Positions 1 through 64,000 of a DNA stretch of 64,000 bases are shown here, in pieces (the stretch's first letter is position 1; the number at the start of each line of letters is the position of its first letter). The DNA is taken from NCBI RefSeq assembly GCF_009728465.1, contig NZ_WOCD01000005.1:868001-932000 (forward strand). The letters are read 5' to 3'. The notes beneath the pieces are model-generated. The model did no database searches and was not told the origin of the DNA. It was given only the letters and a program-made list of their open reading frames with translations. Origin of the DNA: Psychrosphaera haliotis. Its GTDB lineage: Bacteria; Pseudomonadota; Gammaproteobacteria; Enterobacterales; Alteromonadaceae. The position numbers and the translations under genes are program-made.

Positions 1-1
1 G

Positions 2-1624
2 GAAGGCAAAGACACGTTTATCTCTCTCCATTGTGACAGAGATACTAAAGCTGTCCGCGAAAAAGACGTAATGGACGCCTTTTCAGAGTCGGCTGTTTAT
101 GATGCTTACCTATTAACTGAAGAAGTTATTAATTTTACTGAGCTTGCTAACGAAAAAATTGAAAATATAGAGAAAGGCGAATACGAGACGGCAGACATTG
201 GCCATCAAATTGCCGAAATTAGGGACGCAGAGCTGTTAGTGACGATTAGTCCTGACAAAATGACTGCAAAACTGAAAATTGTCAGTGCTTATGGCGGCGA
301 AATGCCTTCATTAGACGATGTAAAAGAAACCTGCAAAGCCCAAGGCGTTCGATTTGGGCTCAAACGTTCAAAAATTGAAAAGCTATTAGAAAAGGGATTT
401 GATGCCGCGCCGGGTGAAATTTTTGAGGGTGACATTGCTTTTGGTCTTGATCCTAAACATGGAAAAAATGCGCGATTTAAACCTCTAATTGAATTGTTTT
501 CTGACAAGCTAAGAAAACCAGCAGAAAAAGAGGGCGGCAAAGTCGACCTTAGAGATTTGGGCGATATTGAAACGGTAAAACCCGGTCAAAAAATTTATCA
601 AAAGATCCCACCAACGGACGGCAAGCCTGGTCGTAATGTTTTAGGCGATGATTTGCCTCCCACTCCAGGAAAAGACGCAAACTTAGAATTATCACAAGGC
701 ACGATTGTTGATGATTCAGATCCAAATGTTTTAGTGGCGAGTCGTGAAGGATTAGCGCGAGTTATAGACGACCGTATGGAAGTAGATAATGTATATACCG
801 TGAGTGAGCTTACGCCTAAGCAAGGCCATATCAAATTTAATGGTACTGTGATCATTAGCGGTGATGTTTCACCTGATATGCGAGTGGTAGCAACGGGTGA
901 CGTAGTGGTTGGAGGTTTTGTTGAGTCAGCCTCAATTCGTTGCCAAGGTGAAATCACGGTAATCGCAGGAGCGTCCGGAAAACTACTAGAGCCTGAAGTA
1001 GAAGGTCGTCAGTACAATTGTCTTTTAGAGGCTGGAAACCGAGTAAACATCGCCTTTGCTAATCAAATTGATATTCGCTCAAAGCGAGATGTATTTGTGC
1101 ATAAACAACTATCGCACTGTAACTTAATTGCAGCGTCGCTAAGAGTTGGCCAAGGCATTAAAGCTAACGGTAAGTTAATTGGCGGTAACATTGAAGTGAG
1201 CAAAGGTATTGAAGTTGGACATATGGGCGCTCCAGCGGGTGCCGATACAAAAATTTCAATGAATCGCACATTTAAGGTATTTAAGCAAAAAGAAAATCAA
1301 ATTTGGGAAAAGCTCCAACCTATTATGGAAGAGCAAGAAACGCTTAAAGACAAACTAAAAATGCTGATGTCTGAAGAGCAAAAACAAGATCTCAAACGCA
1401 ACATTGCCAAAACATCAAAACTAGCGGACAAGCTAAGTTACCAACGAAAAAGAATTATTCAGCGTCGTCGAGATTACATGGATGTGATTGAAATTCATGT
1501 AAACCATACCTTATACGCCGGCACGGTTGTCGAATTTGGCGGTAAAAACAAAGTGAATGACCGTCAGCGCGGCCCATCAATTATTCGTCTTAATGAGCAA
1601 CAAATTGAAATTGAACCTAAATAA
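2..1624 (+). CDS. FapA/DUF342 family protein, 5' end outside window
   Basis: The frame is open from base 2 with no stop before the first internal ATG at 71, and the upstream codons read as a continuous acidic/polar protein, so the gene very probably begins before the window; at least 540 residues are visible. The sequence fits the DUF342 (FapA) family: an N-terminal alpha/beta part, a Gly/Val-rich right-handed beta-helix-like middle (GDVSPDMRVVATGDVVVGGF around 840-920) and a C-terminal Lys/Glu-rich helical stretch (about 1290-1470) predicted to be coiled coil. In Gammaproteobacteria such proteins are poorly characterised cytoplasmic proteins linked to polar or cell-surface functions. The lipid kinase gene follows after 9 bases and is probably co-transcribed. 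The family is fairly sure; the cellular role is not. Confidence 0.8.
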   Translation, partial: EGKDTFISLHCDRDTKAVREKDVMDAFSESAVYDAYLLTEEVINFTELANEKIENIEKGEYETADIGHQIAEIRDAELLVTISPDKMTAKLKIVSAYGGEMPSLDDVKETCKAQGVRFGLKRSKIEKLLEKGFDAAPGEIFEGDIAFGLDPKHGKNARFKPLIELFSDKLRKPAEKEGGKVDLRDLGDIETVKPGQKIYQKIPPTDGKPGRNVLGDDLPPTPGKDANLELSQGTIVDDSDPNVLVASREGLARVIDDRMEVDNVYTVSELTPKQGHIKFNGTVIISGDVSPDMRVVATGDVVVGGFVESASIRCQGEITVIAGASGKLLEPEVEGRQYNCLLEAGNRVNIAFANQIDIRSKRDVFVHKQLSHCNLIAASLRVGQGIKANGKLIGGNIEVSKGIEVGHMGAPAGADTKISMNRTFKVFKQKENQIWEKLQPIMEEQETLKDKLKMLMSEEQKQDLKRNIAKTSKLADKLSYQRKRIIQRRRDYMDVIEIHVNHTLYAGTVVEFGGKNKVNDRQRGPSIIRLNEQQIEIEPK

Positions 1625-1633
1625 CGCCTGTAA

Positions 1634-2626
1634 ATGCCAGTAGTGCAAATGCCTGAAGTAACAATGCCAGAAGCGCAAAATATGGAGCCTGAGGCTCAAA
1701 CAGCAATTCGCTACTTAGTGGTATTTAATCCGGTTCAAAGTGCTAAAAGACAAAAGCTATTGGCTCTGTTAATTAGCGAACTTAAACATCGATCGCTTAA
1801 TTACACCTTATATCCTACAGAAGCTAATTTAACGGCTAATCAGTACTACTTTAGAGCACACTTGAAAGAGTATACCGACGTGGTGATATTAGGCGGTGAT
1901 GGCACATTCAATGTGGTGGTCAATTGTATAGTTGACGCCCAGTTGCACCAAAATATAAGTCATAAAATAAATGTTGGGTTGTTACCAGCCGGCACAGGCA
2001 ATGATTTTTCCAAGCAATGGTTTAATAAAGCAAAGCAGAAAGGTCATTCACAACAGGACCTAATTAATATTGTATTGGGTAATCAAGTGCAAACACTGTA
2101 TTTAGGTGAATGTCACTACGATAATAAAGTTCGGTATTTTAATAACGTTTTAGGCGTAGGTTTTGATGCTGTGATTGCGAAACAACTTGCCCATCAAAAG
2201 TCTTTGTTTAGGTCACTAAGTTATTTAGTCGCGGCTTTACGGCACATTCCTTTTTACCAAGAGCCCAAGTGCGAACTTGTGCTTAAAGGAAAAACCACAA
2301 AATATCGAAATCTCATAACGGCTTTTGCCAACAGCCAGTACTTTGGTGGTGGGTTGCCAATTGCACCTAATCAAGATGGTCGAACTGAGTCTTTAACGGT
2401 TATTCGAGCGCCAAAGTTGTCGGTTATTCCTAAAGTGATGTTGTTGCTTAAATTAACAAAAGGCAGGCATTTATCTTCTAAAGGTGTTTTTCATGACAAG
2501 ATGCAAAAAGAAGATGAAGCAGAAATTACCACGTCTGGTCTAGAGATAGAGGCCGACGGAGAGTATATTGGTGAAACACCATGTAAGGTAAAAGTTTCAT
2601 CTCATACGATTAACTTAAAAGTATGA
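1634..2626 (+). CDS. Diacylglycerol/sphingosine kinase-like lipid kinase (YegS/DgkB type)
   Basis: This 330-residue protein has the DAGK catalytic-domain signature LGGDGTFN near residues 84-91 and LLPAGTGNDF near residue 120, the usual nucleotide-binding and phosphoryl-transfer elements of the family. The C-terminal half contains the beta-sandwich typical of YegS-like kinases, ending in an EIEADGEYIGETP segment. The expected reaction is ATP-dependent phosphorylation of diacylglycerol or a related lipid at the cytoplasmic membrane. The first about 16 residues are Met/Pro/Glu-rich and have no clear ribosome site, so translation may start at a later ATG (1652, 1664 or 1681). It follows the FapA-like gene closely. 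The substrate cannot be told from sequence. Confidence 0.85.
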   Translation: MPVVQMPEVTMPEAQNMEPEAQTAIRYLVVFNPVQSAKRQKLLALLISELKHRSLNYTLYPTEANLTANQYYFRAHLKEYTDVVILGGDGTFNVVVNCIVDAQLHQNISHKINVGLLPAGTGNDFSKQWFNKAKQKGHSQQDLINIVLGNQVQTLYLGECHYDNKVRYFNNVLGVGFDAVIAKQLAHQKSLFRSLSYLVAALRHIPFYQEPKCELVLKGKTTKYRNLITAFANSQYFGGGLPIAPNQDGRTESLTVIRAPKLSVIPKVMLLLKLTKGRHLSSKGVFHDKMQKEDEAEITTSGLEIEADGEYIGETPCKVKVSSHTINLKV

Positions 2627-2644
2627 GATGAAATGTATATACAG

Positions 2645-2668
2645 CTTCTAATTAATCAATATTAGAAG
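2645..2668. terminator. Hairpin between convergent genes, possible terminator
   Basis: An 8-bp perfect stem (CTTCTAAT / ATTAGAAG) with an 8-nt loop lies between the lipid kinase and the DUF481 gene and overlaps the latter's stop codon. There is no strong T tract on either side, so terminator function is only possible. Confidence 0.3.
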
Positions 2669-3402
2669 TTAACAACCAATGTTACCGCTGTTTCTGTATC
2701 TGTTTTGTCTAAGCCAGGCGCTACGTCTGAGTTAGTGATTGTTTTGTAGCTTACTTTCATTTTCATCATGTCAGTCAACGTTGTTTTTAACGCTGTTTCA
2801 GTGATAGTACGAGTATTAAAGTCTGCATACTCTAAGCTAACGTTTTGAACAAATGTAGCTGACTTAGAAACTTTCCATTGGAATGCACCAGACGCACGAC
2901 CAACAAAACCGTCTTCAGTTTCGCCGTCTTGGGTTTCAGCTGATGTGTAACCAGGACCTACGTTAACGTCTAAGTACATGTTGTCTTTTTGTAAAGCGCG
3001 GAAGCTATAACCAGCAGCAACTGTAGAGTATTTTTCGTAGGCGCCAAACTCATCGTTTGTATAGCTACCAAAAACGAATAGTGCTGACTTAGGACCAATT
3101 TTATAGTCGCCTTGTGCAGAAAGAGTATAACGGTCGTCCGTTGTTTCTGTCACTGTGTCGCCAGCTGCATTTTCAGTTTCGTTTTCTTTTTTCAGAATGT
3201 CGAAAGTGAATGTGTTTTTCCACTCATCAAGATTTTGAACAACAGTAACGTTACCAAAATAAGAAGAAGACTCTGTGTTACCAGTCGTGATTAAAACACC
3301 TGCTTCTGCAGAAACTTCAAGAGGCTTAACTTCATCTTCTGCAAATGCTGAAGGCGCTAAGATTGCAGCGGTAAGCATGCTAAGAGGTAATAATTTTTTC
3401 AT
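2662..3402 (-). CDS. DUF481 family outer-membrane beta-barrel protein
   Basis: A 246-residue protein with a clear signal peptide (MKKLLPLSMLTAAILAPSAFA) followed by an alternating polar/aromatic beta-strand pattern and a C-terminal ...TAVTLVVNF ending in Phe, as expected for an outer-membrane barrel. The motif order (SAEAGVLITTGNTES near the start, YEKYSTVAAGYSFRAL in the middle) matches DUF481/YdiY proteins. An AAGGA ribosome site precedes the ATG. A frameshifted paralogue lies directly upstream on the same strand (start at 4232), so this is a tandem duplication. Function is unknown; a porin-like or salt/acid-stress-linked role has been suggested for relatives. Confidence 0.85.
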   Translation of the reverse strand: MKKLLPLSMLTAAILAPSAFAEDEVKPLEVSAEAGVLITTGNTESSSYFGNVTVVQNLDEWKNTFTFDILKKENETENAAGDTVTETTDDRYTLSAQGDYKIGPKSALFVFGSYTNDEFGAYEKYSTVAAGYSFRALQKDNMYLDVNVGPGYTSAETQDGETEDGFVGRASGAFQWKVSKSATFVQNVSLEYADFNTRTITETALKTTLTDMMKMKVSYKTITNSDVAPGLDKTDTETAVTLVVNF

Positions 3403-3444
3403 TTTGAATCCTTTTTGTAATCTTTTAGTCCAATGAGACCAAGT

Positions 3445-4232
3445 TTAAATATTTACTACTAATGTTAATGAGGTTTCAGTAGAAAGCTTAGGTTGATCAC
3501 CTTCTACTTCTGTATTGTGTGTTGCTTTAAAACCGACTTTCATTTGCATAGAACTAGTCAGTCTTGTATTTAACGATGTTTCAGAAATGGTACGGGTGTT
3601 AAATCCTGCTGTTTCTACCGAGACATTCTGAATAAACCGAGCATAGTCGGTAAAGTCCCACTTAAACGCAGCGGAGCCACGTAGTATAAAACCTTGTTCA
3701 CTTTCGCCTTCAAAGGTAAGCCCTTTGGCATAACCAGGACCAAGGTTTAAATCAAGCACCATATCATCGTCATTTACGGCTCTAAAACTGTAACCGGTTA
3801 CAATGGTAGCGTATTCTACATAAGCCCCAAATCGGTCGTCGGTGTAACTGTAAAAACCAAATACAGCATCGGTTTCCGTTAGCTCGTAATCGGCTTGGAT
3901 ATTAAAAATATACTGTTCGGCGCTGGTCTTAAAAATTTCTTTTGTTGCTCTTCATCGTAAACGTCATCTTTTTTATAAAGCGCGTTAAATGAATACTTCA
4001 TTCGCCAATTTTGCCATTCATGATTGGCATTTGCTTTCGCTAAAAAAGACGTTGACTGTGTGCTGCCAGAAGTAATAAGAACGCCAAGTTCCGCAGACAT
4101 ATCCCATGTTTTATCTCTAAACATAGGTTCCAATTCAAAGTCATCGTCATCACGCAATAAGGTTTTTGCGTTCGTAAATGTGGGTAAGCACACGCAAATA
4201 ACTAAAATAACACTGAAAAATGACCGAAACAT
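3445..4232 (-). pseudogene. DUF481 family paralogue, one frameshift
   Basis: Two minus-strand reading frames together encode one DUF481 protein of about 262 residues. The first (4232 to about 3943) gives a signal peptide and the WDMSAELGVLITSGSTQST motif; the rest gives YSYTDDRFGAYVEYATIVTGYSFRA and ends in a barrel-type C terminus. Adding one A to the AAAA run (TTTT at 3940-3943 on the plus strand) joins them as ...EEQQKEIFKTSAEQYIF. The C-terminal half is close to the neighbouring paralogue. Either the gene is recently broken or the base was lost in sequencing; the otherwise well-preserved frames favour a recent or artefactual event. Confidence 0.75.
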
Positions 4233-4465
4233 GACTCACCAAAAAAAAGACCTAATAACGGCGGCGATTATAATGGAGTTAGGCTAAATACTCTACAGTT
4301 TGAGTGACTTAGTTGTTTACTTTTTATTCTTTTATTTAAGAAGTTGTGATTAGTGAGGGAATCAAGGAAAATGCGCGCTGTTTTGATAACGGTGACCTTT
4401 TGGATTCGTACTAGTTTAGTAAGTACAATTGGCGCATTAAATAGAGTTTGGCATAGTTGGTAATA

Positions 4466-5653
4466 ATGAATAAAGATTTTGATGTGATCGTAATAGGTGC
4501 AGGTGCTGCAGGTTTGATGTGTGCAGCGCAAGCGGGTTACCGTGGCCGTAAGGTTTTGGTACTTGATCATGCCAAGCAAGCGGGCAAAAAAATCTTAATA
4601 TCAGGCGGTGGCCGATGTAATTTTACCAATATGGACGTTGAGCCAAATAACTACCTTTGTAGTAACCCTCATTTCGTAAAATCGGCGTTATCTCGTTATA
4701 CCCAGTGGGATTTTTTGGGGCTCATTGCGAAATACAATGTGGCATACCACGAACGCGATTTTGGTCAGCTATTTTGTGATGACAGCGCCAAAGAAATTGT
4801 TCGTATATTAATGTCAGAATGCCAAGGCGCCAACGCCACCGTTAGACTCCGTACCGATATCAAAAGCGTAGAAAAAGTAGATTCAGGGTTTGTTGTTGAA
4901 ACACCTTCGGTTAAATACCAAGTGGAAAGCGTGGTTGTTGCCACGGGTGGTTTATCCATGCCTAAGTTAGGTGCAACACCCTTTGGTTATCAAGTTGCTG
5001 AGCAGTTTGGCCTGCCCGTTTTACCAACAAAAGCTGGCTTAGTTCCGGTGACGTTACATCAGTCAGATAAAGACGCTTTGTCAGAGCTCTCTGGTGTAAG
5101 TTTGCCAGTGCGAATCGAGTCTAAAGACCAAACGTCCTTTGCGGCAGACATGTTATTTACTCACCGTGGTTTATCTGGACCGGTTGTTTTACAAATTTCT
5201 AACTACTGGTTACCGGGCGAAGCATTAAACATAGATTTATTGCCAAGCATGGACGTTGAACAAAGCCTAACGGAACAAAAACAAAAGTCGCCAAATCAAA
5301 GTCTTAAAAACACCTTAGCGCAATGGCTGCCTAAACGTTTTGTTGAAGTATTATTAGCCGAGCAAAAGCTTGCCGACAAGCCTCTAAAGCAACTGCAACA
5401 CAAAGAGTTTGATGCCGTGGTACAAACCTTAAGTGCTTGGCAAATAAAACCAAACGGCACGGAAGGTTACCGAACAGCAGAAGTTACCTTAGGCGGCGTG
5501 GACACCAATGCGATATCGTCTAAATCAATGATGTGCAAAACCGTTCAAGGACTCTACTTTGTTGGTGAAGTTGTGGACGTAAGTGGTTGGTTAGGCGGCT
5601 ATAATTTCCAATGGGCTTGGGCAAGTGGCTGGGCTGCTGGGCAAGAGTGTTAA
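4466..5653 (+). CDS. NAD(P)/FAD-dependent oxidoreductase, BaiN/HI0933 (YhiN) family
   Basis: A 395-residue flavoprotein. The N terminus carries the FAD-binding dinucleotide fold IVIGAGAAGLMCAAQAGYRG and the HI0933 signature ISGGGRCNFTN; the C terminus has the second FAD contact GLYFVGEVVDVSGWLGGYN. Family members are cytoplasmic and are thought to be oxidoreductases of unsettled substrate. I start at the ATG at 4466 rather than the TTG nine bases earlier because MNKDFDVIVIG is the usual start of the family. The gene is monocistronic here. Confidence 0.88.
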   Translation: MNKDFDVIVIGAGAAGLMCAAQAGYRGRKVLVLDHAKQAGKKILISGGGRCNFTNMDVEPNNYLCSNPHFVKSALSRYTQWDFLGLIAKYNVAYHERDFGQLFCDDSAKEIVRILMSECQGANATVRLRTDIKSVEKVDSGFVVETPSVKYQVESVVVATGGLSMPKLGATPFGYQVAEQFGLPVLPTKAGLVPVTLHQSDKDALSELSGVSLPVRIESKDQTSFAADMLFTHRGLSGPVVLQISNYWLPGEALNIDLLPSMDVEQSLTEQKQKSPNQSLKNTLAQWLPKRFVEVLLAEQKLADKPLKQLQHKEFDAVVQTLSAWQIKPNGTEGYRTAEVTLGGVDTNAISSKSMMCKTVQGLYFVGEVVDVSGWLGGYNFQWAWASGWAAGQEC

Positions 5654-5751
5654 TTTTGTAGGCTCGGATTATAGATTGAGACAATTGGATATCGCTACAA
5701 CGACTTTAGCACTTTAATAGCGTTTATCTACGACTGCTTCAATAGAGTTTT

Positions 5752-5803
5752 GGGAATATCGCCTATTTATATTGGTAGGGAATTTCCTGTATTTATACCA
5801 GGA
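5752..5803. repeat. Imperfect tandem direct repeat, 2 x 26 bp
   Basis: Two adjacent 26-bp copies (5752-5777 and 5778-5803) both begin GGGAAT and share the core TATTTATA at the same offset; a partial third copy with ATTTCCTATAT follows. The position, about 190-240 bases upstream of the giant gene, would suit a regulator-binding array, but that is inference. Confidence 0.45.
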
Positions 5804-5924
5804 TATTTCCTATATCTAATGCAGTATGATACGCCACTAGTTATCTTGCTAAACTTACCCAGAAATCACCTACATTTAAATTTACCAACTTTTTATATCT
5901 TCATCTACGCTTACTCTTAGTAGG

Positions 5925-5943
5925 AATTTAACTTCGTTAAATT
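5925..5943 (+). promoter_or_regulatory. Perfect inverted repeat in leader of giant gene
   Basis: AATTTAAC-TTC-GTTAAATT forms an 8-bp perfect stem with a 3-nt loop, 46 bases upstream of the ATG at 5990. It could be an operator or a 5'-UTR hairpin; nothing in the sequence decides which. Confidence 0.4.
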
Positions 5944-5989
5944 ATCGACATGGACGTCATTTAACCTAAGTTCTTGAAAGGTAGCGTGC

Positions 5990-8900
5990 ATGAATCAAAA
6001 GTCGAAATCCTCCAAACGTCTCTTACCGACACTTATAGTCGCAACATTTATGGCGCCTAGTTATTTGGCATTTGCTGAAACGACTGGGGTAAATGGCGAA
6101 AAAGTTACCACAGTTAATGATGCGTCCGTTCTGATAAATAATTTAGCGGGGGAAGGTTTAACTATCTCAAATGAATCAATTTCTGGCGTTGGTGCGTTTC
6201 AATTTGGATTGTTTGAAGGGTTTGATTTTTTATTCAACCCAGATGGGATTGAAGGATTCGACTCAGGTGTAATCATAAGCAGTGGCCGAGTAGAGGATGT
6301 GATTTCTACCGCTGCAACCAATAGTAATACAACAAGCGAAACCTATGGTGATGGAGGGCAAGGCGTTGGCAGTGGAACAGCTGACAGTGACTTAGGTGAA
6401 ACTGGCCACAATATAGCTAAACTTAAGTTTGAAGTGCTACCAACATTCGATACTTTGATTATTGATTTTACGTTTGGCTCCGATGAGTACACTCAATACA
6501 TAACGGGTGGCATTAATGATAAATTTAAAATCATGGTCGATAAAGACGGTTCAGGCGCGGGTGTTTATGCAAACTGTGCGCTGACACCAGACAATCAAAT
6601 ATTCTCAATAGAAACGGTTAACGCAAATGTAAACAGTCAGCTCTACATAAATAATGATCCTGAGGATACTAACGACGGAAATGCCAATAACTCCATTTAT
6701 GATACTGAAATGAATGGTTTTACAAAAAGAGTGACGTGCCGTGCGTCAGTTGTTGAAAATCAAACTGCCACCGTGGCTGTAGGTATAATTGATGACTTTG
6801 ACGCAACTTTGGATTCATGGGCATTCTTTAAAGCAAGAAGCTTGCGTTCTGAACCTGGCGGTGATTTAGGGGATGCCCCAGATACCTATCAAACTTTATT
6901 ATCTTCTTCAGGCCCCAGTCACACTATTGTTGAGGGTGTATCTCTAGGGTTAACGCCTTCTGGCGACGTTGATGGTTTCTCCGATGGTTTTGACGATAGT
7001 AGCGGCAATGCTTCTGACGATGTGGACGATGGGGTTGCAACTTTTGACCAACTTGATGACATTCAAACTACTTACACTGTTCGGGCAAAAGTAACGTCTA
7101 TTAATGGATCTGATGCATACATTGGCGCATGGATCGACTTTGATGGCAACGGCACGTTTGAAGCTGACGAATTCACTAGTGAAATAGCGAATATCGGTGC
7201 TAGTGCCTCTGTTGATGAAGTAAACGACTTAATTAACGCAGGTACATATAACGAAGAGATTGAAATTAACTGGACTTCAATTCCTGCGGGGCGAGTAATT
7301 GGAGATACGTATATTCGAATTCGAATTGCCAATACCGCATTTAGCGCTAACGACTTCGGCGGCTCTAAATCAACGGGTGAAGTAGAAGATTATCGCTTTA
7401 CCATCTCAGGTTCGGCAGACTCAACCGCTCCTGATGTTGTAATTGATGATCCAGTAGGAGCAAACGTAGCAAATCAGAATACATACAATGTTACGGGTAC
7501 CTGTAACGTTGGTGATGGTGACGTAACTGTATTAATTGATGATGCAGATGGAACACCAATAGACCAGGCACCAACTAATGCGCCAATCGCGTGTAGCTCA
7601 AGTGGGACCTGGGCAGCAACCTTTGATGTGACTGGCTTTTCTGATGGCGCTGACACCATCATAATTGATGCATCTCAAACCGATAAAAATGGCAATACGG
7701 GTAATGCAGTGCAGAAAACGGCAGACAAAAGCGCCTTAGCTATTGCGATTGATGACCTCGTGCTTGTGTCAGCTGCGAATCAATATGGTTATAAAATTAC
7801 CGGCAGCTGCTTAGATGCAAATACCGATGTCACAATTACGGTTACCGGTTTGCCCGCGCAAACAGCGGCTTGTGTAAATAACACTTATCAGTCAACGTTT
7901 GATGTTAGCAGTATTGCTGATGGTTCGGGTGCCATTATTGCCAATGCGTTTGATACGTCTGGTTCTGCGACTCAAAAAACGGCAGATAAAGATACAACGG
8001 GTCCAGCGCTTACACTCGATACACCTCCTGCCGCCACTCAGTCTAATCAAGCTAGTTATACCGTGACTGGAATGTGTGAAAGTGGAGCAAGCGAGGTATC
8101 AGTTTATATTCCTAATGCTACACCAGAGCGCCAAAGAGTCACTTGTAATGTTGGTATGTGGAGTGCGACGACAGATGTAACTGCAGTTGCAGAAGGTGAT
8201 GATGCGGTTGAAGTTTATTTAGAACAAACGGATACCAATGGCAACTTAAGCACAGTTAACGATACCGCGAAAAAGGATACAGTGGCACCGAGTGTAGCTA
8301 TTGATGCGTTAGCAAACGGTAATGACTCTAATCAGGCTTCTTATAATGTGACAGGTACTTGTACTGTTGGAGACGGTAACTTAACAGTAACGGTTGATGA
8401 TAAAGACAATTCACCGTCTGGCCTAACCCCAACGAATGCACCAATAGCTTGTAGTGGTGGCGGCACTTGGAGTGCAACATTTAATATAACTTCAATTACA
8501 GATGGAACCGATGCGATTGAAGCAAATGCAACACAAACTGATGCGGTTGGCAATGTCGGAACCGCTGCTCAACAAGCTGGGGATAAAGACGCAGCCTTAC
8601 CAGTGGTGACTACAAACACACCTCCAACTGCGACGCAAGCCAATCAAGCGAGCTACCCAGTTTCTGGAACATGTATGACAGCGGATGGCAATGTCACTGT
8701 TGGCATCAGTGGAGCGGCGGCACCCTCTAGTAAATCTGTAGCATGTAGTGGTGGCACTTGGAGCACAACGTTTGACGTTTCGCCTATTGCCAACAGCTCA
8801 AATGCCGTATCGGTAACCGCGAGTCAAACAGATGCTTTCTCAAATACTGGCAGCGCCGCAGTTCAGCAGGCGAATAAAGATTCCGTTGCGCCGGTAGTCG

Positions 8901-11900
8901 CGATAAATGCATTGGCAAATGCGAATTTAGCTAATCAAGCTAGCTATCCATTATCAGGCTCATGTACGGTGGGAGATGGCAACGTTACAGTTAATGTAAC
9001 CGGTGCAAACTTAAGCTCACAATCGGTTGTTTGTTCTGGTGGTGGAACTTGGTCTGCGACTACAAACGTCACTAATATTTTAGACGGAACGGGTGTTGTA
9101 ATCGCGAATGCCAATCAAACGGATGCGGTTGGTAACATAGGTTTAGCAATGCAACAAACCGGTGATAAAGATACTGCCGCGCCTACTCTATCTATTGATA
9201 ATGCGCCAGCAGAGGTTCTTACATTAGCGCCAATTCCATTAGAATTTAATTTCTCAGAAAATGTAACCGGTTTTGTAGTTTCAGATATTGTGGTGGTAAA
9301 CGGCTCGGCTACAAACTTCATCCAAGTCTCACTAGATCAATATACCGCCGATATTGTGCCAGATGGTAACGGCAATATTGATGTATCAGTCGCGAATTCG
9401 ACAAGTGTTGATGATTTCTCAAATAACAATATCGGAGATTCGGTGTTTATCAGCTACGACACTGATGGTGATGGGCTAACAAATAATGTTGAAGCAACAT
9501 TAGGAACCGATCCTAATAATCCGGACTCTGACGGAGACGGCATTAACGATGGCGTTGAAGTGGTTGATCAAAATAACCCAGTTGATTCAGATAATGATGG
9601 GGTAATTGACGCACTTGATCCAGACGATGATAACGATGGTATTGCAACGGCAAAAGAAGATGCAAACCTAGATTTAGACAATAATCCGACGACTCAACCA
9701 ACTGATACTGACGGCGATGGTATCCCGAACTATTTAGATACGGATTCTGATGCAGACAATATTACTGACTCTATAGAAGCAGGTGCGTCTATTTTAGACT
9801 CTGACAATGATGGCATTGTTGACTCAATTGATGTTGACGCAACGGGTGGCCTCGACGCAAACAATGATGGTGTAGACGATTTAGTTGCAGCAAATAATTT
9901 CGACTCAGGAACGCCAGCAGACTACATTAATGTTGATAGTGACGGAGATGGTATCCCTGATTACTTCGAATCCGGCAGTGTGTTTGTCGATACCGATGGT
10001 GATCTTATCGATGATAAGTTCGACGTAAATCAAACTCTAGGAACAGACGTTAATGGCGACGGTATTGATGACAATGTTGCAGCAGCTAATAGTGACCAAG
10101 ACACGGCGAACGATAGTGTTGATTTAGATAGTGATAACGACGGTATTCCTGATGCAGTAGAAGCCGGAGTGTCAATGGTTGATACCGATAATGACGGTAT
10201 TTTAGATGTATTTGACGTCGATCAAACGGGTGGCCTCGATCTAAATGGCGACGGTGTTGATGATGATACACATGCATTGTTAGCCGATACCGACAACGAT
10301 GGTATTCCTGACTTCCAAGATCCTGATAGCGACAATGATGGCTTGCCAGACTTCCTTGAAATGGGCAGCTCAGGTGTTGATTCAGACAATGATGGTATTG
10401 ACGATGCCTTTGACGTCGATACAACAGGCGGTACCGATGCAAACAACGATGGTATTGATGATGCGTTAGCACCTAGTAATCAAGATTTTGATGGTGATGG
10501 AATACCAAACTATTTAGATCCAGATAGCGATAATGATGGCATTGCTGATGGTATTGAAGCTGGTATTGCTGCAACTGACACAGATAATGATGGCATTCCA
10601 GATACTCTTGATACCGATGCCACAGGCGGAGCAGACGCCAACAATGACGGAATTGATGATGCATTTGTGTTAATTGATACTGATAACGACGGCCAGCCAG
10701 ATTTCAAAGATAGAGACAGTGATGGTGATTTCTTGCCAGATGCGATTGAAGGTAATAATCAAACTGACTTTGATATGGTACCTGATTTCCAAGACACAGA
10801 TAGTGACGGCGACGGAATTCCAGATGGTACTGAAGCGATGGCGACGGGCATTGATAGCGATAACGACGGAATTGATGACGCATTTGATGTCGATGTAACC
10901 GGTGGCGTGGATGTTAATAATGATGGTGTTGACGACAATATTGTCTTTGCCGATAGCGATGACGATGGTGTTTCTGACTATTTAGACAGCAACGTTGATA
11001 CAGATGGCGACGGCTTATCAGACTTAGAAGAAGGTAACTCTGACCCTGACGGTGACGGTCTACCCAACTTTAATGACACAGACTCAGACAATGACGGCAT
11101 TTTAGATTCCGAAGAACAACTAGGTGACTCTGACGGTGACGGAATTCCAGATCGTCTAGATACAGATTCTGACAACGACGGAATTAGTGATCAAATAGAA
11201 GGTAACGGTGACAGTGACTTAGACGGCACACCTGATTATTTAGACACATCAATCGATGAAGATGGTGATGGTATACCAGATATCATTGAAGGTATAGGTG
11301 ATGCTGATTCTGATAGTATTCCAGACTTCTTAGACCCAGACAGTGACAACGACGGACTCGCTGACGGTACAGAATTCGCATTGTCAGGGTTTGATTCAGA
11401 TAACGATGGCATTGATGACTTGCTTGATGCGGACATAACAGGCGGTACTGATGCTAATAATGATGGAATTGATGACACGGTTAGCGGCTTAGATAGCGAT
11501 GCCGATGGTATTTCAGACTATAAAGAGGTTGACTCAGATAACGATGGAATCCCTGATGCGATTGAATCTGTAGCATTGCAAATAGATTCAGATAGTGACG
11601 GCATTTATGATGTTTACGATGCGGACTTTACACTTGGAGCTGATACCAATAACAACGGGATAGACGATTCGTTTGACGCAGCTATTACTGGTGGAATTGA
11701 TGTAAATGACGATGGTTTAGACGACTTAACTATTGTGACGGCCAATGCCGATGGTGATGCATTGCCAGACTATCGAGATCCTGATAGCGATAACGACGGT
11801 ATCGCTGATAGTGTGGAAGCTAATTCGAGTTTTATGGATGTTGATGGAGATAGTGTAGATGATGCTTACGACGCCGACTTTGTGCTAGATAGGGATGACA

Positions 11901-13849
11901 ACAACGATGGTATTGTTGATTCTGTTCAAGTTGACATTGATGGTGATGGCGTTATCGATATGTTTGACCTGGATTCTGATAACGATGGTCGTTTAGATTC
12001 TTTAGAAGCGCCGACTCTGGATGCGAACAAAGATGGTATAGCGAATAGCAACGAACCTTTAGTGACAGAGCCGACGGACACTGATAATGATGGAATCTTT
12101 GATTTCAGAGATTTAGACAGTAACGGTGATGGCACTTTTGATATTGCGAATACGCCAGAACAAGCTTTTGATGCCGATGGTGATGGTCGAATTGACTTCA
12201 TGGCCGATGTAGATAACGACGGTATTGAAGATCGTGTTGACAGTGACCTAACGCTTAGAGGTACTGGTGGTAATAACGATGTCGATTTAGATGGTGCTGT
12301 AAACGCTATTGATAATGATGACGATAATGACGGTATCTCGGATATCAAGGAAGGCAATGTCGATTCAGACGGTGACAGAGTCATTGACAGTCGCGATGCG
12401 GACAGCGATAACGACGGTATTGCTGATTATATCGAAACAGATCGTCCACCTATTTCAGGATTAGACAGCGACTTTGATGGAATCGACGATGCCTATGATG
12501 TAGACGCAACCATGGGTGTAGATTTAGACCAAGATGGTGTGGATGACATATTCGCAATTCCAGATACGGACGGTGATGGTATTCCAGACTATCTAGATAC
12601 TGATAGTGACAATGACGGTTTATCTGATACGGAAGAGCAAGCAGCAGTGCCACTTCTTAATCGTGATGAAGATGAAGATGGCATCGATGACGCAATAGAT
12701 GTTACCTATACTAATGGTCGTGATTTGAATCGTGACGGAATAGATGATGATCTTATTAACACATTAGATGCCGATGGTGATGGCTTGCTCAATTATCGTG
12801 ACCTCGACAGTGATGGTGATGGAATAGAAGATTCGCAAGAAGGTCGTGGTGATAGCGATGGCGACGGTATTCGTGATGATGTTGATGATGATTCCGACAA
12901 TGATGGTATTCCAGATGCCTTGGAAGGAAATGCTGATACTGATAATGACGGCATTCCGGATTATTTAGACCTGGACTCTGACGGTGACGGAATTTCAGAC
13001 ATCAATGAAGGCACTAGAGACTCAGATGGAGATGGCATTTTAGACTCTAAAGAATTAGATGCCGACAACGATGGCATTGCCGACAATCAAGAAAACGGAG
13101 ACTTTAATAACGATGGTATTAACGACCGACTACAAGCCTTTGGCAAAGTGGAATCTACGTACACAGGTAGTGGTAGCATGAATATTTTGATGGCGACACT
13201 ATTAATGCTGTTTGCACTTATTCGCCGCAAAGGGTTGGCGGCCCGCAAACTAGTAATCCTTGCGACACTGTCGTTAATGGCAACATCGTTAACGGTTAGT
13301 GCTGACGATCATTTTGAAAAAGATGACTGTCGTCGACTTGATAATACCGATGATCCACTATCCTGCACCTATGTAGCGTTATCTTTTGGACAAGCTTACG
13401 TCTATCCAGATAGAAATAATACGATATGGAAAGTCTACGATAATGGACATCAAGCTTACGAGCTTTCGTTAGGTTATGAATTTAATCAACATTGGTTTGC
13501 GGAAATCAGTTATGCGGATCTAGGGGAGGCGAGTTTGTATAGCCAAAACCCTAGCCTTAAAGAAGACTTAGAGGTGTCATATAAAGGTTTTTCCGCCGAT
13601 GCTGGTTATTATTTTCGTGAACGCAGCAAAGATTGGAATGCTTATGTAAAGTTCGGAATGGGCTTCATTCAAACAGACGCCAATTTACCTGAACACCATG
13701 AACAAATTGAGTCTACCCAGATTCGAATGGGGTTAGGTGGACATTGGAATTTTTCAGATAATTGGTTCTTGCGAGCAGAACACATGAGAAGCGATAAGGA
13801 TGCACGTGTAACAGCATTGATTATTGGCTATCGATTTGATGGCAAATAA
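5990..13849 (+). CDS. Giant secreted protein: choice-of-anchor L, GEVED, Ig-like, TSP3 repeats and C-terminal beta-barrel
   Basis: 2619 residues. A signal peptide (about 1-29) is followed by a choice-of-anchor L domain (about 38-290, including [13 protein letters not shown]), a GEVED domain (about 291-475, ending [12 protein letters not shown]), about six Cys-containing Ig-like repeats of about 100 residues (480-1060, each with a ..[12 protein letters not shown]..-like strand), another Ig-like unit (1064-1156), and thrombospondin type 3 Ca-binding repeats [15 protein letters not shown] (about 1157-2381). Residues 2393-2414 (GSGS, hydrophobic helix, RRK) look like a GlyGly-CTERM-type sorting tail, yet the frame continues into a second signal-peptide-like stretch (about 2420-2438, ending VSA) and an OmpA-like eight-strand barrel (2439-2619). 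The pattern suggests a Ca-binding adhesin or stalk; the C-terminal part may be a gene fusion. Translation starts at the ATG after GAAAGG. Confidence 0.85.
9458..13130 (+). repeat. Coding tandem repeats: thrombospondin type 3 Asp-rich modules
   Basis: About 1225 codons of degenerate repeats around GAT-AAC/AAT-GAT-GGT-ATT (D-N-D-G-I) with DxDxDG calcium-loop spacing. Longer units of about 70-80 residues recur, seen as [28 protein letters not shown] followed by [22 protein letters not shown]. The bias produces long spurious Ser/His-rich open frames on the opposite strand. Confidence 0.85.
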
Positions 13850-13898
13850 CAGGCATAATCAGGGATGATTTTTAATTTTGCCTTAACAAGGATGTTTC

Positions 13899-15338
13899 AT
13901 GAAAAAATTTACACTTGGTTTGTCTGTTGTTGCAGTAGCCGTGATTGGTGCTGCAGTAATTGGCCCAAAAGTTGTTGGTTCTCAGCTTGAGTCAACATTA
14001 AAAGCACAAGTTGAAAAGCTTAACGAAACCGCTGGCTATAACGCAGAACTTACGGATTTTGAATCATCGTGGTTTTCTACTTCAGCTAAAGTGAGCTTAA
14101 CGTTAGATTTAGAAACGTCGTCGGTTAATACAGCCGCTGATGATCAAGATGCGTTAGAGTCAATTCATACCGTTATCGATTTAAGTGCTCAGCATGGCCC
14201 ACTTTTATTTAACGACATTGCTACTTTAGGTTGGTTGTCATTAACGGCAAGCGTAGACGGAAAGTCTATCTCTGATCATATTGTTACTGAAAACAATCAA
14301 GCCTTTTATACCTTACAAAACCACATGACATTGTTTGGTTCTCACGCATTTCAAGACAATATAGCGCCGCTTGTTTTTGATTGTAGTGACTGTGAGCAAC
14401 CAATAAAAATCACCTATGATGGTTACCAAGGCAAGGGTGAAGTGTCTAGTAACAATATGGTTTATAAAGGAATGGGCGGAAATACCTTATTCAATATGAC
14501 CAATGGTGAGCTTAAACTTGGCGAACTTAAAATGGACTTTGCGGGTGAAGTTCCTTTAGAGCAACTATTTTCAATGGGTTTGTATAACTCTAATGCAAAA
14601 ATTGTTTTAAATAGCGTTAACTTTACAAAGGTTGGCGAGACTGACAGCGTTGAGTTTAAAGGCATTGGCATTAGCACAGATACGAAACTAGACAGTGAAA
14701 AAGAACTGGCAACTATGGTTGTAGGTTACGAGCTAGAGTCGTTCACTGACGGCGAAGTTGAAGGTAAAGACTTTGATATTGAGTTTGAATTTACCAATAT
14801 CGACAACAACTTTTTAAATGAGTATGAAAAGTTCTTAAATCAGCTTGCTAAAGCAGATGCAGAGCTATCTGAAGTCGACCGCATACAAAGTGAGTTTATG
14901 AACACGCACGTTTTAGCTTTGGTTAAAGCGAACCCTCACATGAACTTAACTAAGTTTAACGGTACGCTAACGCAAGGTAGTTTCACGGGTAACTTAAACT
15001 CAGAATTAGTAAATATTGAAGCTATGCCTGACTTGATTGCAGATCCTAAATTTTGGTTAACGCATACTCAGGCAGATGGTAAGTTTCTGGTGGATAAGCC
15101 ATTGGCGAGTTACTTTGCAGAAATGATGATTGCGTCGCAAATACGTAAAAACCCACAGGCTCAAGGTATGCCAGAAGAGCAAATTCAAGAGATTGCAACG
15201 GCCCAGTCAGGTACGTTATTAAATACTCTTATTCAACAAGGCATGATTATAGAACTTGAAAGTCAGTTCGAATCAAAAATTAGCCTGAAAGATTTGCAAC
15301 TTTTAGTTAATGACCAGCAAATTCCTTTGCCTTATTAA
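13899..15338 (+). CDS. DUF945 family protein (YdgA-like)
   Basis: A 479-residue protein beginning with a membrane anchor or signal segment (MKKFTLGLSVVAVAVIGAAVIGP) and the DUF945 start pattern GSQLESTLKAQVEKLN, followed by an all-beta, Asp/Asn-rich body with many LDLETS/FTNID strands. Length agrees with E. coli YdgA-type proteins, which are periplasmic or inner-membrane-anchored proteins of unknown function. An AAGGA ribosome site precedes the ATG, and the gene lies 49 bases after the giant protein gene, so read-through is possible. A good rho-independent terminator follows. Confidence 0.85.
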   Translation: MKKFTLGLSVVAVAVIGAAVIGPKVVGSQLESTLKAQVEKLNETAGYNAELTDFESSWFSTSAKVSLTLDLETSSVNTAADDQDALESIHTVIDLSAQHGPLLFNDIATLGWLSLTASVDGKSISDHIVTENNQAFYTLQNHMTLFGSHAFQDNIAPLVFDCSDCEQPIKITYDGYQGKGEVSSNNMVYKGMGGNTLFNMTNGELKLGELKMDFAGEVPLEQLFSMGLYNSNAKIVLNSVNFTKVGETDSVEFKGIGISTDTKLDSEKELATMVVGYELESFTDGEVEGKDFDIEFEFTNIDNNFLNEYEKFLNQLAKADAELSEVDRIQSEFMNTHVLALVKANPHMNLTKFNGTLTQGSFTGNLNSELVNIEAMPDLIADPKFWLTHTQADGKFLVDKPLASYFAEMMIASQIRKNPQAQGMPEEQIQEIATAQSGTLLNTLIQQGMIIELESQFESKISLKDLQLLVNDQQIPLPY

Positions 15339-15365
15339 TCTAAAATAGTGCGTTTAAAGCTAAAG

Positions 15366-15391
15366 CCTAACTAATTACGTTAGGTTTTTTT
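15366..15391 (+). terminator. Rho-independent terminator after DUF945 gene
   Basis: CCTAAC/GTTAGG 6-bp stem with a 7-nt loop followed directly by seven Ts, 27 bases after the DUF945 stop codon. Confidence 0.75.
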
Positions 15392-15529
15392 GTATCTGTC
15401 AGCCAATAGTTATATTTTTGATCCTAATTGAATGAAACTTCGTTAGTTTTTACCTATTCTTTTATTATTGCTCTACAATCAACAGTTCGTTATTGTCGAG
15501 GGTAACAATCCTCATGGACCGGAATTAAT

Positions 15530-17407
15530 ATGTCAGATTTAACTCTAGCGCTGGCGCTAGTTGGAATAATTTCAATTGCTTGTCAGTTTACCGCTCACAA
15601 AGTAAAACTCCCTGCTATTTTGTTTTTGCTGGTGGCGGGAATATTTGTAGGCCCGGTTACTGGTGTCATTAATGCAGACGATTTATTTGGCGATTTACTA
15701 TTCCCTGTAGTGTCGCTTTCGGTTGCTATTATTCTATTTGAAGGTGCTTTAACGCTTAAAATAGCCGATATTGGCGGTCATGGCGCCATGGTGAGAAATC
15801 TCTGTAGCATAGGTGTATTGGTGACCTGGCTTGTTGTCACGCCATTAGCTTATATTGGCTTAGATATACCACTAGGCTTGGCGGCGCTCTTTGCTGCGAT
15901 TGTTACGGTAACTGGCCCTACAGTTATCGTGCCTATGTTAAGAACGGTCAGACCAAAAGGTAACGTAGCAAATATTCTTCGCTGGGAAGGCATTGTTATT
16001 GATCCTATTGGCGCTTTATTTGCGGTACTAGTGTTTGAATTCTTAATGACACAACAAGACGCTTTTACCCATACACTTTGGGCTTTTGGTCAAACGGTCT
16101 TGTCGGGTTTGGGCTTTGGTGCAGCGGTTGGTTATTTCTTAGGTCGCGCAATACGTGGCAATTGGTTCCCTCATTATTTACAAAATACAGCGGTATTAAC
16201 CATTGTATTGGGTGTATTTGCTTTATCAAACGCGGCGGCACATGAATCTGGATTGCTTACGGTTACCGTGGCAGGCATGATTTTAGCCAATATGAAAAAC
16301 GTCAACGTAGACGATATTCTAGAATTCAAAGAAACGTTAAGCGTATTGTTGATCTCTGGACTGTTTATATTACTGGCAAGTCGAATCGATTTTGCGGAAA
16401 TTCAAGCCGTTGGTTTTGGCGCGATTGTGGTTATTGTCGGTATTATATTTATCGCTCGACCGTTAGGTGTTTTCCTTTCTTCTTTTGGCACTGGATTGTC
16501 ATTCAAAGAGCTTGCGTTATTAAGCTGGATTGCACCACGAGGCATTGTTGCAGCTGCGGTATCAGCGCTGTTTTCACTAAAGCTTGAAGAGCAAGGTTAT
16601 GAACAAGCGAGTGTGCTAGTACCTGTGGTATTTTTGGTGATTATCACCACCGTTGTGTTGCAAAGCTTAACGTCGACTAAAGTGGCGGAATATCTAGACC
16701 TTAGAGAGCCGGAGCCAAATGGTTTCTTATTATTTGGCGCAAGTGATTTCACAAGAGCACTGGCTAAAGAGTTAAATAATAACAATATTTCATCGACCAT
16801 TGCGGATCCTAACTGGGATGCAATTAAAAAAGCTCGAATGGAGAGTGTGCGGACGTATTTTGGTAATCCAATTTCAGATCATGCATCACGTCGTTTAGAT
16901 TTAACGGGTATTGGTAACTTACTAGTTCTTTCGCCTTACCGACAGTTAAACCCAATGGTAATGACACACTTTGAGCATGAGTTTGGCCATGAAGCAACGA
17001 TACTAGGTTTGGCTACAAGTGATACTGCCAGCATGGAAAGCCATCAAATATCAGAAGGCTTTGCGAAGAAATTAACGCTTTTTGGTGAGAGTGTGACTTA
17101 TGGTTATTTGGCTAGCGCAATGAAAAAAGGCGCAATCATCAAAACCACTAATATTAGTGAAGACTTTACTTTCCAAGACTATCTTAATAAATACGACAGA
17201 GAGTTAATTCCGTTGATAAGTATTAGCGGTAAAAAAGTAGGTGTATTTAAGTCTGACAAAAAGACAGAGCCAAAAGCCGGTTGGAAAATTGTTAGTTTAA
17301 TTCTTAATCCAGCAAAAGTGGCATCAGAGAAAAAGCTAGAAGCTGCAAAGGCTGCGGGTAGCATTAAAGATGGCGCGTTGCCGTCGGATCCTGAACCAGA
17401 AAAATAG
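15530..17407 (+). CDS. Cation:proton antiporter (CPA family) with C-terminal RCK/TrkA-N-like domain
   Basis: 625 residues. Residues 1-390 are about a dozen hydrophobic helices of a Na+/H+ exchanger domain, with the transport-site region TVTGPTVIVPMLRTVRP near 125-145 and WEGIVIDPIGALFAVLVFE near 152-170. Residues from about 395 (NGFLLFGASDFTRALAKELN) form a Rossmann-like nucleotide-sensing RCK region. The tail is Lys/Glu/Pro-rich. The protein should exchange Na+ or K+ for H+ across the inner membrane and serve pH or salt homeostasis in a marine cell. It has its own leader after a terminator and ends at a bidirectional terminator, so it is probably a single-gene unit. Ion specificity cannot be read from sequence. 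Confidence 0.88.
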   Translation: MSDLTLALALVGIISIACQFTAHKVKLPAILFLLVAGIFVGPVTGVINADDLFGDLLFPVVSLSVAIILFEGALTLKIADIGGHGAMVRNLCSIGVLVTWLVVTPLAYIGLDIPLGLAALFAAIVTVTGPTVIVPMLRTVRPKGNVANILRWEGIVIDPIGALFAVLVFEFLMTQQDAFTHTLWAFGQTVLSGLGFGAAVGYFLGRAIRGNWFPHYLQNTAVLTIVLGVFALSNAAAHESGLLTVTVAGMILANMKNVNVDDILEFKETLSVLLISGLFILLASRIDFAEIQAVGFGAIVVIVGIIFIARPLGVFLSSFGTGLSFKELALLSWIAPRGIVAAAVSALFSLKLEEQGYEQASVLVPVVFLVIITTVVLQSLTSTKVAEYLDLREPEPNGFLLFGASDFTRALAKELNNNNISSTIADPNWDAIKKARMESVRTYFGNPISDHASRRLDLTGIGNLLVLSPYRQLNPMVMTHFEHEFGHEATILGLATSDTASMESHQISEGFAKKLTLFGESVTYGYLASAMKKGAIIKTTNISEDFTFQDYLNKYDRELIPLISISGKKVGVFKSDKKTEPKAGWKIVSLILNPAKVASEKKLEAAKAAGSIKDGALPSDPEPEK

Positions 17408-17435
17408 ACTTTAGCGAGTATATTTAGACAATAAA

Positions 17436-17458
17436 AACGCCCTTTTAATAAGGGCGTT
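17436..17458. terminator. Bidirectional terminator between antiporter and ohr
   Basis: Perfect 9-bp stem AACGCCCTT/AAGGGCGTT with a 5-nt loop. An A tract on the 5' side gives a T tract for the minus-strand ohr transcript; the plus side has a weaker TTCT tail. Confidence 0.7.
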
Positions 17459-17460
17459 CT

Positions 17461-17509
17461 CAAAATTCAAAATTCAAAATTCAAAATTCAAAATTCAAAA
17501 TTCAAAATT
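17461..17509. repeat. Heptanucleotide microsatellite (CAAAATT)x7
   Basis: Seven perfect tandem copies of CAAAATT lie in the 71-bp gap between the antiporter terminator and the end of ohr. The tract is non-coding, and no function is apparent. Confidence 0.9.
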
Positions 17510-17529
17510 CAAATCAGGCAGGCTGATTA

Positions 17530-17961
17530 TTATAAAACGTTAATCGTTACGTTAACATTGCCGCGGGTTGCATTTGAATATGGGCAAACCTGATGCGCTT
17601 TTTCTACTAAAGCTTTGGCGTCATCTTTGTCCATGTCACCAAGAGACACATTTAACTCGGCTTCAATACCAAAACCATGCTCAATTGGCCCTATAGAAAC
17701 ACTGGCATTAATAAAAGTATCTTCAGGTAGCGATTGTTTGTCGCCAGCTGCTACGGCTTTTAGAGCGCCAATAAAGCAAGCTGAATAACCTGCCGCGAAA
17801 AGCTGCTCTGGATTCGTACCATCGCCGTCATTTCCGCCTAAGGCTCTTGGTGCGCTTAACGATACATCCAATTTTCCATCATCTGACTTTGCAGTGCCAC
17901 CATCGCGTCCGCCAGTGGTGTGAGTGTGGGCTGTGTATAACACTTTTTGTAAGTCGCTCAT
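17530..17961 (-). CDS. ohr: Organic hydroperoxide resistance protein, OsmC/Ohr family
   Basis: 143 residues with both Ohr redox cysteines in context: YSACFIGALK (Cys about 61) and QVCPYSNATRGN (Cys about 125). The N terminus (LYTAHTHTTGGRDG) and ending (VNVTINVL) match Ohr rather than OsmC. The enzyme is a cytoplasmic thiol peroxidase that reduces organic and lipid hydroperoxides using lipoylated proteins. A GGAG ribosome site precedes the start. It is divergent from the Fur-box TonB receptor gene. No adjacent ohrR was found. Confidence 0.93.
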   Translation of the reverse strand: MSDLQKVLYTAHTHTTGGRDGGTAKSDDGKLDVSLSAPRALGGNDGDGTNPEQLFAAGYSACFIGALKAVAAGDKQSLPEDTFINASVSIGPIEHGFGIEAELNVSLGDMDKDDAKALVEKAHQVCPYSNATRGNVNVTINVL

Positions 17962-18044
17962 AAAATCTCCTTGATTACTTAATACCTTACTGTAGCAACT
18001 TACGGTGATTTTGCGTGATTGGATCTAAAATTATTAATCTTAAT

Positions 18045-18063
18045 GAGAATTGTTATCATTTGC
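18045..18063. promoter_or_regulatory. Fur box upstream of TonB-dependent receptor
   Basis: The minus-strand 19-mer GCAAATGATAACAATTCTC matches 14 of 19 positions of the classical Fur consensus GATAATGATAATCATTATC. It lies about 95 bases upstream of the receptor start and indicates iron-repressed expression. Confidence 0.75.
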
Positions 18064-18157
18064 ATTTACAAGAGGGTTAAACTTGTTTATGCTTTTGCAC
18101 CTGCTCGGATAGGCCGAAGCTTTTGGCATTTAATTAACTAATTTAAAAGGAAATCCA

Positions 18158-20385
18158 ATGCGTACGTTTAAAATCAGTGCGGTATTTGCTGCGACGATTT
18201 TAGCAATGTCTGGCACTGCACAGGCATTCAATAACAGTTCAAGTAACCCAGCCGGCTCACAGGTAGGCGCTGAATCAAAGGCGCAATCAGAATCAACGTC
18301 TGAGTCGCAAGAAAACAAAGCCGTTGAAAAAAATGCAGCTTCGGGACAAATAGAAACCATACAGGTCACTGGTAGTTACATTGAAGGTTACGGCGAAGAA
18401 GATGTAAACGGCGCATCAAGACTGAACTTAAAAATGGTAGAAATACCACAATCAGTATCGGTAATTAGTTCAGCGCAAATAAAAGATTTCCAACTTAATG
18501 ACATTAATGCTGCCTTAGACACCGCGACTGGTGTGCGTGTGGAACGAATTGAAACCGACCGTACTTATTACACGGCACGCGGCTTTGATATTACAAACTT
18601 CCAAATCGATGGTATTGGTTTACCGCTGATTTCAGGTAATAACCACGCCGATGAAGATACTGCTATTTATGACCGTGTTGAAGTTATTCGCGGTGCGAAT
18701 GGATTAATGACAGGTGTTGGTAATCCATCAGCAACCGTTAACTTTATTAGAAAGCGTCCAACAAAAACGACAGAGTTTGATTTAGATCTAACGGCAGGGT
18801 CTTGGGGTAAATCTAGAATAGAAGCGGATTATTCCACGGCAGTGACAAAAGATGTTGGCGTTAGGTTTGTCGCGGTAAAGCAAAAAATGACTCGTATTTA
18901 GATCGCTACAGCCAAGATAAAACCGTAGTTTATGGTTTTGTGGATATCAAAGTATCTGACGACACGCAGTTATCTTTAAGTCATGTAATTAATGACAATG
19001 ACGCAACAGGCAATACCTGGGGTGCAAACCCGTTATTTTACACTGATGGTACCGCAACTAATTATGATGTAGGTACAAATACGTCAGCAGATTGGTCAAT
19101 GTGGGACGTTAAAAAAAGCAATACCGTGGCAGAGTTGACTCATTTCATTAATGAAAACTGGGATGTGCGCGCCACTTATTCTAGAAAGAAGACCGATGAA
19201 GACTCACAACTTTTTTATGTATATGGCTCTCCTGACAGCACCACAGAGCTTGGTCTGCTAGGTTACGCAAGTGAATATGATCATGATGATGAACATGACT
19301 TGTTAGATGTATATACAACTGGTCACTTTGATGCATTTGGCCTACAGCACCAAGTTGTGTTTGGTTTGAGCTATGCAAACATGGATTATTCAGATCTGTC
19401 TTTATACGACTACTCAACGCCATACGGTTTCCCTGTGATGCCAGCGTTACCGACTTGGGATGGCAACACGCCTAAACCAACATTTTTAGACGCTAAAACA
19501 GGCGCTGATATTAAAACGACTCAAAAGGCGGCGTACTTTACTGCTCGACTCAACTTAGCAGAAGGTTTTCACACCATTATTGGTGGGCGATTTAACGACT
19601 GGAACGTAGAAGGTTCAAGTTACGGTGTGGTTCAAGATCGTGGTGACAACGTATTTATTCCATATGTAGGTGCTGTTTATCAAGTAACCCCAGAAGTGTC
19701 GGCTTATGCAAGTTATACAGAAACCTTCTTGTCTCAAACTGAAATGGACATTAACAACAATATTCTAGACCCAATTACGGGTGAAAGTGCTGAGATTGGT
19801 GCTAAAGCTGAGTTGTTTGATGGTCGTCTTATTGCCTCTGCAGCTTACTTTGACGTAGAGCAAGTCAACGTTGCGAAACTAGACCCTTTAACAGCTAACT
19901 TAGGTCCTGAATTACAGCGTCATATTGGCACTGATGGGATCAGCAGTACAGGCTATGAAATTGAACTGGCCGGTCAAATTGGCGACTCCACTCAAGTCAG
20001 CTTTGGTTTTACCGACTTTGAAATTGAAGGCGATGAAGAAGTACAAGACTACACACCAGAGACGCTTGTTAAATTGGCAATTACTCATGATTTAGAGGCC
20101 GTTGATGGTTTAACAATTGGCGCAAACGTCAATTATCAAAGTGCCACAAGCCGTGTTCAAGGCGTAACTACGGCAGGCGATGCTATTGGCTCGGTAATTG
20201 TGACAGAGCAAGATGCTTATGCGTTAGTTAACCTAATGGCCAACTATGAAATTAACGACACAGTCAGTGTTTCATTAAACGCCAACAATGTAACCGATGA
20301 AAAGTACATAAACAGCTTGTACTGGGCGCAAGGTTATTACGGTGCGCCGGCTAATTACTCGGCGACAGTTAGTCTGTCTTTCTAA
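18158..20385 (+). pseudogene. TonB-dependent siderophore receptor, one frameshift
   Basis: Two frames (18158-18901, and onward through 18940-20385) make one receptor of about 742 residues. The N-terminal part has a signal peptide ending AQA, a Ser/Glu-rich linker, a TonB-box-like IETIQVTGSY and the plug domain (MVEIPQSVSVISSAQIKDFQ; YDRVEVIRGANGLMTGVGNPSATVNFIRKRP), typical of ferric-siderophore receptors of the FhuE/FpvA type. The second part is the 22-strand barrel, ending in NATVSLSF-like aromatic residues. Adding one A to the A6 run at 18882-18887 restores ...KQKNDSYLDRYSQDKTVVYGF across the break. A Fur box precedes it and a terminator follows. It is either a true break or a homopolymer sequencing error. 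The ligand is not predictable. Confidence 0.85.
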
Positions 20386-20403
20386 ATAAAAAAAATAAAG
20401 TAG

Positions 20404-20437
20404 GGCGCGACATGGTTTTCTGTGTCGTGCCTTTTTT
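20404..20437 (+). terminator. Terminator after TonB receptor
   Basis: GGCGCGACA/TGTCGTGCC stem (one G-T pair) with a 10-nt loop followed by six Ts. It sits between the receptor and the PepSY gene, so it would reduce rather than prevent expression of PepSY from the receptor promoter. Confidence 0.7.
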
Positions 20438-20452
20438 CGTGAGGATTTTAAA

Positions 20453-21527
20453 ATGAGAAAGACACTATTTAAATGGCATTCATGGTTTGCACTTGTGGCC
20501 ATGGTTCCACTGTTTGTAATTTCAATTACCGGCAGTTTGTTGGTTTTTAAAGTAGAGATTGATCACCTCTTAATGCCAGAAAAATCTACAGTAAAAGTAG
20601 AGCCGTCTGCACAGCGATTACCAATAGATGAGCTAATTGAATCGGCGCAAAATACGCACCCAGGCTTTGCCATTGGAAGTTGGGAGCTATTTGATAACCA
20701 GCACCGAGCTGATGCTATTTATGTTATTAAACACGGCACTGATCAATGGCATAAAATGTATATAAACCAATATACAGGTGAGGTTTTAGCTGCACCGGTT
20801 GATGTTTCACATTATTTCACCGACTGGTTATTAGACTTACATTATCGATTTTTATTAGGCACAACGGGAGCAATCGTTGGTGCGGTTATTAGCATTTTGT
20901 TTTTGTTTCTAGGCATTTCAGGAATTGTTTTATACCGTAACTTTTGGAAGAACTTTTTCACCTTACGCTGGGGCAAAGCAAAACGAATCCTGTATAGCGA
21001 TATACATAAATTTACGGGTATTATTAGTTCGCCAATCATTCTAATATTAGCGTTTACAGGTGGTTACTGGAATATTGCAGAAAGTATCCACGAAGTAACG
21101 GAACATGCCTTTGAAGAACACTATTTGATTGAAGCTCCACTGCACAATACTGACCTGTCACTGCAAGGCATGCTTGATGATCAAACTCAGCATCTTAGTA
21201 ATTTTAAGGCGACATACATGGTTTTACCATACGAAACCTGGCCTAAATATCACCTTCTATGGCCAAGTGGATAGCGCAAATCCTTTGCATAGTGAATATG
21301 CAAGTACACTGACTTACGATCCGCAAAACGGCAAGTTGCTTCATGTGGGCGATGTACGTTCAAGTCCAACATTACACGTCATTGTAGATAGTTTTAGGAA
21401 GCTGCACTTTGGTTATTTTGGCGGACTCACGTCTAAAATTATCTGGTGCGTGATTGGTTTGAGCCCATTAATTCTAGGCTTTACGGGTTTGTATTTATAC
21501 TTGGTAAGAAGTCGACGAATTGGCTAG
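20453..21527 (+). pseudogene. PepSY-associated TM helix protein, one frameshift
   Basis: This would be a PepSY_TM protein of about 357 residues: an N-terminal helix (MRKTLFKWHSWFALVAMVPLFVISITGSLLVFK), a PepSY periplasmic part, further helices near 20870-20940 and 21010-21070, and a last helix LSPLILGFTGLYLYLVRSRR. The first frame stops at 21274; removing one A from the AAA at 21234-21236 gives ...LPYEPGLNITFYGQVDSANP and continues to 21527. Such proteins are commonly encoded next to siderophore receptors and are suspected ferric-siderophore reductases at the inner membrane. Its position here fits that. The break may be a sequencing error. Confidence 0.8.
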
Positions 21528-21549
21528 CAAAAAATTAGTTAAAAAGTAG

Positions 21550-21575
21550 AAAAAAAGGGCAGTTATTAACTGCCC
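21550..21575 (-). terminator. Terminator for minus-strand lipoprotein gene
   Basis: GGGCAGTT/AACTGCCC 8-bp perfect stem with a 3-nt loop. Seven As on its plus-strand 5' side read as a T7 tract on the minus strand. It may also stop transcription from the PepSY gene. Confidence 0.75.
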
Positions 21576-21612
21576 TGATGTTCAATTTAAGTGCAACGGA
21601 GACAGTGTTGAC

Positions 21613-22167
21613 TTACTTCTGAACAGAAGCGTGTTGAACCTGCTTTAAGTGCTCAAGCACTTCAGAAATTTCGTCTAAAATCATTTCTCTTGATTCAGTA
21701 GACTCAGGTAATTTTTTAGCAATAACCGCAACTGTAGCGGGGTGAACTAGCAGGTCTTTTGCGTGATAACATTTCACGTCGTTCATCGCTGGTAGTTTGC
21801 CATCGGCGTGATAATCAGACTCAATTTGCTCTAACGTAAGTGAAAACATGGTTTCCACTGAATCCATAGCAACCGTTAGGTACTCTTTGCATTCAGCATT
21901 TTGCTCAATAAATTGAGGCAGTAACTCAGTAGAAAGGCGCGTTAAGTTAGAAGCTTGAGTGGCTAACTCTGAAAAAGAAGCAGAGTTGTGGTTTTGTTTT
22001 ATTTGCGTGGCTAAGTTTTCATACTTTAGCCACTGATCAGGGTTGCTTATGCTGGAGTCTGCTTCAGCGATTAGTGTATCAGTATTAGACTCTCCACTAT
22101 TACAAGCAGATAAAAGTACACTACTAGCTAACACAGCAGCTAGAGCTGAAAGGTTGAATAGTTTCAT
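21613..22167 (-). CDS. Fur-box-controlled lipoprotein of unknown function
   Basis: 184 residues with a lipoprotein signal: hydrophobic core and lipobox LLSAC at Cys22, followed by Asn-Ser-Gly (no +2 Asp, so outer-membrane sorting is expected). The mature part is mainly helical with two further Cys (near 93 and 133; CKEYLTVAMDS and KCYHAKD). I do not recognise the family. Its promoter overlaps a Fur box, and it sits tail to tail with the PepSY gene of the iron-uptake module, so a role in iron acquisition or iron stress is a reasonable inference. A good terminator follows it. Confidence 0.75.
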   Translation of the reverse strand: MKLFNLSALAAVLASSVLLSACNSGESNTDTLIAEADSSISNPDQWLKYENLATQIKQNHNSASFSELATQASNLTRLSTELLPQFIEQNAECKEYLTVAMDSVETMFSLTLEQIESDYHADGKLPAMNDVKCYHAKDLLVHPATVAVIAKKLPESTESREMILDEISEVLEHLKQVQHASVQK

Positions 22168-22198
22168 TTGAGGTTCCTATTAAGTAAGCAATAAACCT

Positions 22199-22227
22199 AT
22201 CTTAATGGTAATGATTCTCATTTGCAA
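22199..22227 (-). promoter_or_regulatory. Sigma-70 promoter overlapped by Fur box
   Basis: On the minus strand TTGCAA (-35, 22227-22222), a 17-bp spacer and TAAGAT (-10, 22204-22199) form a plausible promoter for the lipoprotein gene. The 19-mer GGTAATGATTCTCATTTGC (22207-22225) matches 14 of 19 positions of the Fur consensus and covers the spacer and part of the -35. Confidence 0.75.
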
Positions 22228-22237
22228 TAAGGTTTTG

Positions 22238-22915
22238 TTAACTTTTTGCGTCTTCAATAATAAGTGGCATATTTACCCACCTCCAAGGGAAAGGACAAGA
22301 CATTCCGGGTGTGCAGGTTTGCGAGTTTGCAGCGTCAATAACGTGATCAAAAGATATTCTTTTTGAAATACGAATACGTTCCATTTTACGAATTTTTTTA
22401 CTTTGCCCATAAGCACTTGGTTTTTGTTTTATGCTTGATGGCTGCGCTTCAATTGCACTTTTATCTTCGCTGCTAATTTGCGTGCTTGCATGTGGGGCTT
22501 TAGAGCTCTGATTTTCCGATAACTCGGCTTGTAAAATTTTAAGTTGTTCCTTGGCTTCAGGAACTTTTAATTTTACAGCCTTTTTATAGAGCCTAAGTGC
22601 TAAGTCTGTGTCTTGTTCAACATAAAGGCCTCTGTGGTAAAAGTGGCCCATTTGGAAAATTGCAGAAGGCTCTTTTTGTCTTAGAGCAGAGCGTAAATAG
22701 TTTAAGCCTTTCTTTATTTCAGGCTCTTCGCCTGTTCCGTCAATAAACATGATGCCTAAAGCAACTTTAGCGAGTGCAGAGCCTTCATTGGCAAGTCGTT
22801 TAAGTTGATTTTTTTCAGCTGAGCAGTCGCTCTTACAAAAATCTATTATCTCAAAGTTATCACTTTGAGCCTGAAAGGAGAAAACCAATATTAAAGTTAA
22901 AAAAAGTGCTTTCAT
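22238..22915 (-). CDS. Sel1-like repeat secreted protein
   Basis: 225 residues with a signal peptide (MKALFLTLILVFSFQAQS). At least two Sel1/TPR-like repeats follow (ALAKVALGIMFIDGTGEEPEIKKGLNYL and SAIFQMGHFYHRGLYVEQDTDLALRLY, about residues 48-115). The C-terminal half is Ser/Lys-rich and ends in a segment with two Cys (QTCTPGMSCPFPWRW). Sel1 proteins usually act as protein-protein interaction scaffolds; no partner is evident. It lies downstream of the rimK operon on the same strand, 42 bases after its last gene, and might be read through from it. Confidence 0.75.
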   Translation of the reverse strand: MKALFLTLILVFSFQAQSDNFEIIDFCKSDCSAEKNQLKRLANEGSALAKVALGIMFIDGTGEEPEIKKGLNYLRSALRQKEPSAIFQMGHFYHRGLYVEQDTDLALRLYKKAVKLKVPEAKEQLKILQAELSENQSSKAPHASTQISSEDKSAIEAQPSSIKQKPSAYGQSKKIRKMERIRISKRISFDHVIDAANSQTCTPGMSCPFPWRWVNMPLIIEDAKS

Positions 22916-22957
22916 ACTAATTCCTTGTTTGATAAATAAACACTTTTTAACCTTAGC

Positions 22958-23389
22958 TTATTTATCAGAACAAAGAAATACCTGCGATGGATCAACCAAA
23001 AATCGATCGCTTAACCCTTCTCGCCCTAATAACATTAGATAACTCATATCAGAGCGATCCGTTAATGTGATTTCAATTTCAAACGTTAACCCACCAATGA
23101 CCATGGGCGTTTTAATTACATAACGTTGCTCCGATGTGCCGTTTGAAGACTTAATTCGACGTAAGTCGTGAATTTCAGCCTTACAAGTAACTATCTTACT
23201 TACGTTATGAATATCTGGATGAATATCAAACTGAACCGCACGTTTGCCATCAATTTTGCATTTCGTAATGTTATCAACGTGTAAAGACGAGGTTTTTGCG
23301 CCCGTATCTACACGCACTTCAAGTTCAGAAATAGCCAACTCAGGGAGTTGGCATACTTCTAAATTTCCGATAATTAATTTATCTGTCAT
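22958..23389 (-). CDS. Retropepsin-like protease of the RimB/'ATP-dependent zinc protease' family
   Basis: 143 residues with the aspartic-protease-like motif VRVDTGAKTSSLHV (residues about 25-38) and the later LLGREGL, which define the PF05618 family usually found beside rimK. In Pseudomonas the homologous RimB modulates RimK-dependent glutamylation of ribosomal protein S6. It is the third gene of the rimK-desuccinylase-protease operon, 11 bases after the previous gene. The functional assignment follows family and context. Confidence 0.85.
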   Translation of the reverse strand: MTDKLIIGNLEVCQLPELAISELEVRVDTGAKTSSLHVDNITKCKIDGKRAVQFDIHPDIHNVSKIVTCKAEIHDLRRIKSSNGTSEQRYVIKTPMVIGGLTFEIEITLTDRSDMSYLMLLGREGLSDRFLVDPSQVFLCSDK

Positions 23390-23400
23390 GGTGTTCTCTA

Positions 23401-24432
23401 TTACTGATCTAAGCCACCAGATAATTCTGGCAACAGCTGTTCTTGTACGTTTTCAATATGTTCAACAATGTCATCATCTTCTTCACTGAAAAAGGCAATA
23501 TGGAACATAGCTTCACCTTCTTGTACTAAAGGGATATTTTGTTGACCAATAATAATGCCATTTTTCTCGGCAATGACTTTATTAATAACGTTACCGTAAG
23601 GGCTGCCAATTTCAGCTAGCACATCGCCTTTTTCAACCTTGTCACCCAACTTCACTTTTGTATTAAAAATGCCGCTAGCGTTTGCTCTGTACCATTTACT
23701 GCTATTAGCAACAGCACATGACGGGTTCTTTTGTTTATTTTTACGCAACATACCAAAATGGCGCAAAATATTTTTAACGCCCTTCACACCCGCTCGTATT
23801 GAAAACTCATCAAAACGAAGTGCTTCACCTGCTTCATACAACAATACTTTGGTTTTAGTATGACTCGCTGCTTCACGCAACGACCCTTCTAAAATGTCCG
23901 CATTGAGTACCACAGGAACACCAAACAGTTGTGCTAAGTGGTTTGTTTCTTCATCTTTTAAATTGGCTCTAATTTGAGGCAAGTTTGAGCGATGAATAGC
24001 GCCCGTATGCAAATCGATACCGTAATCACACTTGCTCACAATTTCAGTTAGAAACTTGTTCGCAACTCGTGATGCTAATGAACCTTTTGCCGAGCCTGGA
24101 AAGCTTCGGTTTAAGTCACGTCGGTCAGGCATGTAACGACTTTGGTTTACCACGCCATATACATTCACAATGGGTACCGCGATTAACGTTCCGCAAAGTA
24201 CCTTAAATTTAGGATTTGAAATAACACGTCTAATGATTTCAATGCCGTTTAGTTCGTCGCCATGAATGGCCGCACTAATAAAAATAGTAGGGCCAGGTTT
24301 TTTCGCGCGAAAAACATGAATCGGCAATGACACATCAGAGTCTGTGTATAACTTTGCAACTGGCAATTCAAACTTAACGTTTGTGCCCGGCAAAATTTCA
24401 TTACCGTCAATAACCAACGGAGCTTGTGCCAT
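23401..24432 (-). CDS. Succinylglutamate desuccinylase/aspartoacylase family protein
   Basis: 343 residues with the M14-like zinc-binding pattern: ISAAIHGDELNGIEII (His and Glu ligands, about 52-67), DRRDLNRSFPG (about 103-113) and GIDLHTGA (about 139-146, third ligand His). A C-terminal biotinyl-lipoyl-like beta segment (VKLGDKVEKGDVLAEIGSPYG) follows. Members remove acyl groups from amino acids or related amides. The ATG overlaps the rimK stop (TAATG), so the genes are translationally coupled. A role in handling glutamyl or acyl-amino-acid products of RimK is inference. Confidence 0.87.
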   Translation of the reverse strand: MAQAPLVIDGNEILPGTNVKFELPVAKLYTDSDVSLPIHVFRAKKPGPTIFISAAIHGDELNGIEIIRRVISNPKFKVLCGTLIAVPIVNVYGVVNQSRYMPDRRDLNRSFPGSAKGSLASRVANKFLTEIVSKCDYGIDLHTGAIHRSNLPQIRANLKDEETNHLAQLFGVPVVLNADILEGSLREAASHTKTKVLLYEAGEALRFDEFSIRAGVKGVKNILRHFGMLRKNKQKNPSCAVANSSKWYRANASGIFNTKVKLGDKVEKGDVLAEIGSPYGNVINKVIAEKNGIIIGQQNIPLVQEGEAMFHIAFFSEEDDDIVEHIENVQEQLLPELSGGLDQ

Positions 24433-25337
24433 TAGCCTTTACCTTTTGTACGGTTGTTGTTTGGTTTTGCGTTTTTAGCAATGGACTCAAACACCATAGA
24501 TGCAACGTCTTTTCCGGTTGCTGTTTCAATACCTTCAAGGCCCGGAGAAGAGTTTACTTCCATAACCATAGGGCCATTAGAGGATTGCAGTAAATCAACA
24601 CCACAGAAATTTAATCCCATCGCTTTAGCCGCATTTACAGCAGTTTCACGTTCTGCTTTTGTTAGCTTCACTAAGGTTGCGCTACCGCCGCGATGCAAGT
24701 TAGAGCGGAACTCACCCTCAGCACCCTGACGTTTCATGGCTGCAACTACTTTACCGCCGACCACTAAACAGCGAATGTCTGCGCCGCCTGCTTCTTTAAC
24801 AAACTCTTGCACTAATATGTTTGCTTCTAAGCCCATGAATGCTTCAATAATAGCTTCAGCCGCCTTGTTCGTATCGGCTAAAACCACGCCAATACCTTGC
24901 GTACCTTCAAGTAACTTAATAACCAGTGGTGCGCCACCAACGTTTTTAATCAAATCTTTGATCTTGTCTGGGCGACTTGCAAAACCAGTGCGAGGTAAGC
25001 CAATACCCTTACGTGATAACAACTGTAATGAACGTAACTTGTCACGCGAGCGGCTAATCGCAACCGACTCATTAATAGAGTAAGTACCCATCATTTCAAA
25101 TTGGCGAACTACCGCTGTACCGTAAAACGTTACTGACGCACCAATACGAGGAATAACCGCATCGTATTTAGGCAGTTCTTTACCATGATATCTAACCGTT
25201 GGTCGGCTCGAAGTAATGTCCATGTAACAATGTAAAGTATCAATAATATCAACTTCATGGCCTAACGCTTCACCCGCTTCTTTTAAGCGACGTGTAGAGT
25301 ACAGGTTTTTATTACGGGACAAGATGGCGATTTTCAT
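24432..25337 (-). CDS. rimK: Ribosomal protein S6-L-glutamate ligase RimK
   Basis: 301 residues, the usual RimK length. Features are the N terminus [22 protein letters not shown], the ATP-grasp core ([19 protein letters not shown] near 136-154), and the metal/ATP site [15 protein letters not shown] near 256-270. RimK adds glutamate residues to the C terminus of ribosomal protein S6 using ATP, altering ribosome composition. It is the first gene of a three-gene minus-strand operon with a desuccinylase-family gene and a RimB-like protease gene, an arrangement known in other Proteobacteria. Confidence 0.93.
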
Positions 25338-25580
25338 TAGTAGCCTTAATAAATTAATTTATAAAGAAAAATTAGTTGAGCAAAGGTGCTCGTTAGTTAC
25401 TCAAGACTAGAACAAAAGCGTCAAATAACGGAACTTTTTTTTCATTATTTTTAAAAATAATTAACGCATTAATGGATAAAAAAAAGTCGGTCACATACTA
25501 TATTAAGAGATAGCTTTAAAATTCAGTGACTCTCAAGGAATAACAGAGGCTGAATAACCCAAAATAACAAGGAGTCTGCA

Positions 25581-26528
25581 TTGATATCTCGAGTGGTCAT
25601 TTTACTTACCATGGTTGTCTGTTTTTCATCATGGGCATTTGCCTCGGAAGTCTTAGAAATAAAGGCTGAGCCTTATGTTAAAACCAATACTCGGGTAGGG
25701 CAATTAGCCTTTTTCAAAACCTATCAACAGTCCTTCAAATCAGCCGGAAATGTCACCGAACTTACTCTTGAAGAAGGTCAAACCTTCAAAAAAGGGGATG
25801 TACTTGCCAAGGTCGACACTGACGATCTTTCTTCAGAGTTAAATCAGTTGATTGCTGAAAAAGCGTTCGTAAATAAAGAAATTGAACGACTTAAAAAATT
25901 AAAGAAAGTGAACGCCGTTTCTCAAAGTGATGTCGACCGACAGCGTTCACTGTCATCACAACTTAGAGCACAAATCATTCGTACACGAGAGTTTCTTGAT
26001 GCCGCGCTTATTGTTGCGCCTTTTGATGGCGTAGTAATTAGTCGTCCCATTGATGCTGGAGAGTTTGTTAGTGCTGGGCAAGCGGTGTTGTCTATTGCAC
26101 CAATAAATGAGAATTTTGTGGTGGAAGTAGCGGTACAAGATCAGCTTCTCACTCACTTGGCTGTGGGCCAGAAAATAATGTTGGAGAATAGAACAACAGA
26201 AGGAAAGTTACTTGGCGAAGTTAAAACCGTACCGCAAATGCCAGACGCCAGTACAGGACTGTTTGTTGTGAAAATAATGGTCACTGACACCGAAAATACC
26301 CGCGTCGGCTCTTTATATAATGTGACGTTAACGCAATCGATGAATATGGTGTATCCGGTTCCTGCGGAGTATGTGCAACTCGACTTTAACCAAACGGCTA
26401 TATTAATGGTGAACAGCGGCACAGAAAAAGCAAAACCAAAAAGACTGAAGGTTATTGATCATAGTCCTGACCTTATTTACATAAAGGCAGATTCTCAGTC
26501 CGCTATAAAAATAGAAAAAATGGATTAA
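25581..26528 (+). CDS. RND efflux periplasmic adaptor subunit (HlyD/MFP family)
   Basis: 315 residues with a signal peptide (core VVILLTMVVCFSSWAFA), a lipoyl-like hairpin (GNVTELTLEEGQTFKKGDVLAKVDTDDL, ILVAPFDGVVISRPIDAGEFVSAGQAVL), a short coiled-coil and a beta-barrel domain. It should bridge the inner-membrane pump encoded immediately downstream to an outer-membrane channel; no TolC-type gene is in the window. The start is a TTG preceded at good spacing by AAGGAG. The substrate is unknown. Confidence 0.87.
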   Translation: MISRVVILLTMVVCFSSWAFASEVLEIKAEPYVKTNTRVGQLAFFKTYQQSFKSAGNVTELTLEEGQTFKKGDVLAKVDTDDLSSELNQLIAEKAFVNKEIERLKKLKKVNAVSQSDVDRQRSLSSQLRAQIIRTREFLDAALIVAPFDGVVISRPIDAGEFVSAGQAVLSIAPINENFVVEVAVQDQLLTHLAVGQKIMLENRTTEGKLLGEVKTVPQMPDASTGLFVVKIMVTDTENTRVGSLYNVTLTQSMNMVYPVPAEYVQLDFNQTAILMVNSGTEKAKPKRLKVIDHSPDLIYIKADSQSAIKIEKMD

Positions 26529-26535
26529 TGCCAAT

Positions 26536-29500
26536 ATGTTGCATTCGGTAAATCAATACTTGTCTAAAAACGTTCGCTTATTAGGATTGTTTTTAGCCAT
26601 GGTCTTTTTGTTGGGCGGTAATTCGCTGTTGAATATGCCCAAAGCGGAAGATCCTCAATTCATGCTGCCTATTAGCATTGTTGAAATTATAGCGCCAGGC
26701 ATGTCACCGGCATTAATCGAAACGCAAGTTATTGAGCCAATAGAGCGCTCCCTTGATTTAGTTGAAGATATTAAAACTATTGAATCCCGCGCAAGGCACG
26801 GTTTCGGTCAACATACTCATTAAGTTTATTCATGGTACTAACCCGCAAGATGGCTTTGATGAGATTGTTCGTGCCGTGACTCGTATACGTGGTGAGTTGC
26901 CAGACTCAGTGCAAAACATTGTTTACTTTAAAGCATCGCCAACAACGGTAAATGTACTGCAATTAGCGGTTTCACATCCAGATAATGACTGGCAAACCAT
27001 AAAACGTGGTGCCACCAAATTAAAAAACCTACTGCAAGCATTGCCCAATGTGCAAGAAGCTGGAGTATGGGGACTGCCTCAATTAGTGGTCGCGGTAAAT
27101 GTCGACCCTGCCAAGCTCATTCAATATAAAGTCAATATCCAAGAAGTGATGCAAGCAGTAGCCAACCGAGGTGAAGCGAGTCATGCGGGATATTTAGATG
27201 ACAAGCAGGTTCGTTTTACCATCAATCTGTCGGGGAATATAAGAACGTTGAGCAACTAAAACAAACTGTGATTAAGATGCACGACGCGGCGCAAATAACC
27301 TTAGCCGATGTCGCTAACGTTGAAATAGACTTTAATAAACCAGACAACATTGCCTTTGTAGCCGACAAGCCTGTGGTATTTGTGACGGCACAACAACGAA
27401 TGGGCGCCAACATATACAAACTAGGCTCGCAAGTTGAAGGTGTTTTACAAGAGTTTGAAAAAGCCCATGGCGACTTACAAATTCAAACCATATTTGCTCA
27501 AGAAGACAGTGTTCATTATCGTATTAACGGCTTTTTAAGAGACCTAGCCAGCGGCCTATTACTAATACTGCTTTGCTTATTTTTCTTCATGGGTTTCAAA
27601 CAATCATTCTGGGTATCTTTAGCATTACCAATCACTATTTTTGCCACCCTCACTATTATGAATTTAATGGGATTTGTTATGCAGCAAATGACCATTGCAG
27701 GCTTGATAGTCGCACTAGGTTTGCTGGTTGATAACTCCCTAGTGGTGGTTGAGCAGTTTGTTAAGGTGCAAGACAAAGTGTCCAACCGAATGGAAGCGAT
27801 TAAACAGGTGATTACCGATGTGGGCTTACCTCTGGTTTCCGGTACGTTAACAACGGTGTTTGCGTTTTTACCTTTGTTATTGCTTCAAAGTGATACCGGC
27901 GACTTTATGCGTGCACTGCCAGTGTCTGTTTCCATATCGTTATTGGTATCGTTAGTGGTGGCGTTAATTGTTTTGCCAGTATTAATGAGCGTATTTGGCG
28001 TATCAAAAGAGTCCAGTTGGACCTTAGCTTACAAGTTAAACAAGTTTGCAGATGGCTGGTTCTCAAGGCTTCTGAATCGCTTATTAAAAAGACCTGCACT
28101 GGTACTTTTAGTCTTTGTTATTGGTGTGGCTGGCTGCATAAGCTTAATGTCTAAAGTGGGCGTGAGTTTATTTCCAAAAGCTGAAAAAAGCATGCTGGTG
28201 GTTAATTTAGAAACACCAATGCAGTCGTCGTTAAAATATACCGAGACCGCTGCTTTGCAATTAAGCGAAGAGCTACAAAAGCTTAAACACGTAAAAAGTG
28301 TAGTTACAACGGTGGGCGCAACAAGTCCACGAATCTACTATAACCATACCTCAGACCGAGGCCGTGCGAACTTTGCTCAACTGTTAGTCATTGCTGACGA
28401 TTATGAAAAAAACAAAATCCAAAACATGATCAATACAATACGAGAAAAGTATTCAGGCTCTAGTTTAGGCAAGGTAAACGTCTTTGAATTCCAGCAAGGT
28501 CCAGTCACTGACAGACCAATAACCATTCGTATTTTAGGCGATGACTTAGACCAAATAGGCCAACGAGCCGCACAAATACAAAAATACATTGCCAGCCTTG
28601 AACATACTTTTGATGTGCGCAATATCACCGCTGAGTCGGGTTTTGCATATGATATTAAAATCGATGAAATAAAAGCTCATCAACGCGATGTTGATCTGCA
28701 GTCAGCGGAACAACAAGTTAGTCTGTTAATAGACGGTGAATTTGCTGCTGAAATTAACGACCGCTTTGGTCAAGCCTTCCCTGTACTCATTCGCAGCAAA
28801 CAAGAGTCTGTAGGCGCGTTAGAGTCAATGTATATTAAAAATAGGCAGGGGTTAGATATACCGCTTTCGTCTATTGCGAAAATAGAGGCTTCAAGACTTA
28901 AACCGGCTTTTTATCATTATCAACGTATAAGAATGGCGCGCGTTTCAGCCGACGTAATTAAGCCTGGAAACGTTGCCAAAATTACTCAAAACATTGAAAG
29001 CTACATGAATGAGTTAAGCTGGAAAAATGGCTTAAGTTACAAAGTTGGTGGTGAAGAAGAAGCCAGAAAAGAAAGCTTTGGCGGCCTATCACAAATATTA
29101 ATTGTGGTGGTGGTGAGTATTTTTGTACTGCTGTTCATTCAATTTAATAGCTTTGCCCAGCCGTTAGTAATTATTAGCTTGTTACCTATTGCTTTTGCTG
29201 GCGCTGTGTTTGGTATGTTTGCTACAAACCTCAGCTTTTCCATGATGGCCTTCATTGGTTTAATTAGCTTAATAGGTATTATGGTAAACGATGCAATTAT
29301 TGTTGTTGACGGTTTTAATCGAGGTCGATATCGCTTTAATTCAGCCAAAGAAGCCATGGTGTCGTCGGTGGCAAGTCGATTCACTCCGGTGATTTTAACG
29401 TCGTTAACCACGATTGTAGGTTTACTGCCGCTTACCCTTTACGGTGGTGACTTATGGCAACCTATGGGAATAGTGATTATTACCGGTTTAGCTTTCACAA

Positions 29501-29562
29501 CGTTGGCCTCATTAATATGGGTTCCGGCGTTCACACTAATTTTGTCTAGGCGTAAAAACTAG
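26536..29562 (+). pseudogene. RND family efflux pump permease, two frameshifts
   Basis: Three frames (26536-26823, up to 27259, and onward to 29562) give one pump of about 1008 residues, the normal RND length. The parts carry the N-terminal helix and porter start (FLLGGNSLLNMPKAEDPQ), pore-domain motifs (IMNLMGFVMQQMTIAGLIVALGLLVDNSLVVVEQF, with the proton-relay Asp) and the second repeat (SMMAFIGLISLIGIMVNDAIIVVDGFN). Removing one C from the CCC at 26786-26788 and adding one G to the GGGG at 27232-27235 restores a continuous protein (IKTIESAQGTVSVNI; LSGEYKNVEQL). The adaptor gene ends 7 bases upstream. Two compensating single-base errors in short homopolymers look more like assembly errors than decay. 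Confidence 0.85.
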
Positions 29563-29646
29563 CCGCCTTATATGGTAAGCTTTTAGTTAATTTAAGCAGC
29601 ATGCACTCTAATTTTAGAGAATTACTTTCGATGGAGAAATAAAGTA

Positions 29647-30786
29647 ATGTACGAGGAGTTTTTTGGGTTATCAAGAAAGCCGTTTCAGTTGACCCCAGAT
29701 CCAGAGATTTTTTTCGCGAGTACAGGGCATCAAAAAGCGCTGTCTTATTTGCAATATGGATTAACTCAAAGCGAAGGTTTTATTGTTATTACTGGTAACG
29801 TAGGTACTGGTAAAACAACTATCGCTAATCACCTTATTTCACAACTTGAAGAACAAAATATTGTTGCACGTCAGTTAGTGACGCCAAATTTATCACCAGA
29901 TGACTTAATCGTTGCTATCACTAAGCTATTTAAGCTTCATCCTGAAGGCAATACAAAAGCCGCTCACATTGCAGAGCTGACCGACTACATGAGGCGTTTA
30001 AACGCGCTGGGTCGCAGAATGCTACTAATCATTGATGAAGCGCAAAACTTACCGGTAGAGTCTATTGAAGAGCTAAGAATGTTATCGAACATTCAAGTAG
30101 ACGGTAAATCTATTATTCAAAGCTTTTTATTGGGGCAGTCGGAACTAGAAGGCATTTTAAGTGCACCTATCATGGAGCAATTTCGCCAACGTGTCATTGC
30201 GTCGGCAAGCTTAACGCCACTTAGTGAACAAGAGCTTTCTAACTACATTAACTTTCGAATGAATAAAGCAGGTTGGCAGGGTGAACCTCTGTTTTCTGAG
30301 GAAGCGGTATCTGTAGTCCATAAGTTTACCGACGGTATTCCACGAAAAATTAATACCTTTTTAGATCGCGTTTTGTTATTCACCTACATGGAAGAAAAAC
30401 ACGCAATCGATGTTGAAGTGATTAATGATGTAATCAAAGAAGTATCCAGCGAATTAAACCATCAAGTAGACGATGGGCTCGACATGATGAGAAGTCATCA
30501 AGTTCCCGCAACAGCATCCAACCCAAATGCCGGTGGTGTTAAAGCACAACTTGCTGGTGGCGACAAAGATTTTAATCCTACGGACTCCGAACTGGCTGAT
30601 TTAAATTCAGCACTGATGGACGGTGGTTTTAATAGTGAAAAAATCGAAACATTATTGGAATCGTTACTAATGATGAATCGTCGCTCTTTGCTTGTTCAAA
30701 GCCAAATTTTGAAAGAGCTAAAAATTCAGAATGAAGGCAAAAGTGCTGGCGGCAACGAGAGCAACAAAGCTAAGCCAAGTAGTTAA
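29647..30786 (+). CDS. XrtA/PEP-CTERM system-associated AAA ATPase (ExeA-like)
   Basis: 379 residues. The N terminus MYEEFFGLSRKPFQLTPDPEIFFAS and the overall pattern match the TIGR03015 family found in exosortase/exopolysaccharide loci. Walker A is GNVGTGKT (50-57) and Walker B MLLIIDEAQ (about 125-133). The ATPase core runs to about residue 270; the tail is acidic and of low complexity. It is probably a cytoplasmic or membrane-associated ATPase working with polysaccharide export. It is transcribed away from the prs operon and separated from it by the small membrane protein/XRE pair. Confidence 0.9.
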   Translation: MYEEFFGLSRKPFQLTPDPEIFFASTGHQKALSYLQYGLTQSEGFIVITGNVGTGKTTIANHLISQLEEQNIVARQLVTPNLSPDDLIVAITKLFKLHPEGNTKAAHIAELTDYMRRLNALGRRMLLIIDEAQNLPVESIEELRMLSNIQVDGKSIIQSFLLGQSELEGILSAPIMEQFRQRVIASASLTPLSEQELSNYINFRMNKAGWQGEPLFSEEAVSVVHKFTDGIPRKINTFLDRVLLFTYMEEKHAIDVEVINDVIKEVSSELNHQVDDGLDMMRSHQVPATASNPNAGGVKAQLAGGDKDFNPTDSELADLNSALMDGGFNSEKIETLLESLLMMNRRSLLVQSQILKELKIQNEGKSAGGNESNKAKPSS

Positions 30787-30879
30787 AGAAAAAGGTCAAA
30801 GCCAAAAGCCAAAAGCTATATTAAAGGTGAGCTTAGTAGTTAATGTAAAAGGTTATACCCAACCGAGATACTTGAGTGA

Positions 30880-30952
30880 TGTTAAAAATATTTGACATGG
30901 TTAAAAAATGACACTATATTCCTGTGATGGCGGATGTTAAAAATATTTAACA
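30880..30952 (+). promoter_or_regulatory. Promoter flanked by two palindromic operators, upstream of membrane protein/XRE pair
   Basis: TTGACA (30892-30897), a 17-bp spacer and TATATT (30915-30920) form a near-consensus sigma-70 promoter. Two near-identical 18-bp inverted repeats bracket it: TGTTAAAAATATTTGACA (30880-30897, covering the -35) and TGTTAAAAATATTTAACA (30935-30952, just past the expected start), 55 bp apart start to start. This is the typical layout of an autoregulated repressor operon; the XRE protein encoded second in the operon is the likely binder. Confidence 0.8.
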
Positions 30953-30995
30953 CCGAATTCAATACGTGCTTTTACTAGCTGAAAAGGAAATTATT

Positions 30996-31418
30996 ATGTC
31001 ATTTAACGAAAAATCGGCTTGGGTTATGTTTATCGTCCTACTTATTCCAACAGGGTTGTATTTTAGTAGTGTGTATTACTTATCTGCAGCCCTCGGCTAT
31101 TTAATTGAGCCATCCGTTCCAAAGTTAATTATGTACACCATTATTCTGGTGGTCTTGTCTATTGTTGGGCAAACCCTGATTGCATTGTCGTCTCCTAAAG
31201 ATGCAAATGCGGGCTCAGATGAGCGTGACAAAATCATTGAGACTAAAGCTGGGCATTGGTCAGGTTACGTTTTAGGGTTTGGTGCAGTAACGGGATTAAT
31301 TCACTATCTAGCCTTTAATCAAGGAAGCATGTTGTTTTATATTATTTTTGGAAGCTTAATAATAAGTCAATTAATTGAGTACTTAATGCAAATTATGCTT
31401 TACCGCCGAGGTTATTAA
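30996..31418 (+). CDS. Small integral membrane protein paired with XRE regulator
   Basis: 140 residues from the ATG at 30996, chosen because an AAAAGGA ribosome site precedes it. Four hydrophobic helices are visible (about 10-30, 42-62, 86-105, 112-130), with the loop SSPKDANAGSDERDKIIETKAGHWSG between the second and third. The DERDKxIExKA motif resembles the DUF2178-like membrane proteins often encoded just before a small XRE regulator. The function is unknown; such pairs may form a membrane signal/repressor module. The next gene starts one base after its stop. Confidence 0.75.
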   Translation: MSFNEKSAWVMFIVLLIPTGLYFSSVYYLSAALGYLIEPSVPKLIMYTIILVVLSIVGQTLIALSSPKDANAGSDERDKIIETKAGHWSGYVLGFGAVTGLIHYLAFNQGSMLFYIIFGSLIISQLIEYLMQIMLYRRGY

Positions 31419-31419
31419 A

Positions 31420-31641
31420 ATGGCGAAACTTCTCCCAATTGATAACAACGTGAAAGAGCTTCGTGAGCGCCACAACAATATGACGCAAGGGCAGTTAGGT
31501 GAATTAGTCGGGGTAACTCGACAAACGGTAGCTGCCATCGAACAACGCCGTTACTCACCGTCTTTGGAAACTGCATTTAGGATCGCGCGTGAATTTGGCG
31601 TTGGCTTAGATGATGTTTTTACTTGGCAAGGCCAGAGTTAA
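31420..31641 (+). CDS. Small XRE-family HTH regulator
   Basis: 73 residues, almost entirely one helix-turn-helix domain: VKELRERHNNMTQGQLGELVGVTRQTVAAIEQRRYSPSLETAFRIAREFGV, ending LDDVFTW. It belongs to the YozG-like compact regulators that accompany small membrane proteins. Translationally coupled to the preceding gene. The two 18-bp palindromes at the operon promoter are its likely operators. It ends against prsR, with the two stop regions overlapping by 4 bases. Confidence 0.88.
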   Translation: MAKLLPIDNNVKELRERHNNMTQGQLGELVGVTRQTVAAIEQRRYSPSLETAFRIAREFGVGLDDVFTWQGQS

Positions 31642-32996
31642 TCTGGCTTTATGTCTTTCAAATTGTACTTTTCAATTAACGAATAAAGAGTAGGTCGGGT
31701 AACACCAAGTAACTCGGCTGTTCTCGACATATTATGTTTAGACTGTGCAAACGCCATTCTAATAGCCTGACTTTCAGCGTTCTCTCTCACTGTTTTTAAG
31801 TTTAGCTCAGTGATTTCGTCGTTATTCGTTTGAACGTTATAAAAGCCTAAGTCTTCAGCTGAAATTAAACTAGCATCAGAGATAATAACCGCAGATTTTA
31901 GCTTATTCTGAAGTTCACGAATATTCCCCGACCAATCATGTGCCAACATGGCTTGTATCGCGTCTTCGGTGAAACCTCTTACATTCTGCGAGAACTCTTG
32001 ATTGAATATATGAAGGAAATGTTTTGCTAATACCACCACGTCACCACTTCGAGCGCGCAAAGGCGGAATCTCAATAGTCACTTCACCAACGCGATAATAT
32101 AAATCTTCACGAAATTCTTCGCGTTTAGACATTTCCGGAAGGTTTCTGTGTGTAGCGCAAATAACCCTTACGTTTACTGAAATCTCATTTCGTCCACCTA
32201 CGCGCTCAATGACTCGCTCTTGTAAAAAACGAAGCATTTTAGCCTGCAGATTTAAAGGCATATCACCTATTTCATCTAAGAATAAAGTACCGCCGTTGGC
32301 AAATTCAACTTTACCTTTAGTGGTTTTCGCGGCACCTGTAAATGCGCCTTTCTCATAACCAAAAAGCTCACTTTCAAGCAGGTTGTCTGGGATTGATGCA
32401 CAGTTGATGGCAACAAAAGGGCCTTTATTTCTTGGGCTAGATTCGTGAATGGCTTTAGCAAATACTTCTTTACCAGTACCACTTTCGCCAAGCAAAAGCG
32501 TAGTAATGTCTGCTTTGGCAATTTTCTCAGCAAGTCGACAAGCCTTTTGAATGTCTGGACTGTTACCAATGATGCCACCAAATGGATTGTGGCTTTGTTG
32601 CAACGAACGATGTTCATCTTCTAGTTTAGCTAAATTAAACGCACGACCAACAATAATAGACAAGGTATCCATGTCGATAGGTTTTTGATAAAAGTCATAT
32701 GCACCAAGCTCTATGGCTTTTAATGCGTTTGTTTTATCAGAGTTGCCGGTGACTACAATAACTTTAGTATTGGGTGCAAGGCTCATGATATCCGCTAAAA
32801 CAGCAAGGCCTTCAGAAGCATTAGTTGGATCAGGCGGTAAGCCTAAATCTAGAGTCACGACTTTAGGCTCGTGGCGGCGAAGTTGGGAAATAGCTTTTTG
32901 GCGATCTTCAGCAAAAATCAGTTCGTATCCTGACAAACCCCACTTTAGCTGTTTTTGAATTCCTAAATCGTCTTCAACGATTAATAACTTGTCCAT
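31638..32996 (-). CDS. prsR: PEP-CTERM-box response regulator PrsR, sigma-54 activator
   Basis: 452 residues in NtrC-like order: receiver domain (phospho-acceptor Asp50 in VVTLDLGLPPD), AAA+ sigma-54 interaction domain (Walker A GESGTGKE at 170-177, GAFTGA at 217-222) and a C-terminal Fis-type HTH (MSRTAELLGVTRPTLYSLI). The receiver sequence fits TIGR02915, the PrsR family of exosortase genomes. With PrsK it activates RpoN-dependent transcription of PEP-CTERM genes; the sigma-54 promoter at 42720-42735 is a likely target in this window. Its ATG overlaps the prsK stop (TAATG). It is the last gene of a seven-gene operon. Confidence 0.92.
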   Translation of the reverse strand: MDKLLIVEDDLGIQKQLKWGLSGYELIFAEDRQKAISQLRRHEPKVVTLDLGLPPDPTNASEGLAVLADIMSLAPNTKVIVVTGNSDKTNALKAIELGAYDFYQKPIDMDTLSIIVGRAFNLAKLEDEHRSLQQSHNPFGGIIGNSPDIQKACRLAEKIAKADITTLLLGESGTGKEVFAKAIHESSPRNKGPFVAINCASIPDNLLESELFGYEKGAFTGAAKTTKGKVEFANGGTLFLDEIGDMPLNLQAKMLRFLQERVIERVGGRNEISVNVRVICATHRNLPEMSKREEFREDLYYRVGEVTIEIPPLRARSGDVVVLAKHFLHIFNQEFSQNVRGFTEDAIQAMLAHDWSGNIRELQNKLKSAVIISDASLISAEDLGFYNVQTNNDEITELNLKTVRENAESQAIRMAFAQSKHNMSRTAELLGVTRPTLYSLIEKYNLKDIKPD

Positions 32997-35047
32997 TAGT
33001 TTTCCTTACTTGCAAGAGGTAAACACATTACAAATGTAGTGCCTATGCCCAAATCGCTATTTACAGTGAGAATGCCGCCGTTTTCAGACGCAAAAGTTTT
33101 GGCTTCATATACGCCAACGCCCATTCCTGCGTTGCCTTTAGTTGTCTCAAAAGGCTTGAAGAGTAGATTATTAATGAAATCTTTGCTCATTCCAATGCCT
33201 GTATCCGAAATTATGATCTTTATATTTTGTTTCGCACTGTCTAGCGTTAGCTTCACCAACACAGATCCGTTTTCGTCTGTCGCTTGTTGCGCATTATCAA
33301 TGAGGTGGCCGATAACGGAACTAAACCTGTCTTTGTCCAAGTCCAGTGACAGCTCATTTGGGTGTGCAACATAAATAGGGCTAGGCGCTCTATCTTGGAA
33401 ATCACCAACCAGTTCCGATAACGTCTTGTTTAGCTCAATGAGCGCCGCCGAACTTCGTTGTTGTTGCTTCTCTTTTAACTGTGAGAGCATTTTATCCATT
33501 CGCTCTTTGGTATGCTCTAGAGTTTCAAAAGTGTCATCGATAAACTCTTGATTATTTCTATATTTTTTACTGTTACTAACGATCATTCCAATTTGAGCAA
33601 TGACATTTTTTAAGTCATGAACAACAAAGGCTGACATTCGATTGAAGGCTGCAAATTTCGCATTTTCTTCTAGTCTTACTTTTGCCTCATTAGACTTTAT
33701 AAAGCCAGCAACTTGAGACGATACAGCGGTGAGATAATCTTTTATTTCCCAGTTAACTTTAATGCGGTCGGCATTTTTACTCGATAATAAAAAGCATCCA
33801 TGTAATTTATTGCTGATAAAAATAGGCAAAATAATTTCAATACCATCAGACAACAAACCCGCTACTTTACAATCATTAAAGTGTGTTTCGTATTCAGTAC
33901 GGTGAAACTCTGGCAAATCTATAATCCAATGGCTTTGTTCTAGGTTTGGAATTAAGCAGTGTAGTTCTAATAAGCTTTTATGAGACAAACCAAATACATC
34001 TGAGGTAACTAGCTCTAAATGCTCATGTTGCAACATAATATAAGCACCAGTGGAATAGTGCAGAGAGCCACATACCCCTTTTAAACTAGTTTGATAAAAG
34101 TCTTGGTTGGCGTCGGTTTCACTTAAAGTATTGGTTAACTTGAGCCATTCTTCACGATAATCAAACTGGTTGGCATAAAAGTGCTTTTGAATATAGGTTC
34201 TAAAGTATTTTCTTAAAGACTCAGAGATAAAAATATACGCTAGCGCTACTAAAGCTCCAGCAACAAAAACGATTTGTAAAATACCGGACCAAGCGGCGCC
34301 AATTTGCTGTATCACATACCCTGTCATGGCCATGATTAACAAATAACCGCCAGAAAACAGCAATAATGAACTGTTAAGAACCACATCTCGGGAAATAAAT
34401 ACGCGTAAGTTCCAGCTTGATACTCGCTTCATACTAAGCAGTAAAAGAGGCGTTAACATGGCATAAATATACGGACGAGAGGCCAGATAATTCACATCAA
34501 CGGCACTAAGTAATAACGCGTTAGACATCATGATTAGGTGAAATATATTAACCATAGCAAGACCGAGCACTAATGGTTTGTAGGCCCACTTCTGCTCGCC
34601 GGCACTTCGGTATATTTGCTCAATCAAAATAAGCTGAATAATGCTGCCTAATAAACCGCCACCGATAACTAAACGTAACTCCATCGCTTCATCAAAAAAC
34701 GGTGAGAAGATAGCAAAGTTAAAAATTACAATTAAAAAGATGATTGTAAGTACATACTTACTTCTGAGCATTTTACTCATAGAAATAGGCTGGTTATCTA
34801 AAATAGACAACAATAACAATGACCACATTCCAATTTGTAACGACTCTAAAAACGGAGAAATAAAGAATGGAGATGAAGAGAAGGTAGCGCCGAGAGCATA
34901 ACCAACAGACCATACAATCATCATGACGTAGGTGATTAAAAAGACCGCGCGAAGAGGCCCTTTTGCATTGCTACCAAACAATAGTGCTGAGGTTGATAAA
35001 TAGCCAATCAAACATAACGAAAGGCCTACAAAATATGCAATTTCCAA
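32996..35047 (-). CDS. prsK: PEP-CTERM system histidine kinase PrsK
   Basis: 683 residues: about eight N-terminal membrane helices (1-280), a GAF-like sensor region (about 300-460), then the kinase core with the phospho-acceptor His in VVHDLKN (about 477), N box IGHLIDNAQQA, and G boxes SDTGIGM and GNAGMGVGVYEAK. This order is that of TIGR02916. The start is probably the TTG at 35047, preceded by AGGA. It senses an unknown signal at the inner membrane and phosphorylates PrsR, encoded in overlap. It lies 18 bases after the protease gene in the same operon. Confidence 0.92.
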   Translation of the reverse strand: MEIAYFVGLSLCLIGYLSTSALLFGSNAKGPLRAVFLITYVMMIVWSVGYALGATFSSSPFFISPFLESLQIGMWSLLLLSILDNQPISMSKMLRSKYVLTIIFLIVIFNFAIFSPFFDEAMELRLVIGGGLLGSIIQLILIEQIYRSAGEQKWAYKPLVLGLAMVNIFHLIMMSNALLLSAVDVNYLASRPYIYAMLTPLLLLSMKRVSSWNLRVFISRDVVLNSSLLLFSGGYLLIMAMTGYVIQQIGAAWSGILQIVFVAGALVALAYIFISESLRKYFRTYIQKHFYANQFDYREEWLKLTNTLSETDANQDFYQTSLKGVCGSLHYSTGAYIMLQHEHLELVTSDVFGLSHKSLLELHCLIPNLEQSHWIIDLPEFHRTEYETHFNDCKVAGLLSDGIEIILPIFISNKLHGCFLLSSKNADRIKVNWEIKDYLTAVSSQVAGFIKSNEAKVRLEENAKFAAFNRMSAFVVHDLKNVIAQIGMIVSNSKKYRNNQEFIDDTFETLEHTKERMDKMLSQLKEKQQQRSSAALIELNKTLSELVGDFQDRAPSPIYVAHPNELSLDLDKDRFSSVIGHLIDNAQQATDENGSVLVKLTLDSAKQNIKIIISDTGIGMSKDFINNLLFKPFETTKGNAGMGVGVYEAKTFASENGGILTVNSDLGIGTTFVMCLPLASKEN

Positions 35048-35065
35048 AACTAGTTCCTATTATTT

Positions 35066-35956
35066 TTATTGTCTAGTTTGTTTAAGTAACTTATGTATTT
35101 CCGACACAGGAATGGCGTAACTAATCCCACTAGGATCTGATAATACATTTTCCCGTGTTGATTTCACCAACACACTGTTAATAATCGCGACAACCTTGCC
35201 CGTAGCAGTTTCAATAACAGGGCTGCCACTGTTGCCAGGATACGCAGTAACATCAAGTTGATACACGTAAAGTGGATTTCTTAAGCGTTTAATCATTTCA
35301 ATCGACAACTGACTGGCGTTTTTCTGTGGTATAGCTTGCGGAACAAAAGCAGACACATAACCAATATGTATCGCCTTAAATAGTCCCAAAACAGAACCAA
35401 TAGGCAAACCAGAAAGCATGATTTGACTGCCAGCAGGGGCGTTATAATCACTATCACTTAACGTTAAAGCAGGCAATACGGCATCAATTTCAATAATGGC
35501 CACGTCTGCACGTTCGTCTTGAGCAATCAACTTTGCAGTATAAAAACGTGCTTTTTTACCTTCACCAACATGCACCGATATTTGAGCCTTGTCGGGATCA
35601 TAGGCCTTACCGTTAACAACATGATGATTAGTGGCAATAATACTCTTAGTTGCCGAAGAACGAACCACAAACCCTGTACCAAGCAGCTGATAACGCGGTG
35701 CACTTAGCGGATTGTAAACACCAACGCCAACTACTGAAGGTTTAGTTTGTGCGGCAATCGCGGGTAAGGAATTAGAGCCTTGAGCAAAACTTGGAGAGGA
35801 AAACATAACTAACGAAATAATAAGCATTAACGCAAAATAAACAGCTGATTTAGCTGACGTTAAAGCTGACTCAATTTTAGTAACAGCTGAATAACCAACG
35901 CGTACACTAACGTCTGACATCAATGAATTAAATTCTTTTCTATTTGTTAGCGCCAT
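35066..35956 (-). CDS. Trypsin-like serine protease, membrane-anchored or secreted
   Basis: 296 residues. After a 38-residue N-terminal polar stretch comes one hydrophobic signal/anchor segment (VYFALMLIISLVMFSSPSFA), then a chymotrypsin-fold protease with His in IIATNHHVVNG, Asp in ERADVAIIEI and Ser in YPGNSGSPVIE. There is no PDZ domain, so it differs from DegP/DegS. The ATG at 35956 is preceded by GAGGAG and overlaps the previous gene by 17 bases. Its place between the modification genes and prsK suggests processing of an exported substrate or signal input to PrsK; this is inference. Confidence 0.87.
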   Translation of the reverse strand: MALTNRKEFNSLMSDVSVRVGYSAVTKIESALTSAKSAVYFALMLIISLVMFSSPSFAQGSNSLPAIAAQTKPSVVGVGVYNPLSAPRYQLLGTGFVVRSSATKSIIATNHHVVNGKAYDPDKAQISVHVGEGKKARFYTAKLIAQDERADVAIIEIDAVLPALTLSDSDYNAPAGSQIMLSGLPIGSVLGLFKAIHIGYVSAFVPQAIPQKNASQLSIEMIKRLRNPLYVYQLDVTAYPGNSGSPVIETATGKVVAIINSVLVKSTRENVLSDPSGISYAIPVSEIHKLLKQTRQ

Positions 35957-37037
35957 TGACTGGCTCCTCTTTAAACTTCTCTTTCATATTATGTATGAAT
36001 TTCCTACAAATATGTGGAATTAATACATGAAGCGGCATCTTAATTAAATGGCTTCGCATATATAGCCAAAACAGCCCAACGTTATTAATAAAATTGCCTT
36101 GAGCAATGCTGTCTGCAGTAAACACAAATTTAAATGCTGGAACTGTCACATAGAAGGTAATAGCGTTTTTACTAACTAAGCTTTCTACTTGTTTATGTTC
36201 CAATTCTTTGTCCAAGTTTTTTAAAACAAAAAGCAACGCGAGGTGAACATAATCATCTAAGCCAAGTGCCTTACTTCTTTCTAATATTAATTTATGCGCT
36301 GACTCAGTTTCTTCCTCACCATCAAGCTCCTGGTAAAGAATAATTAAATCGGTTATGTCCCTTATTGCATGGGGGAATTCACCTTCGGTAAATAGGTGTG
36401 TAGCGCTATGAATAAACCTATCAACTAAGTCAAAGGTCAGCAGTGGGACTTGTTTCAGTTTGATTGTTTTTAACTTGTCCGCATTGAAGTGCTTTTTATT
36501 GGTCAGCGGCAGTATATTGTGATGTAAATCGATAGTTGTTAAACGGTCTTTGTGAATTAAAGGCTGTATTTCGTGCATCCATTCTCTAAAGTAACGCTTG
36601 TCGTAGTCAGTTTCTTTTTTGTGGAACCAGCCCTGTGTCATCAACGCAATTTCAGCATCACGGATTTTTGAGTGGTCCACAAGTATATCAATGTCGTTAA
36701 AAATACGGCCATGTTTACAGTTAGACGAAACAGCGATGTACGCAGCACCTTTCAATACAGTCGTATCAATACCTCTACTTACTAAAGTGTTAGATATATC
36801 TTCTAGCTCTCTATTAATATTGATCTCTTGCTGCTCTACAAATAAGTTACAGCTCGTGAAATGGGGAACCACTCTGTCTGGTACATGTTTTTCGACGCTG
36901 TTTGACTGTAAGCGCCACCAAATACGGCCAAGCATATTTTGGTCACGGCCATGGGAAACCACTTTTGACCAATCATACATAGATAACTTGTTGGCCAACT
37001 CAGGGTTATTAAATAAAGATATTAATAAATTGCTCAT
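35940..37037 (-). CDS. Nucleotidyltransferase family protein (NTP_transf_5 type)
   Basis: 365 residues with the pattern TVLKGAAYIAVSSNCKHGRIFNDIDILVD near 94-122, including the two acidic residues (DID) of the nucleotidyltransferase active site, as in the PF14907 family. The middle and C-terminal parts are helical (HSATHLF..., DLIILYQEL). Family members occur next to HprK-related kinases and PqqD-like proteins in exosortase genomes. It overlaps the kinase gene by ATGA, which means translational coupling. The acceptor of the predicted nucleotidyl transfer is unknown. Confidence 0.85.
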   Translation of the reverse strand: MSNLLISLFNNPELANKLSMYDWSKVVSHGRDQNMLGRIWWRLQSNSVEKHVPDRVVPHFTSCNLFVEQQEININRELEDISNTLVSRGIDTTVLKGAAYIAVSSNCKHGRIFNDIDILVDHSKIRDAEIALMTQGWFHKKETDYDKRYFREWMHEIQPLIHKDRLTTIDLHHNILPLTNKKHFNADKLKTIKLKQVPLLTFDLVDRFIHSATHLFTEGEFPHAIRDITDLIILYQELDGEEETESAHKLILERSKALGLDDYVHLALLFVLKNLDKELEHKQVESLVSKNAITFYVTVPAFKFVFTADSIAQGNFINNVGLFWLYMRSHLIKMPLHVLIPHICRKFIHNMKEKFKEEPVNGANK

Positions 37038-37933
37038 AAAGTTAGGGCCTCAAACCATTCTAAAGCGGCTTTGTTGTCGCCATAACGTAAATTAAAACTT
37101 GAGGTGCCATCAATAAATTCGGTTAAAGTATTGAATCCGGATAACCCTAAAATATTGTAGTTAAAAGAGTTGGCTATTAATTCAAAAAAAGCGCTATCTT
37201 GTGACATAGGGTCCGTTGACAAGGCTTCGTTTTTACTAAATTTAGGCAGAATAATATGAGTTGCTTTAGATTTTTGATCAATGTTTGCCACTGAAGCGTC
37301 CGGAGCTTTAAACAGGCAAACGTCACCTTTGTGAGTATCTTTTACAATATTTGAATGCGCCACATTTGGGAAAGCTTGTTTAATGACAGAAATAGATTGG
37401 TTTTTTAGGTTAATGGGGCGCGCTAATGGCTGAATTAGGCCTGAACTGGTTTCAATTAAAGTAAGCTCGTCAGACAAAAGGCGCCATCCAGAAAAAACTA
37501 AAAGTGCGGTAAGGGTGCTTTTACCTGAACCAGGTGGCGCTGGCAATACAACACAAATACCATTTTTTTCGACAACGGCCGCGTGGATCATAAGATATTG
37601 GTGTGCATTAGAAGAAATACACCAATTTAGGCCCCATTCAAACATAGGGAAAGCTTGATTTGCAGGAATAGGAGTAAATGGCTCCTGGTCGCCTAGCTGG
37701 AAAAAGCACTGTTTTCGAAAAAATTTTCGTATTAAGGAGTGGGAATTTCTCAGTGTGATTTCAAAATCTACAAAATGCTCATCAGATAACACTTCAAATT
37801 CGCTGTATATTTTTGCAATTTCTTCATATACATTTTGGAAGTCGCTTTTGACGGCGATAGAAAACGGGCCAACATCAAATTTTAGCGTTTTTCCTGACTC
37901 TAGTTTTGACTTAGCTAAATCCTTTAGTTTCAA
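37034..37933 (-). CDS. HprK-related kinase A
   Basis: 299 residues with the HPr kinase-like P-loop PAPPGSGKSTLTALL (131-145), the preceding IHAAVVEKNG (116-125), and LLSDELTLIE (152-161), which corresponds to the second acidic element of HprK. It lacks the N-terminal HprK regulatory domain, as expected for the 'HprK-related kinase A' group restricted mainly to PEP-CTERM/exosortase genomes. No HPr or PTS gene is nearby. The start appears to be a TTG, three bases after the PqqD-like gene. The likely substrate is a protein or peptide presented by the PqqD-like partner; this is inference. Confidence 0.9.
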   Translation of the reverse strand: MKLKDLAKSKLESGKTLKFDVGPFSIAVKSDFQNVYEEIAKIYSEFEVLSDEHFVDFEITLRNSHSLIRKFFRKQCFFQLGDQEPFTPIPANQAFPMFEWGLNWCISSNAHQYLMIHAAVVEKNGICVVLPAPPGSGKSTLTALLVFSGWRLLSDELTLIETSSGLIQPLARPINLKNQSISVIKQAFPNVAHSNIVKDTHKGDVCLFKAPDASVANIDQKSKATHIILPKFSKNEALSTDPMSQDSAFFELIANSFNYNILGLSGFNTLTEFIDGTSSFNLRYGDNKAALEWFEALTL

Positions 37934-37936
37934 CTA

Positions 37937-38197
37937 CTAGCTCTCTATAAGTGCTCTCTGTTGTAAAGAGTTTAACGTATTATCGACAGCTAACATAGCG
38001 TGTTCTTCACTGCAGTCGAGGTCTTGAACAATAACTTCAGTTAGCTCTGATTTGTTCTCAACACCAGAGGATAGTGCTGTAAAAAAGGTTTCAACATCTA
38101 TAGGGATAAACAATGTTTCGGAAAGTTTTATATTATAAATATAAGTACCGTGACCTTCATGAGTTCGAGTCACGGTATTTGATCTAAATTTTAGCAA
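37937..38197 (-). CDS. HPr-rel-A system PqqD family peptide chaperone
   Basis: 86 residues with a PqqD-like winged fold (LFIPIDVETFFTALSSG..., ending NTLNSLQQRALIES). Upstream stops leave only a TTG at 38197 as start, and this overlaps the stop of the preceding gene (TTGCTAA), implying translational coupling. PqqD proteins bind leader peptides for modifying enzymes, usually radical SAM proteins; none is present here, and the partner is more likely the HprK-like kinase encoded next. The gene is short but supported by its strict position. Confidence 0.85.
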   Translation of the reverse strand: MLKFRSNTVTRTHEGHGTYIYNIKLSETLFIPIDVETFFTALSSGVENKSELTEVIVQDLDCSEEHAMLAVDNTLNSLQQRALIES

Positions 38198-38877
38198 ACT
38201 GTATCAGCTTCCCAGCCCAAGTCACCCTGGCCTTCGTGTACTAAATTTACCAAAATAAGTTTAGCGTCTCTGTAAGCAACTCTTCCTTGCTCGTAATCTT
38301 TACAAAATGCTCTTATTTCGTCTTGAGTATAAGGGTAACCAACAGCGCCATACAAAGGGTCAGCATTTAAATAAGCCGTTAACATAAATCTATCAACCTG
38401 AGTAACAGAGTGACCGTTAATGTTTGCAGTTTCACCTGAACCACTCCAATTGCTAGGGCTTAGTACGTCTCGTACTTGAGCTGCAAGCATTGAACCTGGA
38501 AAAATGCCGCCAATACCGCCATAAAACTTATCATAATAATAGTCAGGCAGTTTGCTGCTTCCGCTTATTGACTCACATCCATTAGAAGCTTGGGCACTTT
38601 GACTATTAGAAGCCCACGAAGAACCTTTTGCTTTGTTTTTCTTGTTTTTCTTACTTTTATGCTCGTGAAAATAACCAGGACTAAAGCCATTAAATTTGGT
38701 CAAATTAGTGCTTCTAGACATCGCACCTGACTGGTTTCCAGAGGTTGCGCTAGATGTAGCCCAAACTGGAGCTGCAGCCACGGCTGTAATTACAGGCGCA
38801 ATATTAGCGCTCTTAATTAAAAGCTTACGTCTTGAAGACTGTAATTCAGTTTTGGAATCTTTGATCTGCTTATCCAT
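38191..38877 (-). CDS. Tat-like exported protein of unknown function, first gene of HprK-rel-A/prsKR operon
   Basis: 228 residues. The N terminus has a twin-arginine signal (SRRKLLIK at 15-22, hydrophobic stretch, cleavage likely after VWA at 40). Next comes a Ser/Asn/Lys-rich linker with KKNKKNKAK (about 77-85), then a compact domain with YYYDKFYGGIGG, DRFMLTAYLNADPLYG and YPYTQDEIRAFC. There are three cysteines (101, 192, and 228 as the last residue). I do not recognise the family with confidence. Being first in an operon with a PqqD-like leader-binding protein and a kinase, it is the best candidate for the modified substrate. The twin arginines may also serve as a leader motif rather than true Tat export. 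Confidence 0.8.
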   Translation of the reverse strand: MDKQIKDSKTELQSSRRKLLIKSANIAPVITAVAAAPVWATSSATSGNQSGAMSRSTNLTKFNGFSPGYFHEHKSKKNKKNKAKGSSWASNSQSAQASNGCESISGSSKLPDYYYDKFYGGIGGIFPGSMLAAQVRDVLSPSNWSGSGETANINGHSVTQVDRFMLTAYLNADPLYGAVGYPYTQDEIRAFCKDYEQGRVAYRDAKLILVNLVHEGQGDLGWEADTVC

Positions 38878-39168
38878 ATTTGTACCACCAGAATATTAAT
38901 CGCTATTGGTCTAATTATAACCAGACTCAATAAATTTATAAAGAAGCATCTGCAATTAACGAGCCTAATTTTAAGTATATGTTTTTATTGATTAATTTAA
39001 TATTTCGAGGCGTGGTTGTAAAAGAAACTGACACTGGTTGATATGGCAACCGTGGACTATTATAAAAACTTACTGTTTTTAATGAAATAAGTGAAAATAT
39101 AAATTTACATTTTTTTCGATTATTGGCACTGTTGTAAGCAAATCGGATATAAATTCAGGGTAGTTCAA

Positions 39169-40020
39169 GTGAATACGTTAAAGAAGTTGTCTAAGCAACC
39201 AATAATTGGTGTCTTTGTAAAAGTGATAATAAAGTTAGTTGCTAATTTTCAAGCTAAAAAAATAGCGAGTCATTTTTCTGCTTATCTACAACCGGTGATT
39301 GCCCACAACGAATACTTGAAAGAAAAATCCTTTGGCATTAGGCATAACGTTTATTGTGAAGAACTCGGCTTTGAAGAGTGCAATGAAGATAAGCAAGAGA
39401 AGGACGAGTTTGATATTCATTCTATTCATTGCGTAATGCAACACAGAAGTACTAAGCGGTTTGCAGGTACGGTTCGGATTGTTTATTCGTTGGGTGACAA
39501 GCAACAATTACCATTAGAGAAGTATTGCCTAGACTCAATCGATCACCCTACTTTAAATCCGGTTAATTTTCCTCGTCATAAAATTTGCGAAATATCTAGA
39601 TTAGCCGTGCCAAATGAATTTAGAAGAAGACAAAGCGACAAGTTTAAAGGTGCAGCTACTGGTGCTATTAATGAAAATGAATACTCTGAAAAAGAATTGA
39701 GATGTTTTCCTTTTATAGCCATTGGTTTATACATGTCAGCCGCGAGTATTGCGATGAACAAAGAAATTGAACATGCATTTGTGATGATGGAGCCAAGGTT
39801 GGCTCGTAGTCTTCGATTTGTTGGCATCGAATTTCAGCAAATTGGGCCAGTAGTAGACTATCATGGTAAAAGGGCGCCGTTTTATATCAGCTCTCAAATG
39901 TTACTAGATGGACTGACGCCAGGTTTTAAGAAGCTATTTGAGAAGGTTAGGGAAGAGTTAGATATTCAAGTTTGCGGTGATCCAGAAATACTAGATGGAA
40001 TAAAAATACCCAACTTATAG
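39169..40020 (+). CDS. PEP-CTERM/exosortase system-associated acyltransferase
   Basis: 283 residues, GNAT-like, matching the TIGR03694 family: FGIRHNVYCEELGFE (about 53-67), FAGTVRIVYS, KICEISRLAVPNEFRRR (about 139-155) and RSLRFVGIEFQQIGPVVDYHGKRAPFYI. These proteins resemble acyl-homoserine-lactone synthases in fold and occur only with exosortase systems; the acyl acceptor is unknown. The start is a GTG with a weak AGGG upstream. It is divergent from the HprK-rel-A operon across 291 bases, and followed after 18 bases by an FAD-linked oxidase gene. Confidence 0.9.
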   Translation: MNTLKKLSKQPIIGVFVKVIIKLVANFQAKKIASHFSAYLQPVIAHNEYLKEKSFGIRHNVYCEELGFEECNEDKQEKDEFDIHSIHCVMQHRSTKRFAGTVRIVYSLGDKQQLPLEKYCLDSIDHPTLNPVNFPRHKICEISRLAVPNEFRRRQSDKFKGAATGAINENEYSEKELRCFPFIAIGLYMSAASIAMNKEIEHAFVMMEPRLARSLRFVGIEFQQIGPVVDYHGKRAPFYISSQMLLDGLTPGFKKLFEKVREELDIQVCGDPEILDGIKIPNL

Positions 40021-40038
40021 GTAAAAGGTAAATCTCAA

Positions 40039-41682
40039 ATGAGTATTTATGAACGTTTAAAGAACAAATTCCCTAATTACGGTGACGAATTGCTTTTAGA
40101 TTCGTCAACTGCATCATCTTTATATCACGACAATACATTAGCGCTACAAATCAAAATCTCTTCTGCGATTTACGTCCAATCAGAGTTAGACATCGTTGCT
40201 CTCATTCAACTAGCAATAGATAACAATTTTATTTTACAACCAATAAGTTCCGGCAAAAACTGGGGTTACGGATCCATTGCATCAGATGATGGTCGAGAGA
40301 TTGTATTAGTATGCCTTGAACATTTAAAAAACATAAAAGTAATAGATAAAGAGCTTGGTTTGATTTCTGTTGAACCGGGTGTAACACAGGGCGCTTTAAA
40401 GCAGTTTTTAGAAGATAATAACCTACAGTTCATCACTCCAGTTACAGGCGCTGGGCCTTCTTGTAGTATTCTTAGCAATGCACTGGAAAGAGGGTACGGC
40501 ATAACAGAACGCACAGACCACTTTTATGCGGTAAACCGTTTAAGAACAATTGTACCCAACCCAGAGCTTTGGAATCTCGACGATAAACTTAACGGACATA
40601 TATTTGAATCTGCCATAGAGGGATTGGATAAAAGCGATGAAGACTTTATTCATCATTCTTTTAAGTGGGATATAGGTCCGTATATCGACGGACTATTTAC
40701 TCAATCAGGAATGGGGATCGTTACAGCAGCAACAATCAGGTTAGCGCCAAAGCCGGAAAAGACAGTGATGTTTTATCTAAAAATAAAAGACGCTGATAAA
40801 CTGAATGATGCAGTCGACTTCATTCGAGATAGCTTACGCGATTTTGAAGGTTCTGTGAGCGCAACAAACTTGATGGATAAACGCCGTTTATTATCAATGG
40901 TAACGGCAAATCCAAATGGCACTGAAAGCCATACAAATATGTCGAATAGCCAAATAGAAGAATTAAAACGAGCAAATGATATTCCAGAATGGATGATAGT
41001 TGGGTCCATTAGTGGCAAAAGCAAAGTTGTGAACGCGATTAAGTCCTACTTAAATCAACGTAGCAAATTTGCAGATGAAGTTTTGTTTTCAGATGGAGCC
41101 AAAATTCAATTAGGGAAATGGGTTCGCGACAACTTAGCTTGGGTGTTACCTAAAGGGATAAAGTCACAAATTGATTCTTTATTTGAAGGCATTAATATTG
41201 CTAAAGGGAAACCCAACCAAGTCGCATTGCCACTCGCTTATTGGAGAAACCCGAGAGTTCTTCCAAACAAGGCTAATGTACTAAATCCTGACTCTGATCA
41301 ATGTGGTTTGTTGTGGTACGCACCGCTTATCCCTATGAATAAAACAAAAATTAATCAGTTTGTTAACTTCATAAGGGAAACCACGCCTAAATATAATATT
41401 GAGCCATTAATTACCTTCACTAATTTAAAACATGACTGTATTGATGCAACTATACCAATTGTTTTTGATGTAAAAAATACTGACGCTGTGAAATCGGCGA
41501 AGGATTGTGTAAATGAACTATTTGATGAAGGTGTGAAATTAGGCTTTGTGCCTTATCGTTTAAATGTGGAGCAACAAATAACAAAGCTAGCGCCTGATAG
41601 TAACCATTGGAAAACTGCTAAAGCGATAAAGCTAGCAATGGACCCTCACAATATATTAGCGCCTAATAGATATAATCCATAA
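40039..41682 (+). CDS. FAD-binding oxidoreductase, vanillyl-alcohol-oxidase/PCMH type
   Basis: 547 residues. The N-terminal FAD-binding PCMH domain is seen in ILQPISSGKNWGYGSIASDDG, LGLISVEPGVTQGALKQFLE and SNALERGYGITERTDHF (about 70-175); the C-terminal substrate domain ends KLAMDPHNILAPNRYNP, a usual ending for the family. Members oxidise alcohols, phenols or sugars with a flavin. The AAAGGT ribosome site and 18-base gap imply co-transcription with the exosortase-associated acyltransferase. A role in modifying a lipid or polysaccharide made by the locus is inference. Confidence 0.85.
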   Translation: MSIYERLKNKFPNYGDELLLDSSTASSLYHDNTLALQIKISSAIYVQSELDIVALIQLAIDNNFILQPISSGKNWGYGSIASDDGREIVLVCLEHLKNIKVIDKELGLISVEPGVTQGALKQFLEDNNLQFITPVTGAGPSCSILSNALERGYGITERTDHFYAVNRLRTIVPNPELWNLDDKLNGHIFESAIEGLDKSDEDFIHHSFKWDIGPYIDGLFTQSGMGIVTAATIRLAPKPEKTVMFYLKIKDADKLNDAVDFIRDSLRDFEGSVSATNLMDKRRLLSMVTANPNGTESHTNMSNSQIEELKRANDIPEWMIVGSISGKSKVVNAIKSYLNQRSKFADEVLFSDGAKIQLGKWVRDNLAWVLPKGIKSQIDSLFEGINIAKGKPNQVALPLAYWRNPRVLPNKANVLNPDSDQCGLLWYAPLIPMNKTKINQFVNFIRETTPKYNIEPLITFTNLKHDCIDATIPIVFDVKNTDAVKSAKDCVNELFDEGVKLGFVPYRLNVEQQITKLAPDSNHWKTAKAIKLAMDPHNILAPNRYNP

Positions 41683-41728
41683 ACAAACCAAGCTAGTTAC
41701 TTATATTAGTACGGTAAATTTTAGGCAT

Positions 41729-41756
41729 AAAAAAACCAGCGTACGCTGGTTTTTTT
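41729..41756. terminator. Bidirectional terminator between oxidase and PEP-CTERM genes
   Basis: A perfect 28-bp palindrome, seven As then CCAGCGTACGCTGG then seven Ts, lies between two convergent genes and works as a terminator in both directions. Confidence 0.85.
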
Positions 41757-41770
41757 ATTAGTAATAAAGC

Positions 41771-42667
41771 TTACGCTTTACGACGTGCAACACCAGCTAG
41801 ACCTAAAAGACCTAAGCCGAATAGTGCCATTGTACCAGGTTCAGATACTGTTTGAGCAGTAAAGTTACCAGTACCACGTTCACTGTAGTTAGAGATAGTG
41901 CCGTCAGGTCTAACAAAGCTAGATGTTAAGCCAAACGCAGAAACGTCATACATGTTTTGGAAGAAGTTTGACTCAAAGTTAAACTGAGCGATTCCACCAA
42001 CAATGTTTGATACAAATGAACTTGAACCTACAGTAAGCGGCTCTGCACCAGAACTTCCATCAGGAGTAAATTCGAAATTCTCGTTTTGAGCAGATAACCA
42101 TAAAGTACCATCTACTGCTTCTGCGCCTTCGCTATTTGCAGATGCCTGATCTACGACAACGCCTTCATCAAATTCGTTTGCTTGGTAATCAATATAAATG
42201 TTTAACCAAGAGTCTTGTGAATTGATTACCGGAACGTTGGCCATGATCTCTACGAAACCACCGTTGCCGTCAGGTGCAAATGCCCCAGTACCTACAGTTT
42301 GAATACCGTCAAAGTAAAGGCCACCAAATGAGAACGTTAGCTCACAGTTGCCACAGTTAGGTTCACCTAAACCACCACCAAGTAAAACTTGACCAACACC
42401 TACAAGTTCAGGGCTGTCGCCATTCGCAATAGCAGTACCAAGTGATGCAAGAGTAGGGGCAATTGATGCACCGTCTAACGCTACATTGTGGTCAGAAATA
42501 CCTGTTGTGTTGGTAGTTGTCCACCACTGAGTATATTCAACCGCTGTTCCGAAATTTGGTTCACTTGGTAAAGTGTTCCAAGATACACCGCCTGCTGCTG
42601 AAACAACACCAGCTGATGCTGACGCGCTTGCCAACAATACTGGTACCATCAATAATAATTTTTTCAT
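41771..42667 (-). CDS. PEP-CTERM sorting domain protein
   Basis: 298 residues from the ATG at 42667, chosen because it has an AAAGGA ribosome site and begins a typical signal peptide (MKKLLLMVPVLLASASASA). The mature protein is acidic and Gly/Asn/Ser-rich, with one Cys pair (NCGNC). The C terminus is a PEP-CTERM signal of the SEPGT variant: VSEPGTMALFGLGLLGLAGVARRKA has Glu-Pro, hydrophobic helix and Arg cluster. It is expected to be cut by exosortase XrtA and released or attached at the surface, often in flocs or biofilm. A sigma-54 promoter lies 53-68 bases upstream of the start. Confidence 0.92.
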   Translation of the reverse strand: MKKLLLMVPVLLASASASAGVVSAAGGVSWNTLPSEPNFGTAVEYTQWWTTTNTTGISDHNVALDGASIAPTLASLGTAIANGDSPELVGVGQVLLGGGLGEPNCGNCELTFSFGGLYFDGIQTVGTGAFAPDGNGGFVEIMANVPVINSQDSWLNIYIDYQANEFDEGVVVDQASANSEGAEAVDGTLWLSAQNENFEFTPDGSSGAEPLTVGSSSFVSNIVGGIAQFNFESNFFQNMYDVSAFGLTSSFVRPDGTISNYSERGTGNFTAQTVSEPGTMALFGLGLLGLAGVARRKA

Positions 42668-42719
42668 TTTGTTATCCTTTAAAAGCAAAATAAGTAATCT
42701 CACACTTCTTACTCTACTA

Positions 42720-42735
42720 AGCAGTAACCGTGCCA
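42720..42735 (-). promoter_or_regulatory. Sigma-54 (RpoN) promoter of PEP-CTERM gene
   Basis: On the minus strand TGGCACGGTTACTGCT matches the -24/-12 consensus TGGCACGNNNNTTGCW at every fixed position but one, with the exact GG-to-GC spacing. It sits 53 bases before the PEP-CTERM ATG. The cognate activator is probably PrsR, encoded in this window. Confidence 0.88.
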
Positions 42736-42803
42736 CTATTTAACTTGCTGTTTTTGCTGTTTTTTATTTGATTCCGTTTGTTCATTGTAAAGAAAAATGA
42801 CAG

Positions 42804-45444
42804 TTACTTTGACTCAATCTCTTTAAGAGTTGCTCTGTAAGTAGCTGAGTTAGGTGCAAGGGTAATTGCACTTTTAATGTATTCAATGGCTTTTGTTTTG
42901 TTGCCCTGCTTCATTGCTATTTGACTAGCAGTATCAAAAAGCTCAGGGTTTTTATTATTGAGCTCAATTGCTTTTTCAATATGTTTGGCCGCAAGAGCAA
43001 TTTTGTTATTTTGCAGTTCGAACCATGCTAAGTTGTTAAAGGCAATTGAATCGTTAGGAGCCAACTCAGTAATTTTAAGTGCTGCGTATTCTGCTTTTAG
43101 TGGGTCCTTTTGAATTTCAACATTAAATTTAACTTGCCATGTATTTAGATCAGCAGGATACATTTCTAAGTGCGATTCCAAAAATGCAGAGGCGGCAGGG
43201 TAGTTATTAGTCATTCGGTAAACACCAGTAATAAACTTAACTAACAGCGGGCTGTGGGTTTCATCATAAACTTTTTTAAAAGTACTCAGGGCTAATTTAA
43301 AATCACCATCGATTGCTGCAAATCGGCCTTTAAGAGTTTGCCATTCAAGCATTTCAGCGTATTTACCAGCTTGAATTGAATTGAACACCTGTTTAGCTTC
43401 TTGAACACTTGCCTTATTTAATAACATATCAACGGTGAGGTACTTAAACACAACATTATTAAATCGTTGGGTGCCCAATTTAGCCGTTGCAAGCGCTTTT
43501 TCTAACCTATTAGAGTACTGATAAAGATATACTAAACGTAAACTAGCCAATGCATTTTGTTCGGTTGCGCTCCAGTTTTCATATCCTGCAATTGCTTCGT
43601 TAAAGTTTTCCAGTTTTAAATTTAATTCAGCAAATAAAGGCCAATAGTTAGCAGGTAGTTGAGGACTGTTTTTAATATTTTCTAAAAGCTGTAATGCTTT
43701 TTTAGGTTGAAGCTCCTGCATTAAAAAGAGTGAGTGCAAAACCACGTACTCAGGATGTTGGTCTTGTGCTACAGATGCTTCAATAAACAAAGATTCAGCA
43801 TCATCCAACAGCGCTAGATAGTCTCGGTTTCGAGGCCAAGTACTGTAATGCTAGCTTGTCAGTAGGGTTCTGTTCCAAAATTTCAGAGAGAAACCTCACG
43901 TTTTGTGATAAATCTGATTTTCTATTTAATCGAACCAACTCAATTTTAGCGTCTCTAGATACCGCATCTACCGTCGTTAACTTTGTTAGTGTTTTAATCG
44001 CTGAATCTGGTTCATTAACTTTAAGCATCAGTTTAGCGATTAATAATTCATCGTTAACGGAAATGCCAGGAGTTGCTAGCCACTGATTTAGTTCAGCTTT
44101 TGCTGAATCAATTTTTCGGGCTTTCATTAGGCCTAAAACGTAACCTAGTCTAGACTCTGCTTTACTTGGGTGCGCCTCAACTATGGTTTTAAGGTCTTGT
44201 AGTCCGCTAAAGTCGTTTAGACGTAATTTAAGTAGACCTAAATTTACAGCGTTAGTAACGTTCAAGTCCTCTACAGCCGTTGCTTTTAATAACGTTTCTA
44301 GTGCTAAAGTTGACTGCCCCTGGTTCACCAACTTATTTGCTGAAAGGGTCATCATAGATACCATATTGTCATCTACTTTTTCTTGCTCTAACAATAACTG
44401 CGCAGCTTCTTTATCTTTACCTACATTAACCAACGCCATAATCAAAAGCTGTTGGTTGTTTTCCGTTTTGCCTTTCTCTGAAACTGAAGATAAGCGTTGT
44501 AACGCCTGTTCCGGTTTATTTGTTTTTAAGAAAATGGCACCAGCAAGAGAGTTTGTAAAATCATCGGACAAGCCATTTTTTAATGCGTTTTGTATATTAA
44601 GCTCAGCCGTCTCAAAATCACCTTTTAGGTAGTGGATTTGTGCAAGCATTTGATCTTGCAGTGGACTGTATAAACGTCCACTTTGAAGCGTGGTAAGCTT
44701 CTTTTTAGCATCATCTAAGTTATTAATTTGAATTAAAACACGAGCATGAAGAAGTTTGCTTCTATAATCATAAGGTACGTTCTCGTTGTAAACGCGTAAT
44801 ACACTGTCGGCTTTATCAGCTTCGTTATTACTAGTGTACAATTTAACCAAAACTAGCCTTGCATCGTTAAAATCCGTATCTTCTTCTAATAGTGTGTTTG
44901 TCAGGGAAATAGACTTGTCAGTATCGCCTTTTGAGTAGAGTGCTAATGCATCGATCAGCTGGGCATGACCAGAGTTGCTCGCGTTTGGCTGTGCTATGAG
45001 GGTTAACGCATCGTCAATTAGGCTTCTATTTATTAGAGTATAAAGTTGGTAAAACTTAATTTGATCTCGAACTTCAGGATTAACATCTACATCTTCTAAA
45101 TCTATTGATTCCAGATCTTCAAGTTTATTCTGAAGGAACAACAAGTGACCTAACGTTGGAAAGACTAAATTAATATCTGCACCTTTATCGAGTGCCATCA
45201 TCAGTTCTTTTTCAGCCGCTTCTATATTCCCTATTTTTAAATATACGCTCGCCAACTCTAAACGAACATCGGCATCTTCCGGTGCATTTTTAGCTGCGTT
45301 TTTTAGGGCAATAGTTGCTTCACTGAAGTTTTTTTCCGAAATGAGTTGTTTAGCATCAGACAAGTGTTCTGTTGTGGTTTTTTGACCGCAGCCTGCCATG
45401 GCAATCACTAGCGACGCAACTGCGATTTTGTGTAGAGTGTTCAT
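42804..45444 (-). pseudogene. prsT: PEP-CTERM system TPR-repeat lipoprotein PrsT, one frameshift
   Basis: Two overlapping frames (45444-43801 and 43808-42804) together make one TPR protein of about 879 residues, the normal size of PrsT (TIGR02917). The first part starts with a lipoprotein signal (AMAGC, Cys19) and the family pattern ELMMALDKGADINLVFPTLGHLLF; both parts are dense TPR repeats. Removing one T near 43838-43839 (plus-strand AA) gives LALQYWPRNRDYLALLDDAESLF. PrsT is thought to act in the periplasm or outer membrane in exopolysaccharide export. It lies 34 bases after the acetyltransferase gene and ends before the PEP-CTERM promoter. Confidence 0.85.
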
Positions 45445-45478
45445 AATTATTCCTTTAAAACGATATGAGTCATTTATA

Positions 45479-46786
45479 TCATTTGCGCTGGTTAATATCT
45501 AACCAAAAATGTTTCGCACAAGACAATGTCGATTCAATAAAAAATGATATTTTAGGCTTTTGAATGGTTAATAAACCAAATGACGTAAGTTCTTCTGCAA
45601 GTTGTGATTTATAGCGAGCTTCGCCAGCCATATAGTCGTAATATAATAGCCCTTCCGACTTGGCCAAGCGAACAGATTCCTGATGTAGCAGCAAGCCGAT
45701 TTTAATTTTATTGTTTTTTAGTGGTTTTATACAGCTCAAATAAAAGTGCATCGTAGTGTTATTAACTAATAAATAATTGATGGCGACTATTTCATCATTT
45801 AGGTACATAACGTTGAGCATAGTCTGGCAGCGAGTGGTTTTATATTGAGCGTTTTGTTTAATTAACTGCTGATGAAAGTCTAGAAACGAGCGATTTTCAA
45901 AACCGCTAGGCGTCAGTGAGTTTTGCCATTTGGCAACGTGCCAGCCCTTTTGTTCTTCTAAAATCTGAGCTACTTGCTCAATGTCGTTGATTAATTTGCA
46001 CTCTATTTTACTCTGGCCTTTCAATAGAGCATGACTTTTAGCAATGTTTTTATACGCAGACTTAGAGATTAGACTAGGGTACTGCTCACTAAAGTCTCCT
46101 TCAATGTTGTGCTTATAACCAGGCTGTCGCGATGATGTTAAATACTTGAAGCGGCCTAAATCATTGGTTAAATCAGTCGTTGATCCGGATGTTAAATCTG
46201 ACTGCAGCTGCTCAAACCATTTGGTTTGGGCTACGTTTACTATAAATTCATCTACATTTTGTGTACGTGGCTGAGATGTTAACAGCGATTGCCACATAGA
46301 AGTTCTAATTTGTTGGCTGGAAAGGCTTTTGTTACTAATGCTGGAAATGGTCTCGGTATTAACGGCTGAAGTTTCTGCGAGCAGGAAATCATTATACTCA
46401 ATCCAAATTTGATCGAGTTTTTCGTTTCCGGTGCGGTGTAAATGCCATTGTTTTGATTTTACAAAACCGTGGCGACGAACTTTAGTTTCACAGAAAATAC
46501 CAAAACCAAGCAAATCATCCAACGCATAACCATTTAAAGCTCCAGTATCGAATGGAGGCTTATTGACAATTGTGCCGTTCATATTCGTATTAGAGTGACT
46601 GCAGTTGACGGCGCGAACAACATAAACGTCATCAAAAGTTGGTAAAATAGAAAGCCAACTGCCAATCCAATTCCAAGACAGAAAAAAGCAGTCAGCACTG
46701 CGATTAAACAGCGAGTTCCATTCCTGCTCCAATTTGTCTAGCGGGTAATCCGACAGCGGAATAACCTGAATAGTAGGATTTAACAA
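45479..46786 (-). CDS. GNAT/FemAB-like acetyltransferase (CelD/BcsL type)
   Basis: 435 residues. The N terminus (WNSLFNRSADCFFLSWNWIGSWLSILP) and C-terminal GNAT core (DEIVAINYLLVNNTTMHFYLSCIKP, GLLLHQESVRLAKSEGLLYYDYMAGEARYKSQLA) fit the BioF2/CelD-like acetyltransferase domain (PF13480) common in polysaccharide loci. A nonconserved Ser/Thr/Asn-rich insert lies at about 140-215. It likely acylates a sugar nucleotide or lipid-linked sugar in the cytoplasm. It precedes prsT on the same strand and is probably co-transcribed. Confidence 0.8.
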   Translation of the reverse strand: MLNPTIQVIPLSDYPLDKLEQEWNSLFNRSADCFFLSWNWIGSWLSILPTFDDVYVVRAVNCSHSNTNMNGTIVNKPPFDTGALNGYALDDLLGFGIFCETKVRRHGFVKSKQWHLHRTGNEKLDQIWIEYNDFLLAETSAVNTETISSISNKSLSSQQIRTSMWQSLLTSQPRTQNVDEFIVNVAQTKWFEQLQSDLTSGSTTDLTNDLGRFKYLTSSRQPGYKHNIEGDFSEQYPSLISKSAYKNIAKSHALLKGQSKIECKLINDIEQVAQILEEQKGWHVAKWQNSLTPSGFENRSFLDFHQQLIKQNAQYKTTRCQTMLNVMYLNDEIVAINYLLVNNTTMHFYLSCIKPLKNNKIKIGLLLHQESVRLAKSEGLLYYDYMAGEARYKSQLAEELTSFGLLTIQKPKISFFIESTLSCAKHFWLDINQRK

Positions 46787-46855
46787 TTTGATTACTGAAA
46801 TTTTGATTAGTCTGGTGTTATAGTAAAGTCAGTCTTAATTTAATGCCATGATTAT

Positions 46856-48071
46856 ATGAACAAAGAGCCTATAAATAACTGTCTGAACAAGAAAAAAGTC
46901 GTGCATATTGTGCCAAGTTTTGGCTGCGGCGGCCTTGAAAAGGTAGTGGTAAATCTCATAAATAATTCTGCGCATTACAATGTAAAACACGTGCTCATTT
47001 CGCTAACAACAGACTTTGAGCTCGCCAAAGAAATTAACGTACCGGTTGAAGTTTATTGTTTAGGCAAGCAGCCAGGTAATGACATTTTCAGTCATCTCAA
47101 ACTCTTCAAATTACTTAAACGAATAAAGCCGGCGGCGTTTCACTCTTATAACTTTGGCACTATTGAATATCATCTAGCGGCAAAATTGGCGGGCGTTTCC
47201 TGTCACTGTGCATTGCGACCATGGCCGTGGCGGCGATGACCCTGCAGGTAAGAACAAATTTAACAATCGCTTCAGACAACTGATTTCCAAGTTTATCGAC
47301 CACTATATTGTAGTGTCGTATGACTTATATAGATGGGTGACGGAAGCTTTAAAAATCAGCGAAAGCAAAGTCCAACTTATCTTTAATGGCGTCACAGTTG
47401 AAAAAGACGTTGCTGTTAAACAAGTTGCAGGAAAACAAGTCGTGACAAACGGTTCCTCAGAAAACCAAACCTCAGAACACCAAACGTCAGAAAACCAAAC
47501 CTCTGTCACTTCCGCGTCTGGCAATGCGCCGTTTGTGATCACAACGGTTGGCCGGTTAGACCCAATTAAAAATCAAAAGTTACTATTGTCGGCGTTTGAT
47601 TTGGCTAAAAAGACCTACCCTAATTGGGAAAATGTAAAACTTCAGCTGGCGGGTAATGGACCTATTTATCAAGAGTTAGTGGATTTCAACAATTCACTAA
47701 GTAGCGCCAAAGATGTTGAGTTTTTAGGTTTTAGATCTGATGTGGCCGACATTTTGTCCAAAACCGATTTATTTGCGCTGTCATCAAATTATGAAGCCAT
47801 GCCAATGACCATTTTGGAAGCCATGGCATTAAAGGTTCCGGTAATCACCACAAACGTGGGCGGTATTGCCAAGTTTATCGACGAAAGTCATGCCTGGTTT
47901 GTTGAAAGTAAAAACGTGGAATCCTATGCCGAAACGCTAAACAACATACTGTTAGATGAGCAGGCACGATTGCAAAAAACCGGTGTTGCCCATCAACTTG
48001 TATTTGATAATTACAGCATGGATAAAATGGTCGATGCCTACTTGGGGTTATATCAAGTAGAGTTACGGTAA
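46856..48071 (+). pseudogene. PEP-CTERM/XrtA-associated glycosyltransferase (GT4), one frameshift
   Basis: Two frames (46856-47239 and 47208-48071) form one GT4 protein of about 404 residues. The N-terminal Rossmann domain starts KKVVHIVPSFGCGGLEKVVVNL; across the break the sequence becomes VHCDHGRGGDDPAGKNKFNNRFR, then VVSYDLYRWV and FNGVTVEK, which is the pattern of the TIGR03088 exosortase-associated sugar transferase. The C-terminal domain has VGRLDPIKNQKLLLSAF and SSNYEAMPMTILEAMALKVPVI. Removing one base near 47198-47202 restores the frame. A Ser-Glu-Asn-Gln-Thr repeat (47457-47501) forms an unusual linker insertion between the two domains. Confidence 0.85.
47457..47501 (+). repeat. 15-bp tandem repeat x3 inside glycosyltransferase linker
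   Basis: Three copies of TCAGAAAACCAAACC (middle copy with two substitutions) encode (SENQT, SEHQT, SENQT). It lies in the hinge between the N- and C-terminal domains of the GT4 protein and is likely a slippage expansion. Confidence 0.8.
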
Positions 48072-49136
48072 GTTCCGTACAATTGGTGGGCCTATCATCT
48101 TAGTGACCCACAACGGTAACTTCTGCCAAACCTGAATCGCTAAATCAAATTTACCACTGCTCGGCGATAAGTCGGGCGCTTGTGCACCTTCTGGAACCCA
48201 GTGATACCAATAACATTGTTGAGGTTCTGCGCCCCACTGCTTTTTAAATTTGTAAGTGCCTGCGTCAATGGTTGAGCGACCAAAATCAAACTGTTTAAAA
48301 TCATTCTCAATGGCATAACTTAAAATCTGCCAATACAAATACATATTCACAGAAATTCGGTTAGCGTAACGCACTGTGCTGGCCCATGGAATTTCCATAC
48401 GACCATTATTGTGCAGTAAAAAGCCGGTGGACACAGGTTTGCCTTCCCAGTACACAACACATAGCAGGGCATTGTCGGCAAAGGTTTCTAATATTTCCTT
48501 AAAAAACAGTTTGCTGTAAACCGGTGTACCTAAGTCGCGCATGTTCAAGCAAAACACTTCGTAAAAATCTTCAAGTAACTCCACGCCACCAAACTTATGA
48601 GACACACCTTCACGAATTGGCCTTTTTATTTGCGAACGACGCTTAGAGCCTATCGCCTTGCCTAACAACTCTGGCGTTTCAGGTAAGTCTAAAATCATAT
48701 TTACTTTTTGCGTCGATACCGTCATCGCATCGGTTGTTGCCGATGATACAAAAGGCTCAGAAGCACGAAACTGTATGTGGCTTACCTCAAGTGTTTCGCC
48801 TTGTTTAATGGCGGCTTGCATAAGTTGCGCTTCAATTTCAGGTGAATCTGCAATAGCAGCCCCGTAATTAAAATACGGCATGGACACCATGTAATTGCCA
48901 AACAGCCAACTTTTCAAATTAATAATAGGCAAAATACCCACAACGTTATTGGTTGCGTCTTTTGCAATAAAATAAAAGCCGTTTTGTTTAAGAGAAGACT
49001 CAATAAGTGTAAGCCATTTACTTTGATGGTAAATGCTTGCTTCAGGTTTAGTATGTACATACTTATCCCAAAGGTCATGGTCGGTAGGCGATAATAACGA
49101 TACGCTAACGGCTGAGTGTGATGTTGAAATATCCAT
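48063..49136 (-). CDS. FemAB family XrtA/PEP-CTERM system-associated protein
   Basis: 357 residues with two GNAT-like halves: HTKPEASIYHQSKWLTLIE and PYFNYGAAIADSPEIE in the first, GFLLHNNGRMEIPWASTVRYANRISVNMYLYW and FDFGRSTIDAGTYKFKKQWGAEPQ in the second. This is the TIGR03019 pattern restricted to exosortase-linked exopolysaccharide loci. FemAB-fold proteins transfer amino-acyl or acyl groups to cell-wall or sugar precursors; the substrate is unknown here. It is the last gene of the wecB-wecC-beta-helix-femAB operon, 4 bases after the beta-helix gene, and overlaps the end of the convergent glycosyltransferase gene by 9 bases. Confidence 0.9.
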   Translation of the reverse strand: MDISTSHSAVSVSLLSPTDHDLWDKYVHTKPEASIYHQSKWLTLIESSLKQNGFYFIAKDATNNVVGILPIINLKSWLFGNYMVSMPYFNYGAAIADSPEIEAQLMQAAIKQGETLEVSHIQFRASEPFVSSATTDAMTVSTQKVNMILDLPETPELLGKAIGSKRRSQIKRPIREGVSHKFGGVELLEDFYEVFCLNMRDLGTPVYSKLFFKEILETFADNALLCVVYWEGKPVSTGFLLHNNGRMEIPWASTVRYANRISVNMYLYWQILSYAIENDFKQFDFGRSTIDAGTYKFKKQWGAEPQQCYWYHWVPEGAQAPDLSPSSGKFDLAIQVWQKLPLWVTKMIGPPIVRNLP

Positions 49137-49140
49137 TTAA

Positions 49141-50184
49141 TTATAAATTCTTCTGTGATCCCGCTACCCGAACAAAAGTCATTACTTTCTCTCGTTCCGA
49201 TATTTTAGGTAAATAAGGGTAAGGTTCTAACTTGGCGTCTTGTCGGCTTAAAAACCATTCATTGTAAGGCACCATTTGGTCAGGGTGATTTAAATCGCCA
49301 ATAAACATATTACCGCTACTTACAAAACCGTCGTCTAAACGTTTTGAAATAAGCACATTTGGGCGAGTACGATCAAAAAATATTAAATTATTACGCAGCT
49401 CAATGCGATTAACGGCAAACTTCCTGGCTTTCTTTTCAAGTCCGTAAGCAATGAGTTGGCTGTTTGAGGAGTTATCGCCTTGCTGCAAAATACTGTCACG
49501 AACAATTAATTCGCCGTATTCCGCCATGTCGATTAAACGACTATCAACACCGTCTAGGGAAGCCAACAGGCTATTTTCAACAACCACTTTTTTAGAACGA
49601 GACTTAATGCCAGACCCTTGGCTTTTTGTGCTTAAAATTTGGCTATAACGCACTACTAATTCATCGGCAATAATATACATGCTATGGGAAAAGCCATTGC
49701 GATTGCCAATACGTTCAAATTTAGAAAACTCAATATGAACAAAGCCTTTTACGCGGCTTGTTTTTACACCAGACTGACTGTCGTGTGCATACAAGTCTCG
49801 AATGGTAATGTTCTCGCCTTCAAATCGAATACAGGCGCCATTGCCATCGGGCACCGCTATGTTTTTGCATTCAATTGACTCAACAACAACATCGTTGCCC
49901 GTTAATACTAATGCGGCTTTGCCATCGGCCGTAGCACCATCAAATACAACGCCAGGCTCGCCTAAAATTGAAATGTTGCTAGCGGTTAAGTACACACCTT
50001 GAGTGTAAATGCCTTTTTCTAAATAAATGCGACTGCCGTCTTTAATAGCCGGTTTAGCTTCCGCTAATGAACTAAAAGACTGACCATCTACAAACACTTG
50101 TTTAGCATAAGAGTAAGCAGCAAAGAGGTTAGATAACAGCAGTAAACCAACAAAACCAATGGATGTTAAATTACGAAGTGTCAC
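49141..50184 (-). CDS. Right-handed parallel beta-helix repeat protein, secreted
   Basis: 347 residues with a signal peptide (VGLLLLSNLFAAYSYA). Repeated short strands are typical of a right-handed beta-helix: SRIYLEKGIYTQGVYLTASNISILGEPGVVFDGA, NDVVVESIECKNI, GENITIRDLYAHDSQSGVKTSR. Such proteins in polysaccharide gene clusters are often polysaccharide lyases, epimerases or sugar-binding proteins in the periplasm. No clear catalytic residues were identified by eye. It is third in the minus-strand wecB-wecC operon, 20 bases after wecC. Confidence 0.82.
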   Translation of the reverse strand: MTLRNLTSIGFVGLLLLSNLFAAYSYAKQVFVDGQSFSSLAEAKPAIKDGSRIYLEKGIYTQGVYLTASNISILGEPGVVFDGATADGKAALVLTGNDVVVESIECKNIAVPDGNGACIRFEGENITIRDLYAHDSQSGVKTSRVKGFVHIEFSKFERIGNRNGFSHSMYIIADELVVRYSQILSTKSQGSGIKSRSKKVVVENSLLASLDGVDSRLIDMAEYGELIVRDSILQQGDNSSNSQLIAYGLEKKARKFAVNRIELRNNLIFFDRTRPNVLISKRLDDGFVSSGNMFIGDLNHPDQMVPYNEWFLSRQDAKLEPYPYLPKISEREKVMTFVRVAGSQKNL

Positions 50185-50204
50185 ACTAAACCTCCTTTTT
50201 TGAA

Positions 50205-51455
50205 TTAAAGAATACCGCGTGTATCAATCACTACTTTTTTCGCAAAGGCCGCTTTATCAGCAGACTTAAACTCTTTGTGATCAACCAATACAACAATCAC
50301 GTTGGCGCGCTCTAACGCTTGAGTTAATGAAGCAAACTCAACGCCTTTGCTTGTCATCGACTCTGGTAATTCACTAATGTTAGGTTCAACCGCTAATAAT
50401 TCACCAATATTGTCGTTTGCTAGGTGCTCAACAATCTGTACTGCAGGGCTTTCACGTAAGTCGTCAATGTCCGCTTTAAAGGCTAAACCTAAACAAGCAA
50501 TCACAGGCTTTTTAAATTGGTCAGCGGCTTCTTTTATTTGATCAATAACATAATGAGGTTTGTTGTCATTCACTAAGCGAGCTTGTTTGATTAGTTTGGC
50601 TTGCTCTGGGCAACTATCAACAATAAACCAAGGATCAACGGCAATACAATGACCGCCAACACCAGGGCCTGGATTCAAAATATTCACACGAGGGTGACGA
50701 TTCGCTAATTTAATCAATTCCCACACGTTAATGTGTAACTGATCACAAATTGTTGAAAGCTCATTGGCAAAGGCAATGTTAACGTCTCTGAATGAGTTTT
50801 CTGTTAACTTCGCCATTTCAGCGGTACGAGCATTAGTAATAATGCACTCGCCACGAACAAAAGTTTGATAAAGCGCAACGGCTTTAGCACTGCAAGCTGG
50901 AGAAATGCCGCCAATAACACGGTCGTTCGATACTAATTCCTGTAAAACATATCCTGGTAGTACGCGTTCTGGACAATGGGCAACATTAATATCGGCCTGC
51001 TCACCAACATCTTGTGGGAAGGTTAAGTCTGGACGCGCTTCTTTTAACCAGCCCGCTAGTTTTTCTGTCGCACCAACGGGAGACGTCGATTCTAAAATAA
51101 CCAAATTGCCTTTTTCCAATACCGGAGCAATGGCTTTAGCCGCCGACTCTATGTAACTCAAATCAGGGCTGTGGGAATCATCTTCGCCATGTTTAAACGG
51201 AGTAGGCACTGCAATCATAAAGGCTTCAGCAGGTTCAACTTGTGTGGTAGCGCGAAGGTTGCCAGTGGAAACAACGCTTTTTACAACAATATCTAAATCA
51301 GGCTCAACAATGTGAATGTTACCGGCGTTAATGGTGTCTACCGCCTTTTGGTTAATTTCAACACCCACCACTTTAATACCGCGCGAAGCAATTACCGCAG
51401 CCGTTGGTAAACCTATGTAACCTAGTCCAATAACGGAAACTTTTTTAAATTCCAT
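50205..51455 (-). CDS. wecC: UDP-N-acetyl-D-mannosamine dehydrogenase WecC
   Basis: 416 residues, NAD-dependent UDP-sugar dehydrogenase. Evidence is the NAD-binding GLGYIGLPTAAVIASRG (10-26), the STSPVGATEKL segment, the ENSFRDVNIAFANELS helix and the catalytic-Cys loop NPGPGVGGHCIAVDPWF (about 255-271). LGLAFKADIDDLRESPA near residue 320 also fits WecC. It oxidises UDP-ManNAc to UDP-ManNAcA. wecB lies directly upstream in the same operon, so the exopolysaccharide probably contains a ManNAcA-derived residue. Confidence 0.92.
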   Translation of the reverse strand: MEFKKVSVIGLGYIGLPTAAVIASRGIKVVGVEINQKAVDTINAGNIHIVEPDLDIVVKSVVSTGNLRATTQVEPAEAFMIAVPTPFKHGEDDSHSPDLSYIESAAKAIAPVLEKGNLVILESTSPVGATEKLAGWLKEARPDLTFPQDVGEQADINVAHCPERVLPGYVLQELVSNDRVIGGISPACSAKAVALYQTFVRGECIITNARTAEMAKLTENSFRDVNIAFANELSTICDQLHINVWELIKLANRHPRVNILNPGPGVGGHCIAVDPWFIVDSCPEQAKLIKQARLVNDNKPHYVIDQIKEAADQFKKPVIACLGLAFKADIDDLRESPAVQIVEHLANDNIGELLAVEPNISELPESMTSKGVEFASLTQALERANVIVVLVDHKEFKSADKAAFAKKVVIDTRGIL

Positions 51456-51456
51456 T

Positions 51457-52581
51457 TTATAATTCCTCTAAAAGCGTGTTTACAATGCGCTGACAAGCTT
51501 CACCATCACCATAAGGGTTATGGGCGCGAGCCATGTCTTCATACACGGCGGCATCGTTTAATAATTCGAATGTATTTTCTGTGATCTTTTGAACGTCGGT
51601 ACCGACTAATCTAACGGTTCCTGCTTCTACCGCTTCAGGGCGTTCAGTGGTATCGCGCATCACTAAAACAGGCTTACCTAACGATGGTGCTTCTTCTTGC
51701 ACGCCACCAGAGTCCGTAATAATCAAATAACTCTGATTCATAAGGTAAACAAACGGTAAGTAGTCTTGTGGCTCAATAAGAATAATGTTTTTGTGTTTTG
51801 ACAGCAGGCGATTCACTGGCTCTCTAACGTTTGGATTCAAATGCATTGGGTAAACAATTTGTACGTCTTCACGTTGTTCGGCAATTTCAGCAAGCGCAGC
51901 ACAAATTCGCTCAAACCCACCACCAAAACTTTCACGGCGATGACCAGTCACTAAAATCAACTTTTTCGACGCATCTAAAAAGTCGAACTTTTTAGCAAAC
52001 TGTGTTTGTAATTGACTGTCTGTTTCAAGTTTGTTTTTAACCCAAAGTAGCGCATCAATAACGGTATTGCCGGTCACTGTAATGCTCGATGGCAATACGT
52101 TTTCTTTAAGTAAGTTAGACTCAGATAATGACGTAGGAGCAAAATGAAAATTGGTGAGCGAGCCTGTTAGCTTGCGGTTGGCTTCTTCTGGCCAAGGCGA
52201 ATAAATATTGCCTGTGCGTAATCCAGCTTCAACATGACCCACTTTTATTTGTTGATAAAACGAGGCTAAGGATGCTGAAAATGTAGTGGTAGTATCACCA
52301 TGAACTAAAACAACGTCGGGTTTGAACTCCGCCAAAACAGGCTTTAAACCACTTAAAATATTGGTGGTCACGTCGTACAAGTCTTGGCCAGGCTTCATAA
52401 TATTAAGGTCGTAGTCAGGCTTAATTTCAAATAACTCTAAAACCTGATCTAACATCTCGCGGTGTTGAGCCGTTACGCAAACTTTAGCGTCTAAACCTTC
52501 TGCCGCCGCTAATTTGTGTACCAAGGGCGCCATTTTTATTGCTTCAGGGCGTGTACCAAATACCGTTAGAACCTTTTTCAT
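51457..52581 (-). CDS. wecB: UDP-N-acetylglucosamine 2-epimerase (non-hydrolysing) WecB
   Basis: 374 residues with the family start [71 protein letters not shown] and the late [29 protein letters not shown]. It interconverts UDP-GlcNAc and UDP-ManNAc in the cytoplasm. It is first in the wecB-wecC-beta-helix-femAB operon. A 213-bp AT-rich gap separates it from the divergent polysaccharide deacetylase; both promoters must lie there, but no confident promoter was assigned. Confidence 0.95.
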
Positions 52582-52794
52582 TTACGCTGCCTATTTAAAT
52601 TTCCATAGCAAGTTATTAGCAATTCTAAACAAAAAGTTAGCTCGCTAATCACCTAAAATAATGAGTGTTATTCTGCCACTAGCGCCGCAATAAATATAGT
52701 CATTATATGTTGGTATTGCACATTAGGTTATTCACAAAGAAAACAACTCCGTGTACTCTTGTTAATCGCGCTGATAAGTAAGGATACAAAAGGA

Positions 52795-53739
52795 ATGTTA
52801 CATTTTGGTTTAAGCCTATTGGCCTTCATAAATAGAATAAAGCATAAAGAACACCCTCTGGCAGTATTGTATTTTCATCGTGTTATTAACGAGCCGTCAT
52901 TATTTTGCCCCGACGACATCACCTCTGCTAATTTTGAAGTGTTGCTAACCAAACTCAATAAGTACTTTAAGATATTTTCTTTGAGCCAAGCGCTAGCATT
53001 GATTGAACAAGGTAAGTTGCCTCCAAAGGCATTAGTGCTAAGCTTTGACGATGGTTATGCCGATAACTTTGATAATGCACTGCCAGTTTTTGAGAAACTA
53101 GGAATAAAAGCCAGTTTTTTTATCGCCACTAAAGGCACTGAACAAGGTTATTTGTGGAATGATGAATTGGCCGAGTCGTTAAAAAATACCATGGCAACGC
53201 AGTTTGGACTATTCGACCAGTCATTTGTACTTAATACTGAACAAGAAAAAGCAAACGCTTATTTATACCTAGTAAATAAAATTAAGTTTTTAGCGAATCA
53301 AGAACGAGACGAGGTGCTTAACGCTATTTACAAAAAGATAGGTCGTTTTGAGCCAGCTAGATGCATGATGACGGCACAACAGTTAAATAAAATAGCAAAA
53401 CTTGGTCACGATGTTGGAGCGCACACTCACTCTCATAGTATTCTTGCTATGCAGAAACTAAAGGTGGCAAAACAAGAAGTGATTGGCTCGGTTGAGTATT
53501 TAACTGACATTTTGGGTGAAGCGCCGTCGCTATTTGCCTACCCAAACGGCTGGTTTGGTCGAGACTTTAAAGTGGAACATCAACACGTGCTAAATGAACT
53601 TGGCATCCAATATGGTGTCGCAACCAATGATGGTGGTATTACATCTAAAACCAGTTTAACGGCGTTGCCTAGGTTTATGCCACATCGAAAAGAATTTAAT
53701 CAGTTTTGTTTATCAATACTAAAAATAGCCGGAGAGTAA
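52795..53739 (+). CDS. Polysaccharide deacetylase family protein (CE4)
   Basis: 314 residues from the ATG at 52795, preferred over an upstream TTG because TAAGGA lies 10 bases before it and the FHRV motif is then at the usual place. Features are VLYFHRVIN, the metal-binding LSFDDGYADNFDNALPVF (about 81-98), GHDVGAHTHSHSIL (about 204-217) with the two metal His, and LFAYPNGWFG. The enzyme removes N- or O-acetyl groups from sugar residues of the polymer, probably in the periplasm or cytoplasm. A GT4 gene follows 6 bases later. Confidence 0.9.
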   Translation: MLHFGLSLLAFINRIKHKEHPLAVLYFHRVINEPSLFCPDDITSANFEVLLTKLNKYFKIFSLSQALALIEQGKLPPKALVLSFDDGYADNFDNALPVFEKLGIKASFFIATKGTEQGYLWNDELAESLKNTMATQFGLFDQSFVLNTEQEKANAYLYLVNKIKFLANQERDEVLNAIYKKIGRFEPARCMMTAQQLNKIAKLGHDVGAHTHSHSILAMQKLKVAKQEVIGSVEYLTDILGEAPSLFAYPNGWFGRDFKVEHQHVLNELGIQYGVATNDGGITSKTSLTALPRFMPHRKEFNQFCLSILKIAGE

Positions 53740-53745
53740 CTACCC

Positions 53746-54993
53746 GTGAGCGCCACTAAAACCGTTCTGATGATCGCCTTTGAGTTTCCACCAAGTAATG
53801 GCGCGTCGGTTCCACGCATCGAAAGTTTTTATCGATATTTAAAACAGTGGGGCTGGGAAGTTATTGTATTAACCGCAAACCCAAGTGCGTATTCAAAAAT
53901 AGACTCAACCTATCAAGACGGGCCGGACGATAAAATTTACCGCACTCGAGCGCTCGATGTTCAGCGCGACTTGTCATACAAAGGTAAATACTTTTCTATT
54001 ATGGAAACTCCAGACCGCTGGGGCCTAACATGGATTCCTTCGTCGGTTAGAGTGGGCGCAAAGTTAATAAAAAAATATAAGCCCGACGTTATTTGGTCTT
54101 CTGCACCAACGCCAAGCACACATTACATTGCCAACAAATTAGCCAAACAGACAGGCTTGCCTTGGGTTGCTGACTATCGAGACCCTTGTCATTACATGAA
54201 TGGCAGCGCAGGGCGATGGTTAGACTACATCCATAAAAAAATTGACCGCCAAGTAATGCGAAATTCCGCCCACCTTACTTACGCAACTGCTGCCGTGCGC
54301 GATTTATATCAGGCTAAGTATGGTGCTTTAGTTGAAAGTAAAAATACCGTCATTGAAAACGGGTTTGACGAAGCAAACTTTGAACGGCTAGCCGCGTTAA
54401 GTTCATTAGAGCGCGCCAATACGCCGTTTGACTCAAAAAAATTCTCAATGTATTACAGTGGTGTTTTATATGCGCATGGCCGCGATCCAGTGCCAATATT
54501 TGAAGCCATAGCCATGTTAAACAATGATGGTTTAGTGAATGCCAATAACTTTGAATTAATATTTCAAGGAGCAGGCAGTGGTGAAGAATTTAGTGATGCA
54601 TTAATTGCATTAGGCATTGCTGATTTAGTTCAGTTTGTTGAGCCTGTACCCTTTATTAATGCATTAAATAATATGACACGAGCCGATGCATTGGTGCTTA
54701 TTCAAGACGCACGATTTAACAAACAAATCCCGGGCAAAGTATACGAATACCTGCGAACCCAACGTGCAATGTTAGTAAAAGCTGACTCGCAAGGTGCAAC
54801 CTACAAGTTAGCATCATCATTTGATGGCGTTGAAACCGGCATGGCAGCGGAAGAATTGGCAGTAGGAATTACAAAGCTAATTGGCAGTAAAAACGAGCAG
54901 GGTCAGGTTACTGTATATCAAAGAGATTTAACTGCCTATAACCGTGAGCAAAAGGCAAGGCAGTTAGAGCAAGTAATGTTGGGGCTTGTTTAA
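53746..54993 (+). CDS. Glycosyltransferase family 4 protein
   Basis: 415 residues. The start GTG follows a GGAGAG site. The N-terminal acceptor domain begins TVLMIAFEFPPSNGASVPRIESFYRYL and contains PWVADYRDPCHYM. The C-terminal GT-B donor domain has MYYSGVLYAHGRDPVPIFEAIAML, FQGAGSGEEF and the donor-site-like KQIPGKVYEYLRTQRAML. It presumably adds one sugar to the lipid-linked repeat unit; donor and acceptor cannot be told. Co-transcribed with the deacetylase gene. Confidence 0.87.
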   Translation: MSATKTVLMIAFEFPPSNGASVPRIESFYRYLKQWGWEVIVLTANPSAYSKIDSTYQDGPDDKIYRTRALDVQRDLSYKGKYFSIMETPDRWGLTWIPSSVRVGAKLIKKYKPDVIWSSAPTPSTHYIANKLAKQTGLPWVADYRDPCHYMNGSAGRWLDYIHKKIDRQVMRNSAHLTYATAAVRDLYQAKYGALVESKNTVIENGFDEANFERLAALSSLERANTPFDSKKFSMYYSGVLYAHGRDPVPIFEAIAMLNNDGLVNANNFELIFQGAGSGEEFSDALIALGIADLVQFVEPVPFINALNNMTRADALVLIQDARFNKQIPGKVYEYLRTQRAMLVKADSQGATYKLASSFDGVETGMAAEELAVGITKLIGSKNEQGQVTVYQRDLTAYNREQKARQLEQVMLGLV

Positions 54994-55164
54994 AGCGACT
55001 GTTCAAAATAGACATGAGCCAGCGCCTAGTTCACAACGTATGATCGTTCTATTTAATGTCCTAGTTATTATTCTATCACCCAAACCTAAAATGAGTCGTA
55101 AATTATGTTCTACACTTTAATTTCCCTATGTAACCGTGTTTCTCAATCACAAGGTTTTAGAACA

Positions 55165-58140
55165 ATGAAGAGTGTTTTTGGTTTTATGATGTTAGCGACA
55201 TTGCTTATATCCTGTAGCGGTGAATCTAAGGAAGAAACAACACAAAGTTCAACTAGCATTACAAATAATGAAAGCAACGAAAATAGCCCCCAAACATCAG
55301 TAGCCAATGAAGATGAGCTTTTTATGAGCTTCGACTTTATAGATGGAAAGATTGAGAACGGCTTTGATGAATGGTTTTATTCCGATAAGGGTAACAATGA
55401 CTGTAATGTTTACAACGGATTAAGTCAGTCAAATCTTTGCAGCATAGACGGGCTTAAGTTGGCTCCGTATTATAACTATTACAATACATCTCACATGGGG
55501 TGGACTCGATTTGGCTTTATTGACGCAGGCACATCAATAGCAAAAAAGGGATCTTCATTAAAAGTACAAATGACTGGTGGTGCCTATGCAAACTCTGAAG
55601 GTGGTGTGTCATTTATGGGACCTGAAATAAAGTCTAAGCAAGACTTTATGGACGCTGATTTAACATCACCAAACCCGGGGGAGCCTTCGACACTTGACGG
55701 CGGCCTCTCACTCTATTTAAAGAGCCAATCCTCAACTACATTATTTGATCAATTTAAAGGTAAAAATCGGCTTACTCTTTGGCTTAAAATGCCACCTGCT
55801 GTAGGTAACTTAGCCTCTCAAGTGAAATCGAATTCTCTAAGGCGGCCAAATATTCAGTTCTCAATTTATCCTTTTATCAATGATTCAAGAAAAGGACATT
55901 ATTATCATTATGTATCAAACATTCCTATGGGAGGATGGACTAAAGTTCAGTTTGATGCTCACCCTCTGCACTTTAATGGCGGCTCCCCTGGACCGTACAG
56001 TGCTTTTGATGAGGGCGGATACGAATTTAGTGGGAAAGGCCAAGAATATTTTGAACATATAGCGGCGTTAGCATTAGTACCTAGTTTTTCTAAAAACCTA
56101 CCTGTTCTTTCTGAGTACTATATTGATGAAATACGGCTTGGCTATGTAGATTATGAGAATGAAGAGACTATAAATAATGTAGGGGTTGGTTTTGATCCCG
56201 ATAAGCTTTTGTTCGACATTAGTTTTAATGATAAATACAGGTGTTTACAGTGTAGCGCCGAATACGAAGTTCGTTATGCATTTAGCCCAATAAATAATCT
56301 TAACTATGAAGAAGCCTATGTACCTAAGGAAGTTATTAACTTTAATAGAGCATTAAATAGTAGCGTTGGTTTAATCAAAAAACCAAACTCCGGTTATAAC
56401 CAAATATGGGCGGCTTTAGAGCTACAACAAGAACACAAAGTTAAGGTTGAGCAAGGTAACACCATATACTTTGCGATTAAAGATGTTTCAAAACGGGAGG
56501 GCATAGAAGAGTCCAAAGTAGATAACGAATTAGTTAACGTGCCAGGCCTTGGCGAAATTAAAAAGAAGAACCTAGTAAAAACAACCAGCTATGAATTTTC
56601 TATTATTGAAGACTCGGTTAGTGATGCGCCTTTAAGTATTGTTACAGAGGAGTTACCCATAGCAAAGAGCAATACTAAGTATAGTGCTCAACTATTAGTC
56701 TCAGGAGGCGTACCACCTTACAACTTTAACCTTACTGAGCGCCCAAATAGTACATATCAAATTAGTGAAACAGGCTTTTTGAAAGGGATAACTAAAGAGT
56801 CAGAAAGCTTTGAATTAATCGCTCAAATTAAAGACTCTGTAGGTTCTGCAATACAAAAAAGCTTTACAGTTAAGGTAGAGAGAGAACTAAATCCAATTAA
56901 TGACAAAAAAGTAATATTGTTAGCCGACTTTAAAAATTCTAGTGAAGAAACTGCGCTTAGCTTTTATGACTTAAATACAGTTATAAGGGATAGGTATACA
57001 GGCTTTAATGGCATTGGTATTTATACGAAATTTGGTATGGGTGAAGGATACAATTACCAGGGTATTCAGGGCCGAGGGTTAGACTTGACCGCAGGAGATA
57101 AATTAATTTTTACCTGGCACAACGTTTCTTATGCTGATCATGAATTTACTCCCTCTATTAGCTTCACCGACAATGATAGGCAAGGTTCCGGCAAAGAGGG
57201 AGTATGGCACCACATGGAGTCTTTAACCTTAGTTGCAAGTGACCAGAAAACATCTACATATACCCTGTCAGAACAAGAAAGTGGGCTTATTAATATTATA
57301 AATGTAGCGAAAAATAGCACAGAAAACAGTGCAATTATTTTAGATAAAATAGAGTTAGAGACTGTACAGCCCGCTATAAACTTACAACCTATTGAGCTTG
57401 TTGAGGGGGTTGAAGGTCGGCAGTACCAGTTTGATCTAAGTGAGTTTAACATTGATAAAAACATCACTAACATTGAAACTTTGTTTTTGCCTCCTGGTTT
57501 AATGCTAAATGATAACCATAACATTGAGGGTGTCCTTGTTACTGAAGGTCATTATGAGTTTGAACTTAAAATACATAGGAATGACAATATTATTATCAAC
57601 GTACCTGCCAGTATAAAAATACACCCAGAAGACTATTATACTGCCTCCAATTGCAAAGTAATTGCCAACTTTAGAGAGTGGGAAAGTAGCGGTGTTTATC
57701 TTGATTCTGATTTCAAAAAAATAATCAAGGATAAATACACTGGGCTTTACCTAAATGGCTTTACTAACACAGTAGCTAGTAGCGGTTCATATAACTATCA
57801 AGGAGTTTCTGAAGGCGCATATAAACTGTCTAATGGGGATAAGATTAGGCTGGTTTGGTATAACAACTCAGATGAAAGAAAGTACTTTAACCCAAGAATA
57901 TCGCTAACAAGTGTAGAGCGTTATTCACATGAAAGTGCTGCACAATGGGAGGAGCTTGACTCTGTTACCATTGCACCGCACTCCTACGGGTTAGCGGAAT
58001 ATATATACACTGATGATAAAAACGAATACCAGAGCATAAATGTAAATGTTAATTATGATCAAAAAGCACAATTAATATTAAATGAAATTCAATTGGTGCA
58101 AAGTAGTTCATCAAATAATGCCATTTGTAAGCTGGATTAA
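55165..58140 (+). CDS. Large surface lipoprotein with Ig-like units and duplicated C-terminal beta modules
   Basis: 991 residues from the ATG at 55165, chosen because it starts a lipoprotein signal (MKSVFGFMMLATLLISC, Cys17); a longer in-frame start at 55105 would hide it. A Ser/Thr/Asn-rich tether follows. The N-terminal 450 residues look like beta-sandwich carbohydrate-associated domains (WTRFGFIDAG, LTLWLKMPPAVG, YYIDEIRLGYVDYEN). Next is a putative Ig fold (LLVSGGVPPYNF, about 508-580). Two homologous modules (about 583-731 and 832-990) share a DxYTG motif, YNYQG, GDK....W.N.S and F.P.IS.T, separated by another Ig-like unit. I do not recognise the family as a whole. It may bind the polysaccharide at the outer membrane. 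Its stop overlaps the convergent glycosyltransferase gene. Confidence 0.8.
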   Translation: MKSVFGFMMLATLLISCSGESKEETTQSSTSITNNESNENSPQTSVANEDELFMSFDFIDGKIENGFDEWFYSDKGNNDCNVYNGLSQSNLCSIDGLKLAPYYNYYNTSHMGWTRFGFIDAGTSIAKKGSSLKVQMTGGAYANSEGGVSFMGPEIKSKQDFMDADLTSPNPGEPSTLDGGLSLYLKSQSSTTLFDQFKGKNRLTLWLKMPPAVGNLASQVKSNSLRRPNIQFSIYPFINDSRKGHYYHYVSNIPMGGWTKVQFDAHPLHFNGGSPGPYSAFDEGGYEFSGKGQEYFEHIAALALVPSFSKNLPVLSEYYIDEIRLGYVDYENEETINNVGVGFDPDKLLFDISFNDKYRCLQCSAEYEVRYAFSPINNLNYEEAYVPKEVINFNRALNSSVGLIKKPNSGYNQIWAALELQQEHKVKVEQGNTIYFAIKDVSKREGIEESKVDNELVNVPGLGEIKKKNLVKTTSYEFSIIEDSVSDAPLSIVTEELPIAKSNTKYSAQLLVSGGVPPYNFNLTERPNSTYQISETGFLKGITKESESFELIAQIKDSVGSAIQKSFTVKVERELNPINDKKVILLADFKNSSEETALSFYDLNTVIRDRYTGFNGIGIYTKFGMGEGYNYQGIQGRGLDLTAGDKLIFTWHNVSYADHEFTPSISFTDNDRQGSGKEGVWHHMESLTLVASDQKTSTYTLSEQESGLINIINVAKNSTENSAIILDKIELETVQPAINLQPIELVEGVEGRQYQFDLSEFNIDKNITNIETLFLPPGLMLNDNHNIEGVLVTEGHYEFELKIHRNDNIIINVPASIKIHPEDYYTASNCKVIANFREWESSGVYLDSDFKKIIKDKYTGLYLNGFTNTVASSGSYNYQGVSEGAYKLSNGDKIRLVWYNNSDERKYFNPRISLTSVERYSHESAAQWEELDSVTIAPHSYGLAEYIYTDDKNEYQSINVNVNYDQKAQLILNEIQLVQSSSSNNAICKLD

Positions 58141-59303
58141 ACTACTTGTTTGGCACACCAATCCCAGGTGTATTTGTTTAGGTTATCAGCCTGAGTGGCT
58201 CTGTCTGTTTCTGTGAGCAGTAAGTCACTTAAGTTTTTAGTTATGGCATCAATATCGTCTACTTTAACAACGGTACCTAAGTTTGGTTCGCTGGCCATAA
58301 TCTCTGGTACGCTACCAACATTGGTAGCTACTGCAGGACAGCCACTCGCTAATGCTTCTGTGAGTACATTAGGGCTACCTTCACCGCGGCTAGACAAACA
58401 AAATACGTCAGCAGCGTTATACCAAGTAATAAGCTCATTATTAGGTACGGCACCCACAAAGTGAACATGGTCTTTAAGGCCAAGGCTAGCAACTAAGGCT
58501 TTTAGTTCTTTACGGTAATCGCCTTCAGCGCCTTCTGAGCCTAAAATATAAAAATGAGTGTTGTTTAAGCCTAGTTGTAGGATGATCTTTTTTAGAGCCT
58601 TAATAACAACGTCAAAGCCTTTGCGGTGAATAAGGGCACCTACACCTAAAATGATCTTTTGATCGGACGGTAAACCTAGCTTGTCTCGACACTCTGCTTG
58701 ATCAATATAATAAAACGCGTCGGTATCAACGCCGTTTCTCACCACTTTTGTTTTTGAACGTGTATTGGCAATTTTATCGGCTGTGTCGGCCATTTCTTCG
58801 CTTAACGAAATAATGCTATCTACCTTAGAAAGGTAATGCGCCACTAAAGTTTCTCTTACATCGCCGTCTTGCTGGTGGAAGGCTTCCATACCGCGCAAGG
58901 TAACTCTGTAAGGTACTTTGTAGTAGTTACTAAGGTAATCACCTGTTGGCAGGTCTGGAAAGGTCCAGTGAAGATCGACTAAATCAAACTCAAAACCAAT
59001 TTGTTTAATAACATTCTTTACCGCTTGTTTATAAGTCACTACTTCCAAACCTTTAAAGTGGCCAGGAATAGAAAAGAACCGTGGATGATAAATCGTAATG
59101 CCATCGCGTTCGGTTTTAAAAGGAATGTTAGCTAAGTGTTTAAACTTATCTATAAAGCCATGCACTGGAGACCAAGGGATAGGATTAATCACTGTCACAT
59201 TCGCATATTTACTCATTGCTTTTAATCGATTAAACACAAAGATCCCATGATTAGGACGCTCAACGTTTGGGAATAAGTAGCTAATTGCGAGAATGTTTTT
59301 CAC
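58137..59303 (-). CDS. Glycosyltransferase family 4 protein
   Basis: 388 residues in GT-B fold: N terminus ILAISYLFPNVERPNHGIFVFNRLKAM, then VRNGVDTDAFYYID, ILGVGALIHRKGFDVVIKAL and the donor site LSSRGEGSPNVLTEALASGCPAVATNVGSVPEIM. It is the last gene of the minus-strand run asparagine synthase - acyltransferase/SGNH - acyltransferase - GT4, 14 bases after the acyltransferase. It should transfer a sugar to the polysaccharide repeat; donor unknown. Confidence 0.9.
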   Translation of the reverse strand: MKNILAISYLFPNVERPNHGIFVFNRLKAMSKYANVTVINPIPWSPVHGFIDKFKHLANIPFKTERDGITIYHPRFFSIPGHFKGLEVVTYKQAVKNVIKQIGFEFDLVDLHWTFPDLPTGDYLSNYYKVPYRVTLRGMEAFHQQDGDVRETLVAHYLSKVDSIISLSEEMADTADKIANTRSKTKVVRNGVDTDAFYYIDQAECRDKLGLPSDQKIILGVGALIHRKGFDVVIKALKKIILQLGLNNTHFYILGSEGAEGDYRKELKALVASLGLKDHVHFVGAVPNNELITWYNAADVFCLSSRGEGSPNVLTEALASGCPAVATNVGSVPEIMASEPNLGTVVKVDDIDAITKNLSDLLLTETDRATQADNLNKYTWDWCAKQVV

Positions 59304-59317
59304 TAAACTAAAGTCCT

Positions 59318-60376
59318 TTAATATTTGCTTTGAAACTTGCTCACCAACAAATTTTTAATCGTATACTTTTGTTTCTCTGCCCAACGACCAATAGTAACAA
59401 CAATGGTGAATGGGATAAAGAACAACGCCAATAGATACAACCAATGCGAGTTTTCGTAAGGATTAATTGCTGCGACAGTTTGAATTATTGGTCTGTGGAA
59501 TAAATAAAGAGCAAACGTTAATGAGGCCACCCATCTAATATAACTCTCAAATCTTTCTAGTACCGCAGAGAATGACTTAAGAAGTGCTGGTGAGAAGTAT
59601 ATGTGTATACAGAACATTAGTGCGTCAAAGTAATCCCCAAAAAGTTCCTTTCTTTGGATAAATGTAGAGTTAAAATCAATACTTCTGATTTCTGGGCCAA
59701 AAAAGACCAGGAGTACTAATGCAAGCAATGATATCACTGCGCGAATGAAAGAACATTCACTGCTAGTGCTTTTTTGCATCGCTTTATACAAAACAAAGCC
59801 AGCGATCCAAATTGGTAATAAAGCAAGTATTGTAGGTCCTGCGATGGCGGCAAAAATAGTTAGCAGTAGATACTTCCACTTTGATTTTAAGAAAAATGCA
59901 CAGGCAAAAATGATGTAGTAAAGCCACTCAAAGGATAGTGACCAAAAAGGTTGGTTGATACCGGGGTTAAAGCCAAGGTTCCAAACATTTTGAACCATAA
60001 AAAAAGATAGAAAATAGTTAGTAAATAAGTTCTCAGTGTCGAAAGGCCACGGTCCTCCAAGATAAAATTCAGGATTTATTTTAAAGCCGATATAGTCGAA
60101 AATGATGGTAACAACCAAGGCAGGAATTAAGACTGAATAGAGCCTGCTTATACGAGCAATGCTAAAGCTGAACAGATTTTTCTCTTTCTTTTCTGTGACA
60201 AAAGCAATCACAAAACCTGACATTACAAAGAATATCATTACCGCTGTTTGGTCATACGCTTTGGTTTGCCAGAATAGCCCACCACTGATTTTCTGTGATG
60301 CGACATGTGATAAAAATACGATCATCGCAGCTGAGAATCGCCAGACATCTAAATACAACGATAAAGATTTATTCAC
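59318..60376 (-). CDS. Acyltransferase 3 family membrane protein
   Basis: 352 residues with about ten hydrophobic helices. The family signature is near the N terminus: LDVWRFSAAMIVFLSHVASQ (with the conserved His after the first helix) and IFFVMSGFVIAFV. Proteins of PF01757 transfer O-acyl groups, often acetyl, to sugars across the inner membrane. It overlaps the next upstream gene by 4 bases. Together with the adjacent SGNH-type acyltransferase it suggests at least two different O-acylations of the polymer. Confidence 0.9.
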   Translation of the reverse strand: MNKSLSLYLDVWRFSAAMIVFLSHVASQKISGGLFWQTKAYDQTAVMIFFVMSGFVIAFVTEKKEKNLFSFSIARISRLYSVLIPALVVTIIFDYIGFKINPEFYLGGPWPFDTENLFTNYFLSFFMVQNVWNLGFNPGINQPFWSLSFEWLYYIIFACAFFLKSKWKYLLLTIFAAIAGPTILALLPIWIAGFVLYKAMQKSTSSECSFIRAVISLLALVLLVFFGPEIRSIDFNSTFIQRKELFGDYFDALMFCIHIYFSPALLKSFSAVLERFESYIRWVASLTFALYLFHRPIIQTVAAINPYENSHWLYLLALFFIPFTIVVTIGRWAEKQKYTIKNLLVSKFQSKY

Positions 60377-62313
60377 AGGGTTCGTCCTTCAAAAGTGAAA
60401 TTTAGGTTAGAGCTATTGCGTACTATGTTCCAAGAAGATAGGGTCTCTATATGACTAGAATCAAAATAGATTGGTTTACCCTCTCTATATGGGCTGCATC
60501 CGTTGCTGCAAATTATTGAGTTAAAGTCTATATAGTTAACGTTCTCGGTGTTGTTTGCGAACGTTGCTAACTGTTTGTTAATGTCATCAATTTCTGCTTT
60601 GTTAGATTGTTGAACATTAAGGCAGTTTTTAAAGGGATATATGATTGTTTTCGACAAACAATGGCGATCAAACTTTTTGAAAACAGGGGCCTTACCAACA
60701 ATAATTACTTTTTTTTCAGCCTTATTTAGTTCCAACACCATACTTTCAAAGTGCCTCATAAAATCACTGTCTAACTGTTGATAATGATTGTACGCAGCAG
60801 AGACAATGATTGTGTTGTATTGCGCTAACTTAGTTTTCACTAGCCTAATTGAACTTGCACAGTCGTCATAGCGATTAACTTTAACAAAACTTTTTACATC
60901 GGCAAAAATGGGCGGGCAAGCAGCGTGGGATACGTTTCTAAATGACCAGCCTTGCTCTTTTGCGATAGTTCCGAAGATTCCTATGTAATGAGCTGCGTTA
61001 GAATCTCCCCATAACAAAACGTCAGTTTCTTTACTGTCACCAATAATACAATCACTGTTGTTAAAGTGCTTTTCTTCTAACCGCCAGTACTGACAAATAT
61101 AATCATACTTGTTGGTGGTTACGGCATGGTTTCTTTTGCTCGCTAACTCAGTAGCGTAGGTATCGTTTAGTATCCGTAAACCGAATCCTTCAGTTTTAAT
61201 TACAGCAAAGGCTATAGTGACAATAATTATGGAAGGCAATATAAATTGTTTAAATGCTAAATTGTTAAATGTGCCGCTTGAGTATCTAAATCGTTCTTCT
61301 ATAAATTTCCAGTTGATAAATGCCAATAACAAAATGGTAAAAAATAAAACAATTGAAGCAAATACAGATGGCTCACCGTAACCATATCGATAAAAGGCCA
61401 ATAGAGGCCAATGAATAAGGTAAGCAGAATAGGAAACTTTACCTAACCAAAGCACCGGCTTTATGGTGAGGAATTTATGCGTAAATGAGGTTTGGTTAAA
61501 GCCAGACCAAATAAATAAAGCTGCAAAACTTGTAGGTACTAGGTATAGCCAACCGGGAAATATATCACTTGAAGAAATAAATACACATGAAGCAACTATT
61601 CCAAATACAGACAACAATAACAATGGAGTGTTTTTAGTTGGCTTTTTGATCATATTAAAATGCAGCAATGCAGCCAGTAAGGCACCCACGAGCAGTTCAC
61701 CCGCTCTGGTTGGAAGCATATAATATACAAAAGAGTGATGTTCGCTTATTAGGGTTTGAGCAATACCGGCTGAAATAAGTATTGTGACTAATATGACGAT
61801 GCTGAATAAAAACTTGCTTAACCGAGGTAATAGAATTAAAACAACTAGCGGCCAAAAAAAATAAAACTGCTCCTCTACTCCTAGGGACCAATAGTGTAAT
61901 AGCGGTGTGGTATAGCTACTGGCAGCAAAATAACTAGTATCTTGGAATTTCCAGAAATACACATTGGGCAATGATATTGCAGACCAAATACCAGACTCAG
62001 CTACTTTAATTGCATCTTCTGGTAAGTAAATAAACTGCGCTATTACTATAGTAAATAAAATAACTGATAATGCCGCGGGTAAAATTCGTTTAATACGACG
62101 GGCGTAGAACTCTTTTATTGAAAAAGTATTGTTTGAAACAGACTTAAATAGTTGACTCGATATTAAATAACCTGAAATAACGAAAAAAATATCAACGCCA
62201 ATAAACCCGCCAGGTAAATAGCTGTGGTTAATATGAAATAAAATAACCGTGAAAACAGCTATGGCACGTAACGAGTCTATATGGGAGTAATAAGTCCTTT
62301 TATCCTTTTCCAT
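60373..62313 (-). CDS. Acyltransferase 3 with C-terminal SGNH domain (OafA type)
   Basis: 646 residues. Residues 1-370 are the acyltransferase-3 membrane domain (HIDSLRAIAVFTVILFHINHSYLPGGFIGVDIFFVISGYLI, conserved His in FHINHS). The C-terminal about 250 residues form a periplasmic SGNH hydrolase-like domain with the Ser motif VLLWGDSNAAHYIG and the Asp-x-x-His motif FDSSHIET near the end. OafA-type proteins O-acetylate O-antigen or exopolysaccharide. It overlaps the 3' acyltransferase gene by 4 bases and follows the amidotransferase gene by 1 base. Confidence 0.92.
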   Translation of the reverse strand: MEKDKRTYYSHIDSLRAIAVFTVILFHINHSYLPGGFIGVDIFFVISGYLISSQLFKSVSNNTFSIKEFYARRIKRILPAALSVILFTIVIAQFIYLPEDAIKVAESGIWSAISLPNVYFWKFQDTSYFAASSYTTPLLHYWSLGVEEQFYFFWPLVVLILLPRLSKFLFSIVILVTILISAGIAQTLISEHHSFVYYMLPTRAGELLVGALLAALLHFNMIKKPTKNTPLLLLSVFGIVASCVFISSSDIFPGWLYLVPTSFAALFIWSGFNQTSFTHKFLTIKPVLWLGKVSYSAYLIHWPLLAFYRYGYGEPSVFASIVLFFTILLLAFINWKFIEERFRYSSGTFNNLAFKQFILPSIIIVTIAFAVIKTEGFGLRILNDTYATELASKRNHAVTTNKYDYICQYWRLEEKHFNNSDCIIGDSKETDVLLWGDSNAAHYIGIFGTIAKEQGWSFRNVSHAACPPIFADVKSFVKVNRYDDCASSIRLVKTKLAQYNTIIVSAAYNHYQQLDSDFMRHFESMVLELNKAEKKVIIVGKAPVFKKFDRHCLSKTIIYPFKNCLNVQQSNKAEIDDINKQLATFANNTENVNYIDFNSIICSNGCSPYREGKPIYFDSSHIETLSSWNIVRNSSNLNFTFEGRTL

Positions 62314-62314
62314 C

Positions 62315-64000
62315 TTAACTATTCTTCCTAAGCCATTCTTCTAGCACCACTAATTGCCACAATGTTTTATGGTGGTCATATTTATTAGCGTTGTGCTCTG
62401 TGATCAGCTGTTGAATTCGCTCCACTTTAAAGAACTGGTGCAGCTTTGTATTGTCAGACAACAATAAGTCCTTGGCGTAGTCCTTTAGTTCGTTTTGGAA
62501 CATCAATTTAAGTGGTGTTGGAAAGCCCATTTTCTTTCGATAAATGATTTCATTTGGCAGTATGCCTTCCATCATTTTCTTAAGTGGGTATTTACCTTCA
62601 CCTTTTTTGATTTTGTGCTTAGACGGTATTTGCGCGGCAAACTCAACTAATCGGTAATCTAAGAAGGGAACTCGTAATTCAACAGATGTTGCCATGCTCA
62701 TGCGGTCGGCTTTAATTAACAAGTCATCTACTAGCCAGGTTTTTGTATCGAAGTAGAGCATTTTGTTGAGCTGGTCTTGGCCTTCCATGTTTTTAAACAA
62801 TTGTTTTGAGAATTGGCCATGAGACGTGCGCTCTTTGGCGCTATCTAATTCCTGTTTAAAGTCTTGTCTATACAAGGCTTCTTTTGAGGCGTCAGGATAC
62901 GTAGACATGCCTTTATAACGTTGTTCAATAGGTTGTGTTGCCATGTTTAGGTATTTAGATACCTTGTGGCTTTTACCCAGCACTTTGTTAGAAATACCCG
63001 CAAAAAACTCACTACCTGTTTGACCAACAACACCACGATATTTTTCCAATACGTTCATGTATTGGTATAAATCATATCCTGCAAATATTTCGTCTGAACC
63101 TTCACCTGATAACGCCACCGTTACTTTTTCTTTTGCGAGTTTAGAGACAAAAAACAGAGAAATAGCAGCGGCTTCGGTCACGGGCTCATCCATTAGATGA
63201 ATGTACTCTGGAATAAAATCGGCAAATTGCTGAGGGGTAATTTTTAATTCGTGATGATCGGTACCAAACTTTTCAGACACCATTCGGGCATATTGAGTTT
63301 CATCAAAGTTTTTACCAAAGTCATAAGCAATAGAGAAGGTTTTTAACGGCTCTTTGACTTTGTCCGCAAGCAAACCAACAACTGCACTTGAGTCGATACC
63401 ACCGCTTAAGAATATGCCTAATGGAACGTCGCTTCGTAATCTAAGGTCAATAGCGCTCTCAAGTAAGCGTTTACTTTCGTTTAAATAGTAGTCAAAACCT
63501 TTGTCTTGCGTATTATCAAATTTAAGATCCCACCACTGAGTAATACTCATTTGTTTGTTTTTAACAATGGCGTAATGACCAGGCATTAAGCGTTTAATGC
63601 CTTGGTGTAAGGTGTTTTCACCTGGAATATAACCAAAGCTCATGTAGTCGTCGATTAACTCGATATTTAAGCCTGGTAATGCATCTAGACCTTTTAAAAT
63701 CGCTTTCGTTTCAGAAGCAAAAATCAACTCATCGTCATTGTGATAATAATAAACAGGCTTTATACCCACTCGGTCACGAGCTAAAAATAACTCTTGTGTT
63801 TGGTTATCCCAAATAGCGATAGCAAACATGCCATTAAATTTATGCAAACACTCAACACCGTATTCTACATAAGCTTGCAGAATAACTTCGGTATCGGTTC
63901 CGGTTTCAAAGGTATAGCCCTTTTCTTCCAGTTCAGCGCGAATTTCAATGTAGTTATACACTTCACCATTGTATGAAATAACAAAACGACCACTTTGTTC
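62315..64000 (-). CDS. Asparagine synthase-type amidotransferase, 5' end outside window
   Basis: The frame is open to the window edge (codons ...SGRFVISYNGEVYNYIEIR before the first Met-like start at 63961), so the N-terminal Cys-containing part of the glutaminase domain is missing; about 562 residues are present. The visible glutaminase domain has FNGMFAIAIWDNQTQELFLARDRVGIKPVYY. The synthetase domain has the PP-loop FLSGGIDSSAVVGLL (near 63400), VALSGEGSDEIFAGY and DRMSMATSVELRVPFLDYRL. Genes of this type in exosortase-linked loci (AsnB-like amidotransferase) are thought to amidate a sugar carboxyl group, such as a uronic acid; this would fit the ManNAcA pathway here. It is first of four co-directional genes. 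Confidence 0.88.
   Translation of the reverse strand, partial: EQSGRFVISYNGEVYNYIEIRAELEEKGYTFETGTDTEVILQAYVEYGVECLHKFNGMFAIAIWDNQTQELFLARDRVGIKPVYYYHNDDELIFASETKAILKGLDALPGLNIELIDDYMSFGYIPGENTLHQGIKRLMPGHYAIVKNKQMSITQWWDLKFDNTQDKGFDYYLNESKRLLESAIDLRLRSDVPLGIFLSGGIDSSAVVGLLADKVKEPLKTFSIAYDFGKNFDETQYARMVSEKFGTDHHELKITPQQFADFIPEYIHLMDEPVTEAAAISLFFVSKLAKEKVTVALSGEGSDEIFAGYDLYQYMNVLEKYRGVVGQTGSEFFAGISNKVLGKSHKVSKYLNMATQPIEQRYKGMSTYPDASKEALYRQDFKQELDSAKERTSHGQFSKQLFKNMEGQDQLNKMLYFDTKTWLVDDLLIKADRMSMATSVELRVPFLDYRLVEFAAQIPSKHKIKKGEGKYPLKKMMEGILPNEIIYRKKMGFPTPLKLMFQNELKDYAKDLLLSDNTKLHQFFKVERIQQLITEHNANKYDHHKTLWQLVVLEEWLRKNS

Follow-up and report, generated by a model that had tools for sequence, protein, structure and literature searches.

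A twin-arginine signal protein of Psychrosphaera haliotis as the proposed substrate of a PqqD-like/kinase/nucleotidyltransferase cassette in an XrtA/PEP-CTERM locus

According to passages of two reviews (PMC9266682, PMC8498205), lasso kinases phosphorylate a Ser at the C-terminal end of the precursor, and the presence of one or two hexoses on the Ser phosphate has been linked to PsmN. The lasso B1 protein binds the leader with a Kd of about 5 nM and presents it, as stated in excerpts of PMC5067487, and part of a study of ruminal bacteria (PMC7533575) notes that an HPr kinase, a PqqD and an uncharacterised nucleotidyltransferase recur near lasso clusters. In these portions of the literature, the lasso tailoring genes (PadeK/ThcoK/PsmK, PsmN and B1) bring together an HprK-like kinase, a PqqD-like RRE and a nucleotidyltransferase, as does the locus described here. 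The kinase and PqqD families are known already from NCBIfam, where they make up the HPr-rel-A system (TIGR04352, HprK_rel_A; TIGR04353, PqqD_rel_X). What appears to be new, judging from sequence, is the pairing of lasso-like tailoring genes with an exported protein. Searches of the open-licence PubMed Central literature yielded no description of a Tat/PqqD/kinase/nucleotidyltransferase system, and no text on PF14907 together with lasso. The XrtA/PEP-CTERM system provides the third point of comparison. The sections of the Haft 2006 account (PMC1569441) that were available associate PEP-CTERM genes and PrsK/PrsR with a sigma-54 motif, and do not contain the words HPr or PqqD.

The window, i.e. 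the whole stretch of 64,000 nucleotides of the P. haliotis genome that was analysed, contains the following features in and around the operon of the Tat-signal protein, here called P0001.

38951..38966, minus strand: sigma-54 (-24/-12) type site AGGCTCGTTAATTGCA, agreeing with 10 of 12 consensus positions and starting 89 nt upstream of the start codon
38191..38877, minus strand: P0001, Tat-signal protein of 228 aa with ATG at 38877, proposed substrate of the cassette
38758..38835, minus strand: twin-arginine signal SRRKLLIK...APVWA, residues 15-40, proposed leader, with RR in 60/60 alignment rows
38716..38742, minus strand: Ser motif SGNQSGAMS, residues 46-54, proposed acceptor or recognition tail, with conserved Ser columns
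38194..38562, minus strand: C-terminal part, residues 106-228, with an LNA...YPYT motif, predicted helices from residue 160 and a genus-specific end Cys
37937..38197, minus strand: PqqD-like protein of 86 aa with TTG start and predicted RRE fold, overlapping the Tat gene by 7 bases
37034..37933, minus strand: HprK-related kinase A (TIGR04352, 338 bits, cut-off 200)
35940..37037, minus strand: nucleotidyltransferase (PF14907, 122 bits)
35066..35956, minus strand: Trypsin_2 (HtrA-like) protease
31638..35047, minus strand: PrsK histidine kinase and PEP-CTERM-box sigma-54 response regulator of the PrsR type

The genes for P0001, the PqqD-like protein, kinase A, the nucleotidyltransferase, the Trypsin_2 protease, PrsK (536 bits) and the PEP-CTERM-box response regulator (698 bits) all lie on the same strand, and a gene for an exosortase-associated acyltransferase is divergent from the operon. 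A homologue of the protease is found somewhere in 49 of the 120 loci that were fetched, on either strand. Farther along, the window encodes a PEP-CTERM protein (TIGR02595, 18.9 bits, cut-off 16), the pieces of PrsT, nucleotide-sugar enzymes and glycosyltransferases, and the exosortase gene is located at 942929 of the same contig, outside the window. PrsK, the PrsR-type regulator, the PrsT pieces, the PEP-CTERM and sugar genes and the exosortase together identify the locus as an XrtA/PEP-CTERM exopolysaccharide locus, which also holds the XrtA-associated acyltransferase and ATPase. An Asn-synthase-like gene (62315-63961, minus strand) scores best with the XrtA amidotransferase model TIGR03108.

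Several genes of the window look incomplete. The PrsT gene (42804-45444, minus strand) is split or frame-disrupted, consisting of two ORFs that match TIGR02917 positions 8-541 and 578-874. About 242 N-terminal model positions are missing from an RND permease (27268-29562, plus strand), about 250 from a FauA-like TonB receptor (18940-20385, plus strand), about 153 from a TIGR03088 glycosyltransferase (47208-48071, plus strand) and about 77 from the XrtA amidotransferase. With a genome completeness of 88.9%, the four N-terminally short genes may reflect indel errors in the assembly.

The reading frame of P0001 is genuine. A preliminary description of this DNA had placed it at 38191-38877 with no mention of strand; it is open on the minus strand (38877..38191), and the plus strand is closed across the same interval. 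The motif SRRKLLIK is present as S15-R16-R17-K18-L19-L20-I21-K22, the hydrophobic segment that had been called cleavable-looking is an uncharged stretch ending with APVWA at residue 40, and the Lys/Asn-rich linker is recovered at about residues 74-86. There are indeed exactly three cysteines (101, 192 and 228), with C228 as the last residue of the C-terminal sequence HEGQGDLGWEADTVC, and the PqqD-like ORF (38197..37937, minus strand) follows directly, with its 7-base overlap. The twin-arginine motif and the AxA-like cleavage site PVWA are the sequence features of a Tat substrate, TatC is encoded in the P. haliotis genome, and P0001 is probably secreted. The Tat model TIGR01409 matches 6 of the 60 Tat-protein members, P0001 not being among the six. 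P0001 has no C-terminal PEP motif, transmembrane segment or basic tail of the PEP-CTERM type and no NCBIfam match. The region upstream of the gene has a predicted RNA structure with z -1.9, and 6 of 200 shuffles fold equally well or better.

Searches for a known family or fold gave little. No NCBIfam or Pfam family matches P0001 above its cut-off (best Pfam match E 0.044, below the cut-off of that family), and a scan of the 60 Tat-protein members returned Tat-signal models and one glutenin match only; no NCBIfam model for the Tat partner of the HPr-rel-A system emerged from these 60. Among solved structures, the best match by sequence has E 0.92. For the predicted fold, Foldseek gave no match at E 0.001, and the best VIA score over 92 chains was Z 2.7 for 55 residues.

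A single-sequence search with P0001 finds a match in only 4 of 40 genomes, its own included, because much of the protein diverges fast; the P. haliotis genome itself carries only one member. The kinase is easier to trace. It scores above the TIGR04352 cut-off in 61 of 398 phylum genomes and in 144-145 of 395 family genomes, giving about 201 places in total (148 from the family genomes and 53 others above the cut-off), from which 120 loci holding 121 kinases were hand-chosen for score and spread. Around these kinases the order Tat protein/PqqD-like/kinase/nucleotidyltransferase recurs. A Tat-signal ORF is present upstream of 110 of the 121 kinases in intact form and of three more in frame-disrupted form (L063, L095, L139), and was not recognised upstream of the remaining eight (L113, L125, L126, L129, L132, L143, L147, L152). 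With the 110 intact ORFs, the PqqD-like gene lies between the Tat ORF and the kinase wherever it can be recognised. Besides the window, an iterated PqqD profile finds 77 loci at E 0.01, and many further loci have a small ORF without significant match at this position. A nucleotidyltransferase homologue is found in 113 of 120 loci. One locus, L039 of genome G698, has two back-to-back cassettes on opposite strands, with different Tat proteins.

The pairing of Tat protein and kinase was counted with a profile of 60 Tat proteins run against the 395 family genomes. It gives 144 strong matches. All but one, a fragment at a contig end, have a kinase downstream on the same strand at a distance of no more than 2 kb (143 matches); the limit for a strong match (E <= 5.1e-11) was set after viewing the match list. 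By genome, 141 have both Tat protein and kinase, 4 the kinase only, 1 the Tat protein only and 249 neither, and kinship among the genomes means that a Fisher value for this table is not a true probability. Of the 141 both-positive genomes, 48 contributed a row to the profile and 93 did not. Among the kinase-only genomes, G726 has a partial kinase, G739 has it near a contig start, G442 has a weak Tat fragment and G605 is unexplained. Another 38 genomes have weaker matches (E up to 0.01); most of the few whose positions are among the matches listed cover the signal part only. A second set consists of 67 loci in named genomes that were found via the kinase. It has some genomes in common with the first, L194 being equal to L055 and L211 to L088 in substrate. 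Here a Tat ORF of at least 15 bits is in place in 59 of 67 loci, versus 4 of 2014 other ORFs, two of these four being in L159 and one in L173, which both score as misses. In four of the eight misses (L185, L190, L207, L223), no more than 800 bases are available upstream. The matches of the second set come from Betaproteobacteria, Gammaproteobacteria and Hydrogenophilia and from one alphaproteobacterial MAG; in a Phycisphaerae MAG (L214) the kinase is present and a Tat ORF was not recognised. The co-occurrence of Tat protein and kinase is thus near-obligate.

The PqqD-like protein of the window matches no NCBIfam or Pfam model, TIGR04353 giving no match at E 1, whereas 41 of 61 aligned relatives do match TIGR04353. 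It was joined to the family by the iterated profile, which included its two orthologues, and by its predicted fold. The top Foldseek matches of the model (pLDDT 85.6) are lasso B1-leader complexes (5v1u, E 8.8e-4), and VIA-align superimposes it on the B1-leader complex 5v1v with Z 10.6 and an rmsd of 2.7 A over 84 residues, so that the protein is predicted to have the leader-binding RRE fold of lasso B1 proteins. Kinase residues H117, K138, D155, E156, K202 and N258 are invariant in 122/122 sequences, and in the nucleotidyltransferase K96 and G97 are kept in 114/114 and R111, D115 and D117 in 113/113. These invariant motifs suggest that both are working enzymes. The kinase counts were taken from the alignment instead of a generic P-loop pattern, which caught 51 of 121 kinases; in the window kinase the first P-loop residue is Ala. 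By sequence, the best matches among solved structures were an HPr kinase for the kinase (E 0.14) and an unrelated protein for the nucleotidyltransferase (E 0.06).

Lasso kinases have a catalytic His-Lys-Asp-Asp set, and the window kinase has H117, K138, D155 and E156, with Glu for the last Asp. The nucleotidyltransferase may be likened to PsmN by annotation alone. Lasso clusters have a B2 protease and a cyclase C, whereas none was found among the ORFs of the P0001 operon that were scanned. The lasso precursor is short and ends in Ser, whereas P0001 has 228 aa and ends in Cys, and 6 of 108 homologues end in Ser.

The preliminary description had proposed an alignment of homologues for the twin-arginine motif, and RR is kept in 60/60 of those aligned, so that the signal is no chance occurrence; in the second set, R followed by R or K is found near the start in 58/59. 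From the invariant RR and the predicted RRE fold, it is reasonable to suppose that the leader is recognised by the PqqD-like protein, as had been suggested. Site counts for the remainder refer to 52 of the 60 alignment rows, 8 rows of other types having been excluded by hand. At the end of the signal, W39 is found in 41/52 rows and A or G at position 40 in all 52. Most of the mature part varies extremely, the chief exception being serines just after the cleavage site: the best-conserved mature positions held by P0001 are S46 (50/52), S50 (50/52) and S54 (46/52), followed by P182, F118 and N171, and no column beyond 212 passes the conservation limit in P0001-type proteins.

The spacing of the serines recurs far above chance. 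Of 85 proteins, 70 have SxxxSxxxS in the 38 residues after the signal core, where 500 shuffles gave 5.9 on average and 17 at most, and 15 have it in the much longer remainder downstream (L110 was added for this count and L148 was not). In the second set the motif is present in 30/51 (shuffle mean 2.9, maximum 9) and S(G/A)xxS in 42/51 (mean 7.0, maximum 14). These counts leave out seven SC-type proteins, with which SxxxSxxxS becomes 30/58 against 3.0; L172 was dropped from them for lack of an anchor and L163 is mis-anchored. From the set of 108 Tat proteins and later counts L134, represented by the wrong ORF, was left out, and L067 and L137 are mis-anchored in it. The serine tail is not what unites the 17 SCWxS-type and 7 alpha-type (TC(F/Y)AS) substrates, which a C-terminal C-(aromatic)-x-S motif served to set apart. 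These Tat proteins of other clades, otherwise dissimilar in appearance, have a common C-terminal (S/T)C(W/F/Y)xS(F/L/I), the first group comprising L117, L120-L124, L130-L131, L144-L146, L149-L151 and L153-L155, and the second L133, L135-L138 and L140-L141. From its sequence, this motif may be a second type of acceptor.

Within the genus, the tail is identical at 8 of 20 residues and the C-terminal part at 106/123 and 74/116, and Gly replaces S46 in the same-genus orthologue L115. Pairs of same-genus Tat genes have dN values of 0.22 to 0.45, with a dS of 3.8 that was computable for one pair of three. In the P0001 model (mean pLDDT 69), the serine tail has a pLDDT of about 45-55 and the helices of residues 160-210 about 90. 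The low confidence for the serine segment would fit, rather than prove, a flexible tail.

The final cysteine, which the preliminary description had singled out as a possible modification or attachment site, fares less well. Of 108 cassette homologues, 103 lack it, the five that end in Cys being P0001, its two same-genus orthologues, L039b (from the double cassette) and L088, and in the second set 3/59 end in Cys, of which L211 is identical to L088. Both same-genus orthologues (72% and 57% identity) likewise end in EADTVC, so that the 3' end of P0001 is not a local sequence error. In another genome of the genus, G003 (L093), the cassette is present and the substrate ends in NPV. With Cys ends so rare and the NPV end in G003, the terminal Cys is at most a genus trait, shared by descent within one genus and rare beyond it. 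Its conservation in three same-genus proteins, P0001 included, is what speaks for a role in modification; since the cassette is unchanged in loci whose substrates end otherwise, including that of G003, such a role is very improbable. The expectation that Cys101 and Cys192 might be invariant is not borne out either, as the C101 column is not conserved and the C192 column has Tyr in 28/50. If P0001 is modified, the pattern of conservation makes the serines near its start, rather than the final Cys, the most likely place. A lipobox was considered and rejected: in homologues a Cys follows the cleavage site at variable distances, and P0001 has none there.

Sigma-54-type sites, defined as keeping GG and GC and agreeing with the consensus at 10 or more of its 12 positions, are enriched upstream of the Tat genes, a feature in common with the XrtA/PEP-CTERM system. 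P0001 itself has no PEP-CTERM match. They are found in 36/105 upstream regions versus 0/105 on the opposite strand (shuffle mean 0.9, maximum 4), and in the second set in 29/56 versus 0/56 (shuffle mean 0.7), after regions that were too short had been dropped. The site scores only 8 and 9 of 12 in the same-genus orthologues, and in an earlier scoring run 5 of 107 upstream regions had no site at all. Since the window-wide count is at chance (56 versus 58.6 expected), only the test upstream of Tat genes is informative. A sigma-54-like sequence with one mismatch, TGGCACGGTTACTGC, is present at 42721-42735 (minus strand), near the PEP-CTERM gene at 41771-42736. PrsK and PrsR are encoded a few genes downstream of P0001, and we infer that PrsR controls the Tat cassette.

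The three kinds of lasso-like tailoring genes and their protein-sized, leader-bearing partner suggest leader recognition, Ser phosphorylation and decoration of the phosphate ahead of Tat export. By analogy, P0001 would be the cognate Tat-exported substrate of the cassette in the XrtA/PEP-CTERM locus. Before export, the PqqD-like protein would bind the twin-arginine leader region and present the flexible stretch that immediately follows the site of signal-peptidase cleavage. Serines of this stretch would be phosphorylated by the kinase (S46, S50 and/or S54), and the nucleotidyltransferase would then add a sugar or nucleotide onto the phosphate. The folded, decorated protein would leave by Tat, with the signal cleaved near A40, and expression would probably be sigma-54-driven with PrsK/PrsR, alongside the PEP-CTERM surface proteins. 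We consider this mechanism probable, with considerable reservations. Lasso kinases act on a C-terminal Ser, but the C-terminus of the Tat proteins is not conserved. The serine tail is not the common feature of the SCWxS-type and alpha-type substrates, so that the modified residue may be a different one or vary between clades, and within the genus the tail is less conserved than the C-terminal part, with L115 lacking S46. A Tat signal suffices for export by itself and need not be a PqqD leader. Finally, there are the 8 of 121 kinases with no recognised Tat ORF nearby, and a PqqD-like protein in the window that falls outside all NCBIfam and Pfam models.

In a different reading, P0001 is the substrate, but what the PqqD-like protein recognises is the SG..SGN.S segment, with modification elsewhere, in the C-terminal region or on the Asn of an N-x-S. 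RREs bind short stretches of precursors, as the leader-binding passages of PMC5067487 describe, the other clades share their C-terminal motif instead (17 and 7 proteins), and SGN-x-S often creates an N-x-S sequon in the alignment. Asn at column 52, however, is found in 31/52 rows and S50 in 50/52, for which reason an N-linked sequon was rejected, and the lack of any conserved column past 212 argues against a C-terminal site in the P0001 type. A separate role for the serine segment is thus unlikely, though to be taken seriously. It could also be that P0001 is an ordinary Tat-secreted matrix protein, merely co-transcribed, and that the trio acts on another molecule, for instance a sugar or lipid from exopolysaccharide synthesis. 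Polysaccharide genes abound in the locus, Tat signals are common, and modification of P0001 itself is only a proposal. The near-perfect Tat/kinase pairing in 395 genomes, a gene order kept across Alpha-, Beta- and Gammaproteobacteria and the predicted leader-binding fold all favour a partner encoded next door, and the mature domain diverges while leader and serine tail stay. We therefore hold mere co-transcription to be rather improbable. The confidently modelled helices of residues 160-210 might instead suggest that the Tat protein has an enzymatic activity of its own or regulates the kinase. A mature part that has no invariant catalytic-looking residue set, no family or structure match above thresholds and extreme sequence divergence makes it hardly credible that the Tat protein is anything of this kind.

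Should P0001 prove to be the substrate, a direct test is at hand, with one protein, three partner genes and a nine-residue candidate site. More tentatively, the cassette may represent a widespread bacterial way of modifying proteins. A whole folded protein would be phospho-glycosylated on a serine tail adjoining its Tat signal, ahead of export into the exopolysaccharide matrix, by a RiPP-style recognition protein, a relative of HPr kinase and a nucleotidyltransferase. The Tat signal would then also serve as a RiPP-like leader, and the substrates, which evolve fast, would be strain-specific surface or matrix proteins. If true, RiPP-type leader recognition would be extended from small peptides to Tat-exported proteins, and covalent modification would be added to the exosortase/exopolysaccharide loci.
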